A DNA stretch of 64,000 bases from Mycobacterium sp. KBS0706. Lineage in GTDB: Bacteria > Pseudomonadota > Alphaproteobacteria > DSM-16000 > Inquilinaceae. Both the position numbers and the translations under genes were made by a program. Positions 1 to 64,000 of the stretch are shown piece after piece. Where the stretch lies: assembly GCF_005938675.2 (NCBI RefSeq), contig NZ_VCCH02000006.1, forward strand, positions 62,001 through 126,000, written 5' to 3'. The stretch's first letter is position 1. Each line of letters starts with the position of its first letter. The notes under the pieces are model-generated. The model saw only the letters and a list, made by a program, of their open reading frames with translations, ran no database searches and had not been told where the DNA came from.

Positions 1-876
1 GGCTGCTGGATCGCGATCCTGGCGGATCGGGGGTCCGACGCGATCGACCATGAGGGCTTCGAGCTGGCGGCGGGATCGCGGCAGTCCGAGGGTAGCCTGC
101 AGGCCGTCATGGGCCCGACCGAGGTCGTCCTGACCGGGGTCTCGTCCGACTGGATCTCCTGCGCCCCGATCGCGGAATGCGCCCTGATCCATTGCCCGGC
201 CGACCATGGCGACGGCGTCGGACGGCCCGATGGCGGGGTCAACGGCGTCGCCCTGCTGGTGCCGTTCGACCTGCCGGGCGTCGAGCGCGGGCCGCCGGTC
301 GAGAAGATCGGGCAGCGATCGCTGCCGACCGGGCATGTGCGGTTCGACCATGTCCGGGTTCCCAGGAGCTACATCGTCAAGGGCCGGGAGGATTTCTACG
401 CGTCGATGTTCGCGACCCACACATCCGGGGCCATGAATGTCGCGGCGGTCGCGACGGGCATCGCGCGGGCCGCTTTCGACCGGGCGTTCGGCTATGCCAG
501 GGAGCGCGAGCAGGGCGGCGTGCCGCTGGTCCGCCACCAACTCGTCCGGTGGCGTCTGTGGGAGATGTGGCGGAAGCTCGAGATCTGCCGGGCGGCCGTC
601 CGCCGTGCAGCGGCCTATAATTTTTCGGCGCAGGGTCCCCACATCCTGTCGTCGATCGCTGCGAAGACGACCGCGACGAAGACAGCGCACGAGATCGTCC
701 TGGACGCGCAGCAGATCTTCGGGGCGAAGGGGCTGGCGAGAGACGCCATCGTCGAGAGGCTGCTGCGGGATCTCGATGTCTGCCTGATCCAGGGCGGCGA
801 GAACCACGCCCTGGGACTGCAGGGCGCGAACTGGCTGCTGCAATCCTATGAGGTCGGCGCGGGCCTCGAAGCCTGA
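1..876 (+). CDS. Acyl-CoA dehydrogenase family protein, C-terminal part (5' end outside window)
   Basis: The frame is open to the left edge, so the N-terminus lies outside the window and about 291 residues are visible. They match the middle beta region and helical C-terminal FAD-binding domain of acyl-CoA dehydrogenases: a GVALLVPFDLPGV strand, the QRSLPTGHVRFDHVRVPR segment typical of the mid-domain, then QIFGAKGLARD and GGENHALGLQG near the end. The family oxidises acyl-CoA thioesters with FAD and passes electrons to ETF, although several subgroups are monooxygenases or have lost that chemistry. The segment that usually presents the catalytic Glu reads CLIQGGEN here, so the exact reaction is uncertain. 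The stop lies 46 bases before an IS5-type insertion, which does not interrupt the gene. The substrate cannot be inferred from this window. Confidence 0.85.
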   Translation, partial: GCWIAILADRGSDAIDHEGFELAAGSRQSEGSLQAVMGPTEVVLTGVSSDWISCAPIAECALIHCPADHGDGVGRPDGGVNGVALLVPFDLPGVERGPPVEKIGQRSLPTGHVRFDHVRVPRSYIVKGREDFYASMFATHTSGAMNVAAVATGIARAAFDRAFGYAREREQGGVPLVRHQLVRWRLWEMWRKLEICRAAVRRAAAYNFSAQGPHILSSIAAKTTATKTAHEIVLDAQQIFGAKGLARDAIVERLLRDLDVCLIQGGENHALGLQGANWLLQSYEVGAGLEA

Positions 877-922
877 TGGTTGCGGGGCACGGCCGGAAAC
901 CGTGCCGGGCGATCGGATCTAA

Positions 923-1846
923 GAGTCCGACTCATAAAGCGGAGGGAAGTCTGGCGAGGCGTTTGGAGAGGAGTCGGGCGTGGGCGATCCAGAGCCAGGC
1001 CTGGGCGCTGGCGACGGTAGCCTCGAAGTCCTTTGCGAGTCTTCGGCACCGGCCGAGCCAGGCGAAGGTGCGCTCGACGACCCAGCGCCGTGGCAGCAGG
1101 ACGAAGCCGCGGGCGGTATCCGATCGTTTGACGATCTCGATGGTCCACCGTCCCAATCCGGCGAGCGCGGTCGCCAGTTTGTCGCCGGCATAAGCCCCGT
1201 CGGCGAACAGGTGGCGCAGCCAGGGATACAGCGTCCGCACCGAGGCCAGAACGGCCGTTGCCCCGTCGCGATCTTGGACGTCGGCCATATGGACATCGAG
1301 CCCGAGGAGGTGTCCGGCGGTATCGGTGACGATATGGCGCTTGCGGCCCTTGATCCTCTTGCCGGCATCGAAGCCCCGTGGACCGCCCGCCTCGGTGGTC
1401 TTGACCGACTGGCTGTCGATCACCCCGGCCGACGGGCTGGCCTCGCGGCCGGAGGCCTGGCGCGACAGCATGACCAACTCATGATTGATCCGCCGCCATA
1501 CGCCGTCGTCGCGCCAGGCGTAGAAGAACCGCTGCACCGTCGTGAAGGGCGGGTAGCTGTCCGGTAGCAGCCGCCACTGACACCCGCTCGACGCGATGTA
1601 GAACAGCGCATTCACCACCGCCCGAAGATCGGTGGTCCGCGGCCGGCCCAGCCGCCGTGGCGGCGGCAAATACGGCGATATCAGCCGCCACTCCTCATCC
1701 GTCGTATCGCTTGAATAGCGCAGCCCCTTCCGCCGATACTGCGCCCGAGTGATATCAGTCCAGACCATCTTGTGCTTCGTCGTAGCTCGCAACCACGACC
1801 GAATCACAACTGACTGATATCACTCAACTCTTTTCGGGTCAGACAC
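923..1846 (-). mobile_element. Complete IS5-family insertion sequence
   Basis: A single-gene element of about 924 bp. Imperfect terminal inverted repeats are visible: the left end reads GAGTCCGACTCATAAAG and the complement of the right end reads GTGTCTGACCCGAAAAG (12 of 17 match). Both ends are flanked by TAA (920-922 and 1847-1849); the identity extends to CTAAG on both sides (919-923 and 1846-1850), so the exact boundary is ambiguous by a base or two. A three-base TNA duplication fits the IS1031-like branch of IS5. The element encodes one intact transposase on the minus strand and lies between an acyl-CoA dehydrogenase gene and the end of a transporter operon, disrupting neither. Confidence 0.85.
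932..1807 (-). CDS. IS5-family DDE transposase
   Basis: A 291-residue transposase that would cut and rejoin the ends of its own IS. An N-terminal DUF4096-like segment (WTDITRAQYRRKG, residues 16-28) precedes the DDE catalytic domain. The candidate catalytic triad is D131 in VIDSQSVK, D203 in FADGAYAG and E245 in RRWVVERTFAWLG, with the usual LAKDFE tail. The stop codon lies inside the left terminal repeat region, as is common in small IS elements. Residue 14 (position 1768, MVWTDITRAQ) is an alternative start that matches family members better. The gene shows no frameshift, so the element may be active. Confidence 0.93.
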   Translation of the reverse strand: MIRSWLRATTKHKMVWTDITRAQYRRKGLRYSSDTTDEEWRLISPYLPPPRRLGRPRTTDLRAVVNALFYIASSGCQWRLLPDSYPPFTTVQRFFYAWRDDGVWRRINHELVMLSRQASGREASPSAGVIDSQSVKTTEAGGPRGFDAGKRIKGRKRHIVTDTAGHLLGLDVHMADVQDRDGATAVLASVRTLYPWLRHLFADGAYAGDKLATALAGLGRWTIEIVKRSDTARGFVLLPRRWVVERTFAWLGRCRRLAKDFEATVASAQAWLWIAHARLLSKRLARLPSAL

Positions 1847-1868
1847 TAAGACGGCAAGCGAGCCCGGG

Positions 1869-2626
<758 letters not shown>

Positions 2627-2630
<4 letters not shown>

Positions 2631-3478
2631 CGGGCGGCCTCCTCGAAGGCGGCAAGGCTCGCCCGGTCGATCACCGGCAGCCGGTGCGGCCGCGGGCCGT
2701 CGAAGCCCGGCATCGAGGCGATCAGGCCGCGCGTATAGGGGTGCGCCGCCTCGTCGAGCGAGCGCAGCTCCTCGACCACCCTTCCGGCATACATGACGAG
2801 GATGCGGTCGCAGAAGCGCGCCACCATGCGGATGTCGTGGCTGATCAGGATCAGCCCGGAGCCGTTCTCGCGCACCAGCCCGTCCAGCAGGGTCAGCACG
2901 TCCTGGCGCACGCTGACGTCCAGCGCCGAGGTCGGCTCGTCGGCGATCACCAGCTTCGGCTTGTTCAGCAGCATCATGGCGATCATGGCGCGCTGGCCCA
3001 TGCCGCCAGAGATCTCGTGCGGGTACAGCGCCATGGTTCGCTCCGGATCTCGGATCCGGACATGGCCCAGCATCTCCAGTGCCGCCTTGCGCGCCGCCCG
3101 GCTGCCCAGCTTCAGGTGCACCCGCGCCGATTCCGCGATCTGCACCCCGATCGGCTTCACCGGGTTCAACGAATAGCGCGGATCCTGCAGGATCAGGGCC
3201 ATGTCGCGGCCGCGGATCCGGGTCAGCTCGCGCTCGCGCAGGGCCAGCAGGTCGCGGCCGGCGAAGCGCAGGGCGTCGGCCTGCACCTGCGCGCCCTTGG
3301 GCTGCAGCCGCATGATGGCGCGTCCGGCCGTCGACTTGCCCGAGCCGGATTCGCCGACGATCCCCAGCCGCTCGCGGCCCAGCGCGAAGCTGACGTCGCG
3401 CACCGCCCGGGTGGTGTAGGCCCCGTGGCCGAAGGTGACGGACAGGTTCTCAACCTGCAGCATCGGCGCGTTCGTCAT
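2627..3478 (-). CDS. Dipeptide/oligopeptide-type ABC transporter, ATP-binding protein (DppD/OppD-like)
   Basis: The second ATPase subunit of the importer, about 283 residues from the ATG at 3478. An in-frame ATG at 3493 would add five residues and overlap the preceding permease gene by 11 bases; neither start has a clear ribosome binding site. Visible motifs are Walker A GESGSGKST, the Q-loop LQDPRYSLNPV, the signature ISGGMGQR (the family usually has GGMRQR) and Walker B VIADEPTSALD. The C-terminal HPYTRGLIASMPGF stretch is the characteristic Dpp/Opp tail. It probably forms a heterodimer with the downstream DppF-like protein and powers the two permeases encoded just upstream. Confidence 0.92.
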
Positions 3479-3482
3479 GACT

Positions 3483-4376
3483 TCAGCGGGCATGGCGGGG
3501 ATCCAGCACGTCGCGCAGCGCGTCGCCCAGCAGGTTGAAGGCCAGGCTGGTCGCCAGGATCGCCAGGCCGGGCATCACCGAGACCCACCAGGCGTCGAGC
3601 ATGAATTTGCGGCCGCTGGAGATCATCGCCCCCCATTCCGGCGCCGGCGGCTGGGCGCCGAGGCCGAGGAAGCCGAGGCCCGCCGCGGTCAGGATCACGC
3701 CGGCCATCGACAGGGTCAGGCGCACGATCACCGACGGGATGCACATCGGCATCACATAGAGGCCGATCAGCCGCAGATGCGAGGCGCCGTAGAGGCGGGC
3801 CGCGGCGATGTATTCGGCCTGCCGCACCACCAGGGTCTCGGCCCGCGCCAGCCGGGCGATCGACGGCCAGGCGGTCAGCGAGATGGCGACGATCGCGGTG
3901 CCGAGGCCGGCGCCGAGCGCCGCGGCGAAGGCCAGGGCCAGCACCAGCGAGGGGAAGGACAGGACGATGTCGGTGGCGCGCATCAGCACGGCGTCGACGC
4001 GCCCGCCGCAATAGCCGGCGACGACGCCGATCAGGAGGCCGATCGGGCCGATGATCAGCGTCACCGTGCCGACGATCTGCAGAGTGATCCGGCTGCCCCA
4101 GACCAGGCGGCTGAAGATGTCGCGGCCAAGCTCGTCGGTGCCGGCGAGATGGGTCCAGCCGGGCGGCTGCAGCACGTTGTTCAGGTTCTGCACGGCCGGG
4201 TCGTAAGGCGCGATCCACGGCGCCAGCAGGGCGATCACGGCCAGGACGCCGATGACGGCCAGCCCGGCGATGCCCAGCTTCTCGCGCCGGAAGCGGCGGA
4301 TCTGGACGGACCAGGCGCCGCCGGCGGCCGGCTCCGCCGCGGCGGGCGGCATCGGCTGCTCTGCCTGCATCGACAT
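3483..4376 (-). CDS. Dipeptide/oligopeptide-type ABC transporter, permease (DppC-like)
   Basis: A 297-residue inner-membrane permease. Start chosen at 4376, where ATG overlaps the TGA of the upstream permease gene (ATGA); the long open frame continuing upstream is antisense-like noise. It has a cytoplasmic Ala/Pro-rich N-terminus, a first membrane helix around residues 33-52, and the DppC signature HLAGTDELGRDIFSRLVWGSR at about 77-97. The EAA loop is visible as EYIAAARLYGASHLRLIGLYVMP, the cytoplasmic contact for the ATPases. Five to six membrane helices fit the family. It partners the DppB-like protein. Confidence 0.93.
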   Translation of the reverse strand: MSMQAEQPMPPAAAEPAAGGAWSVQIRRFRREKLGIAGLAVIGVLAVIALLAPWIAPYDPAVQNLNNVLQPPGWTHLAGTDELGRDIFSRLVWGSRITLQIVGTVTLIIGPIGLLIGVVAGYCGGRVDAVLMRATDIVLSFPSLVLALAFAAALGAGLGTAIVAISLTAWPSIARLARAETLVVRQAEYIAAARLYGASHLRLIGLYVMPMCIPSVIVRLTLSMAGVILTAAGLGFLGLGAQPPAPEWGAMISSGRKFMLDAWWVSVMPGLAILATSLAFNLLGDALRDVLDPRHAR

Positions 4377-5401
4377 CAGCGGGCCTCCCGGGTGCGGGGG
4401 TCGAGCGCCAGATAGGCGGCGTCGGCGAGGACGTTGAGGATCATGAAGATCAGGCCGATCAGCAGGGTGCAGGCCAGGATGGCGTTCATGTCGCCGATCA
4501 TCAGCGCATTGGTCATGTACTGGCCGATGCCGGGCCAGGAGAACACGATCTCCACCAGAACCGCCCCCTCCAGCAGATGGCCGTAGGAGATCGCCAGGAT
4601 GGTGACCAGCTGCACCGCGATATTCGGCAGGATGTGGCCCCAGACCACGGCCGGCAGCCGCAGGCCCTTGGCCCGGGCGGCGATGATGTAGTCCTGGCCC
4701 AGCTGCTCCAGGGTGAAGCTGCGGGTCATGCGGACGATATAGGCCATCGCGGCATAGGCCAGGATGCAGGCCGGCAGGATCAGGTGGCCGAGGGCATTCC
4801 AGAAGATCTCGTGCTCGCCGGCCAGCAGGCTGTCGATCAGGATGGCGCCGGTCCGCGGCTCGACGATGCCCTCGTAGAACACGTCGATCCGGCCCGGCCC
4901 GCCGACCCATTGCAGCCCGGCATAGAACACGATCAGCCCGACGATGCCGAACCAGAACACCGGCAGGGAATGGCCCAAGAGGGCCAGCACCCGGGCGATC
5001 TGGTCCAGGAGCGTGTCGCGGTACAGCGCTGCCAGCAGGCCCAGCGGCACACCGACGGCGACGCTGAGGATGATGGCCAGCGTCGCCAGCTCCAGCGTCG
5101 CCGGGAAGGCGGCGGCGAGGTCCGACACCACCGGGTTGCCGGTCAGGACCGCGGTGCCCAGGTCGCCATGCAGCATGTTGGTCAGATAGACCCAGAACTG
5201 CTCCGGGATCGGCAGGTCCAGGCCCATCTTGGCCCGCATCGCCGCATAGGCTGCCGGGTCCGCCAGCTCGCCGACGATGGCGCCCACCGGATCGGACGGC
5301 ATCAGCCGCCCGATCACGAAGGTGAGGCACAAGAGGACGAGCAGGCTGAGAGCCAGGCTGAAGAGGCGGCGCAGCAGCTTGAGCGGCAGGTCGCGGGTCA
5401 T
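4376..5401 (-). CDS. Dipeptide/oligopeptide-type ABC transporter, permease (DppB-like)
   Basis: A 341-residue inner-membrane permease. The ATG at 5401 has a GAGGG ribosome binding site five bases upstream and starts the expected MTRDLPLKLLRRLF N-terminus; the 33 codons open before it are not family-like. Features of DppB are present: an N-terminal helix, the DPVGAIVGELADP region, GDLGTAVLTGNPV, and an EAA loop (QDYIIAARAKGLRLPAVVWGHILPN). The helices YLALDPRTR end the protein. It lies 29 bases downstream of the binding-protein gene and is coupled to the DppC-like gene by ATGA overlap. Confidence 0.93.
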   Translation of the reverse strand: MTRDLPLKLLRRLFSLALSLLVLLCLTFVIGRLMPSDPVGAIVGELADPAAYAAMRAKMGLDLPIPEQFWVYLTNMLHGDLGTAVLTGNPVVSDLAAAFPATLELATLAIILSVAVGVPLGLLAALYRDTLLDQIARVLALLGHSLPVFWFGIVGLIVFYAGLQWVGGPGRIDVFYEGIVEPRTGAILIDSLLAGEHEIFWNALGHLILPACILAYAAMAYIVRMTRSFTLEQLGQDYIIAARAKGLRLPAVVWGHILPNIAVQLVTILAISYGHLLEGAVLVEIVFSWPGIGQYMTNALMIGDMNAILACTLLIGLIFMILNVLADAAYLALDPRTREAR

Positions 5402-5429
5402 GTCAGCCCTCGTCGCCTGGAAACATGGG

Positions 5430-7022
5430 TCACTCGGCCTTCTTCTTGACGATGTCCAGCCGGACGCCGCGGAAGCCCTGGCCGATGAAGTTCTCGACAT
5501 TGGCCGACACCACCACCGGCGAGAACCGCTCGAACATCGGCAGGATCGCCGGGCCGCTGGCCAGGAACTGCTTCTGGATCTCGGTGTAGAGGGCCTCGCG
5601 CTTGGCGCGATCCTCCTCGCCGCGGGCCTCGACCGTCAGCTTGGTCAGCTCCGGGATGTCCCAGGCGGACCGCCAGGTGAAGTAGCCGGAATTGCCGGTC
5701 GGGCTGTTGTCCGGATTGTAGGTGAAGTTCTGCAGCGACCCGATCGGATCGGCCATGTTGCCGCCGCCGGTCAGCGGCATCAGCAGGTCGAACTCCCGGG
5801 CGCGATGGGAGGCGATGATCTGGCTGCCATTGCCCTGCTCGATCGAGACCTTGATGCCGATCTGGGCCAGCGAGGCCTGGATCGCGGTGGCCAGGTCGAC
5901 GCGCGGGGTCTCGGCGATCGTCTTCAGCACCAGCGGGAAACCGTTCGGGAAACCGGCCTTGGCCAGCAGCTCCTTGGCCTTGGCGACGTCCAGCGTGTAG
6001 CCCGGGTCGGGCAGGGCGGTCGGGTAGTTCTCCGGCACCGGCACCTGGCGGACCCGGCCATACGGCCCCATGATCGTCTTCTGCATGCCGGCATAGTCCA
6101 GGCCCCAGGCGATGGCGCGGCGGACATCCGGATTGGCCAGGTACTTGTTCTGCGTGTTCATCGCCAGCACGTAGAAGCCGCCGGTCGGCACGCGCTGGGT
6201 GACGAAGCCGGCCTTGCCGTCGAAGGCGGCGATGTCGGAGGCGGCGAGCGCCGTCGCCACGTCGATGTCGCCGCGCTCCAGCAGCAGGCGCTGCACCTGG
6301 CTCTCCGCGACGTGGCGCATCACCACCCGCTTCATCGCCGGCGCGCCGCCCCAGAAGGCGTCGTTGCGGTCCATCAGGATGATCTCGTTCGGCGACCAGC
6401 GCTTCAGCACGAACGGGCCGGACCCGGCCGAATTTGCGCGCAGCCAGGCGTTGCCGAAATCGTTGTTGGCCTCGTGCTTGGTGGCCTCGGCCTTGTCGAT
6501 CACGGCGCCGTTGTTGCCCGACAGGGCGAACAGCACGAATTCGGCGATCGTGCCCTCGGGCAGCTTCAGGCGGAAGGTCTTCGGGTCGACCACTTCGAGG
6601 AAGTCGTCGATGTTCTTTTCGTCATAGCCGTAGGGCTTCCACAGCGATGCGGCGGCCTGGTTCAGCTTCAGCATCCGCCGTAGCGACCACGCCGCATCCT
6701 CGGCCGTGACCGGGTTGCCGGAGGCGAACTTCGCGTCGCGCAGATGGAAGACGATGGACTTGCCGTCGACCTCCCAGCTCTCGGCCAGCTGTGGCACCAG
6801 CTTGGTGGCGTCGTTCGGATCGGTCGAGACCAGCCGGTCGTAGATGTTGGAGGTGATCAGCCAGGATCCGGATTCGGTGGCCTGGCCGGGGTCCAGCGAC
6901 AGCACCTGCGCCAGCGATGCGCCGATCACCAGCTGGTCGGCCGGCGTCTTGGCCGCCGCCGGGCCGCAGATCGGCACCAGCGCGACGGCCAGGGCCAGCA
7001 ACCTCTTTTTCCAGGATCCCAT
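5430..7022 (-). CDS. ABC transporter substrate-binding protein, family 5 (DppA/OppA-like)
   Basis: A 530-residue periplasmic binding protein with an N-terminal signal peptide (basic GSWKKR, hydrophobic core, AAA-K cleavage region near residue 24). The family-5 hallmarks are present: LDPGQATESGSWLITSNIYDRLV, LAESWEVDGKSIVFHLRDAKFASGNPVTAEDAAWSLRR-type core, and a large two-lobe fold. A GGGAGGA ribosome binding site precedes the ATG. It is the first gene of the transporter operon and is divergent from an FCD-type regulator. Family-5 proteins bind peptides, nickel chelates or oligosaccharides. Given the mannonate dehydratase locus beyond the regulator, an oligouronide or similar sugar is a reasonable guess, not a demonstrated ligand. 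Confidence 0.92.
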   Translation of the reverse strand: MGSWKKRLLALAVALVPICGPAAAKTPADQLVIGASLAQVLSLDPGQATESGSWLITSNIYDRLVSTDPNDATKLVPQLAESWEVDGKSIVFHLRDAKFASGNPVTAEDAAWSLRRMLKLNQAAASLWKPYGYDEKNIDDFLEVVDPKTFRLKLPEGTIAEFVLFALSGNNGAVIDKAEATKHEANNDFGNAWLRANSAGSGPFVLKRWSPNEIILMDRNDAFWGGAPAMKRVVMRHVAESQVQRLLLERGDIDVATALAASDIAAFDGKAGFVTQRVPTGGFYVLAMNTQNKYLANPDVRRAIAWGLDYAGMQKTIMGPYGRVRQVPVPENYPTALPDPGYTLDVAKAKELLAKAGFPNGFPLVLKTIAETPRVDLATAIQASLAQIGIKVSIEQGNGSQIIASHRAREFDLLMPLTGGGNMADPIGSLQNFTYNPDNSPTGNSGYFTWRSAWDIPELTKLTVEARGEEDRAKREALYTEIQKQFLASGPAILPMFERFSPVVVSANVENFIGQGFRGVRLDIVKKKAE

Positions 7023-7040
7023 ACGGTCCTCCCTGTTTTT

Positions 7041-7051
7041 GATATGATGTC
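7041..7051. promoter_or_regulatory. Candidate FCD/GntR operator half in the transporter promoter
   Basis: The gap between the binding-protein gene and the divergent regulator gene holds ATATGATGTC (7042-7051). The same ten bases recur at 7941-7950, upstream of the mannonate dehydratase gene, on the other side of the regulator gene. Two copies placed in the two gaps that flank a GntR-type gene suggest binding by that regulator. Here only one arm is well formed; a looser inverted partner (GACTATCATC, about 7063-7072) follows. Confidence 0.5.
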
Positions 7052-7166
7052 TGTTGTCTGACGACTATCATCGTCGAACTTGACTTCGCAAGAGTCAAAT
7101 GTGTGACTGCCGATGACGGATACGGGCGGAGGGCACGCCCCCAGGACGAAGCGATCAGGAGGAGCG

Positions 7167-7907
7167 GTGCCGAACCCAATCGGAATTGACTCGGGGCCCC
7201 CGCGACGCCGCGAGAAGCTGGCCGTCGCGGTTGCCGACGCCCTGCGCCACCGGATCGCCAACGGCGTGCTGCCGGTCGGCGCCCGGCTGCCGACCGAGCA
7301 GCGCCTGATCGAGGAATTCAACGTCAGCCGCACCGTGGTGCGCGAGGCGATCGCCGAACTGCGGGCCAGGGGACTGGTCGAGCCGCGCCAGGGCGTCGGG
7401 GTGTTCGTGACGCCGGGGACGGAGGCCGAGCCGGGCCTCCTGTCCGGGGACTTCACCCGGCTGTCGGAGGTGCTGGAGCTGCTGGAGTTCCGCATGGGGG
7501 TGGAGATCGAGGCGGCGGGCCTGGCGGCGCTGCGCCGGTCGTCGCGGCAGGAGGCCGAGATCCTGCTGGCGCATGACCGCATGATCGCAGCCGTCGATAT
7601 CGGCGGCAGCGCCGTCGACGCCGATTTCGGGCTGCATCTGGCGATCGCCGCAGCCACCAACAACCACTTCTACAGCGACGTCCTGACCTATCTCGGCAAG
7701 CGGACCATCCCGCGCAGCCGGCTGGGCGAGTCGGCCGAGGCGACGACCGGCTATCTGCGCAAGGTGATCGTCGAGCATGCCCGGATCATCGAGGCGATCG
7801 AGCGCCAGGACCCGGACGGCGCCCGCCTGGCGATGCGTCATCACCTGACCGAAAGCCAGCGCCGCTACCGCGCCCTGGGCGGGCTGACGGGCGACGCCGA
7901 ATCCTGA
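7167..7907 (+). CDS. FadR/FCD-subfamily GntR transcriptional regulator
   Basis: A DNA-binding regulator of about 246 residues. The GTG at 7167 follows AGGAGG closely and is preferred. An in-frame ATG at 7113 would add 18 residues but has no ribosome binding site and would place the start inside promoter DNA. The winged HTH is clear (LPTEQRLIEEFNVSRTVVREAIAELRARGLVEPRQGVGVFV), followed by an all-helical FCD ligand domain whose metal/ligand residues include D..L H..I in DADFGLHLAIA and the late H in EHARIIEAI and MRHHL. FCD regulators usually repress sugar-acid genes and release DNA on binding the acid. Its position between transporter and catabolic genes, with matching motifs in both gaps, supports control of both transcripts. 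Confidence 0.9.
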   Translation: MPNPIGIDSGPPRRREKLAVAVADALRHRIANGVLPVGARLPTEQRLIEEFNVSRTVVREAIAELRARGLVEPRQGVGVFVTPGTEAEPGLLSGDFTRLSEVLELLEFRMGVEIEAAGLAALRRSSRQEAEILLAHDRMIAAVDIGGSAVDADFGLHLAIAAATNNHFYSDVLTYLGKRTIPRSRLGESAEATTGYLRKVIVEHARIIEAIERQDPDGARLAMRHHLTESQRRYRALGGLTGDAES

Positions 7908-7940
7908 TCGGCGCCGCCGCGTTCCGGCTTGTCATCAGTC

Positions 7941-7954
7941 ATATGATGTCATAT
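7941..7954. promoter_or_regulatory. Perfect inverted repeat upstream of mannonate dehydratase, candidate FCD-regulator operator
   Basis: ATATGA-TG-TCATAT is an exact 6-bp inverted repeat with a 2-bp spacer, 41 bases before the mannonate dehydratase start. Its first ten bases are repeated in the divergent transporter promoter at 7042-7051. AT-rich palindromes of this size are typical FadR/GntR sites, and the FCD gene ends only 33 bases upstream. Confidence 0.6.
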
Positions 7955-7994
7955 TACCTCAGCCAACAAAGCTGATCTGAGGGAGGGTGCGGGC

Positions 7995-9931
<1,937 letters not shown>

Positions 9932-9986
9932 CCGGCCGCGCCTTCCTCTCTTCACGACGGGCGCGCCGATAGCGCTTTTCGAGTGA

Positions 9987-10003
9987 TGTAAACCGATCTA
10001 CAC
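9987..10003. promoter_or_regulatory. LacI-type operator upstream of the rhamnoside transporter
   Basis: The complement reads GTGTAGATCGGTTTACA. It differs at one base of 17 from a site at 14355-14371 upstream of the GH78 gene. Both are near-palindromes with TGTAGA/TCTACA-like arms. It lies about 177 bases before the binding-protein start, so the transcript would have a long leader. The LacI gene encoded between the two targets is the likely binder. Confidence 0.7.
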
Positions 10004-10179
10004 TTTCCTTGTGACCCATCCAAAGAGGGGGCATGGAAGACAGGGAGGACGAGGTTCGGGCCTGAAACGCCACGACCTCGAACGGCACGACGCCGCAAGC
10101 CGCGGCGTATGCCGGCAGCGTTCCCGCGACCCTCCCTTCTGACGCCCTGCTCGGACCGGATCAGAAGGGAGAGAACGCC

Positions 10180-11466
10180 ATGAGCATCCTCCGGCCGCTC
10201 CTGCTCGCCGCGGTCTCCGCCGGCGTCGCATTTGCTGCGCCCGCCCGGGCCGACACCGTCAGCCTGACCTTCCTCGTCGACAACGCCCCATCCACGGTGA
10301 AGATCGCCGAGACCCTGGCGGCGGAGTTCACCGCCCGGAATCCTGACATCGAGATCGAGGTGGAGACCCGGCCCGGCGGGGCGGAGGGCGACAACCTGAT
10401 CAAGACCCGGCTGGCGACCGGCGACATGACCGATGTGTTCCTCTACAACGCCGGGTCGCTGTTCCACGCCATCAATCCGGAACAGACCCTCGTCGATCTT
10501 ACCGACGAGCCGTTCCAGGCCGATGTGCTCGACATCTTCAAGGGCGTGGTCACCGCCAACGGCCGGGTCTACGGGGCGCCGATCCAGGGCGCCATGGGTG
10601 GCGGCATCCTCTACAACAAGAAGGTCTACGCCGCCCTCGGCCTGTCGGTGCCCAAGACCTGGGCCGAGTTCATGAGGAACAACGCGGCGATCAAGGCCAA
10701 GGGCGGCATCGCGCCGGTGATCCAGACCTTCAAGGACACCTGGACCTCGCAGCTCTTCGTGCTCGGCGACTTCTACAACGTGCTGAAGGCCGAGCCCGAC
10801 TTCCCGGAGCGCTACACCGCCAACCAGGCGAAGTTCGCCACCAGCCCCGCCGCCCTGAAGGGCTTCCAGTACCAGGAGGAGGTGTTCAAGGCGGGCTACC
10901 TCAACCCCGACTTCGCCTCCGCCACCTATGACGACGGGCTGCGCATGGTCGCCAGGGGTGAGGGCGCGCACTACCCGATGCTCACCAACGCCGTCGGCAA
11001 CATCCGCGAAAACTACGGCGAGTCCATCGACGATGTCGGCTTCTTCGCCATGCCGGGGGACGACCCGAACACGAACGGCCTGACCACCTGGATGCTCGCG
11101 GGCATTTATATCCCGAAGAGCACCGAGCATCTCGACGAGGCAAAGAAGTTCGTCGCCTTCATTGCCTCGAAGGAGGGATGCGAGGCGCAGACCAAAGCCG
11201 TCGGCGCCACCGGCCCCTATTTCCTGAAGAGCTGCGCCCTGCCGGCGGACATCCCGCCGATCGTCTCCGATCTCCTGGGCTATTTCGGCAAGGACGGCGC
11301 CACCGCGCCGGCGCTGGAGTTCCTGTCGCCGATCAAGGGGCCGGCGCTGGAGCAGATCACGGTCGAGGTCGGCTCGGGCATCCGCCCCGCCGCCGACGGC
11401 ACGGCGCTCTATGACGAGGACGTCCGCAAGCAGGCGCTGCAGCTCGGCCTGTCCGGCTGGGAGTGA
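10180..11466 (+). CDS. CUT1 sugar ABC transporter, substrate-binding protein
   Basis: A 428-residue periplasmic binding protein of the family-1 (MalE-like) type. It has a signal peptide (MSILRPLLLAAV..., cleavage near ARA-DT, residue 24), then VSLTFLVDNAPSTVKIAETLAAEF and the usual LIKTRLATGDMTDVFLYNAG segment of sugar binders. A GAAGGGAGAG ribosome binding site precedes the ATG. The 248-base gap before it holds a LacI-type operator. Two permeases follow with a TGATG overlap, and a LacI regulator and a GH78 rhamnosidase are next, so a rhamnose-containing oligosaccharide or glycoside is the likely cargo (inference from context). Confidence 0.92.
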   Translation: MSILRPLLLAAVSAGVAFAAPARADTVSLTFLVDNAPSTVKIAETLAAEFTARNPDIEIEVETRPGGAEGDNLIKTRLATGDMTDVFLYNAGSLFHAINPEQTLVDLTDEPFQADVLDIFKGVVTANGRVYGAPIQGAMGGGILYNKKVYAALGLSVPKTWAEFMRNNAAIKAKGGIAPVIQTFKDTWTSQLFVLGDFYNVLKAEPDFPERYTANQAKFATSPAALKGFQYQEEVFKAGYLNPDFASATYDDGLRMVARGEGAHYPMLTNAVGNIRENYGESIDDVGFFAMPGDDPNTNGLTTWMLAGIYIPKSTEHLDEAKKFVAFIASKEGCEAQTKAVGATGPYFLKSCALPADIPPIVSDLLGYFGKDGATAPALEFLSPIKGPALEQITVEVGSGIRPAADGTALYDEDVRKQALQLGLSGWE

Positions 11467-12404
11467 TGCTGCCCGAAACCAGCCCGCCCGGTCCCGCCTC
11501 GCCGGCGGCCATGGCGCGGCGCGCCCGCCCCGCCGCATCCCGGCGACGCCGCAGCGACGCCTATCCGCTGTGGTTCCACCTGCCCGCTGCGATCGTCTTC
11601 GGCACGCTGTTCCTGTTGCCGACCCTGGCGTCGCTGTTCTTCAGCCTGACCCGATGGACGCTGTTCAGCTATTCCTTCATCGGGCTCGACAATTTCCGCC
11701 AGTTCTTCCGCGAGCCCTTCCTGTTCCAGGGCATCACCAACACCCTGATCTACGCCGCCGTCACCTCCGGGCTGAAGGTGGTGCTGGGGCTGCTGCTCGG
11801 GCTGCTGCTGACGGCGCCGATCTTCGGCCGCGACCTGCTGCGGGCGATCGTCTTCTTCCCCGTCCTGGTCTCGACCATCGGGGTCGGCATCACCTTCTCG
11901 GTGATGATGCATCCCACCCGGGGGCTGATCAATGTCGGCCTGTCGCTGTTCGGGCTGCAGGGGCCGGCCTGGCTGACCGACCCGGACCTGGCGCTGCTGT
12001 CGGTGGCCCTGGTCGATGTGTGGAAGGGCGTCGGCCTGGCCACGGTCATCTACATCGCCGGCCTGGTCTCGATTCCGCGGGACTACCACGAGGCGGCGAA
12101 GATCGACGGCGCCGGCCCGTTCGACCGCTTCCGCCACATCACCCTGCCGCTGATCCGACCGGCGACGACTACGGTGATCATCCTGTCCTTCATCGGCGGC
12201 CTGCGGTCGTTCGACCTGATCTGGGCGATGACGCGCGGCGGGCCGGGCTTCACCTCCGACGTGATCGCCTCGGTCATCTACAAGCAGTACCAGGCCGGCT
12301 TCTACGGCCTCTCCACCGCCGGCAACGTGGTGCTGTTCCTGCTGGTGGCGATATTGGTCGTGCCGCTGTCGCTCCACCTCAACCGGCGCGAGGTCGAGGC
12401 ATGA
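11466..12404 (+). CDS. CUT1 sugar ABC transporter, permease (MalF-like)
   Basis: A 312-residue inner-membrane permease. ATG at 11466 shares its A with the TGA of the binding-protein gene. A basic N-terminus is followed by six predicted membrane helices (first around residues 35-58), SLTRWTLFSYSFIGLDNFRQFF, and the EAA loop DYHEAAKIDGAGPFDRFRHITLPLIRPA, which docks onto the ATPase. Its stop overlaps the next permease start by ATGA. No ATP-binding gene is in this operon, so a shared ATPase encoded elsewhere must energise it. Confidence 0.93.
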   Translation: MLPETSPPGPASPAAMARRARPAASRRRRSDAYPLWFHLPAAIVFGTLFLLPTLASLFFSLTRWTLFSYSFIGLDNFRQFFREPFLFQGITNTLIYAAVTSGLKVVLGLLLGLLLTAPIFGRDLLRAIVFFPVLVSTIGVGITFSVMMHPTRGLINVGLSLFGLQGPAWLTDPDLALLSVALVDVWKGVGLATVIYIAGLVSIPRDYHEAAKIDGAGPFDRFRHITLPLIRPATTTVIILSFIGGLRSFDLIWAMTRGGPGFTSDVIASVIYKQYQAGFYGLSTAGNVVLFLLVAILVVPLSLHLNRREVEA

Positions 12405-13228
12405 CCCGGGCCCGCTACTATGGCTGGGGCATCGCGGCGCTGCTGGTCTCGGCCGTCGTCTTCCTGGTGCCCTTCGCCTTCGTCGTGGTGACGGCGCTGA
12501 AGACCAAGCAGGAGGCCGCGCTGCTGCAATTCGCCTGGCCGGAGACGATCCGGCTCTGGGACAACATCCGCGAGGTGGTCTCTGCGCGGAACGGCATGCT
12601 GCTGACCGCCTTCGTCAACAGCACCATCCTGACGGTCGCGAGCGTGACGCTGCTGGTGGTCTTCGCCGCCATGGTCGGCTTCGTGCTGCAGCGGCGGCGG
12701 TGGCGCTGGAACGGGGCGATCAGGCTGCTGGTCCTGACCGGCTTGATCATGCCGCCGGCGGTGGTGCCGACGATCTGGGTGATGCAGTCGCTCGGGTTGT
12801 TCAAGACGCTGCCGGGCCTGGTGCTGATCGAGGTCGCCTACGGGCTGTCCTTCTCGATCCTGCTGTTCCGCGCCTTCATCGCGACGATCCCCCGGGACCT
12901 CGACGAGGCCGCGGTCATCGACGGCGCCGGGCCGCTGCAACTGTTCTTCCGGATCATCCTGCCGCTGCTGAAGCCGGTCGTCGTCACCACCATCGTCGTG
13001 CAGTCGGTCGCGATCTTCAACGACTTCACCAACCCGCTCTACTACCTGCCCGGGGCGCAGAACGCGACGGTGCAGCTGACGCTCTATAACTTCCAGAGCC
13101 AGTTCAACACGTCGTTCAACCTGCTGTTCATGAACATCCTGATCGTCACCATTCCGCCCCTGGTGATGTTCCTGTTCTTCAACCGGCAGATCGTCGAGGG
13201 CATGACGGCAGGCGGGGTCAAAGGCTGA
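12401..13228 (+). CDS. CUT1 sugar ABC transporter, permease (MalG-like)
   Basis: A 275-residue inner-membrane permease, partner of the MalF-like protein just upstream. It has a typical N-terminal helix (GIAALLVSAVVFLVPFAFVVVTALKT), a NSTILTVASVTLLVVFAAMVGFVL segment and an EAA loop DLDEAAVIDGAGPLQLFFRIILPLLKP at about residues 166-192. The start at 12401 is fixed by the ATGA overlap. Forty bases separate it from the LacI gene that follows in the same direction. Confidence 0.93.
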   Translation: MTRARYYGWGIAALLVSAVVFLVPFAFVVVTALKTKQEAALLQFAWPETIRLWDNIREVVSARNGMLLTAFVNSTILTVASVTLLVVFAAMVGFVLQRRRWRWNGAIRLLVLTGLIMPPAVVPTIWVMQSLGLFKTLPGLVLIEVAYGLSFSILLFRAFIATIPRDLDEAAVIDGAGPLQLFFRIILPLLKPVVVTTIVVQSVAIFNDFTNPLYYLPGAQNATVQLTLYNFQSQFNTSFNLLFMNILIVTIPPLVMFLFFNRQIVEGMTAGGVKG

Positions 13229-13267
13229 CCGGTTGTCCGGAGGCGCGCGGCGGACTAGACCGGCAGC

Positions 13268-14302
13268 GTGCTGCCGCGTGGGGGTCGTCGATTGAGCAAG
13301 CGTGCCACCATTCAGGATGTCGCCGACCGGGCCGGGGTCTCGCGCGCCGCCGTGTCGAAGGTGCTGCGCAACGCCTACGGCCTGTCCGACGAGATGCGCC
13401 GCCGGGTCGAGGCGGCGATGCGCGAGCTGTCCTACCGGCCGCAGATGGCGGCGCGGGGGCTGCGCGGGTCGACCGACACGCTCGGCGTCCTGATGTCGGA
13501 CATGCGCAACCCGTTCTTCCCGGACATCTTCGACGGCATCGTCGCCCGGCTGAAGCAGACGAAGTACCAGCCGCTGCTGGGCGTCCGCCCCTCCGCCGAC
13601 GCGACCGAGCGCAGCCTGATCGAGACCATGCTCGACCGCAATCTCGACGGGCTCATCATGATCGGGCCGCATCTCGAGCGCGACGACCTGGTCGAGATCG
13701 CGCGGGACGTGCCGGTCGTGGTGATCGGGTGGCACGACAGCGGCGGCGGCTTCGACACGGTCAACAATGACGACCGCGCCGGCGCCGCCGCCGTGGTCGA
13801 CCATCTGGTCGTGGCAGGCCATCGCCGCATCGGCTTCCTCGGCCTCGAGGAAAGCGGCGCCCGCGAAACCAACTCTGCGACCGTGCGCCGCGAGAGCTAT
13901 ATCCAGGCCATGGCGTGCCACGGCCTGGAGGCCGCCATCGTCGACAGCCGGTGGAGCCCCGATTCCATGCGTGAACGCGACCTCGCCGCCGAATGGCTGG
14001 CGCGGCCCGACCGGCCGACCGCCATCTTCGCCTGGACCGACAAGGTCGCGATCGCCGTGCTGGCGGCGGCGGACCAGCTGGGCCTGCGCGTGCCGGACGA
14101 CCTCGCCGTCGTCGGCTACGACAATTCCTGGGTCGCGGGCCTGCTGCAGATCTCGCTGACATCGGTCGACCAGGACGCGGTCACGCTGGGGCGGACAGCG
14201 ACGGATCTGCTGATCGACCGTATCAACGGCCGTAGAAACGAGCAGCATGCCGTCACGCCGCCGCAACTGGTCGTGCGCCGGTCCACCGATCCGGCCGGTT
14301 AG
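13268..14302 (+). CDS. LacI-family transcriptional regulator of the rhamnoside locus
   Basis: A 344-residue regulator from the GTG at 13268; a TTG at 13292 would give the more canonical start SKRATIQDVADRAGVS and may be the true one. Neither has a strong ribosome binding site. The HTH is VADRAGVSRAAVSKVLRN, and the hinge is LSYRPQMAARGLRGSTDTLGVL. The rest is a periplasmic-binding-protein-like effector domain, ending in VPDDLAVVGYDN and ISLTSVDQD, which are standard LacI/PurR features. It sits between the transporter and GH78 genes and almost certainly binds the two near-identical 17-bp operators at 9987 and 14355. The inducer would be a rhamnose derivative by context. Confidence 0.93.
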   Translation: MLPRGGRRLSKRATIQDVADRAGVSRAAVSKVLRNAYGLSDEMRRRVEAAMRELSYRPQMAARGLRGSTDTLGVLMSDMRNPFFPDIFDGIVARLKQTKYQPLLGVRPSADATERSLIETMLDRNLDGLIMIGPHLERDDLVEIARDVPVVVIGWHDSGGGFDTVNNDDRAGAAAVVDHLVVAGHRRIGFLGLEESGARETNSATVRRESYIQAMACHGLEAAIVDSRWSPDSMRERDLAAEWLARPDRPTAIFAWTDKVAIAVLAAADQLGLRVPDDLAVVGYDNSWVAGLLQISLTSVDQDAVTLGRTATDLLIDRINGRRNEQHAVTPPQLVVRRSTDPAG

Positions 14303-14354
14303 CGGGCGCGAAGTCCTGATTCCGGTTGCGCCAGCCGGGTGAATGGTGAAGCAT

Positions 14355-14371
14355 GTGTAGATCGGTCTACA
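14355..14371. promoter_or_regulatory. LacI-type operator upstream of the GH78 gene
   Basis: GTGTAGATCGGTCTACA contains the exact arms TGTAGA and TCTACA around TCGG. It matches the complement of 9987-10003 in 16 of 17 bases. It lies 53 bases after the LacI stop and 34 bases before the rhamnosidase ATG, a good place for repression. This argues that the GH78 gene has its own promoter rather than being read only from the transporter. Confidence 0.72.
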
Positions 14372-14404
14372 ACAATGCGTGACCGGCTCGGGGAGGAAGG
14401 CGAG

Positions 14405-16726
14405 ATGACAGAGGCAGCAGCCCTTCGGCGTCGGCGCTGGGATGCCGAGATGATCGCGCCGCGGGCGGACCAGGGAGAGGGCGGGCCGGCGAGCTTCGTG
14501 GCCCGCGGCTTCGACCTCGCCGCGGTCCCGGCCGGGGCCACTCTGTTCATCTCGGCGTTCGGCCTCTATCGCTGCTTCGTCAACGGCACGCGGGTGGGGC
14601 GCGACCTGCTGACGCCGGGCTGGACCTGCTATGACGACCGCATCGCCTACCAGGCCTACGATGTGGCGCCGCTGCTGCGGCCCGGCGCGAACCGGATCGA
14701 GATCTGGCTGGCTGATGGCTGGTATCGCTCGCCGATCATGTGGGGCGAGAAGGCGATCCGGAACTGCTGGGGCGACCGGATCGCGGCGATCGCCGAGCTG
14801 GCCGGGCCGGACGGAACCCTTCTGCGCACCGATGCAGCCTGGGTCAGCGGTGAGCTGCCGATCCGGAAATCCGGTATCTATTTCGGCGAGATCTACGACG
14901 CCCGCCGCGAAGCCCTGGCCGACAGCCACGGCGTCGAGGTGCTGGCCTTCGACAAGGCGCTTCTCGTCGCCCATGAGACGGCGCCGGTGCGCGAGCTGCC
15001 GCCGCTGGCGCCGGCGGCGTCCTGGACCGATGCCGAGGGCCGCACGATCTACGATTTCGGGCAGAACGTCGCCGGCTATGTGCGCACCACCATCCGCGGC
15101 CGTGCCGGGGCGGAGCTGCGGGTGGAGCATTCCGAGGTGCTCGGCCCGGACCGGTACTTCGACAACCGCAACTATCGCCGGGCGGAGGCCGAGACCCGCT
15201 ACATGCTCAAGGGCGGCGACGCCGAGACCTACGCGCCGCACTTCACCTTCCACGGCTTCCGCTATGCGCGGGTGACGATCACGGGCGAGGCGGTGGTCGA
15301 GGCGATCCGGTCGATCCCGATCTCCTCGGTGCCCGACCCCGCGGGCGGCTTCACCTCGGGCCATCCGCTGGTCGATCGGCTGGTGCAGAACACGATCTGG
15401 TCGCAGCGGGCGAACTTCATCGAGGTCCCGACCGATTGCCCCCAGCGCGACGAGCGGCTGGGCTGGACCGGCGACGCCCAGGTCTTCGCCGGCACGGCCT
15501 GCTGGCTCGCCGACAGCCATGCCTTCCTGCGCAAATACCTGCGCGACGTGATGGCGGACCAGCGCGCGGACGGCGCGGTGCCGCATGTCTCGCCCGACCC
15601 GACGCGGCTGCATCCGGATCACTTCCCTGGTTTCTTCGGGTCGACCGGCTGGGGCGACGCGATCGTCGTCATTCCCTGGGTGCTCTACATCCACTGCGGC
15701 GACCGCGACGTGCTGGCCGAATGCCTGCCGGCGATGGTGAAGTGGGTCGATTTCGTGTGGTCGATCTCCGACGGCCCGGTGGTGCGCCCGCCGCCGCATT
15801 GGGGCGCCCGCGGCTTCACCTTCGGCGACTGGCTGCAGCCGGTCGGCGACAACCGCAAGCCGCGGCCGACCATCGCCGACGACTGCGCGGCGACGATCTA
15901 CCATTTCATCTCGACCGACCTGCTGGCCCGCATCGCCGGCGTGCTCGGCGATCGCGATCTCGCGGCGCGGATGCGGCAGCGGGCGGAAGCGATCCGGGCC
16001 GCCTTCGCGCATGAGTTCGTCGCGCCGTCCGGCCGGCTGGCGCATAACGACCAGACCTCCTACGCGCTCGCCTTCCTGTACGACCTGCTGCCGGAGGGGC
16101 AGCGCGCGGCGGCGAAGGGCTATTTCCGGCAGGTCGTCATCGACGCCGACCACAAGATCGGCACCGGCTTCATCGGCACGCCGGCGCTGCTGCCGGCCCT
16201 GACCAGGCTCGGCCTCGACGACCTTGCGGCGAAGGTGTTCCTGCAGCAGGAGGTGCCGGGCTGGCTGTACCAGGTGGCGCAGGGGGCGACGACGATCTGG
16301 GAGCGCTGGGACGCCATGGCGCCCGACGGCTCGATCTACGAGCCCAGCATGAACAGCTACAACCACTACGCCTATGGCGCCGTGTGCCAATGGCTGTTCG
16401 AGAGCGTCGCCGGCCTGGCGCCCGACCCGGAGGCGCCGGGCTTCGCCCGCGTGATCGTCGATCCGGCACCGATCCCGGCCCTGTCGCCGGTCTCGGCCTT
16501 CCACGACGTGCCGCAGGGCCGGATCGAGGCCCGCTGGTCCTGCGAGGGCCGGCGGGTGGTCTACACGGTCACGCTGCCCGAGGGTTGCGAGGGCCACTTC
16601 CGTCCCGGCCCGCGCCATGGCGATCCGCGGCTCGGCGATACGCCGGTCCGGGGCGAGGCGGTCCTGCCGCCCGGCACTCACACACTGACCTTCGTGCTGC
16701 CGGACCGCAGCGCGCTGTCCGACTGA
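14405..16726 (+). CDS. Alpha-L-rhamnosidase, glycoside hydrolase family 78
   Basis: A 773-residue enzyme that would release terminal L-rhamnose from plant glycosides or polysaccharides. ATG 14405 follows GGAGGAAGG; an upstream in-frame GTG at 14339 is rejected because the operator lies inside that extension. Beta-rich N-terminal domains (RCFVNGTRVGRDLLTPGWTCYDDRIAYQAYDV) precede an (alpha/alpha)6 barrel. DCPQRDERLGWTGDAQ carries the acidic catalytic region, and TTIWERWDAM the second conserved Glu of GH78. NSYNHYAYGAVCQWLF and a C-terminal beta domain follow. There is no signal peptide, so it probably works on rhamnosides imported by the neighbouring CUT1 transporter. Confidence 0.93.
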   Translation: MTEAAALRRRRWDAEMIAPRADQGEGGPASFVARGFDLAAVPAGATLFISAFGLYRCFVNGTRVGRDLLTPGWTCYDDRIAYQAYDVAPLLRPGANRIEIWLADGWYRSPIMWGEKAIRNCWGDRIAAIAELAGPDGTLLRTDAAWVSGELPIRKSGIYFGEIYDARREALADSHGVEVLAFDKALLVAHETAPVRELPPLAPAASWTDAEGRTIYDFGQNVAGYVRTTIRGRAGAELRVEHSEVLGPDRYFDNRNYRRAEAETRYMLKGGDAETYAPHFTFHGFRYARVTITGEAVVEAIRSIPISSVPDPAGGFTSGHPLVDRLVQNTIWSQRANFIEVPTDCPQRDERLGWTGDAQVFAGTACWLADSHAFLRKYLRDVMADQRADGAVPHVSPDPTRLHPDHFPGFFGSTGWGDAIVVIPWVLYIHCGDRDVLAECLPAMVKWVDFVWSISDGPVVRPPPHWGARGFTFGDWLQPVGDNRKPRPTIADDCAATIYHFISTDLLARIAGVLGDRDLAARMRQRAEAIRAAFAHEFVAPSGRLAHNDQTSYALAFLYDLLPEGQRAAAKGYFRQVVIDADHKIGTGFIGTPALLPALTRLGLDDLAAKVFLQQEVPGWLYQVAQGATTIWERWDAMAPDGSIYEPSMNSYNHYAYGAVCQWLFESVAGLAPDPEAPGFARVIVDPAPIPALSPVSAFHDVPQGRIEARWSCEGRRVVYTVTLPEGCEGHFRPGPRHGDPRLGDTPVRGEAVLPPGTHTLTFVLPDRSALSD

Positions 16727-17503
<777 letters not shown>

Positions 17504-17508
17504 GGCGG

Positions 17509-18588
17509 TCAACTCCCTGCCTGGTGCCGGCGGTCGAGCCAGGAGTGCAGCGCCATCATCCCCAGGATGATCGCGCCGATGAAGATGTTGTAGGCGAGGC
17601 CGGGCACGCCGATCAGCACGATGCCGTTGCGCATCACCCGCAGGATGAAGATGCCCAGCACGGTGCCGAGGATGGTGCCGCGCCCGCCGCTCAGCGCCGT
17701 GCCGCCGATCACCACCATGGCGATGACCTCGAGCTCGTAGCCGGTGCCGCTGTTCGGGTTGGCGGACGAGGTGCGGATCGAGCTGATCACCCCGGCGAGA
17801 GCGGCCATCATCGACGACAGCACGAACAGCGCGATCTTGGTGCGGCCGACGCGCACACCGCGGGCCCGCGCCGCGCCGGGATTGCCGCCCGAGGCCTGGA
17901 TCCAGTTGCCGGCCTTGGTCTGGTTCAGGACATAGCCCATCGCCAGCGCGGCGGCGATGAACCAGAACAGCGACATGTAGATGCGGAAGCTGCCGATGAA
18001 GAAGTCGCCGGCCAGGAGCCAGGCCAGCCAGTTGCCGCCGGTGTTCCAGGTCCGCTGCGGGAAGCCGTCGGTGATGAACAGCGCGGTGCCGCGCACCACC
18101 AGCAGCATGCCGAGCGTGACCAGGAAGGACGGGATCCGCAGCCGGGTCACGAACCAGCCATTCACCAGCCCGACCAGGGCGGCGACGGCGATCGCGGCGA
18201 CAAAGCCGGCCTCCAGCGGCGCCGTGCCGCTGTTGAACAGCGTCCACATCAAGACCGGAGCGAAGCCGAAGACCGATCCGACCGAGAGGTCGAACTCGCC
18301 GGAGGTCATCAGCAGCGTCATCGCCAGCGCGATCAGGCCGAGCTCGACGGTGAAGGCCAGGGTGTTGCTGATGTTTTGTGGCGACAGGAATTCGGGGTTG
18401 ATCGCCCAGAAGGCGGCGAGTTCGACCACGAGCAGGACGAGAGGTCCGAATTCGGGCTTGGCCACCAGGCGATGGATCATCGACCGGTGGTGGAGGGACG
18501 GACGGCCCGGGAGTGCCACATCCGCGGCGGCACGGGCCGCCGCGGATGCCTCCGGCGCAGTGTCACTTGCCGGAGAGGATCTTGTCAT
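17509..18588 (-). CDS. CUT2 sugar ABC transporter, permease (RbsC/FrcC-like)
   Basis: An inner-membrane permease of about 359 residues if the ATG at 18588 is used; MIHRLVAKPEFG at 18480 is a shorter alternative (323 residues). The longer start overlaps the binding-protein gene by 26 bases and is only weakly supported. Family features are PEFLSPQNISNTLAFTVELGLIALAMTLLMTSGEFDLSVGS, which holds the GEFDLSVGS motif of BPD_transp_2 permeases, and VIGGTALSGGRGTILGTVLG near the C-terminus. About eight to ten membrane helices are visible. It works with the binding protein encoded upstream and the FrcA-like ATPase. Confidence 0.9.
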   Translation of the reverse strand: MTRSSPASDTAPEASAAARAAADVALPGRPSLHHRSMIHRLVAKPEFGPLVLLVVELAAFWAINPEFLSPQNISNTLAFTVELGLIALAMTLLMTSGEFDLSVGSVFGFAPVLMWTLFNSGTAPLEAGFVAAIAVAALVGLVNGWFVTRLRIPSFLVTLGMLLVVRGTALFITDGFPQRTWNTGGNWLAWLLAGDFFIGSFRIYMSLFWFIAAALAMGYVLNQTKAGNWIQASGGNPGAARARGVRVGRTKIALFVLSSMMAALAGVISSIRTSSANPNSGTGYELEVIAMVVIGGTALSGGRGTILGTVLGIFILRVMRNGIVLIGVPGLAYNIFIGAIILGMMALHSWLDRRHQAGS

Positions 18589-19495
18589 AGATCTGGGCCT
18601 TGTCCTTCTCGTACAGCGCGCCGGTGATGACGTTGAAGCCCGGCGGGACGCCGCCGGACGCCATCGCTGCCAGCGACAGGGCGACATAGCTGGTCGCCTC
18701 CGGGTCCTGCCACTGCGCCGCGTTGACGTAGCCGGTCAGCACCTCCTGGGTGGTGTCCAGCGAATTGCCCCAGCCGACCACCGGGATCTCGCCCGGCTTG
18801 ACGCCGACCTGGTCGAAGACGCGCTTGATGCTGCCGGTCACCAGGTCGCCCAGGCCGATGATCGCCTTGATCTTCGTCCGGTTGGCGGTCAGGTAGTCGA
18901 CCATGCGGCTGATCACCTCGGCCTGGTCCAGCGTGTTGTCGGTGACCTCCCAGGTGACGCCGAGCGGCTTGAGCACGCTGGAGATGCCTTCCTCCTCCTG
19001 CACGCCATAGGTTGCGCCGGGCACCTCGACCGGCAGCCAGACGAAGTCGCCGGACTTCACCAGGCCCTTGTCGACCAGGTATTGCGCCCAGTGCCGGCCG
19101 AAGGTGGTGTTGTCGCCGCCGACATAGGCGTCGAAGCCGGCCGTGGGATCGGGCGTGTTGAAGTTGATGATCGGGATGCCGGCGGCCTTCGCCTCCTTCA
19201 CCACCGCGACCAGGCTGCCCGGGTCGGGGCTGGTGGTGACGATGCCGTCGGCCTTGGCCGCGATCGCGGCGCGCACCGCTTCCTGGTGGGACGGCACGTC
19301 GCCGTTGTGGAACGAGGTGTTGACCGTCTGGCCGGTGTCGGCGGCCCATTGCTTGGCCCCGGCCAGGAAATAGGTCCAGACCGGGTCGGCCGGCGATCCG
19401 TGCGAGATCCAGTAGAAGGTCTTGGCCTGGGCCGCAGCCGGCGCCGCCAGCGCCAGCAGGACACTGCAAAGCAGCAGCGACAATCGCCTGAACAT
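18563..19495 (-). CDS. CUT2 sugar ABC transporter, substrate-binding protein (RbsB-like)
   Basis: A 310-residue periplasmic binding protein with a signal peptide (MFRRLSLLLCSVLLALAAPAAAQA, cleavage about residue 24). The mature part follows the Peripla_BP_4 pattern: KTFYWISHGSPADPVWTYF, KADGIVTTSPDPGSLVAVVKEAKAAGIPIINFNTPDP and a late VVGWGNSLDTTQEV. A GGGGAGG ribosome binding site precedes the ATG. The ligand is probably a monosaccharide or cyclitol; the isomerase and dehydrogenase genes upstream on the same strand fit inositol- or hexose-like substrates. The evidence for a specific sugar is weak. Confidence 0.92.
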   Translation of the reverse strand: MFRRLSLLLCSVLLALAAPAAAQAKTFYWISHGSPADPVWTYFLAGAKQWAADTGQTVNTSFHNGDVPSHQEAVRAAIAAKADGIVTTSPDPGSLVAVVKEAKAAGIPIINFNTPDPTAGFDAYVGGDNTTFGRHWAQYLVDKGLVKSGDFVWLPVEVPGATYGVQEEEGISSVLKPLGVTWEVTDNTLDQAEVISRMVDYLTANRTKIKAIIGLGDLVTGSIKRVFDQVGVKPGEIPVVGWGNSLDTTQEVLTGYVNAAQWQDPEATSYVALSLAAMASGGVPPGFNVITGALYEKDKAQIYDKILSGK

Positions 19496-19567
19496 GCGTT
19501 TCCTCCCCTGTGATCGCCGCCTTCACTGTCGATGGGCGGCATGGATCGAGACTGACACAGTGCGGGC

Positions 19568-19591
19568 GGCCGGGCGAGATCCGCCCCGGCC
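19568..19591 (-). terminator. GC hairpin just after the dioxygenase stop codon
   Basis: GGCCGGG (19568-19574) pairs with CCCGGCC (19585-19591) around a ten-base loop, directly after the stop of the minus-strand dioxygenase gene. There is no clear T run, so termination is weakly supported; it could also act as an mRNA-processing hairpin before the transporter genes. Confidence 0.3.
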
Positions 19592-20443
19592 TCAGCGCAT
19601 CGCGGTGCTGTCGGACTGGGTCTTCGCTTCGACCGTCTCGTCCCGCTCCGGATCGAAGAAGGCGCGGTGGCCGGCGTCGAGCGTCAGGCCCAGCCCTTTG
19701 ATCCGCTCGTCCGGCACCTTCTCCAGCCGGGTATAGCCGGGGTGGTGGTGCGCCTTGTACGGGTCGTTCCAGGCGGCGTTGTAGCAGCACAGCATGACGT
19801 TGCGCGAATGCTCGGACTTGTTCTGCTCCGACGCATGCAGCGTGTTGGCGTGGAAGAAGCAGACGTCGCCCGGCGCCATCTCCATGTAGTCGCGCGGCAT
19901 CCGCTCCAGCGCCTGGTTCACCCGCTCCATGTCGGCGCCGGTCTGGCCGCCGACCCGGCCGTGGTCGATCCGGCCCAGCTTGTGGCTGCCGCGGATCATC
20001 TGCAGGCAGCCATTCTCCTGCGTCGCCCGATCGACCGCGATGGCGACCGACAGCATGTCGGGGTACAGGCAGCCATTGTTGTACCAGTAGCCGTAATCCT
20101 GGTGCCAATCCCAGGCGCCGCCGGCGCGGGGCCGCTTCATCGTCAGCTTGGAGTGGTAGTGGTAGACCTCGCCGCCCAGCAGCTTTTCGGCGCCGCCGAC
20201 CATGCGCTCGCAGCGGGCGAAGGCGCCGAACAAATCGTCGCCCGGGTGGTTCCACAGCGCCAGCTCGGTCGACCCGCCCAGGCTGTCCTTCAGCGCCACG
20301 ACATGGCTGCGGATGCCCTCGTCCTGCGCGATCGCCTGCTGCAGCAGGCCGATCTCCTCGGCGTCGAAGAAGCTGCGCTTGACCACATAGCCGTTGCGCC
20401 AGAAGGCGGCGTGGTCGGCCTCGGTCAGATGCGGAAAGGGCAT
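19592..20443 (-). CDS. Phytanoyl-CoA dioxygenase (PhyH) family protein
   Basis: A 283-residue Fe(II)/2-oxoglutarate oxygenase-fold protein. The metal triad is H114-x-D116 in WDWHQDYGYW and H203 in FFHANTLHASEQN; R214 in the following SRNVML segment fits the 2-oxoglutarate carboxylate contact. The family hydroxylates diverse small molecules. In bacterial sugar operons such proteins are common but rarely assigned. A CAGGAGGAC ribosome binding site precedes the ATG. It lies between the LacI regulator and the CUT2 binding protein on the same strand, so it probably acts on the imported compound or a derivative. The substrate is unknown. Confidence 0.9.
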   Translation of the reverse strand: MPFPHLTEADHAAFWRNGYVVKRSFFDAEEIGLLQQAIAQDEGIRSHVVALKDSLGGSTELALWNHPGDDLFGAFARCERMVGGAEKLLGGEVYHYHSKLTMKRPRAGGAWDWHQDYGYWYNNGCLYPDMLSVAIAVDRATQENGCLQMIRGSHKLGRIDHGRVGGQTGADMERVNQALERMPRDYMEMAPGDVCFFHANTLHASEQNKSEHSRNVMLCCYNAAWNDPYKAHHHPGYTRLEKVPDERIKGLGLTLDAGHRAFFDPERDETVEAKTQSDSTAMR

Positions 20444-20459
20444 GGTGTCCTCCTGGTCT

Positions 20460-21521
20460 TCAAGGCAGGTTCTCGCGGGTGAAGATCTCGATCCGCACCG
20501 GCGCGGCCGGCTCGGACGGGCCCGGGCGGGTGTGGTGGCCCAGCAGCAGCCGCAGCGTCTCCGCCGCCTCGGCGCGGGGGTTCTGATTGATCGCCGCGTC
20601 CATCACGCCGTCGATCAGGAAGCGGCGGGTGTGCGGCGTCAGCTCGTGGCCGATATAGACCAGGTGCGGCGCGTCGGCCGGCCGATGGCGCAGCACCTCG
20701 GCGACGCCGCGGTTGCCGCCGCCGATGTTGTAGAGGCCGATCAGTGCGGGATGGGTGTCCAGCAGCCGTGCGGTCACCGCGGCGCTCTGCTCGACGCTGT
20801 CGTGGCCCTCGACCAGCGCCGGGACGGTCAGGTTCGGGAAGCGCTCGCGCAGCACGCTGCGGAAGCCGGCCTCGCGCTCCTCATGGCCGCGATAGGCCAG
20901 GCTGCCGGCGATCAGCCCGACCTCGCCCACATGCCCGGCCAGGAAGCGGCCCATCAGGTCGCCCGCGGTGCGGCCGGCGGCGCGGTTGTCGACGCCGACA
21001 TAGCCGATGCGGGCGGATTGCGGCAGGTCCGACACCATGGTCGCGACCGGCACGCCGGCCGCCGCCAGCTCCGCCACCGCCTCGCGCACCGCCGGGTGGT
21101 CGAGGGCGATGACGCCGACGCCGTCGCTGCCACGGCCAACCCGGCGCAGCGCCTCGGCCAGGGCGTCGGGGTCGAAGCCGTCGATCAGGTGCAGCCGCGG
21201 CTTGACGCCGAAGGCGGTGAAGTCCCGCTCCGCCGCCAGCACGGCGTCGCCGAGGTCGCGGATGAAGGTGTTGCTGCCGGCCGGCAGGACGATGTCGAAC
21301 TGCAGGATCCTGCCACGCGACAGCAGGCTGGCGGCCAGGTTGGGGGCATAGTTCAGCCGCTGCACCACCGCCTGGACCCGGCTCGCGGTCTCGGCGTTGA
21401 CACCGTCGCGGCCGTTCAGCACCCGGTCGACCGTGGCCAGGCTGACCCCAGCCTCGCGGGCGATGTCGACCATCCTGGCCTTGCGCGTTCCGGCGTCTAC
21501 GGGCTCGACGGCTTGCTTCAT
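20460..21521 (-). CDS. LacI-family transcriptional regulator
   Basis: A 353-residue regulator from the ATG at 21521 (GGGGAG ten bases upstream); a GTG at 21539 is an alternative. HTH: MVDIAREAGVSLATVDRVLNGRDGVN, hinge: LNYAPNLAASLLSRGR. The effector domain resembles the class that binds sugars with the LacI/AraC-type pattern VATMVSDLPQSARIGYVGVDNRAAGRTAGDLM. It is followed 16 bases later by the dioxygenase gene and the CUT2 transporter, and is preceded by a palindromic repeat element. It is the natural candidate to bind the two GGTAACGYACCTCA copies in the 23.7 kb promoter region. Confidence 0.92.
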   Translation of the reverse strand: MKQAVEPVDAGTRKARMVDIAREAGVSLATVDRVLNGRDGVNAETASRVQAVVQRLNYAPNLAASLLSRGRILQFDIVLPAGSNTFIRDLGDAVLAAERDFTAFGVKPRLHLIDGFDPDALAEALRRVGRGSDGVGVIALDHPAVREAVAELAAAGVPVATMVSDLPQSARIGYVGVDNRAAGRTAGDLMGRFLAGHVGEVGLIAGSLAYRGHEEREAGFRSVLRERFPNLTVPALVEGHDSVEQSAAVTARLLDTHPALIGLYNIGGGNRGVAEVLRHRPADAPHLVYIGHELTPHTRRFLIDGVMDAAINQNPRAEAAETLRLLLGHHTRPGPSEPAAPVRIEIFTRENLP

Positions 21522-21540
21522 CGGGCTAAGTCTCCCCACC

Positions 21541-21630
21541 TGTCATTGCCGGGCTTGACCCGGCAATCCAGGGGCCACCCAGAGCGGCATCGACATCCCC
21601 TGGATGCCCGGGTCAAGCCCGGGCATGACA
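21541..21630. repeat. REP-like intergenic palindrome
   Basis: Two 34-base arms (21541-21574 and 21597-21630) are inverted copies matching at about 30 of 34 positions, separated by 22 bases. The arms begin TGTCAT and end CCAGGGG, with a core GGGCTTGACCCGG that is itself palindromic. Arms of this composition are widespread between genes of alphaproteobacteria. It lies between the isomerase stop and the LacI start, where it could form a large mRNA hairpin that uncouples the two halves of the operon. Confidence 0.8.
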
Positions 21631-21661
21631 GAAAAGGAAAGGGGTGCGGAAAGGATCACCC

Positions 21662-22567
21662 TCACACCCCCAGCGCCCGCAGCTTGCCGTCGATGAAGGC
21701 CTTGGCGCGGGGGACGTCGGCCTCCTCCAGATGCTCGATGATCAGCGGGATGTTCGGGTGGCGGCGGGACAGGCGCTGCAGGTACAGGTCGTAGTTCAGC
21801 GACCCCAGCCCCGGCGCTGGCAGCTCGATCTCGCCGACGCCGCGGAAGCTGTGCGCCTCCGACGCGTCGATGTCGGCATGCTTCTCCGACTTGTCGGTGC
21901 CGGACCGCTTCACGTCCTTGGCGTGGGAGATCCGGATGCGGTCGTCCAGCGCGTCGAAGATCCGGTTCAGCTCCCGGTCCATGCGGTCGATGTTGTGGGA
22001 TTCGAAATAGTTGGTCGGGTCCATCAGCAGGCCAAGGCCGGGGCTGGGCACGTCGGCGAACAGGCGCAGCGTCTCGTCGACCGAGCCGATGACGTTGTTG
22101 ACATAGGTCTCGAGCAGGAAGACGGCGCCGTGGTCATAGGCGGTGCGGGCCAGGTCCTCGACCACCGCGCGGCACTCCTCGTAGCCTTCCTCGGTCTTGT
22201 TCTTCGGGTGGTGCACCCAGTCGCTGTCGGTGGCGAAGGTGCCGGTCTCGCTGATGACATAGGGGCTGCCCAGGTCGCGGGCGTGGCGGATCAGCGTCCG
22301 CAGATGCTCCAGCTTGGCCTGCCGCGCCGCCGGGTCGGGGTGGACGATGTTGGTGTAGCCGCTGACGGCGCAGACCGGCAGGTCGTGGTCGCGGAAGGTC
22401 TCGCGGATGGTCCGGCACTTGTCGCGCGTGATCGCGCTCGTCGACAGGTCCATGTCCTTGAAGGCGAGGTCGAGCTGGACGGTGTTGAAGCCCAGCGAGC
22501 GGATCTTCTTCGCCGTCTCCGGCAGCGAATAGGGGAAGTATCCGGTGAAGATGCCGACCTGGATCAT
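21662..22567 (-). CDS. Sugar phosphate isomerase/epimerase (AP-endonuclease-2 TIM barrel)
   Basis: A 301-residue TIM-barrel protein of the xylose-isomerase-like superfamily, which includes inosose dehydratases/isomerases and ketose epimerases. The likely metal ligands are E in VFLLETYVNN, D in LLMDPTNYFE, H in RISHAKDV and E in LIIEHLEEAD, in the usual order. GGAGG lies eight bases before the ATG. It follows the Gfo/Idh dehydrogenase by 42 bases on the same strand, a common pairing in inositol- and rare-sugar-degrading operons. The exact substrate is not determined by sequence. Confidence 0.9.
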   Translation of the reverse strand: MIQVGIFTGYFPYSLPETAKKIRSLGFNTVQLDLAFKDMDLSTSAITRDKCRTIRETFRDHDLPVCAVSGYTNIVHPDPAARQAKLEHLRTLIRHARDLGSPYVISETGTFATDSDWVHHPKNKTEEGYEECRAVVEDLARTAYDHGAVFLLETYVNNVIGSVDETLRLFADVPSPGLGLLMDPTNYFESHNIDRMDRELNRIFDALDDRIRISHAKDVKRSGTDKSEKHADIDASEAHSFRGVGEIELPAPGLGSLNYDLYLQRLSRRHPNIPLIIEHLEEADVPRAKAFIDGKLRALGV

Positions 22568-22579
22568 GACGCGTTCCTC

Positions 22580-22607
22580 CGTGTTTGTTGTTGTCCGTGT
22601 TTGTTGT
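22580..22607. repeat. Two tandem copies of a 12-base AT-rich motif
   Basis: CGTGTTTGTTGT occurs at 22580-22591 and 22596-22607, a period of 16 bases, in the short gap between the dehydrogenase and isomerase genes. It is notably T-rich in a GC-rich region and may be a slippage duplication; it leaves the ribosome binding site of the isomerase gene (nearer its start) intact. Confidence 0.5.
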
Positions 22608-22609
22608 GG

Positions 22610-23704
22610 TCAGGCGCCGAATTCCGCCAGGCGGACGGCGCGCTTTTCGGTGAGCGAGCGGTAGGCGGCCTCGACCAAGGCCATGGTGCGGACATTGTCG
22701 GCGCCGCTCAGCAGCGGCGGCTCGCCGGTCTTCACCGCGTATTGCAGCTGCTCCATCACGCCCTTGAAGGCGTGCGGGAACCACATCGTGTCCCAGCGCG
22801 GCTGCACCCAGCTGCCGCCGGTCTCCGGCGCGCAATAGGAGAGGGTGCTGGGGCTGCCCTTCGGATAGTCCGGCCAGCCGATGGTGCCCTGGGCCAGGCC
22901 GTCGGTGCCCTCGACCCGCCACTTGATGTAGATGTCGCTGTCGAAGCCCTCGGCGCGCGGGCCGGACCAGACATCCTCCAGGCTCACCGCCATCAGCCCG
23001 CCCGGGAACGACAGGGTGGAGCAGCAGATGCCGTCGCGATGCGGGAAGGCCGTGCGCGGGTCGGTCCGCGCCGCGGTGTAGATCTCGACCGGATCGCCGA
23101 ACAGGAAGCGCAGCACGTCGAGATGGTGGATGCTCATATTGAGCAGGGTCAGCCGGCCATAGGCCTCGAGAAAGGGCTGCCAGTGCGGGATCGCCCGCAT
23201 CTCGACGGTCGCCAGCACCGGCGTGCCGAGCGCGTTGCGGTCGAGCAGCTGCTTCAGCACCCGCATCGACTGGTCGAAGCGCATGTTCTGATTGACCGAC
23301 AGCACCTTGCCGGCGGCCGCGGCCTCCGCGGCCAGGCGCTGCGCCTCGGCATGGTCCATCGCCAGCGGCTTCTGCGCCAGGATCGCCCGGATATGCGGCT
23401 GGCGCAACGCGTGCCGGATCAGGGCCGGCTGCTGGTCGGGCGGGAAGGCGATGTCCAGGATCTCGACCTCGCGGTCCTCGATCAGCGCCGCCGGCGTATT
23501 GTGCACGCGGGGGATGCCCCAGCGCTCCGCCACCGCGCGGGCCTTGTCCGGGGTGCGGCTGGCGATGGCGACGACCGGGAAGCCGGCCTCTCGATACGCC
23601 GCCAGATGCACATCCGCCATGATGAACCCGGCCCCGATCGCGCCGATGTGATGGTCACGGCAACGGATCTCGGGATCGGGCGCGAAACCCGACGGCACGG
23701 ACAT
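22610..23704 (-). CDS. Gfo/Idh/MocA family oxidoreductase
   Basis: A 364-residue NAD(P)-dependent dehydrogenase. The Rossmann motif is GAIGAGFIM (residues 21-29). The conserved EKP motif that positions the catalytic lysine reads Q111-K112-P113 (AILAQKPLAM), so the lysine is kept but the Glu is not. LTLLNMSIHHLDVLRFLFGDP holds the conserved histidine region near the active site. Members oxidise or reduce sugars and cyclitols such as inositol. It is the first gene of the minus-strand run, and its promoter region holds two copies of a LacI-like operator. The substrate is unknown. Confidence 0.92.
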   Translation of the reverse strand: MSVPSGFAPDPEIRCRDHHIGAIGAGFIMADVHLAAYREAGFPVVAIASRTPDKARAVAERWGIPRVHNTPAALIEDREVEILDIAFPPDQQPALIRHALRQPHIRAILAQKPLAMDHAEAQRLAAEAAAAGKVLSVNQNMRFDQSMRVLKQLLDRNALGTPVLATVEMRAIPHWQPFLEAYGRLTLLNMSIHHLDVLRFLFGDPVEIYTAARTDPRTAFPHRDGICCSTLSFPGGLMAVSLEDVWSGPRAEGFDSDIYIKWRVEGTDGLAQGTIGWPDYPKGSPSTLSYCAPETGGSWVQPRWDTMWFPHAFKGVMEQLQYAVKTGEPPLLSGADNVRTMALVEAAYRSLTEKRAVRLAEFGA

Positions 23705-23725
23705 GGCGGCCTCCCTGGCATGTTT

Positions 23726-23740
23726 TGAGGTACGTTACCG
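23726..23740. promoter_or_regulatory. Candidate LacI-type operator, copy 1
   Basis: TGAGGTACGTTACCG; the complement contains GGTAACGTACC with a central CG, typical of LacI-family sites. It lies 22 bases upstream of the dehydrogenase ATG (minus strand) and recurs at 23804-23818 with one mismatch in 15. Confidence 0.55.
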
Positions 23741-23803
23741 ATTCGCCTTTTTGGCTTCAATGATGAATCTGGAGGGGGTTGTTTTCGACTGAAGATGATC
23801 GAA

Positions 23804-23818
23804 TGAGGTGCGTTACCG
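23804..23818. promoter_or_regulatory. Candidate LacI-type operator, copy 2
   Basis: TGAGGTGCGTTACCG, 14 of 15 identical to 23726-23740 and in the same orientation 78 bases away. Two copies in the gap between divergent genes allow looping or control of both directions. The LacI gene at 20460-21521 is the nearest candidate regulator. Confidence 0.55.
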
Positions 23819-24003
23819 GACGTTGGGCGACATGTCATTCAACTAGGATGTTATGCCTGATCGATCGTTCGGGGACGGATTGTCCAGAATGTCGGACATC
23901 GGTCCGCGCCGCTGCGTTGACGCGAGCGGCGGGTGAACCTCATCCTTCGGGAAACAGATCAGGGCGCGGGCGATGGCCACGGGCCCGGAACTGGGAGGAA
24001 CGC

Positions 24004-24297
24004 TTGCACATCGGCTTCAATCTCCTGGTGGTGAGAGGGGCGATCACGCCCGCCGACCGCCCGGTGCTCGAATCCCTGAAGCGCCACGGCTATGACGGCG
24101 TCGAGCTGCCGGTCATCGGCGGGACCTGTCGTTCGCCGCCCGACGCGTTCTCGGGCTCGGGACCACGCGCTGCATCGGGCCGCAGGCCGAGCGCAGCGGC
24201 GGATCGGCAAATCGGCAACGCGCGGAAGGCGGGCCGACCCGCCTCCTGCTCAAGGCGGAGGATCCCATGGGCGATTATCACATCACCGGCGCGATGA
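24004..24297 (+). pseudogene. Remnant of a sugar isomerase/epimerase (N-terminus only)
   Basis: TTG at 24004 follows GGGAGGAACGC, a good ribosome binding site. The first 40 or so residues (LHIGFNLLVVRGAITPADR, then LESLKRHGYDGVELPVIGG) are the N-terminus of a TIM-barrel ketose epimerase/isomerase of about 280 residues. After about 24126 the frame turns into unrelated Arg/Pro/Ser-rich sequence and stops at 24297, inside the next gene. Another frame in 24127-24260 reads LGLGTTRCIGPQ, which looks like a later piece of such a protein. The simplest reading is an internal deletion with frameshift. It may still be translated as a short peptide and couple to the amidohydrolase gene. Confidence 0.6.
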
Positions 24298-25538
24298 TCT
24301 GGGACGGCAGCGGCCGCGACCCCTATCCCGGCCAGGTCGTGGTCCGCGGCGACCGCATCCAAGCCGTGGCCCCGGCGGCGGAGCGGCTGGATGCCGGCGG
24401 CTGCGAGACGGTCGACGGCGGCGGCGCCACGCTGCTGCCGGGGCTGGTCGAGGGCCACGCCCATCTGTCCTTCTGCGGTGCCGCGCGGAACACTGATCTC
24501 GGCGACGTGCCCGTCGAGGAGCATGTGCTGGAGACGATGTGGAACGCCGAGCTGTTGCTCGACCACGGCTTCACCAGCGCCTATTCGGCGGCGGCCGCCA
24601 AGACCCGGCTGGATGTGGTGATCCGCGACAAGGTCAACCAGGGCCGGCTGAAAGGCCCGCGCATCCGCGCTGCCAGCCCGGAGATCACGGTGACGGGCGG
24701 CCTCGGCGACGAGAGCCGGCTGCACCTGGAGCGGTCCAGCTTCGGCTGGGTCTGCGACGGGCCGGACGCGATCCGCCACGCCGTCCGCACCTGCATCCGC
24801 GAGGATGTCGACAACATCAAGATCAACATCTCCGGCGACGATTTCGTCGACCCGGCCAAGGGCGGCATGACGGTGATGTCGCGGGTCGAGGTCGAGGCCG
24901 CGGTCGAGACCGCGCATGATTTCGGCCGCAAAGTCAACTGCCATGCCCGGGCCAGCGAGGCGGTGAAGCGCGCCATCCGCGCCGGGGTCGACGTGATCTA
25001 TCATTGCGAGCATGCCGACAGCGAGGCGCTGGACATGCTGGAGGCGAAGAAGGACCAGGTCTTCGTCGGTCCCGCCATCGGCCTGATCTACAACACCATC
25101 CACGAGGCCGGGCCCTGGGGTATCGACGAGGCCAAGGCGCGCAAGCTGGGCATGCATCTGTGCATGGAGGCCAGCCAGCGCACCTATGCCGAGATGCGCA
25201 AGCGCGGCATCCGCGTCGTCATCGGCGGCGACTACGGCTTCGCCTGGACGCCGCAGGGCACCAACGCCCGCGACGTCGAGCACTTCGTCACGCTCTTCGG
25301 CTACACCCCGTCCGAGGCGCTGCAATGCGCGACGAGGATCGGCGGCGAGCTGATGGGCCTCGGCGACCGGCTGGGCCAGGTGCGCGAGGGCTTCCTGGCC
25401 GACCTGATCCTGGTCGACGGCGATCCGCTCAAGGACATCGCCCTGATCCACGACCACGGCGCCATCCGCATGGTGATGAAGGACGGCGCCATGCACCGCC
25501 TGTCGCCGCGGCGGGCGATGCGGGCTGCCGCCGAGTGA
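24267..25538 (+). CDS. Metal-dependent amidohydrolase (imidazolonepropionase/prolidase-like)
   Basis: A 423-residue cytoplasmic hydrolase of the amidohydrolase superfamily. H64-x-H66 in VEGHAHLSF starts the metal site; DNIKINIS supplies the bridging lysine, VNCHARAS and IYHCEHAD the later histidines, and VIGGDYGF the catalytic Asp. FLADLILVDGDPLKDI is the usual C-terminal beta-domain signature. GGAGGATCCC precedes the ATG. Members cleave cyclic amides, Xaa-Pro dipeptides or related compounds; some are annotated dipeptidases. It is followed four bases later by a large IclR-type regulator and then an alpha/beta hydrolase, probably one operon. The substrate is unknown. Confidence 0.92.
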   Translation: MGDYHITGAMIWDGSGRDPYPGQVVVRGDRIQAVAPAAERLDAGGCETVDGGGATLLPGLVEGHAHLSFCGAARNTDLGDVPVEEHVLETMWNAELLLDHGFTSAYSAAAAKTRLDVVIRDKVNQGRLKGPRIRAASPEITVTGGLGDESRLHLERSSFGWVCDGPDAIRHAVRTCIREDVDNIKINISGDDFVDPAKGGMTVMSRVEVEAAVETAHDFGRKVNCHARASEAVKRAIRAGVDVIYHCEHADSEALDMLEAKKDQVFVGPAIGLIYNTIHEAGPWGIDEAKARKLGMHLCMEASQRTYAEMRKRGIRVVIGGDYGFAWTPQGTNARDVEHFVTLFGYTPSEALQCATRIGGELMGLGDRLGQVREGFLADLILVDGDPLKDIALIHDHGAIRMVMKDGAMHRLSPRRAMRAAAE

Positions 25539-25542
25539 CGCG

Positions 25543-27636
25543 GTGGCAGGTGTCCATCAGTCGGGCGTCGAGGTCCTGCTCGGGGTCGTCGACCGGCTGA
25601 TCGAGACGCCCGGCGGGGCGGCCGTTGCCGTTCTGGCCGAGGACCTCGCCGTGCCGCGCTCCAGCCTCTATGCCGTGCTGCGGCCGATGCTGGCCGCCGG
25701 CTGGCTCGAGGCGCCGCGACGCGGCGCGGTGCGGCTCGGCGCCGCCTGGTTCGACCTGGCTGTGGCGCTGGAGGCCGAGTCGCAGGCCGCGCCATCCCGG
25801 CCGCGGTTGCGGGGAACGACCGGCCCGGCCCGGTCGTTCCTGTGGAACCCCGGCTTCACCGAGCTGGTCGACGCCGCGCCCTTCGCCCGGCAGCCGCCCC
25901 ACGTCCTCGGCTTCTCCAACGGATCCCGCGCCAATCTCTGGCGCCAGGGGCTGATCCATGGCGTCCAGTTCGCGGCGGCGGAGCAGGCCGACCGCGTCGC
26001 GGCGCTGCGCATCGCCCATGCCGATGACGACCCCGCGGCCCAGGCGCGCGACATCGACGCCTTCCTGGCCATGGGCGTCGACGCGCTGATCGTCAGCCCG
26101 CTGGAGACGGAGGCGCTGCTGCCACCGCTGGCCCGGGCCTGCGCCGCCGGGCTGCCGGTGGTGATGGTCGACCGGCTGCTCGGCGACACGGCGCATTCCC
26201 TGGTCCAGGTCGCAGGCCCCGACACCGCGATCGGCCGGCTGCCGGCGCAATGGCTGGTCGAGACGCTGGGCGGCCGCGGTGGGCTGGTGATGATGGTGGG
26301 GGACCCGGAGATCGGACCGCTGCTGCGCCGGGCCCGGGCGGCACGCGAGGTCTTCGCCCTGGCGCCTGGCATCCGCATCCTCGACACGGTGTGCACCGAA
26401 CTGACGGTCGCGGCCGGCCGCCGCGCCATGGCCGCGCTGATCGGGCGCTGGGGCGACGCCATCGACGGCATCTGGTGCGACAGCGGCCTGCACGGCGCCG
26501 GGTCGATCCAGGCCTGGGTCGATGCCGGCCGCGACGGCCGCGTGCCGCCGCACACCGGCGGCGACCAGAACGCGGTCTACCAGCTGGCGATCCTGCACGG
26601 CGTGAAGCTGGCGGCGATGGACTTCCCGCCAGCCATGGGCATCCGCGCGGTCGAGGCCGCGCTCGACATCCTGGCCGGCCGCACCTTGCCGCGCCGGATC
26701 GAGGTGCACACGCCGCTGGTGATCAGCCGCGGCTGCGAGACCGCCTCGGTCCGCGCCGATATCTTCGTCGAGGACCATGTGCGCTGGGACCGGCCGCCCA
26801 GCCTGGTCCTGGGCCACGGCATGGGCGAGGATTACGACCCGACGACCTTTGCGGTCGGGAAGAGGGCGGCGGCCGAAGGCGGCGCCCGCTCAATCCTGCG
26901 CACGCTCGACATCCTGGTCTGGCTCAAGGCGCATGGCGGCGAGGCCGGCATCGCCGACCTGCTGGAGGCGGTGGCGATGCCGCGCTCATCGTTGCACGAT
27001 CTGCTCGGGCCGCTGGCCGGGCAGGGGCTGCTGCAGCGCGGCGGCCGCGGCCGGATCCGCGCCGGGCCGCGGGCCCGGGCCGCCGGCTTCGCCGCGATCG
27101 GCATCGCCGATCTCGCCGCCATGGCCGAGCCGATTCTGGACCGGCTGGCGCGCTCGACCGGCGGCGCCGCTGCGCTGGCGGTGCTGCATGGCGAGCGCTG
27201 CACCATCGCCCTCGGCCGTGCCGCGCCCGGGATGCCGCCGATCGCGGTCGGCTGCCGCACCCCGGTGAACTGGACCCTGGCCGGCCGCCTGCTGGTGGCC
27301 GAGCTGCCGGAGCGGCGGATGCGCTGGCTGCTGGCCGCCCATGCCCGGCCGCGGCGCGACGCCTCGCTGACGCTGCCCGAGCTGGTCGCGGCGATCCGGG
27401 CCCAAGGCGGGCAGCGCGTCGCCGCCCTTGCCGGTGAGGCCGGACCGGATCTCGGCGAAGCGGCGCGGCCGATCCGCGGCGCCGACGGTCAGGTGCGCGC
27501 CGTGCTGCTGCTGCGCGTGCCGGCCACCGATCTGCCGGCGGCCCGGGCGGCGCTCGAAAGCCTCGACCTGCCGGACACCGCCGCGTCCGTGCTTCCGACC
27601 GATCCCCCTCCCGTCACCGAGGCCGTGCTGCCATGA
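25543..27636 (+). CDS. Double-IclR transcriptional regulator with internal sugar-binding domain
   Basis: A 697-residue protein with an uncommon domain order. Residues about 6-75 form an IclR-like winged HTH (LAEDLAVPRSSLYAVLRPML). Residues about 118-412 resemble a periplasmic sugar-binding domain (Peripla_BP_4): PHVLGFSNGSRANLWRQGL, MGVDALIVSPLETEAL, GLPVVMVDRLLGD, HTGGDQNAVY. Residues about 445-510 are a second IclR HTH (LLEAVAMPRSSLHDLLGPL), followed by an IclR effector domain to the end. Both HTHs share the PRSSL motif, so they are probably duplicated. There is no signal peptide, so the sugar-binding domain is cytoplasmic. GTG start, four bases after the amidohydrolase stop; its stop overlaps the next start (ATGA). 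Confidence 0.85.
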   Translation: MAGVHQSGVEVLLGVVDRLIETPGGAAVAVLAEDLAVPRSSLYAVLRPMLAAGWLEAPRRGAVRLGAAWFDLAVALEAESQAAPSRPRLRGTTGPARSFLWNPGFTELVDAAPFARQPPHVLGFSNGSRANLWRQGLIHGVQFAAAEQADRVAALRIAHADDDPAAQARDIDAFLAMGVDALIVSPLETEALLPPLARACAAGLPVVMVDRLLGDTAHSLVQVAGPDTAIGRLPAQWLVETLGGRGGLVMMVGDPEIGPLLRRARAAREVFALAPGIRILDTVCTELTVAAGRRAMAALIGRWGDAIDGIWCDSGLHGAGSIQAWVDAGRDGRVPPHTGGDQNAVYQLAILHGVKLAAMDFPPAMGIRAVEAALDILAGRTLPRRIEVHTPLVISRGCETASVRADIFVEDHVRWDRPPSLVLGHGMGEDYDPTTFAVGKRAAAEGGARSILRTLDILVWLKAHGGEAGIADLLEAVAMPRSSLHDLLGPLAGQGLLQRGGRGRIRAGPRARAAGFAAIGIADLAAMAEPILDRLARSTGGAAALAVLHGERCTIALGRAAPGMPPIAVGCRTPVNWTLAGRLLVAELPERRMRWLLAAHARPRRDASLTLPELVAAIRAQGGQRVAALAGEAGPDLGEAARPIRGADGQVRAVLLLRVPATDLPAARAALESLDLPDTAASVLPTDPPPVTEAVLP

Positions 27637-28475
27637 CCGACCCCTTCATGATCCGCGCCCATGTGCCGGAGTTCGAAGCCCATCTCGCCGCCTATCGCCA
27701 AGCCAGCGAGCGTACCCGGCAGTCGCTGCGCGGCGTCCGCGACCTGGCCTATGGCGATCATCCGGACGAGAAGCTCGACCTGTACCTGCCGCCGGAGGGG
27801 GAGGGACCGTTCCCGGTCCATGTCTTCGTCCATGGCGGGTATTGGCGCGCCTTTTCCAAGCAGGACTTCGCCTTCGTCGCCGATGCCATCACCGGCCATG
27901 GCGCGATCGCCGCGATCATCGACTACTCGCTGATGCCCAAGGCACGGATGGCGACGATCGTCGGCCAGGTGCGGCGGGCGGTGGCCTGGCTGTCCGTCCA
28001 TGCCGGGCGCTGGGGCGGCGACCCGGCGGCGCTCAGCGCCAGCGGAACCTCCGCCGGCGCCCATCTCACCAGCTTTCTCGCCTGTCGCGGGGCGGGGGAG
28101 GCGGCGGCGCCGGCCCTGCCGGTGCGGTCGCTGCTGCTGGTCAGCGGCATCTACGACCTCGACCCGATCACAAGCAGCTTCCTGCAGCCGGAGATCGCGC
28201 TGACGGGGGAGGAGGTGGCGGCCTGGTCCCCGCTTTCGGCGACGCCGGTGCCGGGGCCGGCGGTGGATGTCGTGGTCGGCGCCGACGAGACGCTGCCCTT
28301 CCTGACCCAGGGCCAGGCCTTCGCCGAGCGCCTGGCCGGGGCGGGCGTCGACAGCCGCTTCGCCACCCTCCCGGGCGAGAACCATATGAGCATCGCCACG
28401 GCGCTGGGCACTCCGGGCTCGGCGCTGGCGGAGCGGCTCGGGCGGACGATCGCGGCGTCGCGACAAGGCGCCTGA
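27633..28475 (+). CDS. Alpha/beta hydrolase (kynurenine formamidase/esterase-like)
   Basis: A 280-residue alpha/beta-hydrolase-fold protein. The oxyanion motif HGGYW (FVHGGYWRAF), the nucleophile elbow SGTSAGAH, a late Asp in VVVGADETLPF and H in GENHMSI give a complete catalytic set of the HGG-type family that includes bacterial kynurenine formamidases and esterases. The ATG overlaps the regulator stop by four bases, indicating translational coupling. Its role beside an amidohydrolase suggests hydrolysis of an amide or ester in one degradative route; the compound is unknown. Confidence 0.9.
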   Translation: MTDPFMIRAHVPEFEAHLAAYRQASERTRQSLRGVRDLAYGDHPDEKLDLYLPPEGEGPFPVHVFVHGGYWRAFSKQDFAFVADAITGHGAIAAIIDYSLMPKARMATIVGQVRRAVAWLSVHAGRWGGDPAALSASGTSAGAHLTSFLACRGAGEAAAPALPVRSLLLVSGIYDLDPITSSFLQPEIALTGEEVAAWSPLSATPVPGPAVDVVVGADETLPFLTQGQAFAERLAGAGVDSRFATLPGENHMSIATALGTPGSALAERLGRTIAASRQGA

Positions 28476-28545
28476 TCTGACGCCGGCCTTCGGCTGCATC
28501 GAAGAGCAGATATCCGGAAGGTGGTCCACGCGGTCCGGGCCGCAT

Positions 28546-29463
28546 CTAGCTGACCTTGGTGAAGCGGCCCAGGCTGCGGACGATGTTGTCGAGAAGTCCG
28601 CCGCCGCCCTCCGCCGTCGCGACCTGCCTTTGCACCGGCTGTCGGGCGAATCTCGGGTCGACCAGGCGCCGGCGATGCTCGCGGATGGCGGCGCTGACCG
28701 CGAGGCGGAAGACGTTGGGGCTGAGGGGCTTGATGGCGAAGCGGTAGATCTGCCCCTGGTTGATCAGCTTGACGATGGTGTCGGCGTCGGGGGCGGAGGT
28801 CGTCGCCACCACGGTGATCGAGGGATCGATCCTGGCGATCTGCGAGAGCATGTCGGTGACATCGACGCCGTCGACCTCGCTGTTGGTGACGATGACGCCG
28901 ATCTCCTCCTGCTCCAGGATCTCCAGCGCCTCCTCCACGGTCGAGGCGGTCAGGATGCTGTAGTCGCGGGTGAACATCTCGAGCATTTCCTGGCGATCGC
29001 TGGCCAGGCCGTCGATCGCCAGCAGCTTGGTGGCGACGCCGAGCGGCGGCGTCAGCACCGCCTCCGCCTCCTCGGCCGCGGCCGGGGCCGAGCGCGCGAT
29101 CTCGACCGCCTCGGCGATGACCTGGCGCAGCTCGTCCTGGTTCCACGGCTTGTTGAGGAAGCGGAAGACCTCGCCCTCGTTGACCGCGCCGATGATGGCG
29201 ACCAGGTCGCTGTAGCCGGTGAGCAGGATGCGGACCGTGTTGGGCCACCGCCTGCAGACCTGCGACAGCAGCTCGATCCCGACCATCTCCGGCATGCGCT
29301 GGTCGGAGACGATCACGTCGATCCGGTGGGCCTCCAGGATCGCCAGGGCCTCCCGCCCGCTGGTCGCGGTGTGGACGTCATAGCTGGACCGGAACATCAC
29401 CTTGAGCAGCTTCACGATGCGCTCTTCGTCGTCCACGAAGAGCAGGCTGGGCCTGTCAGTCAT
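28546..29463 (-). CDS. Response regulator with tandem receiver domains, second degenerate
   Basis: About 305 residues from the ATG at 29463, which follows AAGGAGAGCGAG; an ATG at 29478 is less likely. The first receiver has the acidic pair VDDEE, phospho-acceptor D in VIVSDQRMPEMVG, T in LLTGYS and K in FLNKPWNQDEL, as in RpfG-type receivers. The second receiver keeps the fold (IGVIVTNSEVDGVD, ATTSAPDADT, FAIKPLSP) but has N in place of the phospho-acceptor D, so it is probably a binding module. No output domain follows; the Arg-rich tail (HRRRLVDPRFARQPVQRQ) may be an interaction segment. It is encoded 85 bases after a histidine kinase and is likely its partner. Confidence 0.92.
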   Translation of the reverse strand: MTDRPSLLFVDDEERIVKLLKVMFRSSYDVHTATSGREALAILEAHRIDVIVSDQRMPEMVGIELLSQVCRRWPNTVRILLTGYSDLVAIIGAVNEGEVFRFLNKPWNQDELRQVIAEAVEIARSAPAAAEEAEAVLTPPLGVATKLLAIDGLASDRQEMLEMFTRDYSILTASTVEEALEILEQEEIGVIVTNSEVDGVDVTDMLSQIARIDPSITVVATTSAPDADTIVKLINQGQIYRFAIKPLSPNVFRLAVSAAIREHRRRLVDPRFARQPVQRQVATAEGGGGLLDNIVRSLGRFTKVS

Positions 29464-29548
29464 CTCGCTCTCCTTCATACCTGCGAAGCGTCATGGGAGG
29501 GGTGGCAAGCGGAGTCGGGCCGGGCGGCGGCCGGATGGTGAAGGTGTC

Positions 29549-31264
29549 TCACGCGGCGGCCTGCTCGAGCCGATGCTCGGCATCGGCCTTGGCGCGATGC
29601 GGCAGGATGATGGTGAAGGTGGTCCCGACGCCGGGCTGGGACCTGGCGGAGATGGTGCCGCCATGGGTCTGGATGATGCGGTAGCAGATCGACAGCCCCA
29701 TGCCGGTCCCCTTGCCCACATCCTTGGTGGTGAAGAACGGATCGAAGATCCTGGGCAGGACGTCCGCCGGGATGCCGGTTCCGCTGTCCTCGATCTCGAT
29801 CCGGATCGAGTCCTCGGACTCGGCCCGCGTGCGCAGGGTCAGCTTGCCGCGGCTGGGCTGATCGGCCATGGCATGGGCGGCGTTGTTGATCAGGTTCAGG
29901 AACACCTGCTTCAGCTGCGTCGCCGACGCATGGATCTTGGGGATCTTGCCGTAGTCCTTGATCGTGTCGGCGATGTATTTGACTTCGGAGCGGGCGATCA
30001 GGGCGGCGCCGTCCAGGGCTTCCTCGATGTCGATATATTCGAGACGGCCTTTGTCGAGGCGCGAGAAGTTCTTCATCGTGATGATCAGGTTGGTGATTTC
30101 CTCGAGGCCGTGCAGCCCTTCGTCGATCAGCATGTTGAGCTCGCCGATCTGATCGTCGGGCAGCCCGTCGGCCCCGGCCGGCCGCAGCTCCGCAATGATG
30201 CCGGAGGCGGCCGTCCTGCCCACCTGCATCTCGGCCATCTGGTCCCGGATCAGGCAGAACACCGCTTTCACATAGGCCAGCGGCGTGTTGATCTCGTGGG
30301 TGATGCCCGCCACCATCTGGCCCATCGCGGACAGCTTCGACGACTGGATCAGCTGCGACTGCACATCCTGGTTGGCCTGCTGCAGCGCGGACTTGTCCTG
30401 GTTGAGCTGCCGGTAGTGGCGGCGCAGCAGGTAGGCGGCCCAGGCCGTCGCCAGGACGAGCATGAAGCAGCACACCAGCATCAGGTCGCGCAGCAGCGAC
30501 CGGTACCGGTTCTGGTCGGCCTCCAGGGCCTGCGCGTCGCGCTGCAGGCGGTCGATCGCCTGGGCGGTCGGCACGGCAGTGAGGTCCACGATCAGCTTGG
30601 TGCCGAGCTGCTTCTGGCGGAGGATGACCGCCATATGGGCCAAGAGCGTGTCCGCCTTGGACGCCGCCTCGGGCGATGTCCGGCCGGCGGCCTCGCGCAA
30701 CGCGGCCATCTGGTTGTCGATGACCTGCCGGAGCTGCTCGCTGGGGGTGACGATATAGCTGGCCACGTCGATGACGATGCGGGTCAGCAGGTTGGCGATC
30801 GGCGGATTGGACGTGGGCCGGTCCGCGCCGCCTTCGAGCTCGGCGAACAGGTCCGCCGCGGCGATCGGCAGCAGGCGCGAGGAGTTGCTGATGATCGAAT
30901 ACTGCGCCTTGATCCGCTCGACGATGCGGATCTTGTCATCCATCGCCGAGCGATACGCGGCGAGCGAGGACGACAGGTCCCCGGTCTCCGCCGGATCGCC
31001 TTCGGCCAGGCCTTCGATCGTCCGGTAGCGATCGGCCAGCTTGCCGACGGGCGCGGCCACGGAGTCGTAGTTGGGGTTCAGGCCCAGCTCCAGGCTGAGG
31101 ACGTCGGCGCTCCACAGTGCGTCGATCTGTTTCATCTCGGCGAGGTTGGCCAGCAGCTCCGACGGCCGGGTGTCCGGCGCGCGCAGCATCGCCAGAAGAC
31201 TCGCCAGGGCCGTGAGAAGAACGGCGACGAGGACACTGCAGACGATCCTGGGTCTGACGATCAT
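29549..31264 (-). CDS. Membrane sensor histidine kinase
   Basis: A 571-residue sensor. Membrane helices lie at about residues 8-27 and 259-280 and enclose a helical periplasmic sensor region of about 230 residues (DAHL/PilJ-like in appearance). A coiled coil ([20 protein letters not shown]) leads into the dimerisation box [21 protein letters not shown] with phospho-acceptor H323. The ATP-binding part has the N box [10 protein letters not shown], the G1 box [11 protein letters not shown], the F box FDPFFTTK and the G2 box [14 protein letters not shown] ribosome binding site precedes the ATG. Its place between a di-heme peroxidase gene and a tandem-receiver gene suggests that it senses a redox or envelope signal. 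Confidence 0.94.
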
Positions 31265-31307
31265 GACATGATCTCCGTCACCGTCTCTTCAATTGCGGTG
31301 GGCCGAT

Positions 31308-32360
31308 TCACTGCGAAACGCGCGCGTCGAGCGGGCGTCCCTTGTATTCGCCGGTGAGGGTTCGCAGGAATGCCACGATCAGCGCGTTGTCGCGCGGCGG
31401 GATCTGGCGCCCGAGCTGGTATTTCGCCATGGCGTCGACCGCTTCGGTCAGCGTGGCGGCCGAGCCGTCGTTGAAATAGGGCGCCGTGAGCGCGACGTTG
31501 CGCAGGCTGGGGACGCGGAAGACGAACTTGTCCTCCTCGGCCTTGGTGGTGTTGTAGAGTCCGAAATCGGGATCGGCGACGGGGCCGTGCGACCGGAAAT
31601 AGTCCCCCGGCATCCCGAGCACCCCGAACACCTGGAACATGTTGCCGCCGACATTCACCCCCTGATGACAGGAGGCGCAGCCATAGGTCTTGAACAGGCG
31701 GTAGCCTTCGAGCTCGTCGGGGTCCAGCGCCGCCGCGTCGCCGCGCAGGAACCTGTCGAACCGCGCATTCGGCGTGATCAGCGACCGTTCATAGACAACC
31801 AGCGCGTCGGTGATGGTCTGCGGCTGCATCCCCTGGGGATACAGCCCGGCGAAGGCCTGGGTCAGCGCCTGGTCCTGCGCCAGCTTGTCGAGGATCGCCG
31901 GCCAGGTCGTGCCCATCACGGCCGGGTCGTGGATCGCGGCCTCGACCTGCTGCTCCGACGATGCGAAGCGGCCATCCCACATCATGCGGAAGTTCAGCGT
32001 CGAGTTGAAGATCGTCAGCGTGTTCCGCTTCCCGGCCTTGCCGCCGAGCCCCTTCGACTTGGCCAGGCCGTCGTCGCCGCCATTGTCGAGGTCATGGCAG
32101 GACGAGCACGCATTCTCGTTGTCCTTGGACAGCCGGACATCGTGGAACAGGGCCTCGCCCAGATTGACCTTGCGCTGATCCAGCTCCAGCTGGAACGGGA
32201 TCGGAGCGATCGGCTCCGGCGTCTGCGCGGCAACCAAAGCGGGTCCCAGAAACGCCAGGGCCAGGGCGGGCACGGCGGCGAGCAGGAGCTGCCGCCCGAC
32301 GGTCGGGGCCGAAGCCTGCCCTGTCACGCGACAGTGCTGAGGGTCGGGATCATGCTTCAT
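31308..32360 (-). CDS. Di-heme cytochrome c peroxidase family protein
   Basis: A 350-residue periplasmic c-type cytochrome. A signal peptide-like segment (about residues 22-46, LLLAAVPALALAFLGPALVAAQ) precedes two heme-binding CxxCH motifs: C85SSC88H89 and C228ASC231H232. FNSTLNFRMMWDGRFASSEQQVEAAI and LRNVALTAPYFNDGSAATLTEAVD are characteristic of bacterial CcpA/MauG-type proteins. The family reduces hydrogen peroxide with electrons from a cytochrome or cupredoxin; some members modify proteins. It heads a minus-strand run with the histidine kinase and receiver protein and is divergent from the polyferredoxin gene, 270 bases away. A small gap separates it from the kinase gene (43 bases). Confidence 0.94.
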   Translation of the reverse strand: MKHDPDPQHCRVTGQASAPTVGRQLLLAAVPALALAFLGPALVAAQTPEPIAPIPFQLELDQRKVNLGEALFHDVRLSKDNENACSSCHDLDNGGDDGLAKSKGLGGKAGKRNTLTIFNSTLNFRMMWDGRFASSEQQVEAAIHDPAVMGTTWPAILDKLAQDQALTQAFAGLYPQGMQPQTITDALVVYERSLITPNARFDRFLRGDAAALDPDELEGYRLFKTYGCASCHQGVNVGGNMFQVFGVLGMPGDYFRSHGPVADPDFGLYNTTKAEEDKFVFRVPSLRNVALTAPYFNDGSAATLTEAVDAMAKYQLGRQIPPRDNALIVAFLRTLTGEYKGRPLDARVSQ

Positions 32361-32630
32361 CTTCTGCCTGCCCTGACGGATTAGTGGCCGCGACGACGAT
32401 GCGTGGCTGGAATTAGTGTCCGTCGGAAGAAGATCTCCACACTATGCGATCTGGTTATGGCCACATCATCGCGGTGATGGGCGGCGAGCCCACGCCGCTG
32501 CGGTACCGTCAGGACCGCGGGCCTCTGGGAGCAGAGTGCTGACACCAGCCCCGAGCGTCGCGCACCACCGGCCAGGATTCACCCGTCCCGGCCGGTCGTT
32601 GCCCAGCCGCCACTGCAGGGAAGGCCTGAC
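32361..32630. promoter_or_regulatory. Divergent promoter region, peroxidase versus polyferredoxin
   Basis: This 270-base gap separates genes transcribed in opposite directions and must hold both promoters. The imperfect direct pair GGATTAGTGGCC (about 32378-32389) and GGAATTAGTGTCC (about 32410-32422) is the only repeat that stands out. No convincing FNR-type TTGAT-N4-ATCAA box is seen. GGGAAGG lies six bases before the polyferredoxin ATG. Confidence 0.45.
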
Positions 32631-35600
32631 ATGCTCGCGCGGACCGCCGAACGGAAGATGCTCGTGGCAAGGGGCGTGCTGCTGACCGGATGGGCCGGTC
32701 TCATCGCCTCGCTGTTCTGGGATCCGGTCTCGATGGGCTGGACCCATGCCGGCACCCCCGTCGCGGTCCAGGACGGCGTGCTGGAAAGCGAGCCGTACCA
32801 GGTCGGGGCCCGGGTGTTCTGGACGATTGTCGTCCCGCTGATCCCGCTGTTCCTGATGGTGTTCGGGCACGAGGCCTGGCGGCGCATCTGCCCGCTGTCG
32901 CTGATGTCCCAGCTGCCGCGCTACCTGGGCTGGCAGCGGCAGCGTACGGTTGTGCGGCGCCGGACCGGCAAGCTCGAGCGGACGCTGGCGCTGATCCCGC
33001 GCGGCGGCTGGCTCGACCGCAACGCCTGGTACATCCAGTTCGGCATCCTGTTCGCCGGGCTGAATGCGCGGATCCTGTTCATCAACAGCGATCGTTATGC
33101 GCTGGCGGCCGCCCTGCTCGTTGTGCTGGCGGCGGCATTCCTGGTCGGCTTCCTCTGGGGCGGCAAGTCCTGGTGCAACTACTTCTGCCCGGCGAACATC
33201 GTCCAGAAGATCTACACCGAGCCGCGCGGCCTGCTGGAAAGCGCGCCGCATCTGCAGCGCCCGGCCGTGCCGCAATCGATGTGCCGCACCAGCTCGCCCG
33301 GCGGCGACCGCAGCGCCTGCGTCGGCTGCACCGCCAACTGCGGCGATATCGATCTCGAGCAATCCTATTGGAGCTCGATCCTCGATCCGGCCCGGCGCCG
33401 CATCTACTACATGTTCAACGGGCTGATCATTGGCTTCTACTGGTATTTCTACCTGTATGCCGGAAGCTGGGACTATTACCTCTCGGGGGTCTGGAGCCAT
33501 GAGGCCGGGGCGCTCGGCCGGCTGCTCGATCCGGGCCTGTATCTCGCCGGCCAGGCGATCCCGATCCCCAAGCTGGTCGCCGTGCCGCTGGTCATGGGGA
33601 CCGCCGTCCTGGCCTCGCTGGCCCTGGGCACCGGGCTGGAGCGGACCTATCGCTGGCTGCGGAGCCGCGCCGGCAAGCCGATCCCCGAAGTGGAGATCGT
33701 CAACCACTGCCTGGGCGTCAGCGCCTATCTGTCGATCAACATCTTCTACCTGTATGGCGGCCGGCCCAGCCTGCTGATGCTGCCCCCGGCCGCGATCCAT
33801 TTCGTCGACATCCTGATCGTCTCGCTCAGCACGATGTGGCTGTGGCAGACGCTCAATCGCTCGGCGTTCCGGTATGAGCGTGAGAAGATCGCGTCAAGTT
33901 TGCTCAATCAATTGAAAAAATTGAAGATCGACCTCAGCCGGTACCTGGATGGCCGGTCGGTCGGCGAGCTCAAGCCCGACGAGATCTACGTCCTGGCCAA
34001 GGTGCTGCCGGAGCTGTCGCACGACCAGAAGCTCGAGGCCTATCGCAACCTGCTGGACGACGCCATCACCACCGGCAAGACCGGGGCGGTGTCGTCTGCC
34101 GATCTGCTGCACGACGTGCGGCAGCAGATGGAGATCAGTGACGAGGACCATCTGCGGCTGCTGGAGGAGCCGGAGATCTCCGAGGCCGCGGTCCTCGGCG
34201 CCGTCCGGACCACCACCAAGGAGCGGATGGCCTGCGTCGCCAACTACCACCAGATCATCGGCCGGTATCTCGTCGCCCATGTCGCGTCCGGCCGGACGCT
34301 CGACACGGTCCGGACCGATCCGGGCATGCAATCGACGATCAGGACCCTGCGCACCAGCCTGCAGATCACCGATGCCGAGCATCGCGGCGTGATGGCGGAG
34401 TTCACCGCGCCTGGCGGCATGCTGGCCCGGCAGATGGAGTCGATCCTCGATGCCCTGGCGAAGCTGCAGGGGGCGTATTTCTGCCTGCAGAGCTCCAGCC
34501 TGCCCGACCGCTTCGCCGGCACCCTGAACGAGCTGCTGCTGGCGGCCGACGAGGACCGGTTCGGGGCGCTGTGCGAGGCCGGACTGTCCTGCCTGCATGC
34601 CTTCGGCGACGGCAAGCTCGGCCGATGGTATGCGCAGGATCTGGCCGCCCTGGCCGGCGATGGCGTGGTCGACGGGCTGTCCCGACCGGTCGCCGGGCAC
34701 GAGGATCTCAGCTGGGGGCAGGCGCTCGGCGAAGCGATCACCGCCGTCCTGCAGGGCATGGCGCCCGAGATCGACGGCGAGCGGCCCGCGGAGCTGCCGC
34801 GGCGGTCGTTCCGCGAGGTCATCGCCGCCGGCCTCGATCGCGCCGCCAGCCTGGCCCTGCTGCTGGAGCACGAGGCGCCGGTCGTCCGCGCCCTGACGCT
34901 GACCGCGTTCAGCTATGTCGACGACGCGCTGGCGCGTGGCACCGCGCGGCGGCTCGCGGAGAACGGGCAGGCCGACGGCCACTGGCTGCTGCGGCAGACG
35001 GTGGACATCCTGGCCGGTGCCGCGGCGGCGGAGTCCGGCGCGGCCGAGCCGGTGATCCACGCCGTGGTCGCGCTGCCCGACGGCACCCGGAGCCGCTCGA
35101 CGCATGCGCAGCCGATGATCACGGTGGGCCGCGGCCCCGGCAACGACATCACCATCGCCAGCCCGATGGTGTGGCCGTACCACATGGCGCTGTCCTCGGC
35201 CCATGGCGAGGTCCGCATCCTGCGGCTCGACGGCGCCCGGATCTTCGTCGACGGCGTCGCCGGCGACGGCGAATCCTTCGTCCTTCGCCGCGACGCCCTG
35301 CTGACCTTCGGGCCGGGCGCCGGGGCCAGCCTGCAGATTGGCTGGCAGGACGCCGCCGAAAGCCGCTGCCTGCGATCCTTCGATCCGGCGCTGCGGCTGG
35401 TGGCGTTGGCCCGTAGCCCGGCGCTGCGGCCGCTGGGGCTCTCCGCCCTCGCCGACATCGTCCGCGACTGCCGGGTCGGGCGCTTCCGGGCCGGCGATAC
35501 GCTGCCGGCGGCGGCCGGGTCGGGCGACATGCGCTTCCTCCAGTTCGGATCGGTCCGCACGTTCGCGCGCAGCTTCGAGGCCGGCGATCTGATCGATCCG

Positions 35601-35756
35601 GGCGATGGCGACGCAGCCTTCGAGATCGTCAGCGACTTCGCGATCGTCATGACCATCGGGCGGCCCGGCCTGGCCGCGACGGCGCCGGACGATCGGCCGC
35701 CGCCGGTCGCCGCTGAGGCCGCGGATCTCACGCCGTCCCTCCGCTACGCCAGCTGA
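32631..35756 (+). CDS. Membrane polyferredoxin (4Fe-4S) fused to helical, FHA and cNMP-like domains
   Basis: 1041 residues with a membrane-bound N-terminal half and a cytoplasmic C-terminal half. Membrane helices lie near 13-30, 62-80, 133-152, 155-178, 258-276, 315-333, 365-378 and 385-405. Cysteines C182xxxC186P (SWCNYFCPA) and C218, C230xxC233xxxC237 resemble NosR/NapH/CcoG-type ferredoxin sites. Residues about 440-620 are helical, with TerB-like text (LPELSHDQKLEAYRNLL) and an internal repeat (QMEISDEDHLRLLEE at 499-513, SLQITDAEHRGVMAE at 576-590). An FHA domain follows (ITVGRGPGNDITI, about 828-905), then a cyclic-nucleotide-binding-like fold (about 935-1010). It is next to a TerB/FAD/2Fe-2S reductase, the likely electron donor. 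No equivalent is known to me by name; the FHA domain near a Thr kinase suggests phospho-control. Confidence 0.85.
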   Translation: MLARTAERKMLVARGVLLTGWAGLIASLFWDPVSMGWTHAGTPVAVQDGVLESEPYQVGARVFWTIVVPLIPLFLMVFGHEAWRRICPLSLMSQLPRYLGWQRQRTVVRRRTGKLERTLALIPRGGWLDRNAWYIQFGILFAGLNARILFINSDRYALAAALLVVLAAAFLVGFLWGGKSWCNYFCPANIVQKIYTEPRGLLESAPHLQRPAVPQSMCRTSSPGGDRSACVGCTANCGDIDLEQSYWSSILDPARRRIYYMFNGLIIGFYWYFYLYAGSWDYYLSGVWSHEAGALGRLLDPGLYLAGQAIPIPKLVAVPLVMGTAVLASLALGTGLERTYRWLRSRAGKPIPEVEIVNHCLGVSAYLSINIFYLYGGRPSLLMLPPAAIHFVDILIVSLSTMWLWQTLNRSAFRYEREKIASSLLNQLKKLKIDLSRYLDGRSVGELKPDEIYVLAKVLPELSHDQKLEAYRNLLDDAITTGKTGAVSSADLLHDVRQQMEISDEDHLRLLEEPEISEAAVLGAVRTTTKERMACVANYHQIIGRYLVAHVASGRTLDTVRTDPGMQSTIRTLRTSLQITDAEHRGVMAEFTAPGGMLARQMESILDALAKLQGAYFCLQSSSLPDRFAGTLNELLLAADEDRFGALCEAGLSCLHAFGDGKLGRWYAQDLAALAGDGVVDGLSRPVAGHEDLSWGQALGEAITAVLQGMAPEIDGERPAELPRRSFREVIAAGLDRAASLALLLEHEAPVVRALTLTAFSYVDDALARGTARRLAENGQADGHWLLRQTVDILAGAAAAESGAAEPVIHAVVALPDGTRSRSTHAQPMITVGRGPGNDITIASPMVWPYHMALSSAHGEVRILRLDGARIFVDGVAGDGESFVLRRDALLTFGPGAGASLQIGWQDAAESRCLRSFDPALRLVALARSPALRPLGLSALADIVRDCRVGRFRAGDTLPAAAGSGDMRFLQFGSVRTFARSFEAGDLIDPGDGDAAFEIVSDFAIVMTIGRPGLAATAPDDRPPPVAAEAADLTPSLRYAS

Positions 35757-35808
35757 TCGCCGGATCGCACCACAAAACACGAGAACCAAGACAGGGAAAC
35801 CACGCGCA

Positions 35809-37491
35809 ATGGATACGCTGACCGAAAATATTACAGCCGAAACACAGGGCGTCGACCTGGCGGTTCTCGTGTTCCTGGTCTTTGTCTATGTCGCCGACAG
35901 CGAAAAGGACATCACGCCGCAGGAGGTGCAGCGCTTCCAGACGCTGATGAACGACCTGCATTGGACCGACAACGAAGATATGTGCCGGGCGCTGACCACG
36001 CTGCGGTTCAACTATACGGCGACCTGGGCCGATTACGAGGCCGGGACGCTGTCGGCGGACCGCGAGGCGATCGCCCGCCAGCTGGCCCGGTTCGACCAGG
36101 ATTTCGGCACCGGGCGGGCGGACGCGCTGAAGGCGTCGCTCGCCGATTTCGTGCAGCGCGTCAGCCGGGGGCCGTCACGGGCGGGCGTCCGGTTCGCCCT
36201 CGGCGAGTCGCGGGGGCGGGCCAACGCCCGGCAGGAGCTCGAGGCTCTGCTGGCGCATCCGACGCCCGCCGCGGCGGACGCGCCGCGCGAGGCCGAGATC
36301 GAGCCGAGACCGGAACCGGCCGCGGCTGCGACGGCCGGCGCCGAGCCCTGGACCGCGGCGCGGATGGCGATCGGCGAGGCGCCGGTTTGGCAGGGCGGCC
36401 GGCTCAAGGTTCGCTGCATCGCCAGCATCGACGAGACGCGGGACACCAGGACCTTCACCCTGGCCGCCGACCCGCCCCGCCTGTTCAGCTACAAGCCCGG
36501 CCAGTTCATCACGCTGGAGCTGCCGGTCGACGGCCGGACCCTGCGGCGGAGCTACACGATCTCGTCCTCTCCGTCGCGGCCCTACACCCTGTCGATCACG
36601 GTCAAGCGCGTGCCCAAGGGCTGGGTCTCGAACTGGCTGCACGACACCATGGTGCCGGGATTCGAGCTCGAGCTGATCGGCCCGCACGGCCATTTCACCT
36701 GCGTCGACCGGCCCGCCGCCAGGCTGCTGTTCATCGCCGGCGGCAGCGGCGTCACGCCGGCGATGTCGATGCTGCGCTGGCTCGCCGACACCGGCTGCGC
36801 CGCCGACATCGTGCTGATCAACAATGTCCGCACGCCGGACGACGTGATCTTCGGGCAGGAGCTGCAGCATCTCAGCTCGCGCCTGGGCGAGGCGCTGCGT
36901 CTCGCCGTCGTGCCGTCGCGGGTATCCCCGGGACAGTCCTGGAACGGCCCGACCGGCCATTTCAGCGAGGCGCTGCTGCGGCTGCTGGCGCCGGACGTCA
37001 TGGAGCGCGAGGTCTTCGTCTGCGGCCCTGCCGGCTACATGGCGATGATCCGGACGCTGCTGCAGGCGCGCGGCTTCCCGATGGCCCGCTACCACGAGGA
37101 AAGCTTCGGCGGCGCACCGGCCTCCGCCCCCGCCTTGCCGGCGCCCCAGGCTACGGCGGCGGTCCACGCTCCCGCGGTCCCGAAGGCGACCGCCGCGGCC
37201 GCACCGGCCCCGGCCGCCGCTGCTGCCGTCGAGGCCAGGCTGGTCTTCCAGGCCAGCGAACGGACGGTCGATTGCCGCGTCGGCGAATCCGTCCTCGACG
37301 CCGCCGACCGCCATGCGATTCCGGTCCAGAGCTCGTGCCGCTCCGGCGTCTGCGGCACCTGTCGGATGCGGAAGCTGAGCGGCACCGTGAGCATGGATGG
37401 CCAGGCCGTCCTGTCCGATCCCGAGATCGCGGACGGCTATTTCCTGGCCTGCATCGGCCAGGCGAGGGGAACCGTCGTGATCGACGCCTGA
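35809..37491 (+). CDS. TerB-like / FAD-NAD(P)H reductase / 2Fe-2S ferredoxin fusion
   Basis: A 560-residue soluble protein. Residues about 14-120 form a helical TerB-like segment (VFVYVADSEKDITPQEVQRF). Residues about 198-300 are the FAD domain with RRSYTISSSP and GPHGHFTCV; about 303-430 form the NAD(P)H domain with FIAGGSGVTP and VFVCGPAGYM. An Ala/Pro linker leads to a plant-type 2Fe-2S domain at about 475-560, with cluster ligands C510, C515, C518 and C548 (SSCRSGVCGTC...FLACIG). Such chains move electrons from NAD(P)H through FAD to a 2Fe-2S cluster, here with a TerB-like module added at the N-terminus. It begins 52 bases after the polyferredoxin stop and is its probable reductase. Confidence 0.9.
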   Translation: MDTLTENITAETQGVDLAVLVFLVFVYVADSEKDITPQEVQRFQTLMNDLHWTDNEDMCRALTTLRFNYTATWADYEAGTLSADREAIARQLARFDQDFGTGRADALKASLADFVQRVSRGPSRAGVRFALGESRGRANARQELEALLAHPTPAAADAPREAEIEPRPEPAAAATAGAEPWTAARMAIGEAPVWQGGRLKVRCIASIDETRDTRTFTLAADPPRLFSYKPGQFITLELPVDGRTLRRSYTISSSPSRPYTLSITVKRVPKGWVSNWLHDTMVPGFELELIGPHGHFTCVDRPAARLLFIAGGSGVTPAMSMLRWLADTGCAADIVLINNVRTPDDVIFGQELQHLSSRLGEALRLAVVPSRVSPGQSWNGPTGHFSEALLRLLAPDVMEREVFVCGPAGYMAMIRTLLQARGFPMARYHEESFGGAPASAPALPAPQATAAVHAPAVPKATAAAAPAPAAAAAVEARLVFQASERTVDCRVGESVLDAADRHAIPVQSSCRSGVCGTCRMRKLSGTVSMDGQAVLSDPEIADGYFLACIGQARGTVVIDA

Positions 37492-37495
37492 GAGC

Positions 37496-37529
37496 GGTGA
37501 GGCGGCGGCCGATCGGTCGCCGCCTCACC
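37496..37529. terminator. Bidirectional hairpin between convergent genes
   Basis: GGTGAGGCGGCG (37496-37507) pairs perfectly with CGCCGCCTCACC (37518-37529) around ten bases. It follows the reductase stop by four bases and covers the stop of the convergent TagR-like gene. A 12-bp GC stem between convergent genes fits a shared terminator, although a T run is absent. Confidence 0.65.
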
Positions 37530-39138
37530 GGGTCAGGTCGTCGATCAGGCTTTGGGGGTCGGCGGCGCTGTTGTCGCGCATCCGCCGCATGTGCTGGACG
37601 AACAGGTCGACATAAGGCAGCAGCGCGTCGGAGCCGCGGGCGTGCAGCTCGGCCTTCAGCGCCGGCAACTGGGCGGCGATGATCTCGTCCGAATAGTCGC
37701 TGCCGGTGCTGAGCACGGTGTCGACATAGGTCTCGCGTGAGGTCTTGACGGTGTCCTCCAGCCCGTCCCGCTGGGCCTCCATCTCGCCGATCCGGGCGGT
37801 GGCGTCGGCGATGGCCTTGCGGATCGGCGGATCCTGGCGCCGGGCCTGCAGCTGGCGCAACGCCGGCCGGGCCACGCCCTCGATCGCGCGCTGCACCGCC
37901 AGCAGCCGCTGATGGTCGGTGCGCAGCTTGTTGCCGAGCAGGGCGCCGACATTGATCAGCAGCCGGATGGTGCGGTCCCGGGCGTCGTTGCGGTCGACCA
38001 GCGCCTCGCGGATCGATCGGCCGGCGTCGCGCAGCTGGGCCCGGACCGCCTCGTCGCCCGCCTGGTCGGCGAGGCGGTCGATGGTGCCGAGCGCGGTATC
38101 CTCGCGGCGCGCGGTCGACGGGGCCTCGCCGGAGGACGGCATCGCCTCCCAGGCCTTCTCGATCTCGGTCAGCTTCTCGGGCGAGGTCACCACCGGCGCC
38201 GCGACCACCAGGCGGAAGCCGAGCTGCTGGCTTTCCGTGGCCGTGGCGGCGCCGGCGGCGTAGTAGGGCATCTCGACCCGCATGCCGGACCGGATCTGGC
38301 TCAGCGGGGTGTTGTAGTCGCCGCCGCGCGCGATGAAGCCACCGGCCTGGCCGTGCAGCCGGCCGCGCCGGTTCAGCCGGAAGGATTCCAGCATCATCTC
38401 CGCGGCGTTGCCCAGGATGTCGTGCAGCCCGAGCGGGTTGGGCTTGAGCAGCCCGATCGGGTGCAGCCGGCCCTCGGCCGAGCCGGTGCCCTGGTACCAG
38501 ACATAGTCGGCGGCGCCCTCCGGCATCGGGAACCGGGCCGCCAGGAAATTCTCGGAGGACACGGCCATGCCGCCGCGGGCCGCATATTCCCATTCGTCCT
38601 CGGTCGGCAGGCGCAGGAAGCCGGGCGTGCCCGATTCCGCGGGCAGCTTGTCGCGCGCATGAGCCAGAAGCCATTGCGAATAGCGGTTGGCGAAGCCGAC
38701 CACGTCGAACCAGGAGATCTCGGTCTGCGGCACGCGCTGCCGCATCCCGGGGGCCGGGCAGGCATCGCCGGACAGCGCCGCCCATTGGGCGCGGGTGACC
38801 TCGTATTTGCCGATCAGGAAATAGCGGGTGCCGGGGACGGCAGGGTCGCCGAAGGCGCCGGCGATCACGTCATAGCGCCGGTCGCTGAAGAAGCCGAGCT
38901 CGGGCTGGGCGTCGCCGAACTGGACCCGGACGTCGTCGAGCACCCCGGTCGAGGGCAGGGCGACGCGGCGGAACGCCATGGCGCCGCCGCAGGGCATCGG
39001 CAGCACCACGTCGCCTTCCGCCGGGGCGGGGTTGTAGGCCTCGACCGGCCAGGGGGCGTCCTCGGCGATGGCCGGAGAGGCCGTCAGCAGCGCGGCGCCG
39101 ATCAGCAGGCCCCGGAGGGACGACCGGCGCTCAGCCAT
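37525..39138 (-). CDS. tagR: TagR-like protein (SUMF1/FGE-fold, T6SS threonine-phosphorylation pathway)
   Basis: 537 residues with a signal peptide (SSLRGLLIGAALLTASPAIAEDA). The FGE/SUMF1 fold spans about 40-315: GKYEVTRAQWAAL, FLRLPTEDEWEYAARGG, NPLGLHDILGNAAEMM, FIARGGDYNTPLSQIRSGMR and LGFRLVV. The active-site cysteine pair of true formylglycine enzymes is not visible, as in TagR of Pseudomonas, a periplasmic activator of PpkA. A long helical C-terminal extension (about 330-537) is extra compared with a minimal SUMF1 domain. It follows TagS- and TagT-like genes on the same strand and overlaps the permease gene by eight bases. Gene symbol by order and fold similarity. Confidence 0.8.
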   Translation of the reverse strand: MAERRSSLRGLLIGAALLTASPAIAEDAPWPVEAYNPAPAEGDVVLPMPCGGAMAFRRVALPSTGVLDDVRVQFGDAQPELGFFSDRRYDVIAGAFGDPAVPGTRYFLIGKYEVTRAQWAALSGDACPAPGMRQRVPQTEISWFDVVGFANRYSQWLLAHARDKLPAESGTPGFLRLPTEDEWEYAARGGMAVSSENFLAARFPMPEGAADYVWYQGTGSAEGRLHPIGLLKPNPLGLHDILGNAAEMMLESFRLNRRGRLHGQAGGFIARGGDYNTPLSQIRSGMRVEMPYYAAGAATATESQQLGFRLVVAAPVVTSPEKLTEIEKAWEAMPSSGEAPSTARREDTALGTIDRLADQAGDEAVRAQLRDAGRSIREALVDRNDARDRTIRLLINVGALLGNKLRTDHQRLLAVQRAIEGVARPALRQLQARRQDPPIRKAIADATARIGEMEAQRDGLEDTVKTSRETYVDTVLSTGSDYSDEIIAAQLPALKAELHARGSDALLPYVDLFVQHMRRMRDNSAADPQSLIDDLTR

Positions 39139-40345
39139 CGCGGAGCTCCTTGGAGGCCTCGATGCGGGCCGCCAACAGGCCGCCCCAGCTGGCCGACAGC
39201 AGCGCCGCCGCCATCGTCGCCGCCGCGGCCACGGCGAGGTGGACGGGCAGCAACCGACAGATGCGCTCGCCGGGCAGGAGGCCGGTGGCGAAGGTGGTGT
39301 TGAGCACGGTGGCGGCGCCCTGGAAGACCGCGGCGCCGAGGACGAGACCGAGCAGCGCGATCAGAACGGCCTGGGTCACCGGGAAGGCGACCAGGGCGCG
39401 GGTCGGCAGGCCGATCAGCCGCAAGAGGGCGAGGTCGCGCCGCTTCCGCTCGACATGGCTGCGCAGCCCGGCCGCCAGCGAGATCAGGTAGCCGAAGCCG
39501 CCGCAGCCGGCGATCAGCCAGAAGGCGACGCCGAGATTGCGGTCGAGCGACTGCATCTGGGCGATGTCGGCCGCGGCCGTGCGGACCGCGATGTCCTGGC
39601 GCCGGAACGCCTCCTCCAGCCCGGCCACGTCGTAGATCGAGCGGGCATAGAGGCGGAACCGGGCGAAGCTGCGCTCGGTCTGCGGCCGCGGCCCCCCGGA
39701 CCAGCCGCGGTCGTCGACGGCGTAGCCGTCGCGCCAGTCCTCGGTGGCGACGAGCAGGTCGAGCGGCGCCAGGATCGCCTCGCCCGGCGAGACCGGCTGG
39801 TCGGTGATGCCGGAGACGGTGAGCGGGATGCGCTGCGCCTCCAGCGTGCCGTCGCGCTGGCGGGTGATCTCGGCGACCAGCCGGCCGCCCTCGGCGACGC
39901 CCAGGGATTCGGCCAGCCGCCGCGTCAGCACCACCGCGGCGCCGGCCGGGGGCTCGGCCGCGCCGAGCATCGGGTCGCCGCGGCCGGTCGGCAGCATCGG
40001 CGTGCCGGACAGGGTGCGGCCGCCCGCCTCGCTGCGCAGCCGGGTGATGCCGGCGGCGATCGCGCGGGTCGCCGGCGTGACGAAGGCGACGTCCGGCCGG
40101 GCGGCGAGCTCGGCGAAGACTGCGTCGCCGAAGCAGCCGCTGCCGGCGGGGACGATCTCGCGGTTGCGCGGGTCCTCGATCAGGCGCTGGGCCATGGTGT
40201 CGATCAGGCCGAAGCGCAGCCCGAACAGGACGAGAAGGGGCGCGAGGACCGCGGCCAGGCCGAGCACCTGGCACAGCGCGATGCGCCAGTCATGGCCGAA
40301 ATCCCGGGTGGCGAGGCGCGCCGCCATGGTGATGCGTCCGGTCAT
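39131..40345 (-). CDS. tagS: TagS-like FtsX-type permease
   Basis: A 404-residue inner-membrane protein of the FtsX/MacB permease type. A first helix at about 24-46 (LCQVLGLAAVLAPLLVLFGLRF) is followed by an extracytoplasmic domain and then three helices near the C-terminus (VAFWLIAGCGGFGYLISLAAGLRS, RALVAFPVTQAVLIALLGLVLG and LAVAAAATMAAALLSASWGGLLA). ERKRRDLALLRLIGLPTRALVAFPV is the conserved cytoplasmic FtsX loop. The start at 40345 is fixed by composition; the open frame before it is in the ATPase gene. With the TagT-like ATPase it forms a Tag-type envelope complex that in Pseudomonas relays signals to PpkA. Confidence 0.82.
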   Translation of the reverse strand: MTGRITMAARLATRDFGHDWRIALCQVLGLAAVLAPLLVLFGLRFGLIDTMAQRLIEDPRNREIVPAGSGCFGDAVFAELAARPDVAFVTPATRAIAAGITRLRSEAGGRTLSGTPMLPTGRGDPMLGAAEPPAGAAVVLTRRLAESLGVAEGGRLVAEITRQRDGTLEAQRIPLTVSGITDQPVSPGEAILAPLDLLVATEDWRDGYAVDDRGWSGGPRPQTERSFARFRLYARSIYDVAGLEEAFRRQDIAVRTAAADIAQMQSLDRNLGVAFWLIAGCGGFGYLISLAAGLRSHVERKRRDLALLRLIGLPTRALVAFPVTQAVLIALLGLVLGAAVFQGAATVLNTTFATGLLPGERICRLLPVHLAVAAAATMAAALLSASWGGLLAARIEASKELRDG

Positions 40346-40349
40346 CGGC

Positions 40350-41078
40350 TCAGGTCCAGAAATAGGCGCGCACGACGTCGTCCTCGCGGCGCAGGGCATG
40401 GCCGATGATCCGCCGCCCGCTGGCCTGGGTGCGCGACCAGTCATGCGAGGCGATGACGGCCGTGGTCCGGAAGCGTTCGACCGTCTCGACCAGCAGGGCG
40501 AATACCCGGTCGGCCGTCGGCGGGTCGAGCGAGGCGGTGGGCTCGTCGGCCAGCAGGACGTCCGGGCGATGGGCCAGGGCGCGGGCGATGGCGACCCGCT
40601 GCCGCTCACCCACCGAAAGCCGGTCCGGCTTGAGGCCGAGCAGCCGGCCGAGGCCCAGCCGGTCCGCCAGCTCGCGCACATGGCCGGGATCGTAGCGCCC
40701 GGCGATGCGGGCGGTCAGGGCGATGTTCTCGACCACCGAGAGATAGGGCAGGAGGCCGCCGGTCTGCAGCACATAGCCGATGCTGCGCGCCCGCAGCGCG
40801 GCCAGCGCGTCCCGCCGCCGCCGGCGCCACAGCGCCGCGAGATCCAGCGGCGGACGGCCGATGGCCGCCAGCTCGAAGGTCTCTGCCCGGTCCGGCGCCA
40901 GCGTCCCTGCCAGCAGGTCCAGCAGCGTCGACTTGCCGGATCCCGACTGGCCGTTGAGGAACAGGATCTCGCTGCGCGGCACCACCAGGTTGCTGACATG
41001 CAGCTCGAACCCGGCCGTGCGGGCGCCGCGCCGCAGCACCACGTCGCGCAGCGTGTAGACGGGGGCCGGGCCGATCAT
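40350..41078 (-). CDS. tagT: TagT-like ABC ATPase (LolD/MacB type)
   Basis: A 242-residue cytoplasmic ATPase. Walker A is GQSGSGKST, the signature LSVGERQR, Walker B VLLADEPTASLD, with the H-loop in VIASHDWSR. ATG at 41078 overlaps the stop of the upstream VWA gene (ATGA), and the TagS-like permease starts four bases after its stop. LolD-type ATPases pair with FtsX-like permeases, as here. It is part of a T6SS phospho-signalling block with TagR, TagS, VWA protein and kinase. Confidence 0.85.
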   Translation of the reverse strand: MIGPAPVYTLRDVVLRRGARTAGFELHVSNLVVPRSEILFLNGQSGSGKSTLLDLLAGTLAPDRAETFELAAIGRPPLDLAALWRRRRRDALAALRARSIGYVLQTGGLLPYLSVVENIALTARIAGRYDPGHVRELADRLGLGRLLGLKPDRLSVGERQRVAIARALAHRPDVLLADEPTASLDPPTADRVFALLVETVERFRTTAVIASHDWSRTQASGRRIIGHALRREDDVVRAYFWT

Positions 41079-43087
41079 GGCAGCGCATCGAGCGGCATCG
41101 GATAGACCGCCTCGCCGCCGGTGCGCTGGCCGTCGAGCGCGATCCACAAATCGGTGTTGTCGTAGATCTGCTGGTACAGCGTCACCTTGGCCTGCAGGTC
41201 GTCCAGGAACTGGCGCTGCTGGCCGAAGCTCCAGGACAGCCAGTCATCCTCGGTCAGCTCCATGATCCGGCTGCGATAGGGCAGGCCTTCGAGGTATTCG
41301 CCGATCAGCCCGAGTTCGGCCAGGTGCCGCGACTCCTCCTGGCCGACGCCCTCCGGCCGCCGGGCCATGGTCGCGGCGGCGCTGCGCAGCTGGCGGAAGA
41401 AGTCGTTCGGCGCCACCCGCGTCGCCTCGCCGGCATCGATGATCGCCGCGAGCGTCGTCTGCAGGTCGGACAGCTGGTTCTTGGTGATCAGGACGCGCAC
41501 GTCGAGCGCCTTGCGGGCCGGGTTGGCGATGTCGCGGTCCGAGATCCAGGACGAGAACAGGCGCGGGACGCGGCCGTTCTCCTTCTGGCCGAGATAGGCG
41601 AGCTGCATGGCGCGTCCGACCAGCCCGGTGCGGGCCAGCGCCTCCCGGCTCGGATCGTCGGCCTTGGTGTCGGCGGCGGCAGGCGCATCCGCCGCGGGCG
41701 CCACCTGGCCCTCCGCGGCCGTCTGCATCTGGCCGAGCATGATCCCGGCGATCCGGTCGATCACCGACCCGAAGGTGCGCAGGTCGCCCCCTTCGATCGG
41801 GAAGTACAGGCTGCCGACATTGGGATAGTCGGACAGCGGCTGATAGGCGTCCTCGGCGGCGGCGTGGTCGTCCTTGCCGGCGGCGGTCTTCAGGTGGATC
41901 ACCAGCACCGCGGCGCCCTTCGACTGGGCCAGCAGCCGCAGCTGGTCGGGGTCGAGATGGGTGGAGGAATAGGGGTCGTTGGCCCGGCGCGGGCTGGCGT
42001 CGGTGATCAGCACGATCAGCCGCCCGGCCACGCCGGTCCAGTCGATGTCGTCCAGCGCGGCCTTGACCCCGGCGAAGGAATCCTCGCGGAAGTCGCGGTT
42101 GTCGGCATGCGAGACCTTGGCCGCGTCGAAGCGGTCGAGGAACCCCTTCGGGTCGAGCCCGTCGGACAGCGTGGCGAAGACCTTGGCGATGTACTCGTCG
42201 GGGCGGCCGTCATCGAGCACGTCGCGGAACCCGACCAGGCCGAGGCTGAGCTTGTCGCCCTCCTCGGCGTGCAGCTTCTCGATCAGGGTGCGGATGGTCT
42301 CGCGCGTCCGCGCCACATAGGGGTCCATCGACACGGTGGTGTCGACCACGAAGACGACGCCGGCGCGGTAGCCGGCCATCACCTGCGCCGTGTCGGCGGC
42401 GTTGGTCGCCTGCGGTGGCGGGTCTGCAGTCTCCTGCAGCGAGGTCGCCGCAACCTGCAGGGCCAGGCCGGGGAAGCCCTTGGCGAAATAGCCATCGGTC
42501 CAGTTCAGGATCGGCAGCAGGTAGAACGTCTTGGCCGGATCGATCCAGGTCGAGGGCTCGATCGCCGCGATCGGGCTGTCCGGCGGCAGCGTTCCGGAAA
42601 CCGCCGCTTGCCGAAGCGCCGCGGTTCGGGCCTCCGCATCCGGCGCTTCCATGATCGACAGCAGCGGCGCGGAATCCTTGAAGAATAGAGCACGGTCGCG
42701 GTTGACCGGGTTGGTGAAGTTCACCACCAGGGTCTGCTTCCAGTCGATCGCCTCGGCCTCGGGAAGCCAGCCCAGCGTCTGGCCGCCGGTGTTGGGCCCG
42801 ACCTCGAGCCAGTTGCCGCCGTCGCCGGCCGCCCGGGCATAGACGAAGACCATGGTCAGCGGCGGGATCTCGGCCTCGGCCGGCGGCCCGCCCGGGGACT
42901 GGGACGGCCGCGCGCCCGGGCGGGTCAGCACCCGCTGCCACAGGCTCGTCGTGCCGGCCATCAGCAGCGGCTTGCGGGCGCCGGGCGAAGGTGCCGGGTC
43001 CTGGGCGATCGCCGGGGCGGCAAAGGCCGCCAGCCAGGCCAGGGCCAGCAGGGTGGCGAGGCGGAGCCGGAAGGCTGGGATCGTCAT
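41075..43087 (-). CDS. Secreted VWA-domain protein, homologous to the C-terminal half of PpkA
   Basis: 670 residues with a signal peptide (RLRLATLLALAWLAAFAAPAIAQ). The middle matches the periplasmic half of T6SS kinase PpkA: WLEVG, DWKQTLVVNFTNPVNRDRALFFKD and TFYLLPILNWTDGYF. The VWA domain starts at GVVFVVDTTVSMDPYV, with the metal-site motif DTTVS at 249-253, and continues through VLITDASPRR. In Pseudomonas aeruginosa these regions are one protein with the kinase; here they are separate genes overlapping by four bases. It probably contacts the kinase and the TagR-like protein in the periplasm. The last residues (LYQQIYDNTDLWIALDGQ) resemble the PpkA end. Confidence 0.85.
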   Translation of the reverse strand: MTIPAFRLRLATLLALAWLAAFAAPAIAQDPAPSPGARKPLLMAGTTSLWQRVLTRPGARPSQSPGGPPAEAEIPPLTMVFVYARAAGDGGNWLEVGPNTGGQTLGWLPEAEAIDWKQTLVVNFTNPVNRDRALFFKDSAPLLSIMEAPDAEARTAALRQAAVSGTLPPDSPIAAIEPSTWIDPAKTFYLLPILNWTDGYFAKGFPGLALQVAATSLQETADPPPQATNAADTAQVMAGYRAGVVFVVDTTVSMDPYVARTRETIRTLIEKLHAEEGDKLSLGLVGFRDVLDDGRPDEYIAKVFATLSDGLDPKGFLDRFDAAKVSHADNRDFREDSFAGVKAALDDIDWTGVAGRLIVLITDASPRRANDPYSSTHLDPDQLRLLAQSKGAAVLVIHLKTAAGKDDHAAAEDAYQPLSDYPNVGSLYFPIEGGDLRTFGSVIDRIAGIMLGQMQTAAEGQVAPAADAPAAADTKADDPSREALARTGLVGRAMQLAYLGQKENGRVPRLFSSWISDRDIANPARKALDVRVLITKNQLSDLQTTLAAIIDAGEATRVAPNDFFRQLRSAAATMARRPEGVGQEESRHLAELGLIGEYLEGLPYRSRIMELTEDDWLSWSFGQQRQFLDDLQAKVTLYQQIYDNTDLWIALDGQRTGGEAVYPMPLDALP

Positions 43088-44547
43088 CGCGCGGACTCCG
43101 CGTTGTCGAGGGCCTGCAGCCGGGCGCGGGCGATGCCGATGCCGCGCTGCAGGGCCAAGGCGTAGAACTCCCGCGCCCTGGTCGGGTTGGGGGCGCTGAA
43201 TGGGTTCGGGCCGGTGGTCCGGACATTCGGGTCGTAGAACTGCGCGATGCCGAAGGCCGCGTCGCCGCTGCCGCGCCGCGAGGCCTCCTCCCACAGCACC
43301 AGCGCCGTGTCGGCGTCGCGCTTTTCGGTCAGGAAGCGCTGGCCGGCGGCGAAGACCTCGGCCGGCGCCAGCGTCAGGATCCGCGGCAGCTGTTCGCGGT
43401 CGAGCTCCTGCGCCGGCTCCGCCGCGCCCGGCGGTGCCGACATCAGCGGCAGCGGCGCGGGTGCCGCCGGGGGAGAGTCCGGACCGGACCACCACCACCC
43501 CGCGCCGGCGAAGGCCATCAGAGTGAGGAGCAGGGCGGCACCGAGGGCCGGCCGCGATCGGAGGCGTTCGAGCCAACGGAGCCGGTCGGGCTCCGCCTCG
43601 TCGACCAGGCTGCGCATCGATTGCGGCCGGTCGCGCGGATCGGGGGCCAGCATGCGGGTGATCTGGGTGGCGAGGCCGGGCGGCACGCCGTCCAGATCGG
43701 GGGTGGTCTTGCGGGCCTCGACCGTGGCCATCATGGTCTTGCCCATCTCCAGCGGCCGGCCGCGCGCGGCAGCGGCGAGAACCAGGCCCAGGCTGTAGAT
43801 GTCGGACCGGCCGTCGACTTGGGCGCCGAACAACCCGATCTGTTCCGGCGAGGCCCAGGACAGCTTGCCGGCGAAGCGGCTGCCGACCAGGGTCCGCATG
43901 CTCGGGTCGGCGAAGCGGGCGATGCCGAAATCGATCAGCTTCGCCTGCTCCAGCCGGCCATGCTCGAGGATCACGTTGTCGGGCGACAGATCGCGGTGAT
44001 AGATGCCCTTGTCATGGGCCTCGGCCAGCCCGGCGGCCAGGCGGTCGCGCAGCTGGGCGATCTCGTGCGGCGCGAGCGGTCCCTGGCGCAGCCGGTCGCG
44101 CAGTGACGGGCCGTCGACATACTCCATGATCAGATGCAGTCGGCCGGTTGAGTCGCGGAACAGGCCGTCATAGGCGACGATCGCCGCGTGCCGGATCTTG
44201 CGCAGGGCCTCGGCCTCGCGCAGGAACAGGCTGACGATCGACTCGTCGCCGGCCAGGTCGGGCCGGATGATCTTGATCGCATGCAGCGTCCGCTGGTCGC
44301 GGTGCTCGGCCTGGTAGATCTCGCCCATGCCGCCGCGGCCGATCAGCCGGATGATGCGGTAGGTGTGCAGCACCACCGTCCCCGGCGCCAGCGACGGCCC
44401 GTCCTCCGCCGGCGCGGCCGGGGCGTCGGGCTCGCCTGGCGCGGCCGAGGCCCTCGGTGCGGCCGAGGCGCTCGGCGCGGCCGGTGCGACCAGGCGCGTC
44501 TCGTCGGCCGGCGGCGTCTCGGCGTCACGCATCGGATCGGCGGTCAT
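43084..44547 (-). CDS. ppkA: T6SS Ser/Thr protein kinase (PpkA-like, lacking the VWA part)
   Basis: 487 residues with ATG at 44547. An Ala/Pro-rich N-terminus leads to a Hanks-type kinase domain (about 63-320): glycine loop IGRGGMGEIY, K92 in HAIKIIR, catalytic HRDLSPDN (184-191) and DFG (206-208), GKLSWASPEQ activation segment end. One membrane helix lies at about 335-352 (ALLLTLMAFAGAGWWW), and a Sel1-like periplasmic tail (VLWEEASRRGSGDAAFGIAQFY) follows. It would phosphorylate the FHA protein of the T6SS. The companion VWA domain is a separate downstream gene, so PpkA appears split after its membrane segment. It is the second gene of a run that starts with a small secreted protein. Confidence 0.87.
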   Translation of the reverse strand: MTADPMRDAETPPADETRLVAPAAPSASAAPRASAAPGEPDAPAAPAEDGPSLAPGTVVLHTYRIIRLIGRGGMGEIYQAEHRDQRTLHAIKIIRPDLAGDESIVSLFLREAEALRKIRHAAIVAYDGLFRDSTGRLHLIMEYVDGPSLRDRLRQGPLAPHEIAQLRDRLAAGLAEAHDKGIYHRDLSPDNVILEHGRLEQAKLIDFGIARFADPSMRTLVGSRFAGKLSWASPEQIGLFGAQVDGRSDIYSLGLVLAAAARGRPLEMGKTMMATVEARKTTPDLDGVPPGLATQITRMLAPDPRDRPQSMRSLVDEAEPDRLRWLERLRSRPALGAALLLTLMAFAGAGWWWSGPDSPPAAPAPLPLMSAPPGAAEPAQELDREQLPRILTLAPAEVFAAGQRFLTEKRDADTALVLWEEASRRGSGDAAFGIAQFYDPNVRTTGPNPFSAPNPTRAREFYALALQRGIGIARARLQALDNAESAR

Positions 44548-44555
44548 GACCACGG

Positions 44556-45068
44556 CTACCAGACCGGCGGCAGCTCGCTGACGACCAGCACGGCCGGCAC
44601 CGGCCGGTCGGGGGCCTCGACCGACGCCACCCAGACGGCGTAGGAGCCGTTCCCGGGCGCGTTGATCGTCATCGCCGGGTTGACGCCCCCCGCCTCGCTG
44701 TCGTCGGCGCAGAGCCACTGCCCCGCGGGGGTGTGGACCACCAGCGCCGTGTCCGTGCCCGCCGCCACGTAGAAATTCACCGGGCCGGGGACATCCTCGA
44801 GATCGATCGTCGCATCGGGGCGTTCCGGCGTGATGTTGCCGACGCAGTCGCCGGCCAGGCCCACGACCGACATGCGCCCTCCGGCCAGGACGCCGATCGG
44901 CAACGGATCGGTCCGGAACGCCCCCGTCAGGGTGGCGGCCAGATAGTAGGGCCGGGCCGTCGGGTCCGGCGGTGTCGCCGAAACGGCTGCGACCTGCTGC
45001 GCGATCGAGGCCGGCGTCGTCAATAACAGGAAGAAAAGAACCGCAAAGGCGCGTTTTGCGATTGGCAT
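44556..45068 (-). CDS. Secreted protein of unknown function
   Basis: 170 residues from the ATG at 45068, where GGAGG lies seven bases upstream; 31 open codons before it are not protein-like. It has a signal peptide (KRAFAVLFFLLLTTPASIAQ). The mature part has two Cys (GDCVGNI, WLCADD) and beta-rich text with GTDTALVVHTPAGQWLCADDSEAGGVNPAMTI-like repeats that resemble pre-peptidase C-terminal (PPC) domains. It stands eight bases before the kinase gene and may be a periplasmic partner of that pathway. No confident family assignment. Confidence 0.75.
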   Translation of the reverse strand: MPIAKRAFAVLFFLLLTTPASIAQQVAAVSATPPDPTARPYYLAATLTGAFRTDPLPIGVLAGGRMSVVGLAGDCVGNITPERPDATIDLEDVPGPVNFYVAAGTDTALVVHTPAGQWLCADDSEAGGVNPAMTINAPGNGSYAVWVASVEAPDRPVPAVLVVSELPPVW

Positions 45069-45240
45069 AGGTGCCTCCAGGTCGGGGCTGTTCCCAGGAA
45101 ATATGCGTCGTGATCTGGGGGCGGGCCAGAATTCATCGGCCTTTCGCCCGGATACGATCATGTCGATTTCGCATGCTCCGCAGCGGTGATGCCGGGATCA
45201 GGATGCCGGGCTTCCCGCAATCTTCGAGAAGGCGCTGCCC

Positions 45241-45858
45241 ATGTCTCCGCTCAAGTCGCCGATGATCGTGCTCGGTCTGGGCCTGCTCTGCGCCGCCTGC
45301 GCCGATCGCCTGCCGGATCCGAAGCCGTTTCCCCAATTCGGCAAGGGGGCCGCGGCCGCCGGCACGCTGCCCGCGACGCCGGTCGCCAGCACGACGCTGC
45401 CGATCGAGGTCATCGCCCGCAAGGCGCAGTCATCGCGGGTCACGCTCGACCGCGCGATGGACACGGTGCAGCAGCGGCTGAGCTTTCTGAAGAAGCTGGT
45501 GATCGAGGCCAGGGCCAATCTCGGCCAGAACGGCACCCCAGCGCAGTATGCGGCGCTGCGGCAGGCGGAAAGCCAGGTCCGCCGCGGCATGGTCCGCGCC
45601 CGGATCTCCACCGGCGATCAGACCGCCGGCTGGACCGAGCAGGCATCGACGATCAACGACCTCAGCGGCCTGATCGTCTCCGTCTCCGGGCTGGTCAACA
45701 CCATCGGCGACGGGCAGCCGGTTCCCGGGACGACGGCGCAGACCGGGGACGTGGCGAAACCGGCCGAGGTCGGCGGGACTGGCGTGTTCGCGCCGGCGCA
45801 GGCCCTTCCCGTCGTCGCGCCCGCCGCCGCGGTCGTCACTCCGCCCGGCGCAAGTTGA
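45241..45858 (+). CDS. Predicted lipoprotein, candidate T6SS accessory (TagQ-like position)
   Basis: 205 residues with a lipobox LLCAAC and lipidation at C20. The mature part is helical (VTLDRAMDTVQQRLSFLKKLVIEARANLG, about 66-95), then Ala/Pro/Val-rich to the end. It lies between the threonine-phosphorylation genes and the tss operon. In Pseudomonas the TagR/TagS/TagT block includes a lipoprotein (TagQ); position and class fit, but sequence similarity cannot be judged here. It is convergent with the peptidase gene and ends at a strong hairpin. Confidence 0.72.
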   Translation: MSPLKSPMIVLGLGLLCAACADRLPDPKPFPQFGKGAAAAGTLPATPVASTTLPIEVIARKAQSSRVTLDRAMDTVQQRLSFLKKLVIEARANLGQNGTPAQYAALRQAESQVRRGMVRARISTGDQTAGWTEQASTINDLSGLIVSVSGLVNTIGDGQPVPGTTAQTGDVAKPAEVGGTGVFAPAQALPVVAPAAAVVTPPGAS

Positions 45859-45886
45859 GCCTCGGGTCGGTTCCACAGAAGGATGG

Positions 45887-45909
45887 AGGGCGGCTTGGGG
45901 CCGCCCTTT
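45887..45909 (+). terminator. Rho-independent terminator after the lipoprotein gene
   Basis: AGGGCGGC (45887-45894) pairs with GCCGCCCT (45900-45907) around TTGGG, followed by TT. It lies 29 bases after the lipoprotein stop and just before the stop of the convergent peptidase gene, so it may serve both directions. Confidence 0.7.
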
Positions 45910-47273
45910 CAGTTCCCGGCGACGGCGACGAGCATCGACTTCAGCGCCTGCCCGGCCTGCAGGAAGGGCATCGGGTCGACCGGCTGCTCGGCGCGCCGGA
46001 TCTCGTAATGCAAATGCGGGCCGGTCGACACGCCGGTCGAGCCGAGCTGGCCGATCACCGTGGCCGCCGTCACCTCCTGCCCCGCCTCCACCGCGATCGA
46101 CTGCATGTGGCCGTATCGCGTGACCAGGCCGTCGGCATGCTGGATCTCCACCATGTTGCCGTAGCCGCCGGCCGGCCCGGCCCGCAGCACGCGGCCGTCG
46201 GCGGTCGCGTAGATCGGGGTTCCCGCCGGCGCCACCAGGTCCAGCCCGGCATGCAGGGTGGGAACGCCGGTCACCGGATGGACCCGCCAGCCGAAGGGGC
46301 TGGACAGCCGCAAGGGCACGCGCAGCGGCACCGACAAGGGCCAGCCGGGCAGGCGGGCCGCCAGCGCCCGGGCCTGCGCGTCGATCGACCCCGGAGAGAA
46401 GGGGCGGATCGCGGCGTCGCGATCCTCCGCGGCCGGCGCCAGGTCGAGCTGCTGCAGCGTGCGGTCGATCGCGGCGACGGCGACGGCCAGCCGCGCCGTC
46501 TGGGCGAAGCGGCGGTCGGCCGCAGCCAGGTCGCCCTCATCCGCCGATACCGGTCCGCTCTCCTGGGACGGCGCCTCCGCGACCTGGCGCTGCAGCGTCG
46601 GCTCGGGGGCATCCCGAAGGACGGCGATGCCGAGCACCGCGGTGAAGGACAAAGCCAGGGCCGCTGCGGCGCTGACGGCCATCGGCCGGATGCGGGATGG
46701 CGGAGGGGCCGACGCAGGGGTCTCGACGGGTCTTGCCGCCATCGGCAGCCGGTCGGGCAGCGCCAGCACCACCGTCCCGCAGCCGTGCCGGCCGGCTTCC
46801 CCGGCGCGCTGCACCAGCAGCCGGGCGGCGGCCTCCGGCGGCAGCCGTTCGAGCAATAGCGCGGTCCTGTCGACGATCTCGGCGACGGCCGGCGCGCCGA
46901 GGATGACGCGGTCCCCTGCGTCCAGCCGGACGCGGATCGTCCCGGCGTCCGGGGCGAGGGGGGCGAGGCCGGCCCGACCCAGGCGATGGGCGCTGCCGCC
47001 GCCCAGGCGCAGGCACAGCAGATGCGGCGGCCGCAGCAGGGCGATCATCGCCGAGACGCCGGTCTTCCGCCGCACGATGCGCGTCAGCTGCGCTTCGTCA
47101 ACCGCGCCATCGAGTGCGGCGAGATCCTCGAGCAGGCGGCGGGATTGCGCGGCCCCGGCCGCGACCACGGCCCACAGCCCGAGCTCGGGGCGGCAGAGGC
47201 ACGCGGCACCGGCGGCGCCGGCGACGATGCCGGAGGCGGCGGCCTCGGCTTCGGCGATGACGTCCCGCGGCAT
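45909..47273 (-). CDS. Degenerate PP2C-like domain fused through a membrane segment to an M23 endopeptidase
   Basis: 454 residues with ATG at 47273. Residues about 1-172 follow the order of a PP2C phosphatase (ELGLWAVVAAGA, IALLRPPHLLCLRLGGGSAHRLGR, LDAGDRVILGAPAVAEIV, CGTVVLALP), but the metal-binding Asp residues are missing (VVAAGA instead of VVDGMG, GGGS instead of GDSR). A membrane helix lies at about 198-217 (MAVSAAAALALSFTAVLGIAV). Residues about 318-440 are an M23 (LysM-type) peptidase domain with H341xxxD345 and H420-L-H422, thus complete zinc ligands. T6SS loci usually carry a PppA phosphatase; here an inactive relative seems to anchor a peptidoglycan hydrolase that could open the wall for the system. 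Confidence 0.82.
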   Translation of the reverse strand: MPRDVIAEAEAAASGIVAGAAGAACLCRPELGLWAVVAAGAAQSRRLLEDLAALDGAVDEAQLTRIVRRKTGVSAMIALLRPPHLLCLRLGGGSAHRLGRAGLAPLAPDAGTIRVRLDAGDRVILGAPAVAEIVDRTALLLERLPPEAAARLLVQRAGEAGRHGCGTVVLALPDRLPMAARPVETPASAPPPSRIRPMAVSAAAALALSFTAVLGIAVLRDAPEPTLQRQVAEAPSQESGPVSADEGDLAAADRRFAQTARLAVAVAAIDRTLQQLDLAPAAEDRDAAIRPFSPGSIDAQARALAARLPGWPLSVPLRVPLRLSSPFGWRVHPVTGVPTLHAGLDLVAPAGTPIYATADGRVLRAGPAGGYGNMVEIQHADGLVTRYGHMQSIAVEAGQEVTAATVIGQLGSTGVSTGPHLHYEIRRAEQPVDPMPFLQAGQALKSMLVAVAGN

Positions 47274-48538
47274 CAGTCGAGAGCCCCGGCCGGCGCCGCG
47301 GTGTCGGCGGGCATGCTGCCGGCGGTCGCGACGAAGCGGCGGATGGCGTCGTCGAGCAGCAGGGCGCCCTGCAGCTCCGTACCGTCGAGCCAGGCATAGC
47401 GGCGGTCGATGGCGGTCCACAGGCGCAGCCCGCCGAGCTTCCGCGCCAGGGTCGCCAGGGCCGCGTCGTCGGCCTGGCCGCGGTCGAACAGCGTGGCCCG
47501 GCGGGCGGCGACGGCGAGGCGCAGCAGCGGTCCCTGCGCCGGGGTCAGCGCGGCGAGGAGATGGGTCGCCGTCTCCGGATCGGTGGCGGGGACCAGCGCG
47601 AGGTCGTCCTGCAGCCCATCCCAGGCGCGAGCCACGTCGTCGAGATAGAGCGCCAGCACGGCGGCGGTCAGGTCGCCGCCGCCCGACGGCGCCGCGCCCA
47701 GCACCCAGTCGTCGGAGCCGAGCGAGGCGGACAGATCCGTCAGTGCCGGCACGACCACCCGGTGGAAGCCGTCGGCGGTGAGCAGCCCGGGAATCGGCGT
47801 GGCCAGCGAGGCGCCCGACCGGCGCCGCACCGCCCAGCTGTCCGCCCCGAGCACGAGGTCGGCGCGGAAGGGCGGCAGGCCCTGGGCGGCATCCGAGGTG
47901 CGGATCGCAGCATAGGCCCGGGCCGACAGCGGCTCGCCGCGCAGCCGGGCTCGGATCCGCTCCACCACCGCCATGTCCAGCGCAGGGGCGAGGCGCGGCT
48001 CGGCGGCGAGGGCGCGGTCGAGCTGCACCACCAGGGCCTGGCGCAGCGCGTCCGGGGCAGTCATCGACCAGTCGGTCGACGCCCAGAGCCGGATCAGCCC
48101 GTCCTGCCGCGGGCCGGTGCCGCCGATGGCCAGCGCCGCCTTCAGCCCGTCGAAGGCGAGGTCCGAGCCAACATCCGGCTGGTCGATCCGGGCCAGGATC
48201 CGTTGCGCCAGGCGATGCAGGAACGCCTCCCGCAGCAACTCGCGGTCGAGCCCGGTGGTCGCGGCGGCGAGATCCTCCAGCGGCGCGGCGTTCAGGCTCA
48301 GTTGCCGCCACCAGGGCAGGGGCTCAGGAGCCGCCAACGGCGAGGCGGCCAGCGCGTCGAGGGCCGGCAGCGCGGCCGCCGGATCCTCCGGCGCCGCGTC
48401 GGGCGCAGGCGTCGCCGCCTGCGCGGCCTCGATCGCGGCGCGCGCACGGTCGGCGACGCGGTGGTTCGAGACATGGATCGCCGCCAGGCCGGCGAGCAGG
48501 GCCAGGATGCAGCCCGCGATGCATGCCCGACGGCGCAT
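47273..48538 (-). CDS. TssM-like fragment (ImcF-related domain only)
   Basis: 421 residues from the ATG at 48538 (GGAGG ten bases upstream; a GTG at 48547 is too close to it). A single N-terminal membrane helix (IAGCILALLAGLAAIHV) is followed by the TssM periplasmic pattern: AALPALDALAASPLAAPEPLPWW, LRGEPLSARAYAAIRTSD, FRADLVLGADSWAVRRRSGASLATPIPGLLTADGFHRVV, DDWVLGAAP, AVLALYLDDVARAWDGL and PATDPETATHLLAALTPAQGPL. This matches the ImcF-related (PF06761) segment. The cytoplasmic domain and the C-terminal beta domain of a normal TssM (over 1100 residues) are absent. A full tssM would be expected after tssL beyond 64,000. It may be an accessory scaffold or a decayed copy. Confidence 0.78.
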   Translation of the reverse strand: MRRRACIAGCILALLAGLAAIHVSNHRVADRARAAIEAAQAATPAPDAAPEDPAAALPALDALAASPLAAPEPLPWWRQLSLNAAPLEDLAAATTGLDRELLREAFLHRLAQRILARIDQPDVGSDLAFDGLKAALAIGGTGPRQDGLIRLWASTDWSMTAPDALRQALVVQLDRALAAEPRLAPALDMAVVERIRARLRGEPLSARAYAAIRTSDAAQGLPPFRADLVLGADSWAVRRRSGASLATPIPGLLTADGFHRVVVPALTDLSASLGSDDWVLGAAPSGGGDLTAAVLALYLDDVARAWDGLQDDLALVPATDPETATHLLAALTPAQGPLLRLAVAARRATLFDRGQADDAALATLARKLGGLRLWTAIDRRYAWLDGTELQGALLLDDAIRRFVATAGSMPADTAAPAGALD

Positions 48539-48571
48539 TGCGCTCACCCCTCCGTGCGATGGGACATGGCG

Positions 48572-50668
48572 CTACGCCGCGCCGAAGACCTTGCTGCCGG
48601 GGCTGTCCTCTCCGATCCCGGGCTCGAGGCCCTGCCTCATCTCCATGCCCAGTTCCAGCTTGGCCTTGGAGGCCTCCTTCGGCGGCCGGCCGGGCAGGAT
48701 CGGCGGAAAGGATTCGGCCTTTTCGGCGGTGATCATCGAGAAGCCGTCGGCGAGGATGATGAGGCCGTCCGGGCCGAGCTCCAGGAGTTGCCAGTCCTTG
48801 GCGCCCTTGACCAGGAACCTGATCCTGTCCGGCGTGACCTCGATGCGGGAGCTTGCCTGCTGCCCGGGAAGGGACGGCATCGCCGATGTCTTCTCCTCGG
48901 TGGCCGCCCCGGTGGTGAGGACGAACTTCTCCGTGACATCGATGGCGTGCTTCTGCAGCACCTTGACGTTGTACTGCCTCTGCGCCTTCAGCCAGACCTC
49001 CTCGCGGTCCCGCCTGTCCTCGAAGCGCAGCTCGTTATAGGCGTCGACCGCACCGCGGTCGGTGTGCGTCCGGAAGGTCGAGCGCGTCTTGTCCGCCGGC
49101 AGGGTCTCGGGCGGCAGGTTGGTGGCGTTGTAGACGACCCCGGTCGCCAGCGGCCAGTCCGGGTTGCCGTGGATGAAGTCGACCACGACCTCCTGGCCGA
49201 TGCGCGGGATGATCAGGCCGCCGAAGCCCTTGCCGGCCCAGCTCTGGGCCACCCGGATCCAGCAGGAGCTGTTCTCGTCCTTCTTGCCCTCGCGGTCCCA
49301 GAAGAACTGGACCTTGATGCGACCGAGCTTGTCGGTCGTGATCGTGTCGGCCTTGGGGCCGACGACAAGCGCCGTCTGCGGCCCCTGAATGACCGGCGCC
49401 GGCGTGCGGCGCAGCGGGCGGTACTGGGTGGTCGCCGGGATGATCTCGACCATGCTGCGGTAGAGGAAGCGGTCGCTGGCGTCGACGGCGTTCCCCGGCC
49501 CGTCGGCGACCTCTCCGACCTCGCCGACGACCGTGAACTCGTTGCCCACCGCCAGGAACCGCTCGGTGGGCTTGGGGCGGGAATCGACATCGCCGTAATA
49601 GAAGGGATTCGCCGCGGTGAAGATCGATCCGGTCGTGATCTGCCGCGCCGTGCTCTCGACCCGCGCGCGATAGGCGCTGCAGGCCAGCTCCTCGGCCCGG
49701 ATCCTGGCATAGAAATCGCCGTCCTTCTTCTCGATGTAGCGGCCCGGATAGACGAAGCTCTCCTGCGTCGACGAGGGGCTGCCGGGGGCCGTCGTCGTCT
49801 TGACCGCCGCCACAGGCGCGACCGGCGTTCCGCCGGGTCGCCCGGGGGCGGCGCCCGCCAGGGTCTTGCGCGGCGGGATGCCGCCGACCTTCACGGCGGG
49901 GGTTCGTGCCACGGCGTCGAGGTTCGCCGTCGGCTTCTCATGGTCGTAGTCACGCATGACGATGCTGTCCGGCTGCATCGACACCACCTCTTCCCAGCGC
50001 AGGATCAGGTCGTCCTGGTGGAGGTTGCGGGCCGGCCGCAGATTGTGGTGGGTCTCCACCACCTGCGGCGTGCAGGGCTGGTGGCTCGAGGCGTTGTCGA
50101 CCAGCACCAGCTCGTGCCGGTTCTCCGCATGCTCGAAGTAATAGTAGATCCCGTCCTGCTCCATCAGCCGGCTGACGAAGGCCAGGTCGGTCTCGTCGTA
50201 TTGGACGCAGAAAGGGCGCCGCGGCAGGCTCCCGGTGGTCTTGTTCTTGAAGGTGCCGTTGTGCTCCCGGAAGATCGTGGTGATGATCTCGATGCTGGTC
50301 TTGTTCTGGAAGATCCGGCTGTTGCGGCGGTATTCGAGCAGCGACAGCCAGGGCCGCACCTCCGCCACGTAGTTGAGGCGCTCGGTGTCGTCCAGGCCGA
50401 CATACTGGAACCGGGTGACGATGCCGTGGAAGTACCGCGTCGCCGTGCCCTTGAGCTTGAGGCCGGCGGTCAGGGTCTGGCCGGGCACCTTGGCGAAGCC
50501 CTGGATCGGGTCGGGGCTGGCGAGCGTCACCTCGTAGAGGAAGGGCTCGCCGAGCCGCTCGACGCCCCTCAGCCGCCGGAGATAGACCTCGTTCAGCTGG
50601 AAGGCGGCCGAGGTCACCGCCGCGAAGCGGTTGTCCTTCAGCAGGGTTTCGATCGTCGACAGGGGCAT
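48572..50668 (-). CDS. vgrG: T6SS spike protein VgrG/TssI
   Basis: 698 residues. The N-terminal gp27-like part has SAAFQLNEVYLRRLRGVERLGEPFLYEVTLAS and FCVQYDETDLAFVSRLMEQDGIYYYFEH. The gp5-like OB-fold is clear (VVGPKADTITTDKLGRIKVQFFWDREGK, SCWIRVAQSWAGKGFGGLIIPRIGQEVVVDFIHGNPDWPLATGVVYN). An Ala/Pro/Thr-rich insert of about 45 residues at roughly 258-305 interrupts the usual text. The C-terminus is short and has no obvious effector domain. The start is 12 bases beyond the tssH stop. VgrG caps the Hcp tube and can carry cargo. Confidence 0.96.
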   Translation of the reverse strand: MPLSTIETLLKDNRFAAVTSAAFQLNEVYLRRLRGVERLGEPFLYEVTLASPDPIQGFAKVPGQTLTAGLKLKGTATRYFHGIVTRFQYVGLDDTERLNYVAEVRPWLSLLEYRRNSRIFQNKTSIEIITTIFREHNGTFKNKTTGSLPRRPFCVQYDETDLAFVSRLMEQDGIYYYFEHAENRHELVLVDNASSHQPCTPQVVETHHNLRPARNLHQDDLILRWEEVVSMQPDSIVMRDYDHEKPTANLDAVARTPAVKVGGIPPRKTLAGAAPGRPGGTPVAPVAAVKTTTAPGSPSSTQESFVYPGRYIEKKDGDFYARIRAEELACSAYRARVESTARQITTGSIFTAANPFYYGDVDSRPKPTERFLAVGNEFTVVGEVGEVADGPGNAVDASDRFLYRSMVEIIPATTQYRPLRRTPAPVIQGPQTALVVGPKADTITTDKLGRIKVQFFWDREGKKDENSSCWIRVAQSWAGKGFGGLIIPRIGQEVVVDFIHGNPDWPLATGVVYNATNLPPETLPADKTRSTFRTHTDRGAVDAYNELRFEDRRDREEVWLKAQRQYNVKVLQKHAIDVTEKFVLTTGAATEEKTSAMPSLPGQQASSRIEVTPDRIRFLVKGAKDWQLLELGPDGLIILADGFSMITAEKAESFPPILPGRPPKEASKAKLELGMEMRQGLEPGIGEDSPGSKVFGAA

Positions 50669-50679
50669 GGTGATGTCGC

Positions 50680-53328
50680 CTAGTCGCTGGGCTGCAGGGA
50701 TGCGGCCGGCAGGCCGCCGTCGAACTGGTAGTGGAAGGCGTCGTCCCGCACGCCGATGTGCAGCGCGCCGACCGGCCGGCCGTCCCGCTGCTCGGCCAGG
50801 ATGTGCCGGCTGATCGCCGGCAGCAGCGTGCTGGTCAGGATGGCGTCGACCATGCGGCCGCCGCTGTCGACCTGGCGCGCACGCCGGGCGATCAGCTCGG
50901 CCACGGCGTCGTCGCAGGTCAGCGGCACCTTGTGGGCCTGCATCATCCGGTCGGCGATCCGGTCCAGCCGCAGGCGCACGATGCGGTCCAGCATGCCGTC
51001 GCTCAGCGCGTAGTAGGGGACGAGTGTCATCCGGCCCAGCAGGGCCGGCGGGAAGACCTCGCGCAGCGGCCGGTGCAGCGCGCTCTCCAGCACCTCCGGC
51101 TCCGGCCGAGCCTCGGCGGCGCACAGCCGCGCGATCTGCTCGCCCCCGACATTCGAGGTCAGCAGGATCAGCGTGTTGCGGAAGTCGATCTTGCGACCCT
51201 CGCCATCCTCCATCACGCCCTTGTCGAAGACCTGGAAGAAGATCTCGTGGACGTCCGGATGCGCCTTCTCGATCTCGTCGAGCAGGATCACCGCATGCGG
51301 CCGCCGGCGCACCGCCTCGGTCAGCACGCCGCCCTGGCCGTAGCCGACATAGCCGGGCGGGGCGCCCTTGAGCGAGGAGACGGTGTGCGCCTCCTGGAAC
51401 TCGCTCATATTGATGGTGATCAGGTTGCTCTCGCCGCCCAGCAGCGTCTCGGCCAGAGCCAGCGCCGTCTCGGTCTTGCCGACGCCGGACGGGCCGCACA
51501 GCAGGAAGACGCCGATCGGCTTGGCCGGATCGTCCAGGCCGGCGCGGCTGGTCTGCACCCGCTGGGCGATCGCCTCCATGGCGTGGTCCTGGCCGACGAC
51601 GCGCCGGCCCAGGGAATCGGCGAGGGACAGCAGGGTGGTGGCCTCGTCCTTCAGCAGCCGGCCGACCGGGATGCCGGTCCAGTCCTGCACCACGGCGGCC
51701 ACGGCGTTGCGGTCGACCCGGTCGAGCACCAGCGGCGCCTCCTCCTGGATCTCGCGCCATTCGCCGTCGAGCTGCCGCAGCTCGGCCGGATCGGCAGCGT
51801 CGCCGTCGGCGCGGAGCGCGGCCCGGGCCCGCTGGATCTCCTCGACCAGGCTGCGCTCGGCCTGCCAGCGGACGTCGAGCCGCGCCGCCTCCTGCCTGGC
51901 CTCTTCCAGCGCCTCCTCCACCTCCGCCCGGCGCTTCCCGACATCGCCGCCATCGGCCTCCTCGCGGCCGAGCATCTCCAGCTCCAGCGTCAGGGCGTCG
52001 ATCCGCTGCCGCTCATGCTCCAGCCGGTCGGGGCGGGCATGGCGGCTGACGGCGACCCGGGCGCAGGCGGTGTCCAGCAGGCTCAGCGACTTGTCCGGCA
52101 GCTGGCGGGCGGGGATGTAGCGCCGCGACAGCGCGACCGCCGCCGCCACCGCCTCATCCAGGATCTCGACGCCGTGATGCTTCTCCAGCGCCTGCACCAT
52201 GCGGCGCATCATGGTGACGGCCTGCGGCTCGTCCGGCTCGGCCACCGGGATGGCCTGGAAGCGCCGGCTCAGCGCCGGGTCCTTCTCGATGTACCGCTTG
52301 TACTCGGCCCAGGTGGTGGCGCCGATGGTCCGCAGCGTGCCGCGGGCCAAAGCGGGCTTCAGCATGTTGGCGGCGTCGCCGGTGCCCTCCTGGCCGCCGG
52401 CGCCGATCAGGGTGTGCGCCTCGTCGATGAACATGATCACCGGATGGGGCGCCGCCTGGACCTCGGCGATGACGTCGCGCAGCCGCTGCTCGAACTCGCC
52501 CTTCACCCCGGCGCCGGCCTGCAGCAGGCCGAGATCCAGCGCGTGCAGGGCGACGTCGCGCAGCGGTGCCGGCACCTCGCCGGCGACGATACGCAGGGCC
52601 AGGCCTTCGACGATGGCGGTTTTGCCGACGCCAGCCTCACCGGTCAGGATCGGGTTGTTCTGCCGCCGCCGCATCAGCACGTCGATGATCTGCCGGATCT
52701 CGGGGTCGCGACCGATCACCGGGTCGAGCTTGCCGGCCCTGGCGCTCGCGGTCAGGTCGACGGTGTAGCGCGCCAGGGCGCCGCCGCGCCCGCCGGGAGC
52801 CGCCGGCGATGCTTCGCCCGCCGCCTCCACCGGTGCCTGCGCGGCCGTGGCCTCGGGCGAGCCGCGGGTGATCGCCTCGAAGCCGTCGCGCAGCCGGTCC
52901 AGCGCCAGCTTGCCGAATTCGGGCGAGATCGCGAGCAAGGCATGGCTGAGGGGGCGGCTCGACAGGCAGCCATAGAGCAGATGGCCGGAGCGGATGCGGT
53001 CGTCGCCGAAGGCCAGGGTCGCGACCAGCCAGGCCTCCTGGGTCGCGTCCTCGATGTGCTGCGACAGGTCTGAGACGGCGGTGGCGCCCCGCGGCAGCCG
53101 GTCCAATGCCCGGGTCAGGTCGCGCGCCAGGATGCCCGGGTCGACGCCGAAGCTGCGCAGGATCCGCCCGAAATCGGAATCGGCGACCTCGTTCAGCTGG
53201 TGCAGCCAGTGGACCAGCTCGACATACGCGTTGCCGCGCAGCTTGCAGAACGCCGTGGCGCTCTCGATCGCGGCGTAGCAGGGCGCGTTCAGCTTGCTGA
53301 ACAGGTTGCGGCGGCTGATGCCCGTCAT
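50680..53328 (-). CDS. tssH: T6SS ATPase TssH/ClpV
   Basis: 882 residues with ATG at 53328, overlapping the tssG stop. N-terminal Clp_N region, then two AAA+ modules: first with Walker A GEAGVGKTA and Walker B MFIDEAHTLIGAGG, second with GPSGVGKTETALALAETLLGG and ILLDEIEKAHPDVHEIFFQVFDKG. The middle helical domain is between them. ClpV disassembles contracted TssB/TssC sheaths for reuse. GYVGYGQGGVLTEAVRRRPHAV and a complete C-terminal ClpB_D2-small domain are present, so the gene looks functional. Confidence 0.97.
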   Translation of the reverse strand: MTGISRRNLFSKLNAPCYAAIESATAFCKLRGNAYVELVHWLHQLNEVADSDFGRILRSFGVDPGILARDLTRALDRLPRGATAVSDLSQHIEDATQEAWLVATLAFGDDRIRSGHLLYGCLSSRPLSHALLAISPEFGKLALDRLRDGFEAITRGSPEATAAQAPVEAAGEASPAAPGGRGGALARYTVDLTASARAGKLDPVIGRDPEIRQIIDVLMRRRQNNPILTGEAGVGKTAIVEGLALRIVAGEVPAPLRDVALHALDLGLLQAGAGVKGEFEQRLRDVIAEVQAAPHPVIMFIDEAHTLIGAGGQEGTGDAANMLKPALARGTLRTIGATTWAEYKRYIEKDPALSRRFQAIPVAEPDEPQAVTMMRRMVQALEKHHGVEILDEAVAAAVALSRRYIPARQLPDKSLSLLDTACARVAVSRHARPDRLEHERQRIDALTLELEMLGREEADGGDVGKRRAEVEEALEEARQEAARLDVRWQAERSLVEEIQRARAALRADGDAADPAELRQLDGEWREIQEEAPLVLDRVDRNAVAAVVQDWTGIPVGRLLKDEATTLLSLADSLGRRVVGQDHAMEAIAQRVQTSRAGLDDPAKPIGVFLLCGPSGVGKTETALALAETLLGGESNLITINMSEFQEAHTVSSLKGAPPGYVGYGQGGVLTEAVRRRPHAVILLDEIEKAHPDVHEIFFQVFDKGVMEDGEGRKIDFRNTLILLTSNVGGEQIARLCAAEARPEPEVLESALHRPLREVFPPALLGRMTLVPYYALSDGMLDRIVRLRLDRIADRMMQAHKVPLTCDDAVAELIARRARQVDSGGRMVDAILTSTLLPAISRHILAEQRDGRPVGALHIGVRDDAFHYQFDGGLPAASLQPSD

Positions 53329-54380
53329 CACGGACTCCACGAGGCTGTTTCGGGGGATGCCGCTTCCGTCGGGCCGGGACGGGGCGGGGTCGTCGTCAGG
53401 TCGTCGGCGTGGCGGCGCGACCGGCGCTTGCCCATCCAGCCGGTCCAGCCGAGCTTGCCGCTGCGGCCCAGCCGGACCGCCGGCACCTCGTCGCGGCGCA
53501 GGACCAGGTTGACCTCCCAGTCCAGCTCGTCGCCGAGGTAGTTGCGGACGGTCTGCGCCATCTTGTCGAGACCGGGGGCGCCGGGTAGCAGCCGCTCGTA
53601 CTGGGCCAGCTCCAGCGGGCCGATGACGATCCGGAAGCGGTGGTGATAGACCTGGATCCGGGCGCCGGCGGTGGCGGTGCTGCCCAGCGTGCCAGTGCCT
53701 GGTTCGCGGCCCAGCAGGCACAGCGCGTCGCGCGGCAGCTGGACCCATTTCGGCACGAATTCGCGGATCTCGACCGGTGCCGCGAAGAAGCTGGCCAGGA
53801 TGGCGCCCAGCCCCTCGGCGTTGCGGGTGTGCGAGGCCAGCCGGCCGGTGAAATGGACCTTGGCCAAATCGGGCATCGCGTCGCGGCCCTGCAGCGATTC
53901 CATGCCGAGGCCGGCGAGGGCGCCGAGCTGCAGGGCGAAACGGTCCTGCTGCGGCCGGTCGTGGCTCACCGTCGGCTCGCTCTCCGCCCAGGCGCGGAAG
54001 AACAGCGAGGCCATGCGGTGGTGGAAGATGTCGGCGAAGCGGACCAGCGTCTCGTCGGCGGCGTTGTGCTGCCGCAGATGGGCGTATTCGGTCAGATGCA
54101 GCGGCAGCGGACCGTTCGGCCCGAACAGCCCGAAGACATAGGTGGCCAGCCGGGCCGGCCCGTCCTCCTCGGCCTCGGTCAGGCCCGCGATCGGCCGGGT
54201 CGGGAACGCCAGCGCCGGCTGCTGCCCGATCCGCACCGGGTCCGAGCCCGGCCGGCTCGATTCCCCCAGCCGCGGGCGATCCGGGCTGAGGGCATCGATC
54301 CGCCGCAGCGCCTGGAACACGTCGAAATCATGCGGTTCGGCCGCGACCGCACCGAGGAAGCTGTCGAGCGCGTCCGGCAT
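53328..54380 (-). CDS. tssG: T6SS baseplate protein TssG
   Basis: 350 residues; ATG 54380 overlaps the tssF stop (ATGA), which fixes the start. Family text: DFDVFQALRRIDAL, RIGQQPALAFPTRPIAGL, YVFGLFGPNGPLPLHLTEYA, FADIFHHRMASLFFRAWAES and LGRSGKLGWTGWMG. TssG joins two TssF copies in each baseplate wedge. The Pro/Thr-rich last 25 residues are not conserved. Confidence 0.95.
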   Translation of the reverse strand: MPDALDSFLGAVAAEPHDFDVFQALRRIDALSPDRPRLGESSRPGSDPVRIGQQPALAFPTRPIAGLTEAEEDGPARLATYVFGLFGPNGPLPLHLTEYAHLRQHNAADETLVRFADIFHHRMASLFFRAWAESEPTVSHDRPQQDRFALQLGALAGLGMESLQGRDAMPDLAKVHFTGRLASHTRNAEGLGAILASFFAAPVEIREFVPKWVQLPRDALCLLGREPGTGTLGSTATAGARIQVYHHRFRIVIGPLELAQYERLLPGAPGLDKMAQTVRNYLGDELDWEVNLVLRRDEVPAVRLGRSGKLGWTGWMGKRRSRRHADDLTTTPPRPGPTEAASPETASWSP

Positions 54381-56266
54381 CACACCACCGCCCGGCGGCC
54401 GATCATCGGCGGCCATCGCATCACTTCCCCGCGCTGCAGGGTCGACAGCACCATCTCGGTGAAGCCGTTGATCGAGACGTATTTGGCGAAGAACTGGTTG
54501 AGCACCGAGGCCAGGGGGAAGGTGCCGACGCCCTCGAAGGCCGCCTCGTCCAAAGTGACGCCGATCTCGATCCCGCGCGCCACCGCGGCCTGCCCGCCGC
54601 CCGGCAGGCGCCGGACCACGGCCTTCGACCGGACCTCGCGTATGCCGTCGATCTGCCGCGCGGCGGAGGCGTCGTCCGGATCAATGTAGAGGCGCAGCAG
54701 CTCGCGCAGCGCCTCGGCGCCCTGGTGATCGGCCCGGTCGGAATTGGTGATCGACAGGTAGTTCAGCGACAGATGGCTGATCAGCTTCCATGCGACGTCG
54801 CCATTGGCGAAGGATGGCCGCGGCCGGCTCGGCAGCGACAGGCAGCGGACGCCGGTCACCGGGGCGCCGATCTCGAGCGTGAAGTCGGTCTCGCCCCGGC
54901 CGACCGGCAGCAGCAGCGGCAGGTCCCGGTTCGAGCACAGGCAGCGCAGCGACAGCTGGCGCAGATCGGCCGAATAGGGAGCGGCCTGGCGGTCGACCAG
55001 CGAGACGAAGGTCTCGCTGCCGATATAGCCGGTCCGCGTGCCGTGCAGGCGCTGGTGCTCGGACAGCAGGCGCTGCTCGCGCCGTACGGTGTAGTAGCTG
55101 GAATGCTGCTCGCGCCGCCCATGCTCGTGGATGCTGTAGAAGGGCAGGAACGGCAGCGGGGCCGCGTCGTTGCTCTCGCCCTCGCCGCTCATCTCCAGGA
55201 TCGAATGCAGCTCGATGTCGAGCGGCCGGATCCGGTCGACCACCACATGGTGCTCGTAATGCTTGTCGCTGACATGGATCCGGTCGGCCTGGCGCTCGAA
55301 CAGGTTGACCGCCGGGGTCGCGAACAGGGCGATGTTCTGCGGGCCGAGATGGCGCTCCAGCCGCGGCTCCGCGCGGCCGAGCGCGAACACGATCTCGAGT
55401 TCCTCGGTGGTCGACAGCGCCACCGCGTCGGCCAGTCCGCCGAGCTCGACGAACAGGGTCCGGTCCGCCAGGGCGAAATATTCCTGCAGTAGGCGGTAGC
55501 CGTCGAAGGAGCGGGGCACCTCGGGCAGCAGCGACGACCCCGGCTCCAGCCCGACCTGCCGCAGCGCCTGCCGCGGGATCGTCTCCTGCCAGGGCACCGG
55601 CCGGCTCAGCGGCCGGGCGACGATGGCGCGGATGTCGGCGACCAGCTGCTCGGCCAGGATCGCGCCAATGCCGCCGGGCCCGGTCAGGTGCAGCGTCAGC
55701 GCCTTCAGCGCCAGCTTGTTGAAGGGCAGCCCGTTGGTGGTCCGCAGCCGCAGGCGCAGCGCCGCCTTCACCGACTGGCGGCCCGGCAGGTGCAGGGCCG
55801 AGAGCTGCCCCGGCGTGGCGTAGTAGTCGACCGCGCTGACCACCACCGGCCACAGCTGGACGTCATGGGCGGTGCGGAACTCGCAATGGGTGACGGCGCC
55901 GGGGGCGAGCTGGCTCAGCAGCTTGGTGCCGCGCGGCACCAGGTAGCCGTTCTCCAGCCGCCCGGCCTCCGGGTCCGGCTCGAACCGGACGATCGCCATC
56001 GACGGCACCGGCGGCAGGAAATGCGGGTAGACCAGCTCGAGCAGATGCTGGGTGAAATCGGGGAAGCGCGACTGCAGCTTCAACTGCACCCGCGCCGCCA
56101 TGAAGGCGAAGCCTTCGAGCAGCCGCTCGACATAGGGGTCGGCGACCTCGGTCGTCTCCATACCGAGCCGGCCGGCGACCTTGGGAAAGGAGCGCGCGAA
56201 CTCGGCCCCCATGTCGCGCATATAGGCGAGCTCGTCATTGTAGAGGCGCAGCAGCCGGGGATCCAT
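54380..56266 (-). CDS. tssF: T6SS baseplate protein TssF
   Basis: 628 residues, the normal TssF length. MDPRLLRLYNDELAYMRDMGAEFARSFPKVAGRLGM is the classic N-terminus, followed by DPYVERLLEGFAFMAARVQLKLQSRFPDF and a GETDFTLEIGAPVTGVRCLSLPSRPRPS core. Its ATG overlaps the tssE stop and its stop overlaps the tssG start, both by four bases. It forms the baseplate wedge with TssG, TssE and TssK. Confidence 0.96.
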   Translation of the reverse strand: MDPRLLRLYNDELAYMRDMGAEFARSFPKVAGRLGMETTEVADPYVERLLEGFAFMAARVQLKLQSRFPDFTQHLLELVYPHFLPPVPSMAIVRFEPDPEAGRLENGYLVPRGTKLLSQLAPGAVTHCEFRTAHDVQLWPVVVSAVDYYATPGQLSALHLPGRQSVKAALRLRLRTTNGLPFNKLALKALTLHLTGPGGIGAILAEQLVADIRAIVARPLSRPVPWQETIPRQALRQVGLEPGSSLLPEVPRSFDGYRLLQEYFALADRTLFVELGGLADAVALSTTEELEIVFALGRAEPRLERHLGPQNIALFATPAVNLFERQADRIHVSDKHYEHHVVVDRIRPLDIELHSILEMSGEGESNDAAPLPFLPFYSIHEHGRREQHSSYYTVRREQRLLSEHQRLHGTRTGYIGSETFVSLVDRQAAPYSADLRQLSLRCLCSNRDLPLLLPVGRGETDFTLEIGAPVTGVRCLSLPSRPRPSFANGDVAWKLISHLSLNYLSITNSDRADHQGAEALRELLRLYIDPDDASAARQIDGIREVRSKAVVRRLPGGGQAAVARGIEIGVTLDEAAFEGVGTFPLASVLNQFFAKYVSINGFTEMVLSTLQRGEVMRWPPMIGRRAVV

Positions 56267-56772
56267 CAGCTGGCCTCCGCGCGCATCTCGACGACGCGGA
56301 CGACATCGAGCTCACGGTCGACCTCGGTGCGCATCACCATGCGCAGCGGCACCGGATGGGCCCAGAGGTCGGCCTCGATCTTGAAATGGAGCGAGCCGAT
56401 GTCCTGCCCGTCCTCGATCGCCGTCACCCTCAGGCTGTCGGGCAGCAGCCGCGGCTCGAACCGGTGCAGGCTGGCGAGGATCTCCTGCCGCAGGGCGCTG
56501 GCATCGACGCCTTCGCGGATGTGCCCGCCCAGCGGCCAGATGCCGTAGTTCAGCGTGCTGGCGGCGACATGGGGATAGGCCTGAAGGTCGACGGTCGCGG
56601 CCAGCTGATTGGTGTTCAACAGCCAGGAGATGTCGCGCAGGATCACCTCCCGCAGCTGGCGCACCGAGAAGCTGCGCCGGTCCTGCGCCTCGGTCGCGCT
56701 GCGCGGCTGGTCGTCGGTCAGCCGGTCGAGAAGCGACGGCTGGACCAGGTCCCGCTTGACGGCTCGGGCCAT
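56266..56772 (-). CDS. tssE: T6SS baseplate protein TssE (gp25-like)
   Basis: 168 residues with the gp25-like lysozyme-fold pattern: SLLDRLTDDQPRS, SVRQLREVILRDISWLLNT, PHVAASTLNYGIWPLGG and HRFEPRLLPDSLRVTAIED. It connects the sheath to the baseplate. ATG 56772 follows AGGTGA; the gap to hcp (67 bases) may hold a separate ribosome binding region. Its stop overlaps tssF. Confidence 0.95.
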   Translation of the reverse strand: MARAVKRDLVQPSLLDRLTDDQPRSATEAQDRRSFSVRQLREVILRDISWLLNTNQLAATVDLQAYPHVAASTLNYGIWPLGGHIREGVDASALRQEILASLHRFEPRLLPDSLRVTAIEDGQDIGSLHFKIEADLWAHPVPLRMVMRTEVDRELDVVRVVEMRAEAS

Positions 56773-56839
56773 GATTCACCTGGGTGGGTAGGGTCGGGGG
56801 AAGGGCGACCGGCCGGGGCACCGGCCGGTCGCGACGCCG

Positions 56840-57373
56840 TCAGGCGACGAGCTTGGTGAAGTCGGTGCTGTTGGCGATCTGGTTCCAGATGCCCTCGCCC
56901 TGCTTCGTCAGGGCACCCTTGTCGTTCTGCTTGTAGTAGATGACCTTGCAGGCGCCGAACCGGAAGGTGACCGTCTCCTCCGGCGCCTCCTCGGCGTAGG
57001 ACCACTCGACCTTCTCCACGGCCAGCATGTTGAAGGTCCAGTGCAGGAACAGGTTGGTGCCGGACGTGCTGGTGCCGGAGCCGGTCGCCTTGAACAGCTT
57101 CAGGTCGACATTGCTGAAATGGGCGCCGCGGCCGCAGGCCACGTACAGATAGGGCGAGGCGGTATCCACCTGCTTCTTGACGGTGAAGACCTCGAACTCG
57201 GCCTTGCCGGAGCCGGCGCCGCTGGTGTGCGGGCCGATGTTGAGCTTGTTCTCGAGCGAGAAGCTCCACTCGTCGGCCAGCGTGATGCCGTCCTTCAGGA
57301 TGAGGGATTCACCCTTGGGCTGGATGCCGTCCTTGGACGCCTGGGTGAACACCATGACCGCGTCGAACGCCAT
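56840..57373 (-). CDS. hcp: T6SS tube protein Hcp/TssD
   Basis: 177 residues, the Hcp1 fold: MAFDAVMVFTQASKDGIQPKGES, EFEVFTVKKQVDTASPYLYVACGRGAHF, and ETVTFRFGACKVIYYKQ near the C-terminus. It stacks as hexameric rings inside the sheath. A 99-base leader separates it from tssC and contains a perfect ribosome binding site before a four-codon mini-frame, which may allow separate control of Hcp amounts. The gene is slightly longer than Hcp of about 162 residues. Confidence 0.96.
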   Translation of the reverse strand: MAFDAVMVFTQASKDGIQPKGESLILKDGITLADEWSFSLENKLNIGPHTSGAGSGKAEFEVFTVKKQVDTASPYLYVACGRGAHFSNVDLKLFKATGSGTSTSGTNLFLHWTFNMLAVEKVEWSYAEEAPEETVTFRFGACKVIYYKQNDKGALTKQGEGIWNQIANSTDFTKLVA

Positions 57374-57427
57374 GTTCGTCTTCCTTCATCTGGTGGTTTG
57401 GAATGGGTTGGAGTCTGTCGGGGGCGA

Positions 57428-57442
57428 TCAGCTGTGCCGCAT
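57428..57442 (-). other. Mini-cistron (4 codons) with a strong ribosome binding site in the hcp leader
   Basis: On the minus strand AAGGAGGT (57446-57453) lies three bases before ATG CGG CAC AGC TGA (57442-57428), in the gap between tssC and hcp. It is stronger than the site of hcp itself. A short hairpin (TCCGC/GCGGA, 57453-57469) is next to it. It may be a translational buffer or a relic of a former start; no function is shown. Confidence 0.4.
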
Positions 57443-57472
57443 GCGACCTCCTTCCGCCGATGGAGCGGATCG

Positions 57473-58975
57473 TCAGGCCTTGCGGGCCGACGGCAGGCGC
57501 GAGACCAGCCGCAGCGAGATGGTCAGGCCTTCGAGCTGGTAGTGCGGCCGCAGGTAGAACCGGGCGGTGTAGTAGCCGGGGTTGTCGGCGACCTCCTCGA
57601 CCTTGACCTCGGCCGAGGACAGCGGCTGCTGCGCCTTGCTCTCCTCGCTGCCCAGCTCAGGCGACGGGTGGACATAGCCCTGGATCCACTGGTTCAGCCA
57701 CTCCTCGACCTCGTGCCGCTCCTTGAAGGTGCCGATCTTGTCGCGGACCATGCACTTCAGGTAATGGGCGAAGCGGCAGGTCGCGAAGATGTAGGGCAGC
57801 CGGGCGCTCAGCTCGGCATTGGCCGAGGCGTCCGGGTCCTCGTACTTGATCGGCTTGTTGACGGTCTGGGCGCCGATGAAGACGCCGAGATCCGTGTTCT
57901 TCCGGTGCAGCAGCGGCAGCAGGCCGTTCTTGGACAGCTCGGCCTCGCGCCGGTCGCTGATCGCGATCTCGGTCGGGCATTTCAGGTCGACGCCGCCGTC
58001 GTCGCTGGGGAAGGTGTGGACCGGCAGGTCCTCGACCAGGCCGCCGGATTCGACGCCGCGGATCCGCGACAGCCAGCCATACAGCTTGAACGAGCGCGTG
58101 ATGTTCACGCCCATGGCATAGGCGGCGTTGGTCCACAGATACTTGGCGCTGTCGCCGCCGTCCGACTCCTCCTCGAAGGCGAATTCGTCGACCGGGTTGG
58201 TCTTGGCGCCATAGGGCAGGCGCCCCAGGGTGCGCGGCATGGTCAGCGCCACGTAGCGCGAGTTCTCGCCGTCGCGGAACGACCTCCAGGCGGCGTGCTC
58301 CGGCGTCAGGAAGATCTTGGTGATATCGCGCGGATTGGCCAGCTCGCGCCAGGAGTCCATCTGCAGCAGGTGCGGCGAGGCGGCGGAGATGAACGGCGCG
58401 TGGCTGGCCGCCGCGATCTGTGACACCGCCGACAGCAGCTCGACATCCGGCGGGCTGTGGTCGAAGTAGTAGTCGCCGATCAGGCAGCCATAAGGCTCGC
58501 CGCCGATCTGGCCGTATTCCTCTTCGTAGATCTTCTTGAACAGCGGGCTCTGGTCCCAGGCGATGCCCTTGTACTTGCGCAGCGTGCGGGACAGCTCCTT
58601 CTTCGAGATCGGGAAGACGCGGATCTTGAGCGTCTCGTCGGTCTCGGTGTTGAAGACCAGGTGGTGCAGGCCGCGCCAGGCCGATTCCAGCTGCTGGAAT
58701 TCCTCATGGTGCAGGATCTCGTTGATCTGCGCCGACAGCTTCTCGTCGATCGACGCGATGATCGACTGGATGGTGTCGACGACGTCGTCGCTGATCACCG
58801 AGGTGTCGCGCAGGGCCTGCTCGGCCAGCGTCCGGACGGCGGTCTCCACCGCCTCCTGGGCCTGGTCCGAGCGGGTCCTGAACTCGCGCTGCAGCAGGCT
58901 GGCGAAATCGCCGGGATCGACCGTGGTGGCCGGGGCGGCCTGCGCCTCGGCGGACCTGGTGACTGCGGACGACAT
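57473..58975 (-). CDS. tssC: T6SS contractile sheath large subunit TssC/VipB
   Basis: 500 residues, the normal TssC length. Family text: DPGDFASLLQREFRTRS, LSAQINEILHHEEFQQLESAWRGLHHLV, EEEYGQIGGEPYGCLIGDYYFDHSPPDVELL, and a C-terminal LEGLTISLRLVSRLPSARKA. It forms the sheath with TssB and is the substrate that ClpV recycles. It starts two bases after the tssB stop. Confidence 0.97.
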   Translation of the reverse strand: MSSAVTRSAEAQAAPATTVDPGDFASLLQREFRTRSDQAQEAVETAVRTLAEQALRDTSVISDDVVDTIQSIIASIDEKLSAQINEILHHEEFQQLESAWRGLHHLVFNTETDETLKIRVFPISKKELSRTLRKYKGIAWDQSPLFKKIYEEEYGQIGGEPYGCLIGDYYFDHSPPDVELLSAVSQIAAASHAPFISAASPHLLQMDSWRELANPRDITKIFLTPEHAAWRSFRDGENSRYVALTMPRTLGRLPYGAKTNPVDEFAFEEESDGGDSAKYLWTNAAYAMGVNITRSFKLYGWLSRIRGVESGGLVEDLPVHTFPSDDGGVDLKCPTEIAISDRREAELSKNGLLPLLHRKNTDLGVFIGAQTVNKPIKYEDPDASANAELSARLPYIFATCRFAHYLKCMVRDKIGTFKERHEVEEWLNQWIQGYVHPSPELGSEESKAQQPLSSAEVKVEEVADNPGYYTARFYLRPHYQLEGLTISLRLVSRLPSARKA

Positions 58976-58977
58976 GG

Positions 58978-59532
58978 TCAGTTCTCCTCCGTCTCTGGGG
59001 CCGGGGACGGAAGCGCGTCCGTCTTCTCCTCGGGGGCTTCGGGCTTCGGCGCGTGGCCGAGGGCGCTGAGCAGCGCGGGGTCGGCGAGAAGGCGCGCGAC
59101 CAGCTCCTCGGCGCCGTTCTTGCCGTCCATGTAGGTCAGGAGGTTGGACAGCTGCGTCCGGGCCTCGAGCAGCCGGTTCAGGCTGTCGACCTTGCGCGCC
59201 ACCGCAGCCGGCGAGAAATCCTCCATGCTCTCGAAGGTCAGGTCGACCGCCAGCTGGCCTTCGCCGGTGAGCCGGTTCGGCACCCGCAGCGCCACCCGCG
59301 GCTTCACGGACCGGAGCCGATCATCGAAATTGTCGATGTCGATCTCCATCATCTTGCGCTCGGCCACCGGGGGCAGCGGCTCGGTCGGGTTGCCGGCGAG
59401 ATCCGACATGACGCCGACGATGAAGGGCAGCTGCACCTTCTTGTTCGAGCCGTAGGTCTCGACGTCGTATTCGATCTGGACCCGGGGCGCCCGGTTGCGC
59501 GCGATGAATTTTTGACTGCTCGCCTTTGCCAT
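58978..59532 (-). CDS. tssB: T6SS contractile sheath small subunit TssB/VipA
   Basis: 184 residues. SSQKFIARNRAPRVQIEYDVETYG is the conserved N-terminus; KVQLPFIVGVMSDLAGNP and KMMEIDIDNFDDRLRSVKPRVALRVPNRL complete the family signature. It pairs with TssC in the sheath. AAGGAG precedes the ATG. The Glu/Pro/Ala-rich last 30 residues are not conserved. The gap to tssA is 34 bases. Confidence 0.97.
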   Translation of the reverse strand: MAKASSQKFIARNRAPRVQIEYDVETYGSNKKVQLPFIVGVMSDLAGNPTEPLPPVAERKMMEIDIDNFDDRLRSVKPRVALRVPNRLTGEGQLAVDLTFESMEDFSPAAVARKVDSLNRLLEARTQLSNLLTYMDGKNGAEELVARLLADPALLSALGHAPKPEAPEEKTDALPSPAPETEEN

Positions 59533-59566
59533 CTCTCATTCTCCTTGTGTGGGGCGGCTCCGGTCG

Positions 59567-60568
59567 TCAGGGGCTCTCGTCGGCCGCCAGGCCGGCGATC
59601 GAGCGGTAATGGGCGGCGCCCTCGGGCGCGAGCTCCAGGAGCAGAGCCATGAAGTCCTTGGAAACCAGCCGCTTCGCCCGTTCCAGAAGGGCCGGCACCG
59701 GGCTGGCCGGCTCGTTCGCCCGATACCAGCGGCAGATCCGGTCGAGCGAGCCGATGACGTCGTTGCGGTCGCGGATCTCGCCGGACAGGGCGGCCACGGG
59801 GGCCGCCGCTTCCGGGGACGCCTCGGCCGCCGGCGCGGCGCTGGGCCTGTGGGCGTCGACCAGTTCCTTGGCCTGGCGCAGCAACGCGATCAGCGGATCG
59901 AAGCGGACCGCCTCGGTGATGTCGACGCGCTGCTTGATGCCGGCATCCAGGCGGATCGCGGCGGCCAGGGCGGCGTCGAGATCGGCGCCAGCCCGATCGA
60001 GCTGGCCGGGATCGGTGTCGCCGAAGGCGCGCTCGACCGCCGCGAGGTCGATCTCGCCGGGCCGCTGCGCCTCGATGCAGTCGCGTAGCGTGAAGTTGCC
60101 GAACTGCCGCGACGCGGTCAGCGGAACCAGGCGGATCTCCGCCATCAGCCCGGCCGGGTCGCACAGATTGGCCAGGGTGTTCAGGCGCACGGTCTGGTCG
60201 TCGCCATCCTCAGCATCCGGCCGCGGATGCAGGTCCGGCCAGAACTGCTCGACATAGCCGGCGAGCAGCTCGAGGCCGCCGCGGAGGCCGGAGAAGCCGG
60301 ATTGGTTGAGGGCCGAGCGCGCCAGCAGCACGCCGATGCGCAGGTCCTTGCTGCGGCCGGCGAGGTCGAGGCCCAGCCGCCAGACCTCGCGCCAGTCGGG
60401 CGGCTCCTCGGCCACCACGGCATCGCCGATCTGCTGGCCCGGCTTGCCCTGCGACGCCATCTCGAGCTCGAGGAAGCCCAGATCGTAGTCGAGGGCCTCG
60501 CCGCATGCGTCGCTGTCGTCGACCGGCTTCAGCAGATGATCTGCGTCGAGCATCACCATGTCCGTCAC
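59567..60568 (-). CDS. tssA: T6SS protein TssA (ImpA-type)
   Basis: 333 residues from the GTG at 60568; ATG at 60559 is the next possible start. The ImpA_N domain is clear: DDSDACGEALDYDLGFLELEMASQGKPGQQIGD, PDWREVWRLGLDLAGRSKDLRIGVLLARSALNQSGFSGL and a late GSLDRICRWYRANEPASPVPALLERAKRLVSKDFMALL. TssA guides sheath and tube growth. It is the first gene of the minus-strand T6SS operon, 294 bases from divergent tssK. Confidence 0.95.
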   Translation of the reverse strand: MTDMVMLDADHLLKPVDDSDACGEALDYDLGFLELEMASQGKPGQQIGDAVVAEEPPDWREVWRLGLDLAGRSKDLRIGVLLARSALNQSGFSGLRGGLELLAGYVEQFWPDLHPRPDAEDGDDQTVRLNTLANLCDPAGLMAEIRLVPLTASRQFGNFTLRDCIEAQRPGEIDLAAVERAFGDTDPGQLDRAGADLDAALAAAIRLDAGIKQRVDITEAVRFDPLIALLRQAKELVDAHRPSAAPAAEASPEAAAPVAALSGEIRDRNDVIGSLDRICRWYRANEPASPVPALLERAKRLVSKDFMALLLELAPEGAAHYRSIAGLAADESP

Positions 60569-60862
60569 TGCATGTCCGCCGCTGGGGCTTTCCGGCTCGC
60601 GCCACCTTCGGGTCCCGGCAGTAAAGCCAAGAAGATCCGGGGGAAGGGGCGGTCGTTCGATTTCAGAAATCTAGCGAAGCCTCGGCGCCGTACTGCATGC
60701 GCGATTGATATGCGGGCATGTTGCGGCGCGTGCGCCGCATCCCGATCCCGAATGACCGGATATCAACTGCGCATGCGAAGGGCGCGCCTGAAGCCGTCAG
60801 AGTGTCCGCATTCCTGATCGCCGGCCCGTCCCCGGGCGGCCTCGGATGAAGCGGAGCGCAGG
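60569..60862. promoter_or_regulatory. Divergent T6SS promoter region with dyad motifs
   Basis: This 294-base gap separates tssA (minus) from tssK (plus) and must hold both promoters. It has two inverted copies of GCATGCGC-N2-TTGATAT (60695-60711 and the complement at 60760-60776; 15 of 17 match, only the two spacer bases differ). Between them is the palindrome TGCGGCGC-GT-GCGCCGCA (60722-60739). The symmetry suggests a two-sided binding site for a regulator of the whole system. No convincing sigma-54 element is seen. Confidence 0.6.
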
Positions 60863-62200
60863 ATGTCTTGGGACAACAGGGTCGTCTGGTCGGAAGGGCT
60901 GTTCCTCCGGCCGCAGCATTTCCAGCAGAGCGACCGCTATGTCGAAAAGCTCGTCCGCAGCCGCACGGCCGCCTTGCGCGGCTATGGCTGGGGCGTCACC
61001 GAGCTGCGGCTGAACCGCGAGATGCTCAGCCTCGGCAAGATCGCGATCGAGACGGCCCGCGGCGTGATGGAGGACGGCACGCCGTTCAGCATCCCCGACG
61101 ACGCCGACCAGCCGATCCCCTATGAGGTGCCGGAGCATTTGCGGGATTCGCTGATCCACCTGGCCATGCCGCTGTATCAGCCCGGGGCGGTCGAGACCGA
61201 CGGGCGCGCGGCGACCGACGTGCCGATCCGCTTCGCGGTCGCGGACCAGGACCTGGTCGACACCAATGCCGGCGAGCGCGACGGTGCCTCGATCGAGGTG
61301 GCGCGGCTGCGCTTCCAGCTGCTGCCGGACGGGGCGGACCGGGCCGGCTTCTCCTGCCTGCCGATCGCCCGGCTGGTCGAGGTCCGGGCCGACCGGCAGG
61401 TGGTGCTCGACGAGACCCACATCCCGCCGACGCTGGACTGCGCCGGCTCCCGCATCCTCGCCAACTTCATCACCGAGATCACCGGCCTGCTGCATCACCG
61501 CGGCGAGGCGCTGGCCGCCCGGGTGTCGCAGTCGGGCACGCGCGGCGTGGCCGAGATCGCCGACTTCCTGCTGCTGCAGGCGATCAACCGCTACGAGCCC
61601 TATTTCTCCCATCTCTCCGGCGCCGCGGTGGTGCATCCGGAGTCGCTGTACGGCCTGATGGTCCAGCTCGCCGGCGAGCTCGCCACCTATGCCCGGACCG
61701 AGAAGCGGCCGCCGGCCTTCGGCGGCTACAAGCACGAGGACCTCGCGCTCAGCTTCCGGCCGGTGATCCAGTCGATCCGGGCGTCGCTCAGCGCCGTCTT
61801 GGAGCAGACGGCGGTGCCGGTGCCGCTCAAGCAGCACAAATACGGCGTCCACATCGCCGAGGTCGCCGACCGCTCGCTGTTCACGACCGCGACCTTCGTG
61901 CTGGCCGCCCGCGCCGATGTCGAGGTCGACCGGCTGCGCCGCGAATTCCCGACCCAGATCAAGATCGGCCCGGCCGAGAAGATCAAGGAGCTCGTCAACG
62001 TCGCGCTGCCGGGGATCATCATCAACCCGCTGCCGGTGGCGCCGCGGCAGATCCCCTTCCATGTCGGGGTGACCTATTTCGAGGTCGATCAGCAGAGCCC
62101 GTTCTGGAAGGACATGCGCCATTCCGGCGGCCTGGCGCTGCACGTCGCCGGCGAGTTCCCGAATCTCGAAATGGCGCTCTGGGCCATCCGTGGCCAGTAG
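60863..62200 (+). CDS. tssK: T6SS baseplate protein TssK
   Basis: 445 residues, the normal TssK length. N-terminus SWDNRVVWSEGLFLRPQHFQQSDRYVE is diagnostic; QAINRYEPYFSHLSGAAVVHPESLYGLMVQLAGELATY and PLPVAPRQIPFHVGVTYFEVDQQS follow. It links the baseplate to the TssL/TssM membrane complex. GGAG lies near the ATG. It heads the plus-strand run with the FHA gene and tssL. Confidence 0.97.
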   Translation: MSWDNRVVWSEGLFLRPQHFQQSDRYVEKLVRSRTAALRGYGWGVTELRLNREMLSLGKIAIETARGVMEDGTPFSIPDDADQPIPYEVPEHLRDSLIHLAMPLYQPGAVETDGRAATDVPIRFAVADQDLVDTNAGERDGASIEVARLRFQLLPDGADRAGFSCLPIARLVEVRADRQVVLDETHIPPTLDCAGSRILANFITEITGLLHHRGEALAARVSQSGTRGVAEIADFLLLQAINRYEPYFSHLSGAAVVHPESLYGLMVQLAGELATYARTEKRPPAFGGYKHEDLALSFRPVIQSIRASLSAVLEQTAVPVPLKQHKYGVHIAEVADRSLFTTATFVLAARADVEVDRLRREFPTQIKIGPAEKIKELVNVALPGIIINPLPVAPRQIPFHVGVTYFEVDQQSPFWKDMRHSGGLALHVAGEFPNLEMALWAIRGQ

Positions 62201-62227
62201 CAACCCGCAACCGACCAGGTGTCCCCC

Positions 62228-63727
62228 ATGGCCCTCGTCCTACGCGTAGACAGCCCGGACTCCAGCCTGCCCGAGACCGTCGGATCCGACGGTCTGGTCG
62301 AGGCCGAGGACGCGCTGACCATCGGCCGGGCCGACGACAACGGCCTGGTCCTGCGCGACGCGCAGCAGACCATCTCCAAGCACCACTGCTCGATCGAGCC
62401 GGCGGAGGGCCGCTTCGTCCTGATCGACCGCAGCCGCAACGGCACCTTCCTGAACGACGAGTCGGAGGCGCTGCCGCGCGAGGTGCCGGTGGCGCTCAAG
62501 GCCGGCGACGTCATCCAGATCGGCAGCTACCGCATCGACGTCATCGCGGCGCCGGGCTCGACCCCCGCCGTTGTCGAGGCCGACGAGCCGGAGCGCACCG
62601 TGCCGCCGCCGGAGGAGCTGAGCTTCCTCGGCACGGTGCAGATGGGCCCGGCGCTGGGCGGTGTTTACGGTCGCGTTCCGGGCGCCACGACCAGCCGGCG
62701 CGAGGAGCCGCTGCTCGGCGACATCGAGGGCGACCTGCTGCCGGTGCCGGGATCGGATTTCGGCGCGCCGCTGGATCCGCCGGAGGACGACTGGGCGGCG
62801 GTCCGCAAGCCGAAGGCCTATGCCGACCATGTGCCGGAGCATGCCGTCGTCTTCGTGCAGCCCAAATCCGGCGTCGAGGCGATCCCCGATGACTGGGACC
62901 TGATGGCGGAGCTCGGCATCGCCTCGGCCGCGGCGGCCGCGCCGGCTTTCACCAAGGTCGACATCATCACCCCTCCGGACGACGACATTCTCGAGGCGCC
63001 GCCGCAGCAGCAGCCGGAGACACGGCAGGACCCACCACCCGCTCGGCCTGTGGCAAACCCGCCGGCCGCTGTTCCCGGCGACGACGCCAGTCGTGCCGTG
63101 GCGGCCTTCCTTGCCGCCTGCGGCCTGTCACAGGCGGATGTCGCTTCGGCCGACCTCACCACCATGATGGACCGGGCGGGGCGGATGCTGGCGCATTCCG
63201 TCGCCGGGCTGCACGGCATCCTCTCGGCCCGCCAGCTGGCGAAACAGGAATTCGGCCTCGAGCGCACGATGATCGAGCGCTCCGGCAACAACCCGCTGAA
63301 GTTCACGCTGGACGCGAAGGAGGCGATGCACACGCTCCTCTGCGTCGAGATCCCGGGCTTCATCCGCGGCGACGCGGCGGTCGAGCAGGCCTTCTCCGAC
63401 ATCAGGGCGCATGAGGTCGCGATGCTCGCGGCGCTGCAGGAGGCGCTGCACAGCGTCTGCGACCGCCTGTCGCCGGCCTCGGTCGAGCGCACGGTCGGGC
63501 AGGCCGGCTGGCACTGGCCCGGCACCAGGAAGGCCCGGGGCTGGGACGAATACCGGCGGACCTTCGACGACGTGGTCTCCGGCCTCGAGAACGACGCGCT
63601 GCGCATCTTCGGCGCCGATTTCGCGCGCGCCTATCGCGCCGAGACCGCTCGCCCGCGAGGACCGGAACGCAGGGACACGGATGGCGGAGCCCGTCCGCAA
63701 GGAGAAGGGCAGGATGGCGATGACTGA
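62228..63727 (+). CDS. tagH: T6SS FHA-domain protein TagH/Fha
   Basis: 499 residues from the ATG at 62228 (AGGTG upstream); a GTG at 62219 is less likely. FHA domain at about 28-105: LTIGRADDNGLVLRD, SKHHCSIEPAEGRF, RSRNGTFLNDESE. A long acidic, Pro-rich linker leads to the conserved T6SS_FHA C-terminal domain (about 320-490: FLAACGLSQADVASADL, MLAHSVAGLHGILSARQLAKQEFGLERT, NNPLKFTLDAKEAMHTLL). Phosphorylation by PpkA switches the system on in Pseudomonas; kinase genes are in this window. Its stop overlaps the next start. Confidence 0.95.
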   Translation: MALVLRVDSPDSSLPETVGSDGLVEAEDALTIGRADDNGLVLRDAQQTISKHHCSIEPAEGRFVLIDRSRNGTFLNDESEALPREVPVALKAGDVIQIGSYRIDVIAAPGSTPAVVEADEPERTVPPPEELSFLGTVQMGPALGGVYGRVPGATTSRREEPLLGDIEGDLLPVPGSDFGAPLDPPEDDWAAVRKPKAYADHVPEHAVVFVQPKSGVEAIPDDWDLMAELGIASAAAAAPAFTKVDIITPPDDDILEAPPQQQPETRQDPPPARPVANPPAAVPGDDASRAVAAFLAACGLSQADVASADLTTMMDRAGRMLAHSVAGLHGILSARQLAKQEFGLERTMIERSGNNPLKFTLDAKEAMHTLLCVEIPGFIRGDAAVEQAFSDIRAHEVAMLAALQEALHSVCDRLSPASVERTVGQAGWHWPGTRKARGWDEYRRTFDDVVSGLENDALRIFGADFARAYRAETARPRGPERRDTDGGARPQGEGQDGDD

Positions 63728-64000
63728 GGAAACCGTCCTGCTGCCGCGCGGTCCCGCCGCCCGGCCCAATCCGGGCGGGCGGCTGACGCTGGTGTCCTCG
63801 CCGCCGTCCCCGGCCTCGCCGGTCGAGCGGTTCTGGGAGGCGCTGGCGCTCGACCGGCTCAGCCCGCTGGTCGCGGCCGCGGCGGCGCTGCTCGGCCTCT
63901 GCGCCCAGCTCAAGAACAGCACCAGCCATCCCGATGTCGAGGGGCTGCGCCTGAGGGTGCTGCGCGAGATCGACGCCTTCGAGCGCCGGGTCACCCCGCT
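63714..64000 (+). CDS. tssL: T6SS membrane protein TssL/DotU, N-terminal part (3' end outside window)
   Basis: The frame runs off the right edge; about 95 residues are visible. ATG at 63714 has AAGGAG nine bases upstream; ATG 63681 in the same frame would lengthen it. After a Pro/Ser-rich start, VERFWEALALDRLSPLVAAAAALLGLCAQLKNSTSHPDVEGLRLRVLREIDAFERR is the DotU-type N-terminal pattern. TssL anchors TssM in the inner membrane. It overlaps the FHA gene by 14 bases. Confidence 0.93.
   Translation, partial: MAMTEETVLLPRGPAARPNPGGRLTLVSSPPSPASPVERFWEALALDRLSPLVAAAAALLGLCAQLKNSTSHPDVEGLRLRVLREIDAFERRVTP

Follow-up and report, generated by a model that had tools for sequence, protein, structure and literature searches.

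Organization of the locus

The window, by which we mean the whole 64,000-nucleotide stretch of DNA analysed here, carries two divergent gene arms between coordinates 28546 and 37491, and on sequence grounds the unit is a five-gene module, larger than the two-gene pair as first described. The left arm (28546–32360, minus strand) comprises, in map order, a tandem-receiver regulator, a DAHL-domain histidine kinase and a di-haem peroxidase-like gene; the right arm, on the plus strand, contains the genes for a membrane Fe-S protein (P1) and then a reductase (P2). The original prediction dealt with the right arm only: the pair is real, but the three left-hand genes that travel with it were missed. 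The features are as follows.

28546..29478, minus strand: response regulator; a receiver and a second, degenerate receiver (Pfam)
29549..31264, minus strand: histidine kinase; DAHL sensor domain (residues 33–255) and HATPase (Pfam)
31308..32360, minus strand: di-haem member of the bacterial cytochrome c peroxidase family; two CXXCH motifs and, by eye, an apparent signal peptide
32361..32630, no strand: divergent spacer separating the di-haem gene from that of P1 (gene coordinates); presumed to hold promoters
32631..35756, plus strand: P1, 1041 aa; membrane Fe-S protein with a helical linker, an FHA domain and a cNMP-binding-like fold
32649..33857, plus strand: P1 membrane part, residues 7–409, 8 long helices (AlphaFold model, loop charges)
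33174..33341, plus strand: P1 Fe-S ligand loop (C182, C186, C218, C230, C233, C237)
35118..35312, plus strand: P1 FHA domain, residues 830–894 (Pfam, Foldseek, alignment)
35373..35660, plus strand: P1 cNMP-binding-like fold, residues ~915–1010 (model and Foldseek, without a Pfam match)
35809..37491, plus strand: P2, 560 aa; helical N-terminus, then FAD, NAD(P) and 2Fe-2S domains; phthalate-dioxygenase-reductase-like

The membrane Fe-S protein and its reductase

Both right-arm reading frames are uninterrupted and have coding-type GC3, and another species of the genus has full-length relatives of both (87% identity for P1 and 86% for P2), in agreement with the 1041- and 560-residue products first predicted. 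P1 has several features of interest. First, a Fer4_5 match at residues 160–195 (29.2 bits against a Pfam cut-off of 22) and the invariance of the six ligand-loop cysteines in 24 aligned sequences (the window and 23 relatives) support its description as a NosR/NapH/CcoG-like membrane ferredoxin; Cys87, His80 and His207, not listed previously, are likewise invariant in this alignment. Second, structure prediction gave 8 long helices (7–409), followed by an all-helical region and two beta domains (mean pLDDT 80.3, pTM 0.51). Third, the predicted FHA fold is borne out by Pfam, which scores it at 15.7 bits in the whole protein (cut-off 20.7) and at 21.0 bits in the excised stretch, and by Foldseek matches to FHA structures including GarA and OdhI. 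FHA domains that read phospho-Thr make phosphate contacts through Gly-Arg and Ser-x-x-His; the window domain keeps R834 and H851 but has W848 and P849 at the positions of the canonical Ser and Arg. This Ser is retained in one of nine P1 FHA domains in the alignment and in none of three further ones, and the entire domain is missing from P1 in two of the 13 modules described below (L055 and L056). Finally, the C-terminal fold resembles PKA/PKG regulatory domains (Foldseek, E about 1e-3) and is also found with a family profile that includes cyanobacterial members; these matches favor the proposed cNMP-binding-like fold, but the last 131 residues of the window protein have no Pfam match, cNMP_binding included.

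The TerB-like regions proposed for both proteins were not recovered, as neither P1 residues 425–640 nor P2 residues 1–150 gave a TerB row at a Pfam E-value of 10, and the models there show helices only. The proposed FAD/NAD(P)H/2Fe-2S chain of P2 is confirmed by FAD_binding_6, NAD_binding_1 and Fer2, all above cut-off and in that order, and an NAD(P)H/FAD/2Fe-2S reductase beside a membrane Fe-S protein is a recurrent pair in several phyla.

Conservation of the five-gene module

The five genes and their divergent order are identical in all 13 alphaproteobacterial loci in which P1 is at least 42% identical: the window, genome G005, plasmid records of Rhizobium etli and Agrobacterium fabrum, and the nine best relatives (L048–L056) among the best 80 of 124 relatives kept for analysis. 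Of three high-coverage plasmid records, H1 and H2 were used and H3, another record of A. fabrum, was left out. Each fetched locus extends at most 10 kb to either side, less on short contigs, and 'near' below means inside it. Chromosomal and plasmid loci share this order, with P1 identity as low as 42%. No relative was found in viral contigs, and the whole window has no Rfam match at gathering cut-offs. Two haem-gene contigs in the genus, G000:C115 (5.4 kb) and G004:C610 (3.6 kb), have too little flank and were left out of statements on neighbors.

The kinase scores above cut-off for DAHL (138.4 bits; cut-off 38) and HATPase (103.7 bits) and below it for HisKA (20.2 bits; cut-off 26.9), and by eye its DAHL domain is flanked by two hydrophobic stretches. 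The regulator is 59–66% identical across the nine loci L048–L056; its second receiver has, by eye, Asn in place of the expected phospho-accepting Asp, and no DNA-binding domain was found in it.

A di-haem protein paired with DAHL-domain proteins

The di-haem protein has a CCP_MauG domain (166.2 bits), in sequence it is nearest, among solved structures, to cytochrome c peroxidases (9qdt, E 2e-74), and a structure entry named 'Di-heme enzyme' matches it at 1e-27. It retains the EAVxxM Met and has CHQ after the second haem, and there is a Met in the column of the active-site Gln. This Gln, part of the QFWDGR motif, belongs to the peroxidase active site, and its distribution is uneven. It is present in none of the 13 module proteins, in all five di-haem proteins whose genomes have no DAHL match, in 25 of 27 readable proteins of the phylum sample, and in four of 24 other cassettes, a set in which DAHL was not checked in each, L030 and L043 are short contigs, and the kinase of L152–L156 was called from annotation or similarity. 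The loss of the Gln suggests that the module protein acts as a sensor rather than as an ordinary peroxidase, and since most DAHL-linked proteins of other classes keep it, the ancestral protein may have been a working peroxidase.

The pairing with DAHL is close to constant, and a di-haem gene adjoins the DAHL gene in 38 of 40 loci from the class and phylum samples combined. Within the class sample this holds for 10 of the 12 matches over the DAHL cut-off (of five matches below it, one adjoins a fragment of the haem gene and four do not), and in the phylum sample for all 28 newly fetched loci, which are the places tested out of a longer list; a few families dominate that sample. The DAHL protein next to the haem gene in the cyanobacterial locus L096 ends in an MCP signalling domain, and the pairing is thus independent of the output domain. 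A second di-haem/DAHL cassette lies on the other side of the window's T6SS, and another adjoins a different T6SS in genome G367. No title or opening of an abstract among open-licence PMC papers was found to describe a DAHL/peroxidase or FHA/reductase system, or to give the origin of the DAHL name; the curators of DAHL may already be aware of the haem pairing.

A different reading of these data is periplasmic peroxide removal, in which P2 and P1 would feed NAD(P)H electrons to a working di-haem peroxidase, with the kinase and regulator only controlling expression of the five genes. The kinship to solved peroxidases, the retention of both CXXCH motifs and of the EAVxxM Met, and the presence of the Gln in most DAHL-linked relatives of the phylum sample all fit this, but the Gln is lost throughout the modules and the haem gene is also paired with a kinase in plasmid and genome loci where P1 and P2 had no match, and we consider it unlikely.

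Cyanobacterial-type and other distant relatives

There are 64 cyanobacterial-type P1 loci among the best 80 of 124 relatives, and in these the FHA domain and the partners of P1 differ. In the 18 with a P1-P2 pair, it is P2 and not P1 that bears the FHA domain, in canonical form; a Ser/Thr kinase is near in 14 of these 18 versus two of the 46 without P2 (Fisher p 7e-9, relatedness ignored). Three of the 64 loci (L092, L103 and L086), two with the pair and one without P2, are from MAGs labelled as other phyla. The FHA domain on cyanobacterial P2 and the kinases nearby therefore make phospho-control of the redox pair plausible, as judged from sequence and gene context. In the window, however, a Trp (848) replaces the FHA Ser, and some modules have no FHA domain, so direct reading of a T6SS kinase by P1 is unproven.

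The haem gene is found in only two of the 64 cyanobacterial-type loci, both Xenococcaceae MAGs from one project, and is absent from five distant non-cyanobacterial P1-P2 loci in the same set of 80 (L057, L058, L061, L076 and L083), of which only L076 has full 10-kb flanks, the others being on short contigs. It could accordingly be supposed that P1 and P2 are a membrane NAD(P)H dehydrogenase or a cluster-maintenance pair, functionally unrelated to the haem sensor and merely co-inherited with it in an island. The pair has no haem-gene match in 23 of the 80 best loci (the 18 and the five above, several on short contigs), and P1 stands alone beside NrtABCD-like genes in 15 of the 46 cyanobacterial-type loci without P2. 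Nonetheless, the constant order in the 13 modules, and a P1/haem-gene neighborhood of another kind in L096 and L107, make this improbable.

Relationship to type VI secretion

To the right of P2 are the following features.

37525..39138, minus strand: FGE/SUMF1-like protein (TagR-like), tail to tail with P2
39131..40681, minus strand: FtsX-type permease (TagS-like)
40350..41147, minus strand: ABC ATPase (TagT-like)
41075..43576, minus strand: VWA-like protein, under the Pfam cut-off; start codon uncertain
43084..44718, minus strand: Ser/Thr kinase (Pfam), PpkA-like by position
50680..62200: T6SS core; ClpV, TssF, TssE, Hcp, TssC, TssB and TssA on the minus strand, TssK on the plus strand

The kinase and Tag-type genes thus follow the pair as predicted, and the T6SS after them, but they are on the opposite strand, convergent with P2, and are not in one operon with it. 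The proposed link to T6SS is real in five of the 13 modules, in differing arrangements (the window, G005, Arboricoccus, Poseidonocella and Falsirhodobacter); all five are with one T6SS lineage, and TssC of the last three genera is 72–78% identical to that of the window. In Arboricoccus, the module and the T6SS share a 118-kb contig, and within the genus the module and this T6SS lineage are both present in two genomes and both absent in four. The other eight modules, all rhizobial, have no T6SS gene within the fetched flanks, which for R. etli and A. fabrum were the part of the genome checked. No Tss, Hcp, VgrG or ClpV match was found in the 18 cyanobacterial-type and five other pair loci among the best 80 of 124, and no Ser/Thr kinase (E below 1e-10) in the flanks of the nine loci L048–L056. 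By count, then, most homologues of the pair are unlinked to T6SS genes, contrary to the original prediction.

A general T6SS role is rejected, since none of the 69 other genomes with TssC in the class sample has a P1 match (E 1e-10); four of these carry a TssC 63–70% identical to that of the window. The linkage may be mere island neighborhood, given the convergence of P2 with the Tag block, the eight unlinked modules and the 69 genomes without P1, although the shared contig in Arboricoccus, the second cassette beside the window's T6SS and the cassette in G367 weaken an accidental reading. The rhizobial loci cluster together in the P1 tree, which would be compatible with an old T6SS linkage in this group. 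The original interpretation, that the module is a T6SS accessory in which firing is coupled to redox state by an FHA domain reading the T6SS kinase, draws on the linked modules, their similar TssC proteins and the kinases close to cyanobacterial-type FHA-P2, but with most modules unlinked, P1 absent from the other TssC genomes, the FHA domain or its Ser commonly lost, and the kinase block on the opposite strand with no kinase match in the L048–L056 flanks, we regard it as the least probable of the alternatives.

A proposed model for redox sensing

We propose instead that the five genes form a redox-sensing module in which the P2-P1 electron line tunes the haem/DAHL sensor, a reading to which we would give about an even chance; the redox state it monitors is probably that beyond the inner membrane. 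P2 would take electrons from NAD(P)H and pass them to the P1 Fe-S clusters at the cytoplasmic face, and P1 would pass them into the membrane, either to the quinone pool or directly, setting the reduction state of the periplasmic di-haem protein. The latter would sense peroxide, oxygen, NO or a redox partner; its signal would pass by way of the DAHL domain to the kinase and thence the regulator, with the FHA and cNMP-like domains of P1 as putative regulatory inputs. No periplasmic redox group was identified in P1, and this counts against the model, as do the more distant P1-P2 pairs without a haem-gene match. Where the module is linked to a T6SS, as in some alphaproteobacteria, it may inform the secretion system of redox stress in the envelope.

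A broader and more speculative version, which we think unlikely, is that DAHL is the docking or sensing domain of an unnamed receptor class with a separate periplasmic di-haem (pseudo)peroxidase as its sensor, that this sensor is reset by a phospho-gated NAD(P)H-to-Fe-S membrane line, and that in one lineage the receptor instructs a T6SS. The phospho-gating is suggested by an FHA domain that has shifted between P1 and P2 during evolution and by the Ser/Thr kinases near cyanobacterial loci.

If correct, the almost invariable pairing of a peroxidase-family haem protein with a sensor domain would amount to a new form of bacterial redox sensing outside the inner membrane, and it offers a partner with which DAHL function can be tested. 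In cyanobacteria, the relocated FHA domain and the kinases close by would tie electron flow to Ser/Thr phosphorylation, and the T6SS-linked copies make it testable whether envelope oxidative stress controls contact-dependent warfare.

Comparison with known systems

Like NosR, NapH and CcoG, P1 is a membrane protein with CxxxCP and CxxCxxxC ligands at the predicted cytoplasmic face. It scores only 14.1 bits with the NCBIfam CcoG model (cut-off 316.7), there is no NosR or NapH model among its NCBIfam rows and no FMN-binding domain row in Pfam, and it adds Cys87/His80/His207, the helical linker, the FHA domain and the cNMP-like fold. P2 shares its FAD, NAD(P) and C-terminal 2Fe-2S domains with phthalate-dioxygenase-reductase and GbcB reductases, but scores 383.4 against the GbcB cut-off of 500 (NCBIfam) and has an additional helical N-terminus, where cyanobacterial-type P2 has its FHA domain.

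The bacterial di-haem cytochrome c peroxidases, with types named CcpA, CcpR and YhjA, have the CCP_MauG family, two CXXCH motifs and the EAVxxM Met in common with the module protein, which differs in lacking the active-site Gln (13 of 13), in the CHQ after the second haem and in its kinase partner. MauG and MbnH belong to the same Pfam family, but the NCBIfam scores are 114.8 for MauG (cut-off 443.85) and 160.6 for MbnH (cut-off 362.85), and the module protein has Met at the expected axial position, which is Tyr in MauG. Identity with either is rejected, as E-values run from 2e-74 to 7e-48 for solved peroxidases and are 8e-17 and weaker for MauG entries.

TagQRST-PpkA-PppA is the threonine-phosphorylation pathway of T6SS. 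The adjoining block has the FGE protein, FtsX permease, ABC ATPase and kinase, with a PP2C beyond the window, but it is a separate convergent transcription unit, and the five-gene module is outside that pathway. Finally, the Orp1-Yap1 relay of yeast uses a peroxidase as a sensor, and the common idea is that of a peroxidase sensing on behalf of a separate signalling protein; here the partners are a haem protein and a histidine kinase, and no homology is claimed.

Organization of the five-gene module

The genes for the iron-sulfur protein P1 and the reductase P2 are part of a unit larger than this pair. To the left of P1, and transcribed away from it on the minus strand, are genes for a di-haem cytochrome c peroxidase-family protein, a histidine kinase with a DAHL domain, and a tandem-receiver regulator, giving a module of five genes whose anatomy and order are directly apparent:

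28546–37491, both strands: the five-gene module
32631–35756, plus strand: P1, 1041-residue membrane iron-sulfur/FHA protein
35809–37491, plus strand: P2, 560-residue reductase

The order of the five genes is identical in all 13 alphaproteobacterial loci compared (the window, the second species of the genus [genome G005], plasmids of R. etli and A. fabrum, and fetched loci L048–L056), with P1 identities of at least 42%. The haem gene was not seen in five more distant P1-P2 loci, one with full 10-kb flanks (L076) and four on short contigs (L057, L058, L061, L083). Further left in the window, a 697-residue open reading frame (25543–27636) has an unusual layout, with a periplasmic-binding-protein domain, an IclR-type helix-turn-helix and IclR_C.

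The membrane iron-sulfur protein and its reductase

Both predicted reading frames are present, with coding-type base composition, and are conserved over their full lengths in a syntenic block of G005 (87% identity for P1, 86% for P2). The proposal that P1 is a membrane ferredoxin is supported: Fer4_5 scores above the Pfam cut-off, residues 7–409 form eight long helices in the AlphaFold model, and nine residues (H80, C87, C182, C186, H207, C218, C230, C233 and C237), including every cysteine originally named, are invariant in an alignment of the window copy with 23 relatives. The Cys87 loop is strongly positive (12 K/R versus 3 D/E), and K/R are absent from the first loop, so that the iron-sulfur side is predicted to be cytoplasmic; the loop with the other six cysteines is neutral (6 K/R, 7 D/E). 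Fold similarity (Foldseek) likewise supports FHA-like and cyclic-nucleotide-binding-like folds at the C-terminal end. Domain matches bear out the FAD/NAD(P)H/2Fe-2S chain of P2, which resembles phthalate dioxygenase reductase and has a helical N-terminus; the TerB-like regions proposed for both proteins were not confirmed by Pfam search.

Among the best 80 of 124 P1 relatives, 64 loci are cyanobacterial-type, and in 18 of these P1 is followed by P2. All 18 have an FHA domain at the start of P2 with the canonical SRxH motif, and 14 have a Ser/Thr kinase, in several orientations, within the fetched locus, versus 2 of 46 loci with P1 and no P2. In proteobacterial loci, P1 carries the domain instead (9 of the 24 P1 sequences in the alignment). 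The domain thus belongs to the P1-P2 pair. Phospho-Thr binding by the window copy is doubtful, however, since only one of these nine keeps the serine, P1 of modules L055 and L056 has no FHA domain, and the flanks of L048–L056 gave no Ser/Thr kinase match.

Two other neighbors of P1 recur. In 15 of the 46 loci without P2, cyanobacterial-type and including L117 and L081, P1 is beside ABC transporter genes resembling NrtABCD (a label assigned by gene order and sequence, not annotation). Where P1 is short, a calcium-binding or RTX-like repeat gene can stand to its left in divergent orientation, as in 4 of the 80 scanned loci (L079, L098, L099 and L118, all cyanobacterial-type) and once on a Rhizobium plasmid with nodL nearby (L014:10701–13305).

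DAHL domains and di-haem proteins

A di-haem gene adjoins 10 of 12 class-sample DAHL matches above cut-off (the misses are L169 and the fragment L177) and all 28 newly fetched phylum-sample loci, 38 of 40 combined. No solved chain matches the DAHL region (residues 33–255) at E 1e-5. In cyanobacterial locus L096 (2927–4897) DAHL is followed by an MCP signalling domain rather than a kinase (HAMP is below cut-off), beside a di-haem gene, which suggests haem-linked signalling of the chemoreceptor type.

Solved peroxidases match the module haem protein at E values down to 2e-74, MauG only at 8e-17 and weaker, and identification as MauG was rejected on this basis. A working peroxide-removal pathway is a rival reading of the module. 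Two sequence features were compared among the haem proteins. CHQ follows the second haem motif in 64 of 65 cassette proteins (one is unreadable) and in none of five from genomes without a DAHL match. The active-site column, at which Gln is presumably catalytic, has Gln in all five of the latter and in 25 of 27 readable phylum-sample proteins, in 4 of 24 other cassettes, and in none of the 13 module members.

Linkage to type VI secretion genes

The original prediction had the FHA domain linking redox state to a T6SS kinase. P2 is indeed followed by TagRST-like genes, a Ser/Thr kinase gene and then a T6SS, but the block is convergent with P2, the reading frame ends being 33 bases apart. Linkage varies among the loci: five of the 13 modules are T6SS-linked (the window, G005, Poseidonocella L049, Falsirhodobacter L054 and Arboricoccus, where both are on one 118-kb contig with VgrG about 13 kb from the module), and the eight rhizobial loci have no T6SS genes in the fetched flanks, some of them short, general ABC-ATPase matches aside. 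TssC is present in six of nine module genomes searched; in the three rhizobial genomes among these six (L050, L051 and L056) the TssC and module contigs differ in length. Among 385 class-sample genomes 70 have TssC, and of these only the window's own has P1; four (G367, G204, G375 and G146) have TssC 63–70% identical, near the window's, yet no P1. Two genomes without a TssC match (G063 and G282) have P1-like matches to part of the membrane region only. Within the genus, module and T6SS lineage co-occur in G000 and G005; the other four genomes have neither, and their TssC does not exceed 54% identity. A tree built from P1 residues 1–430 places the rhizobial loci in a single, fully supported group with the linked loci outside (inner branches among these have low support), so linkage may have switched a single time, as a gain or a loss.

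In the window's genome and in G005, the T6SS next to the module has at its opposite end a second cassette, made up of a di-haem gene, a DAHL kinase and an OmpR-type DNA-binding regulator; Arboricoccus has one near this T6SS, with VgrG separating the regulator. Such cassettes also adjoin VgrG in both G002 and G003, in the former together with a Ser/Thr kinase, and lie directly next to another T6SS (TssC 51% identical) in G367. Most cassettes elsewhere, including class-sample L139, L140, L141, L143, L144, L149 and L178 and plasmid cassettes L150–L156, lack T6SS genes in their fetched flanks.

Other genes were noted among those linked to T6SS loci. At 45909–48547 a short IcmF-related frame and an M23 peptidase frame overlap in different frames, both conserved in G005, with a full TssM further on (L040:1018–4644). 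Two T6SS-linked families of 500–570 residues have no Pfam match and no mutual similarity at E 1e-6: L040:5471–7186, with relatives in L046 and L158, and L054:14828–16327, with a relative in L049 at about 17113.

A possible redox-sensing system

We favor a reading in which the haem protein, DAHL kinase and regulator would constitute a periplasmic redox sensor, and P2 and P1 an iron-sulfur line in the membrane through which NAD(P)H electrons tune it; we infer all electron and signal steps. Besides peroxide removal and a T6SS device, P1-P2 could be an unrelated, co-inherited pair, a reading that the distant loci with no haem gene seen speak for and the constant five-gene order speaks against. Searches of open-licence literature found no paper on a system combining these parts, each of which is from a known family.
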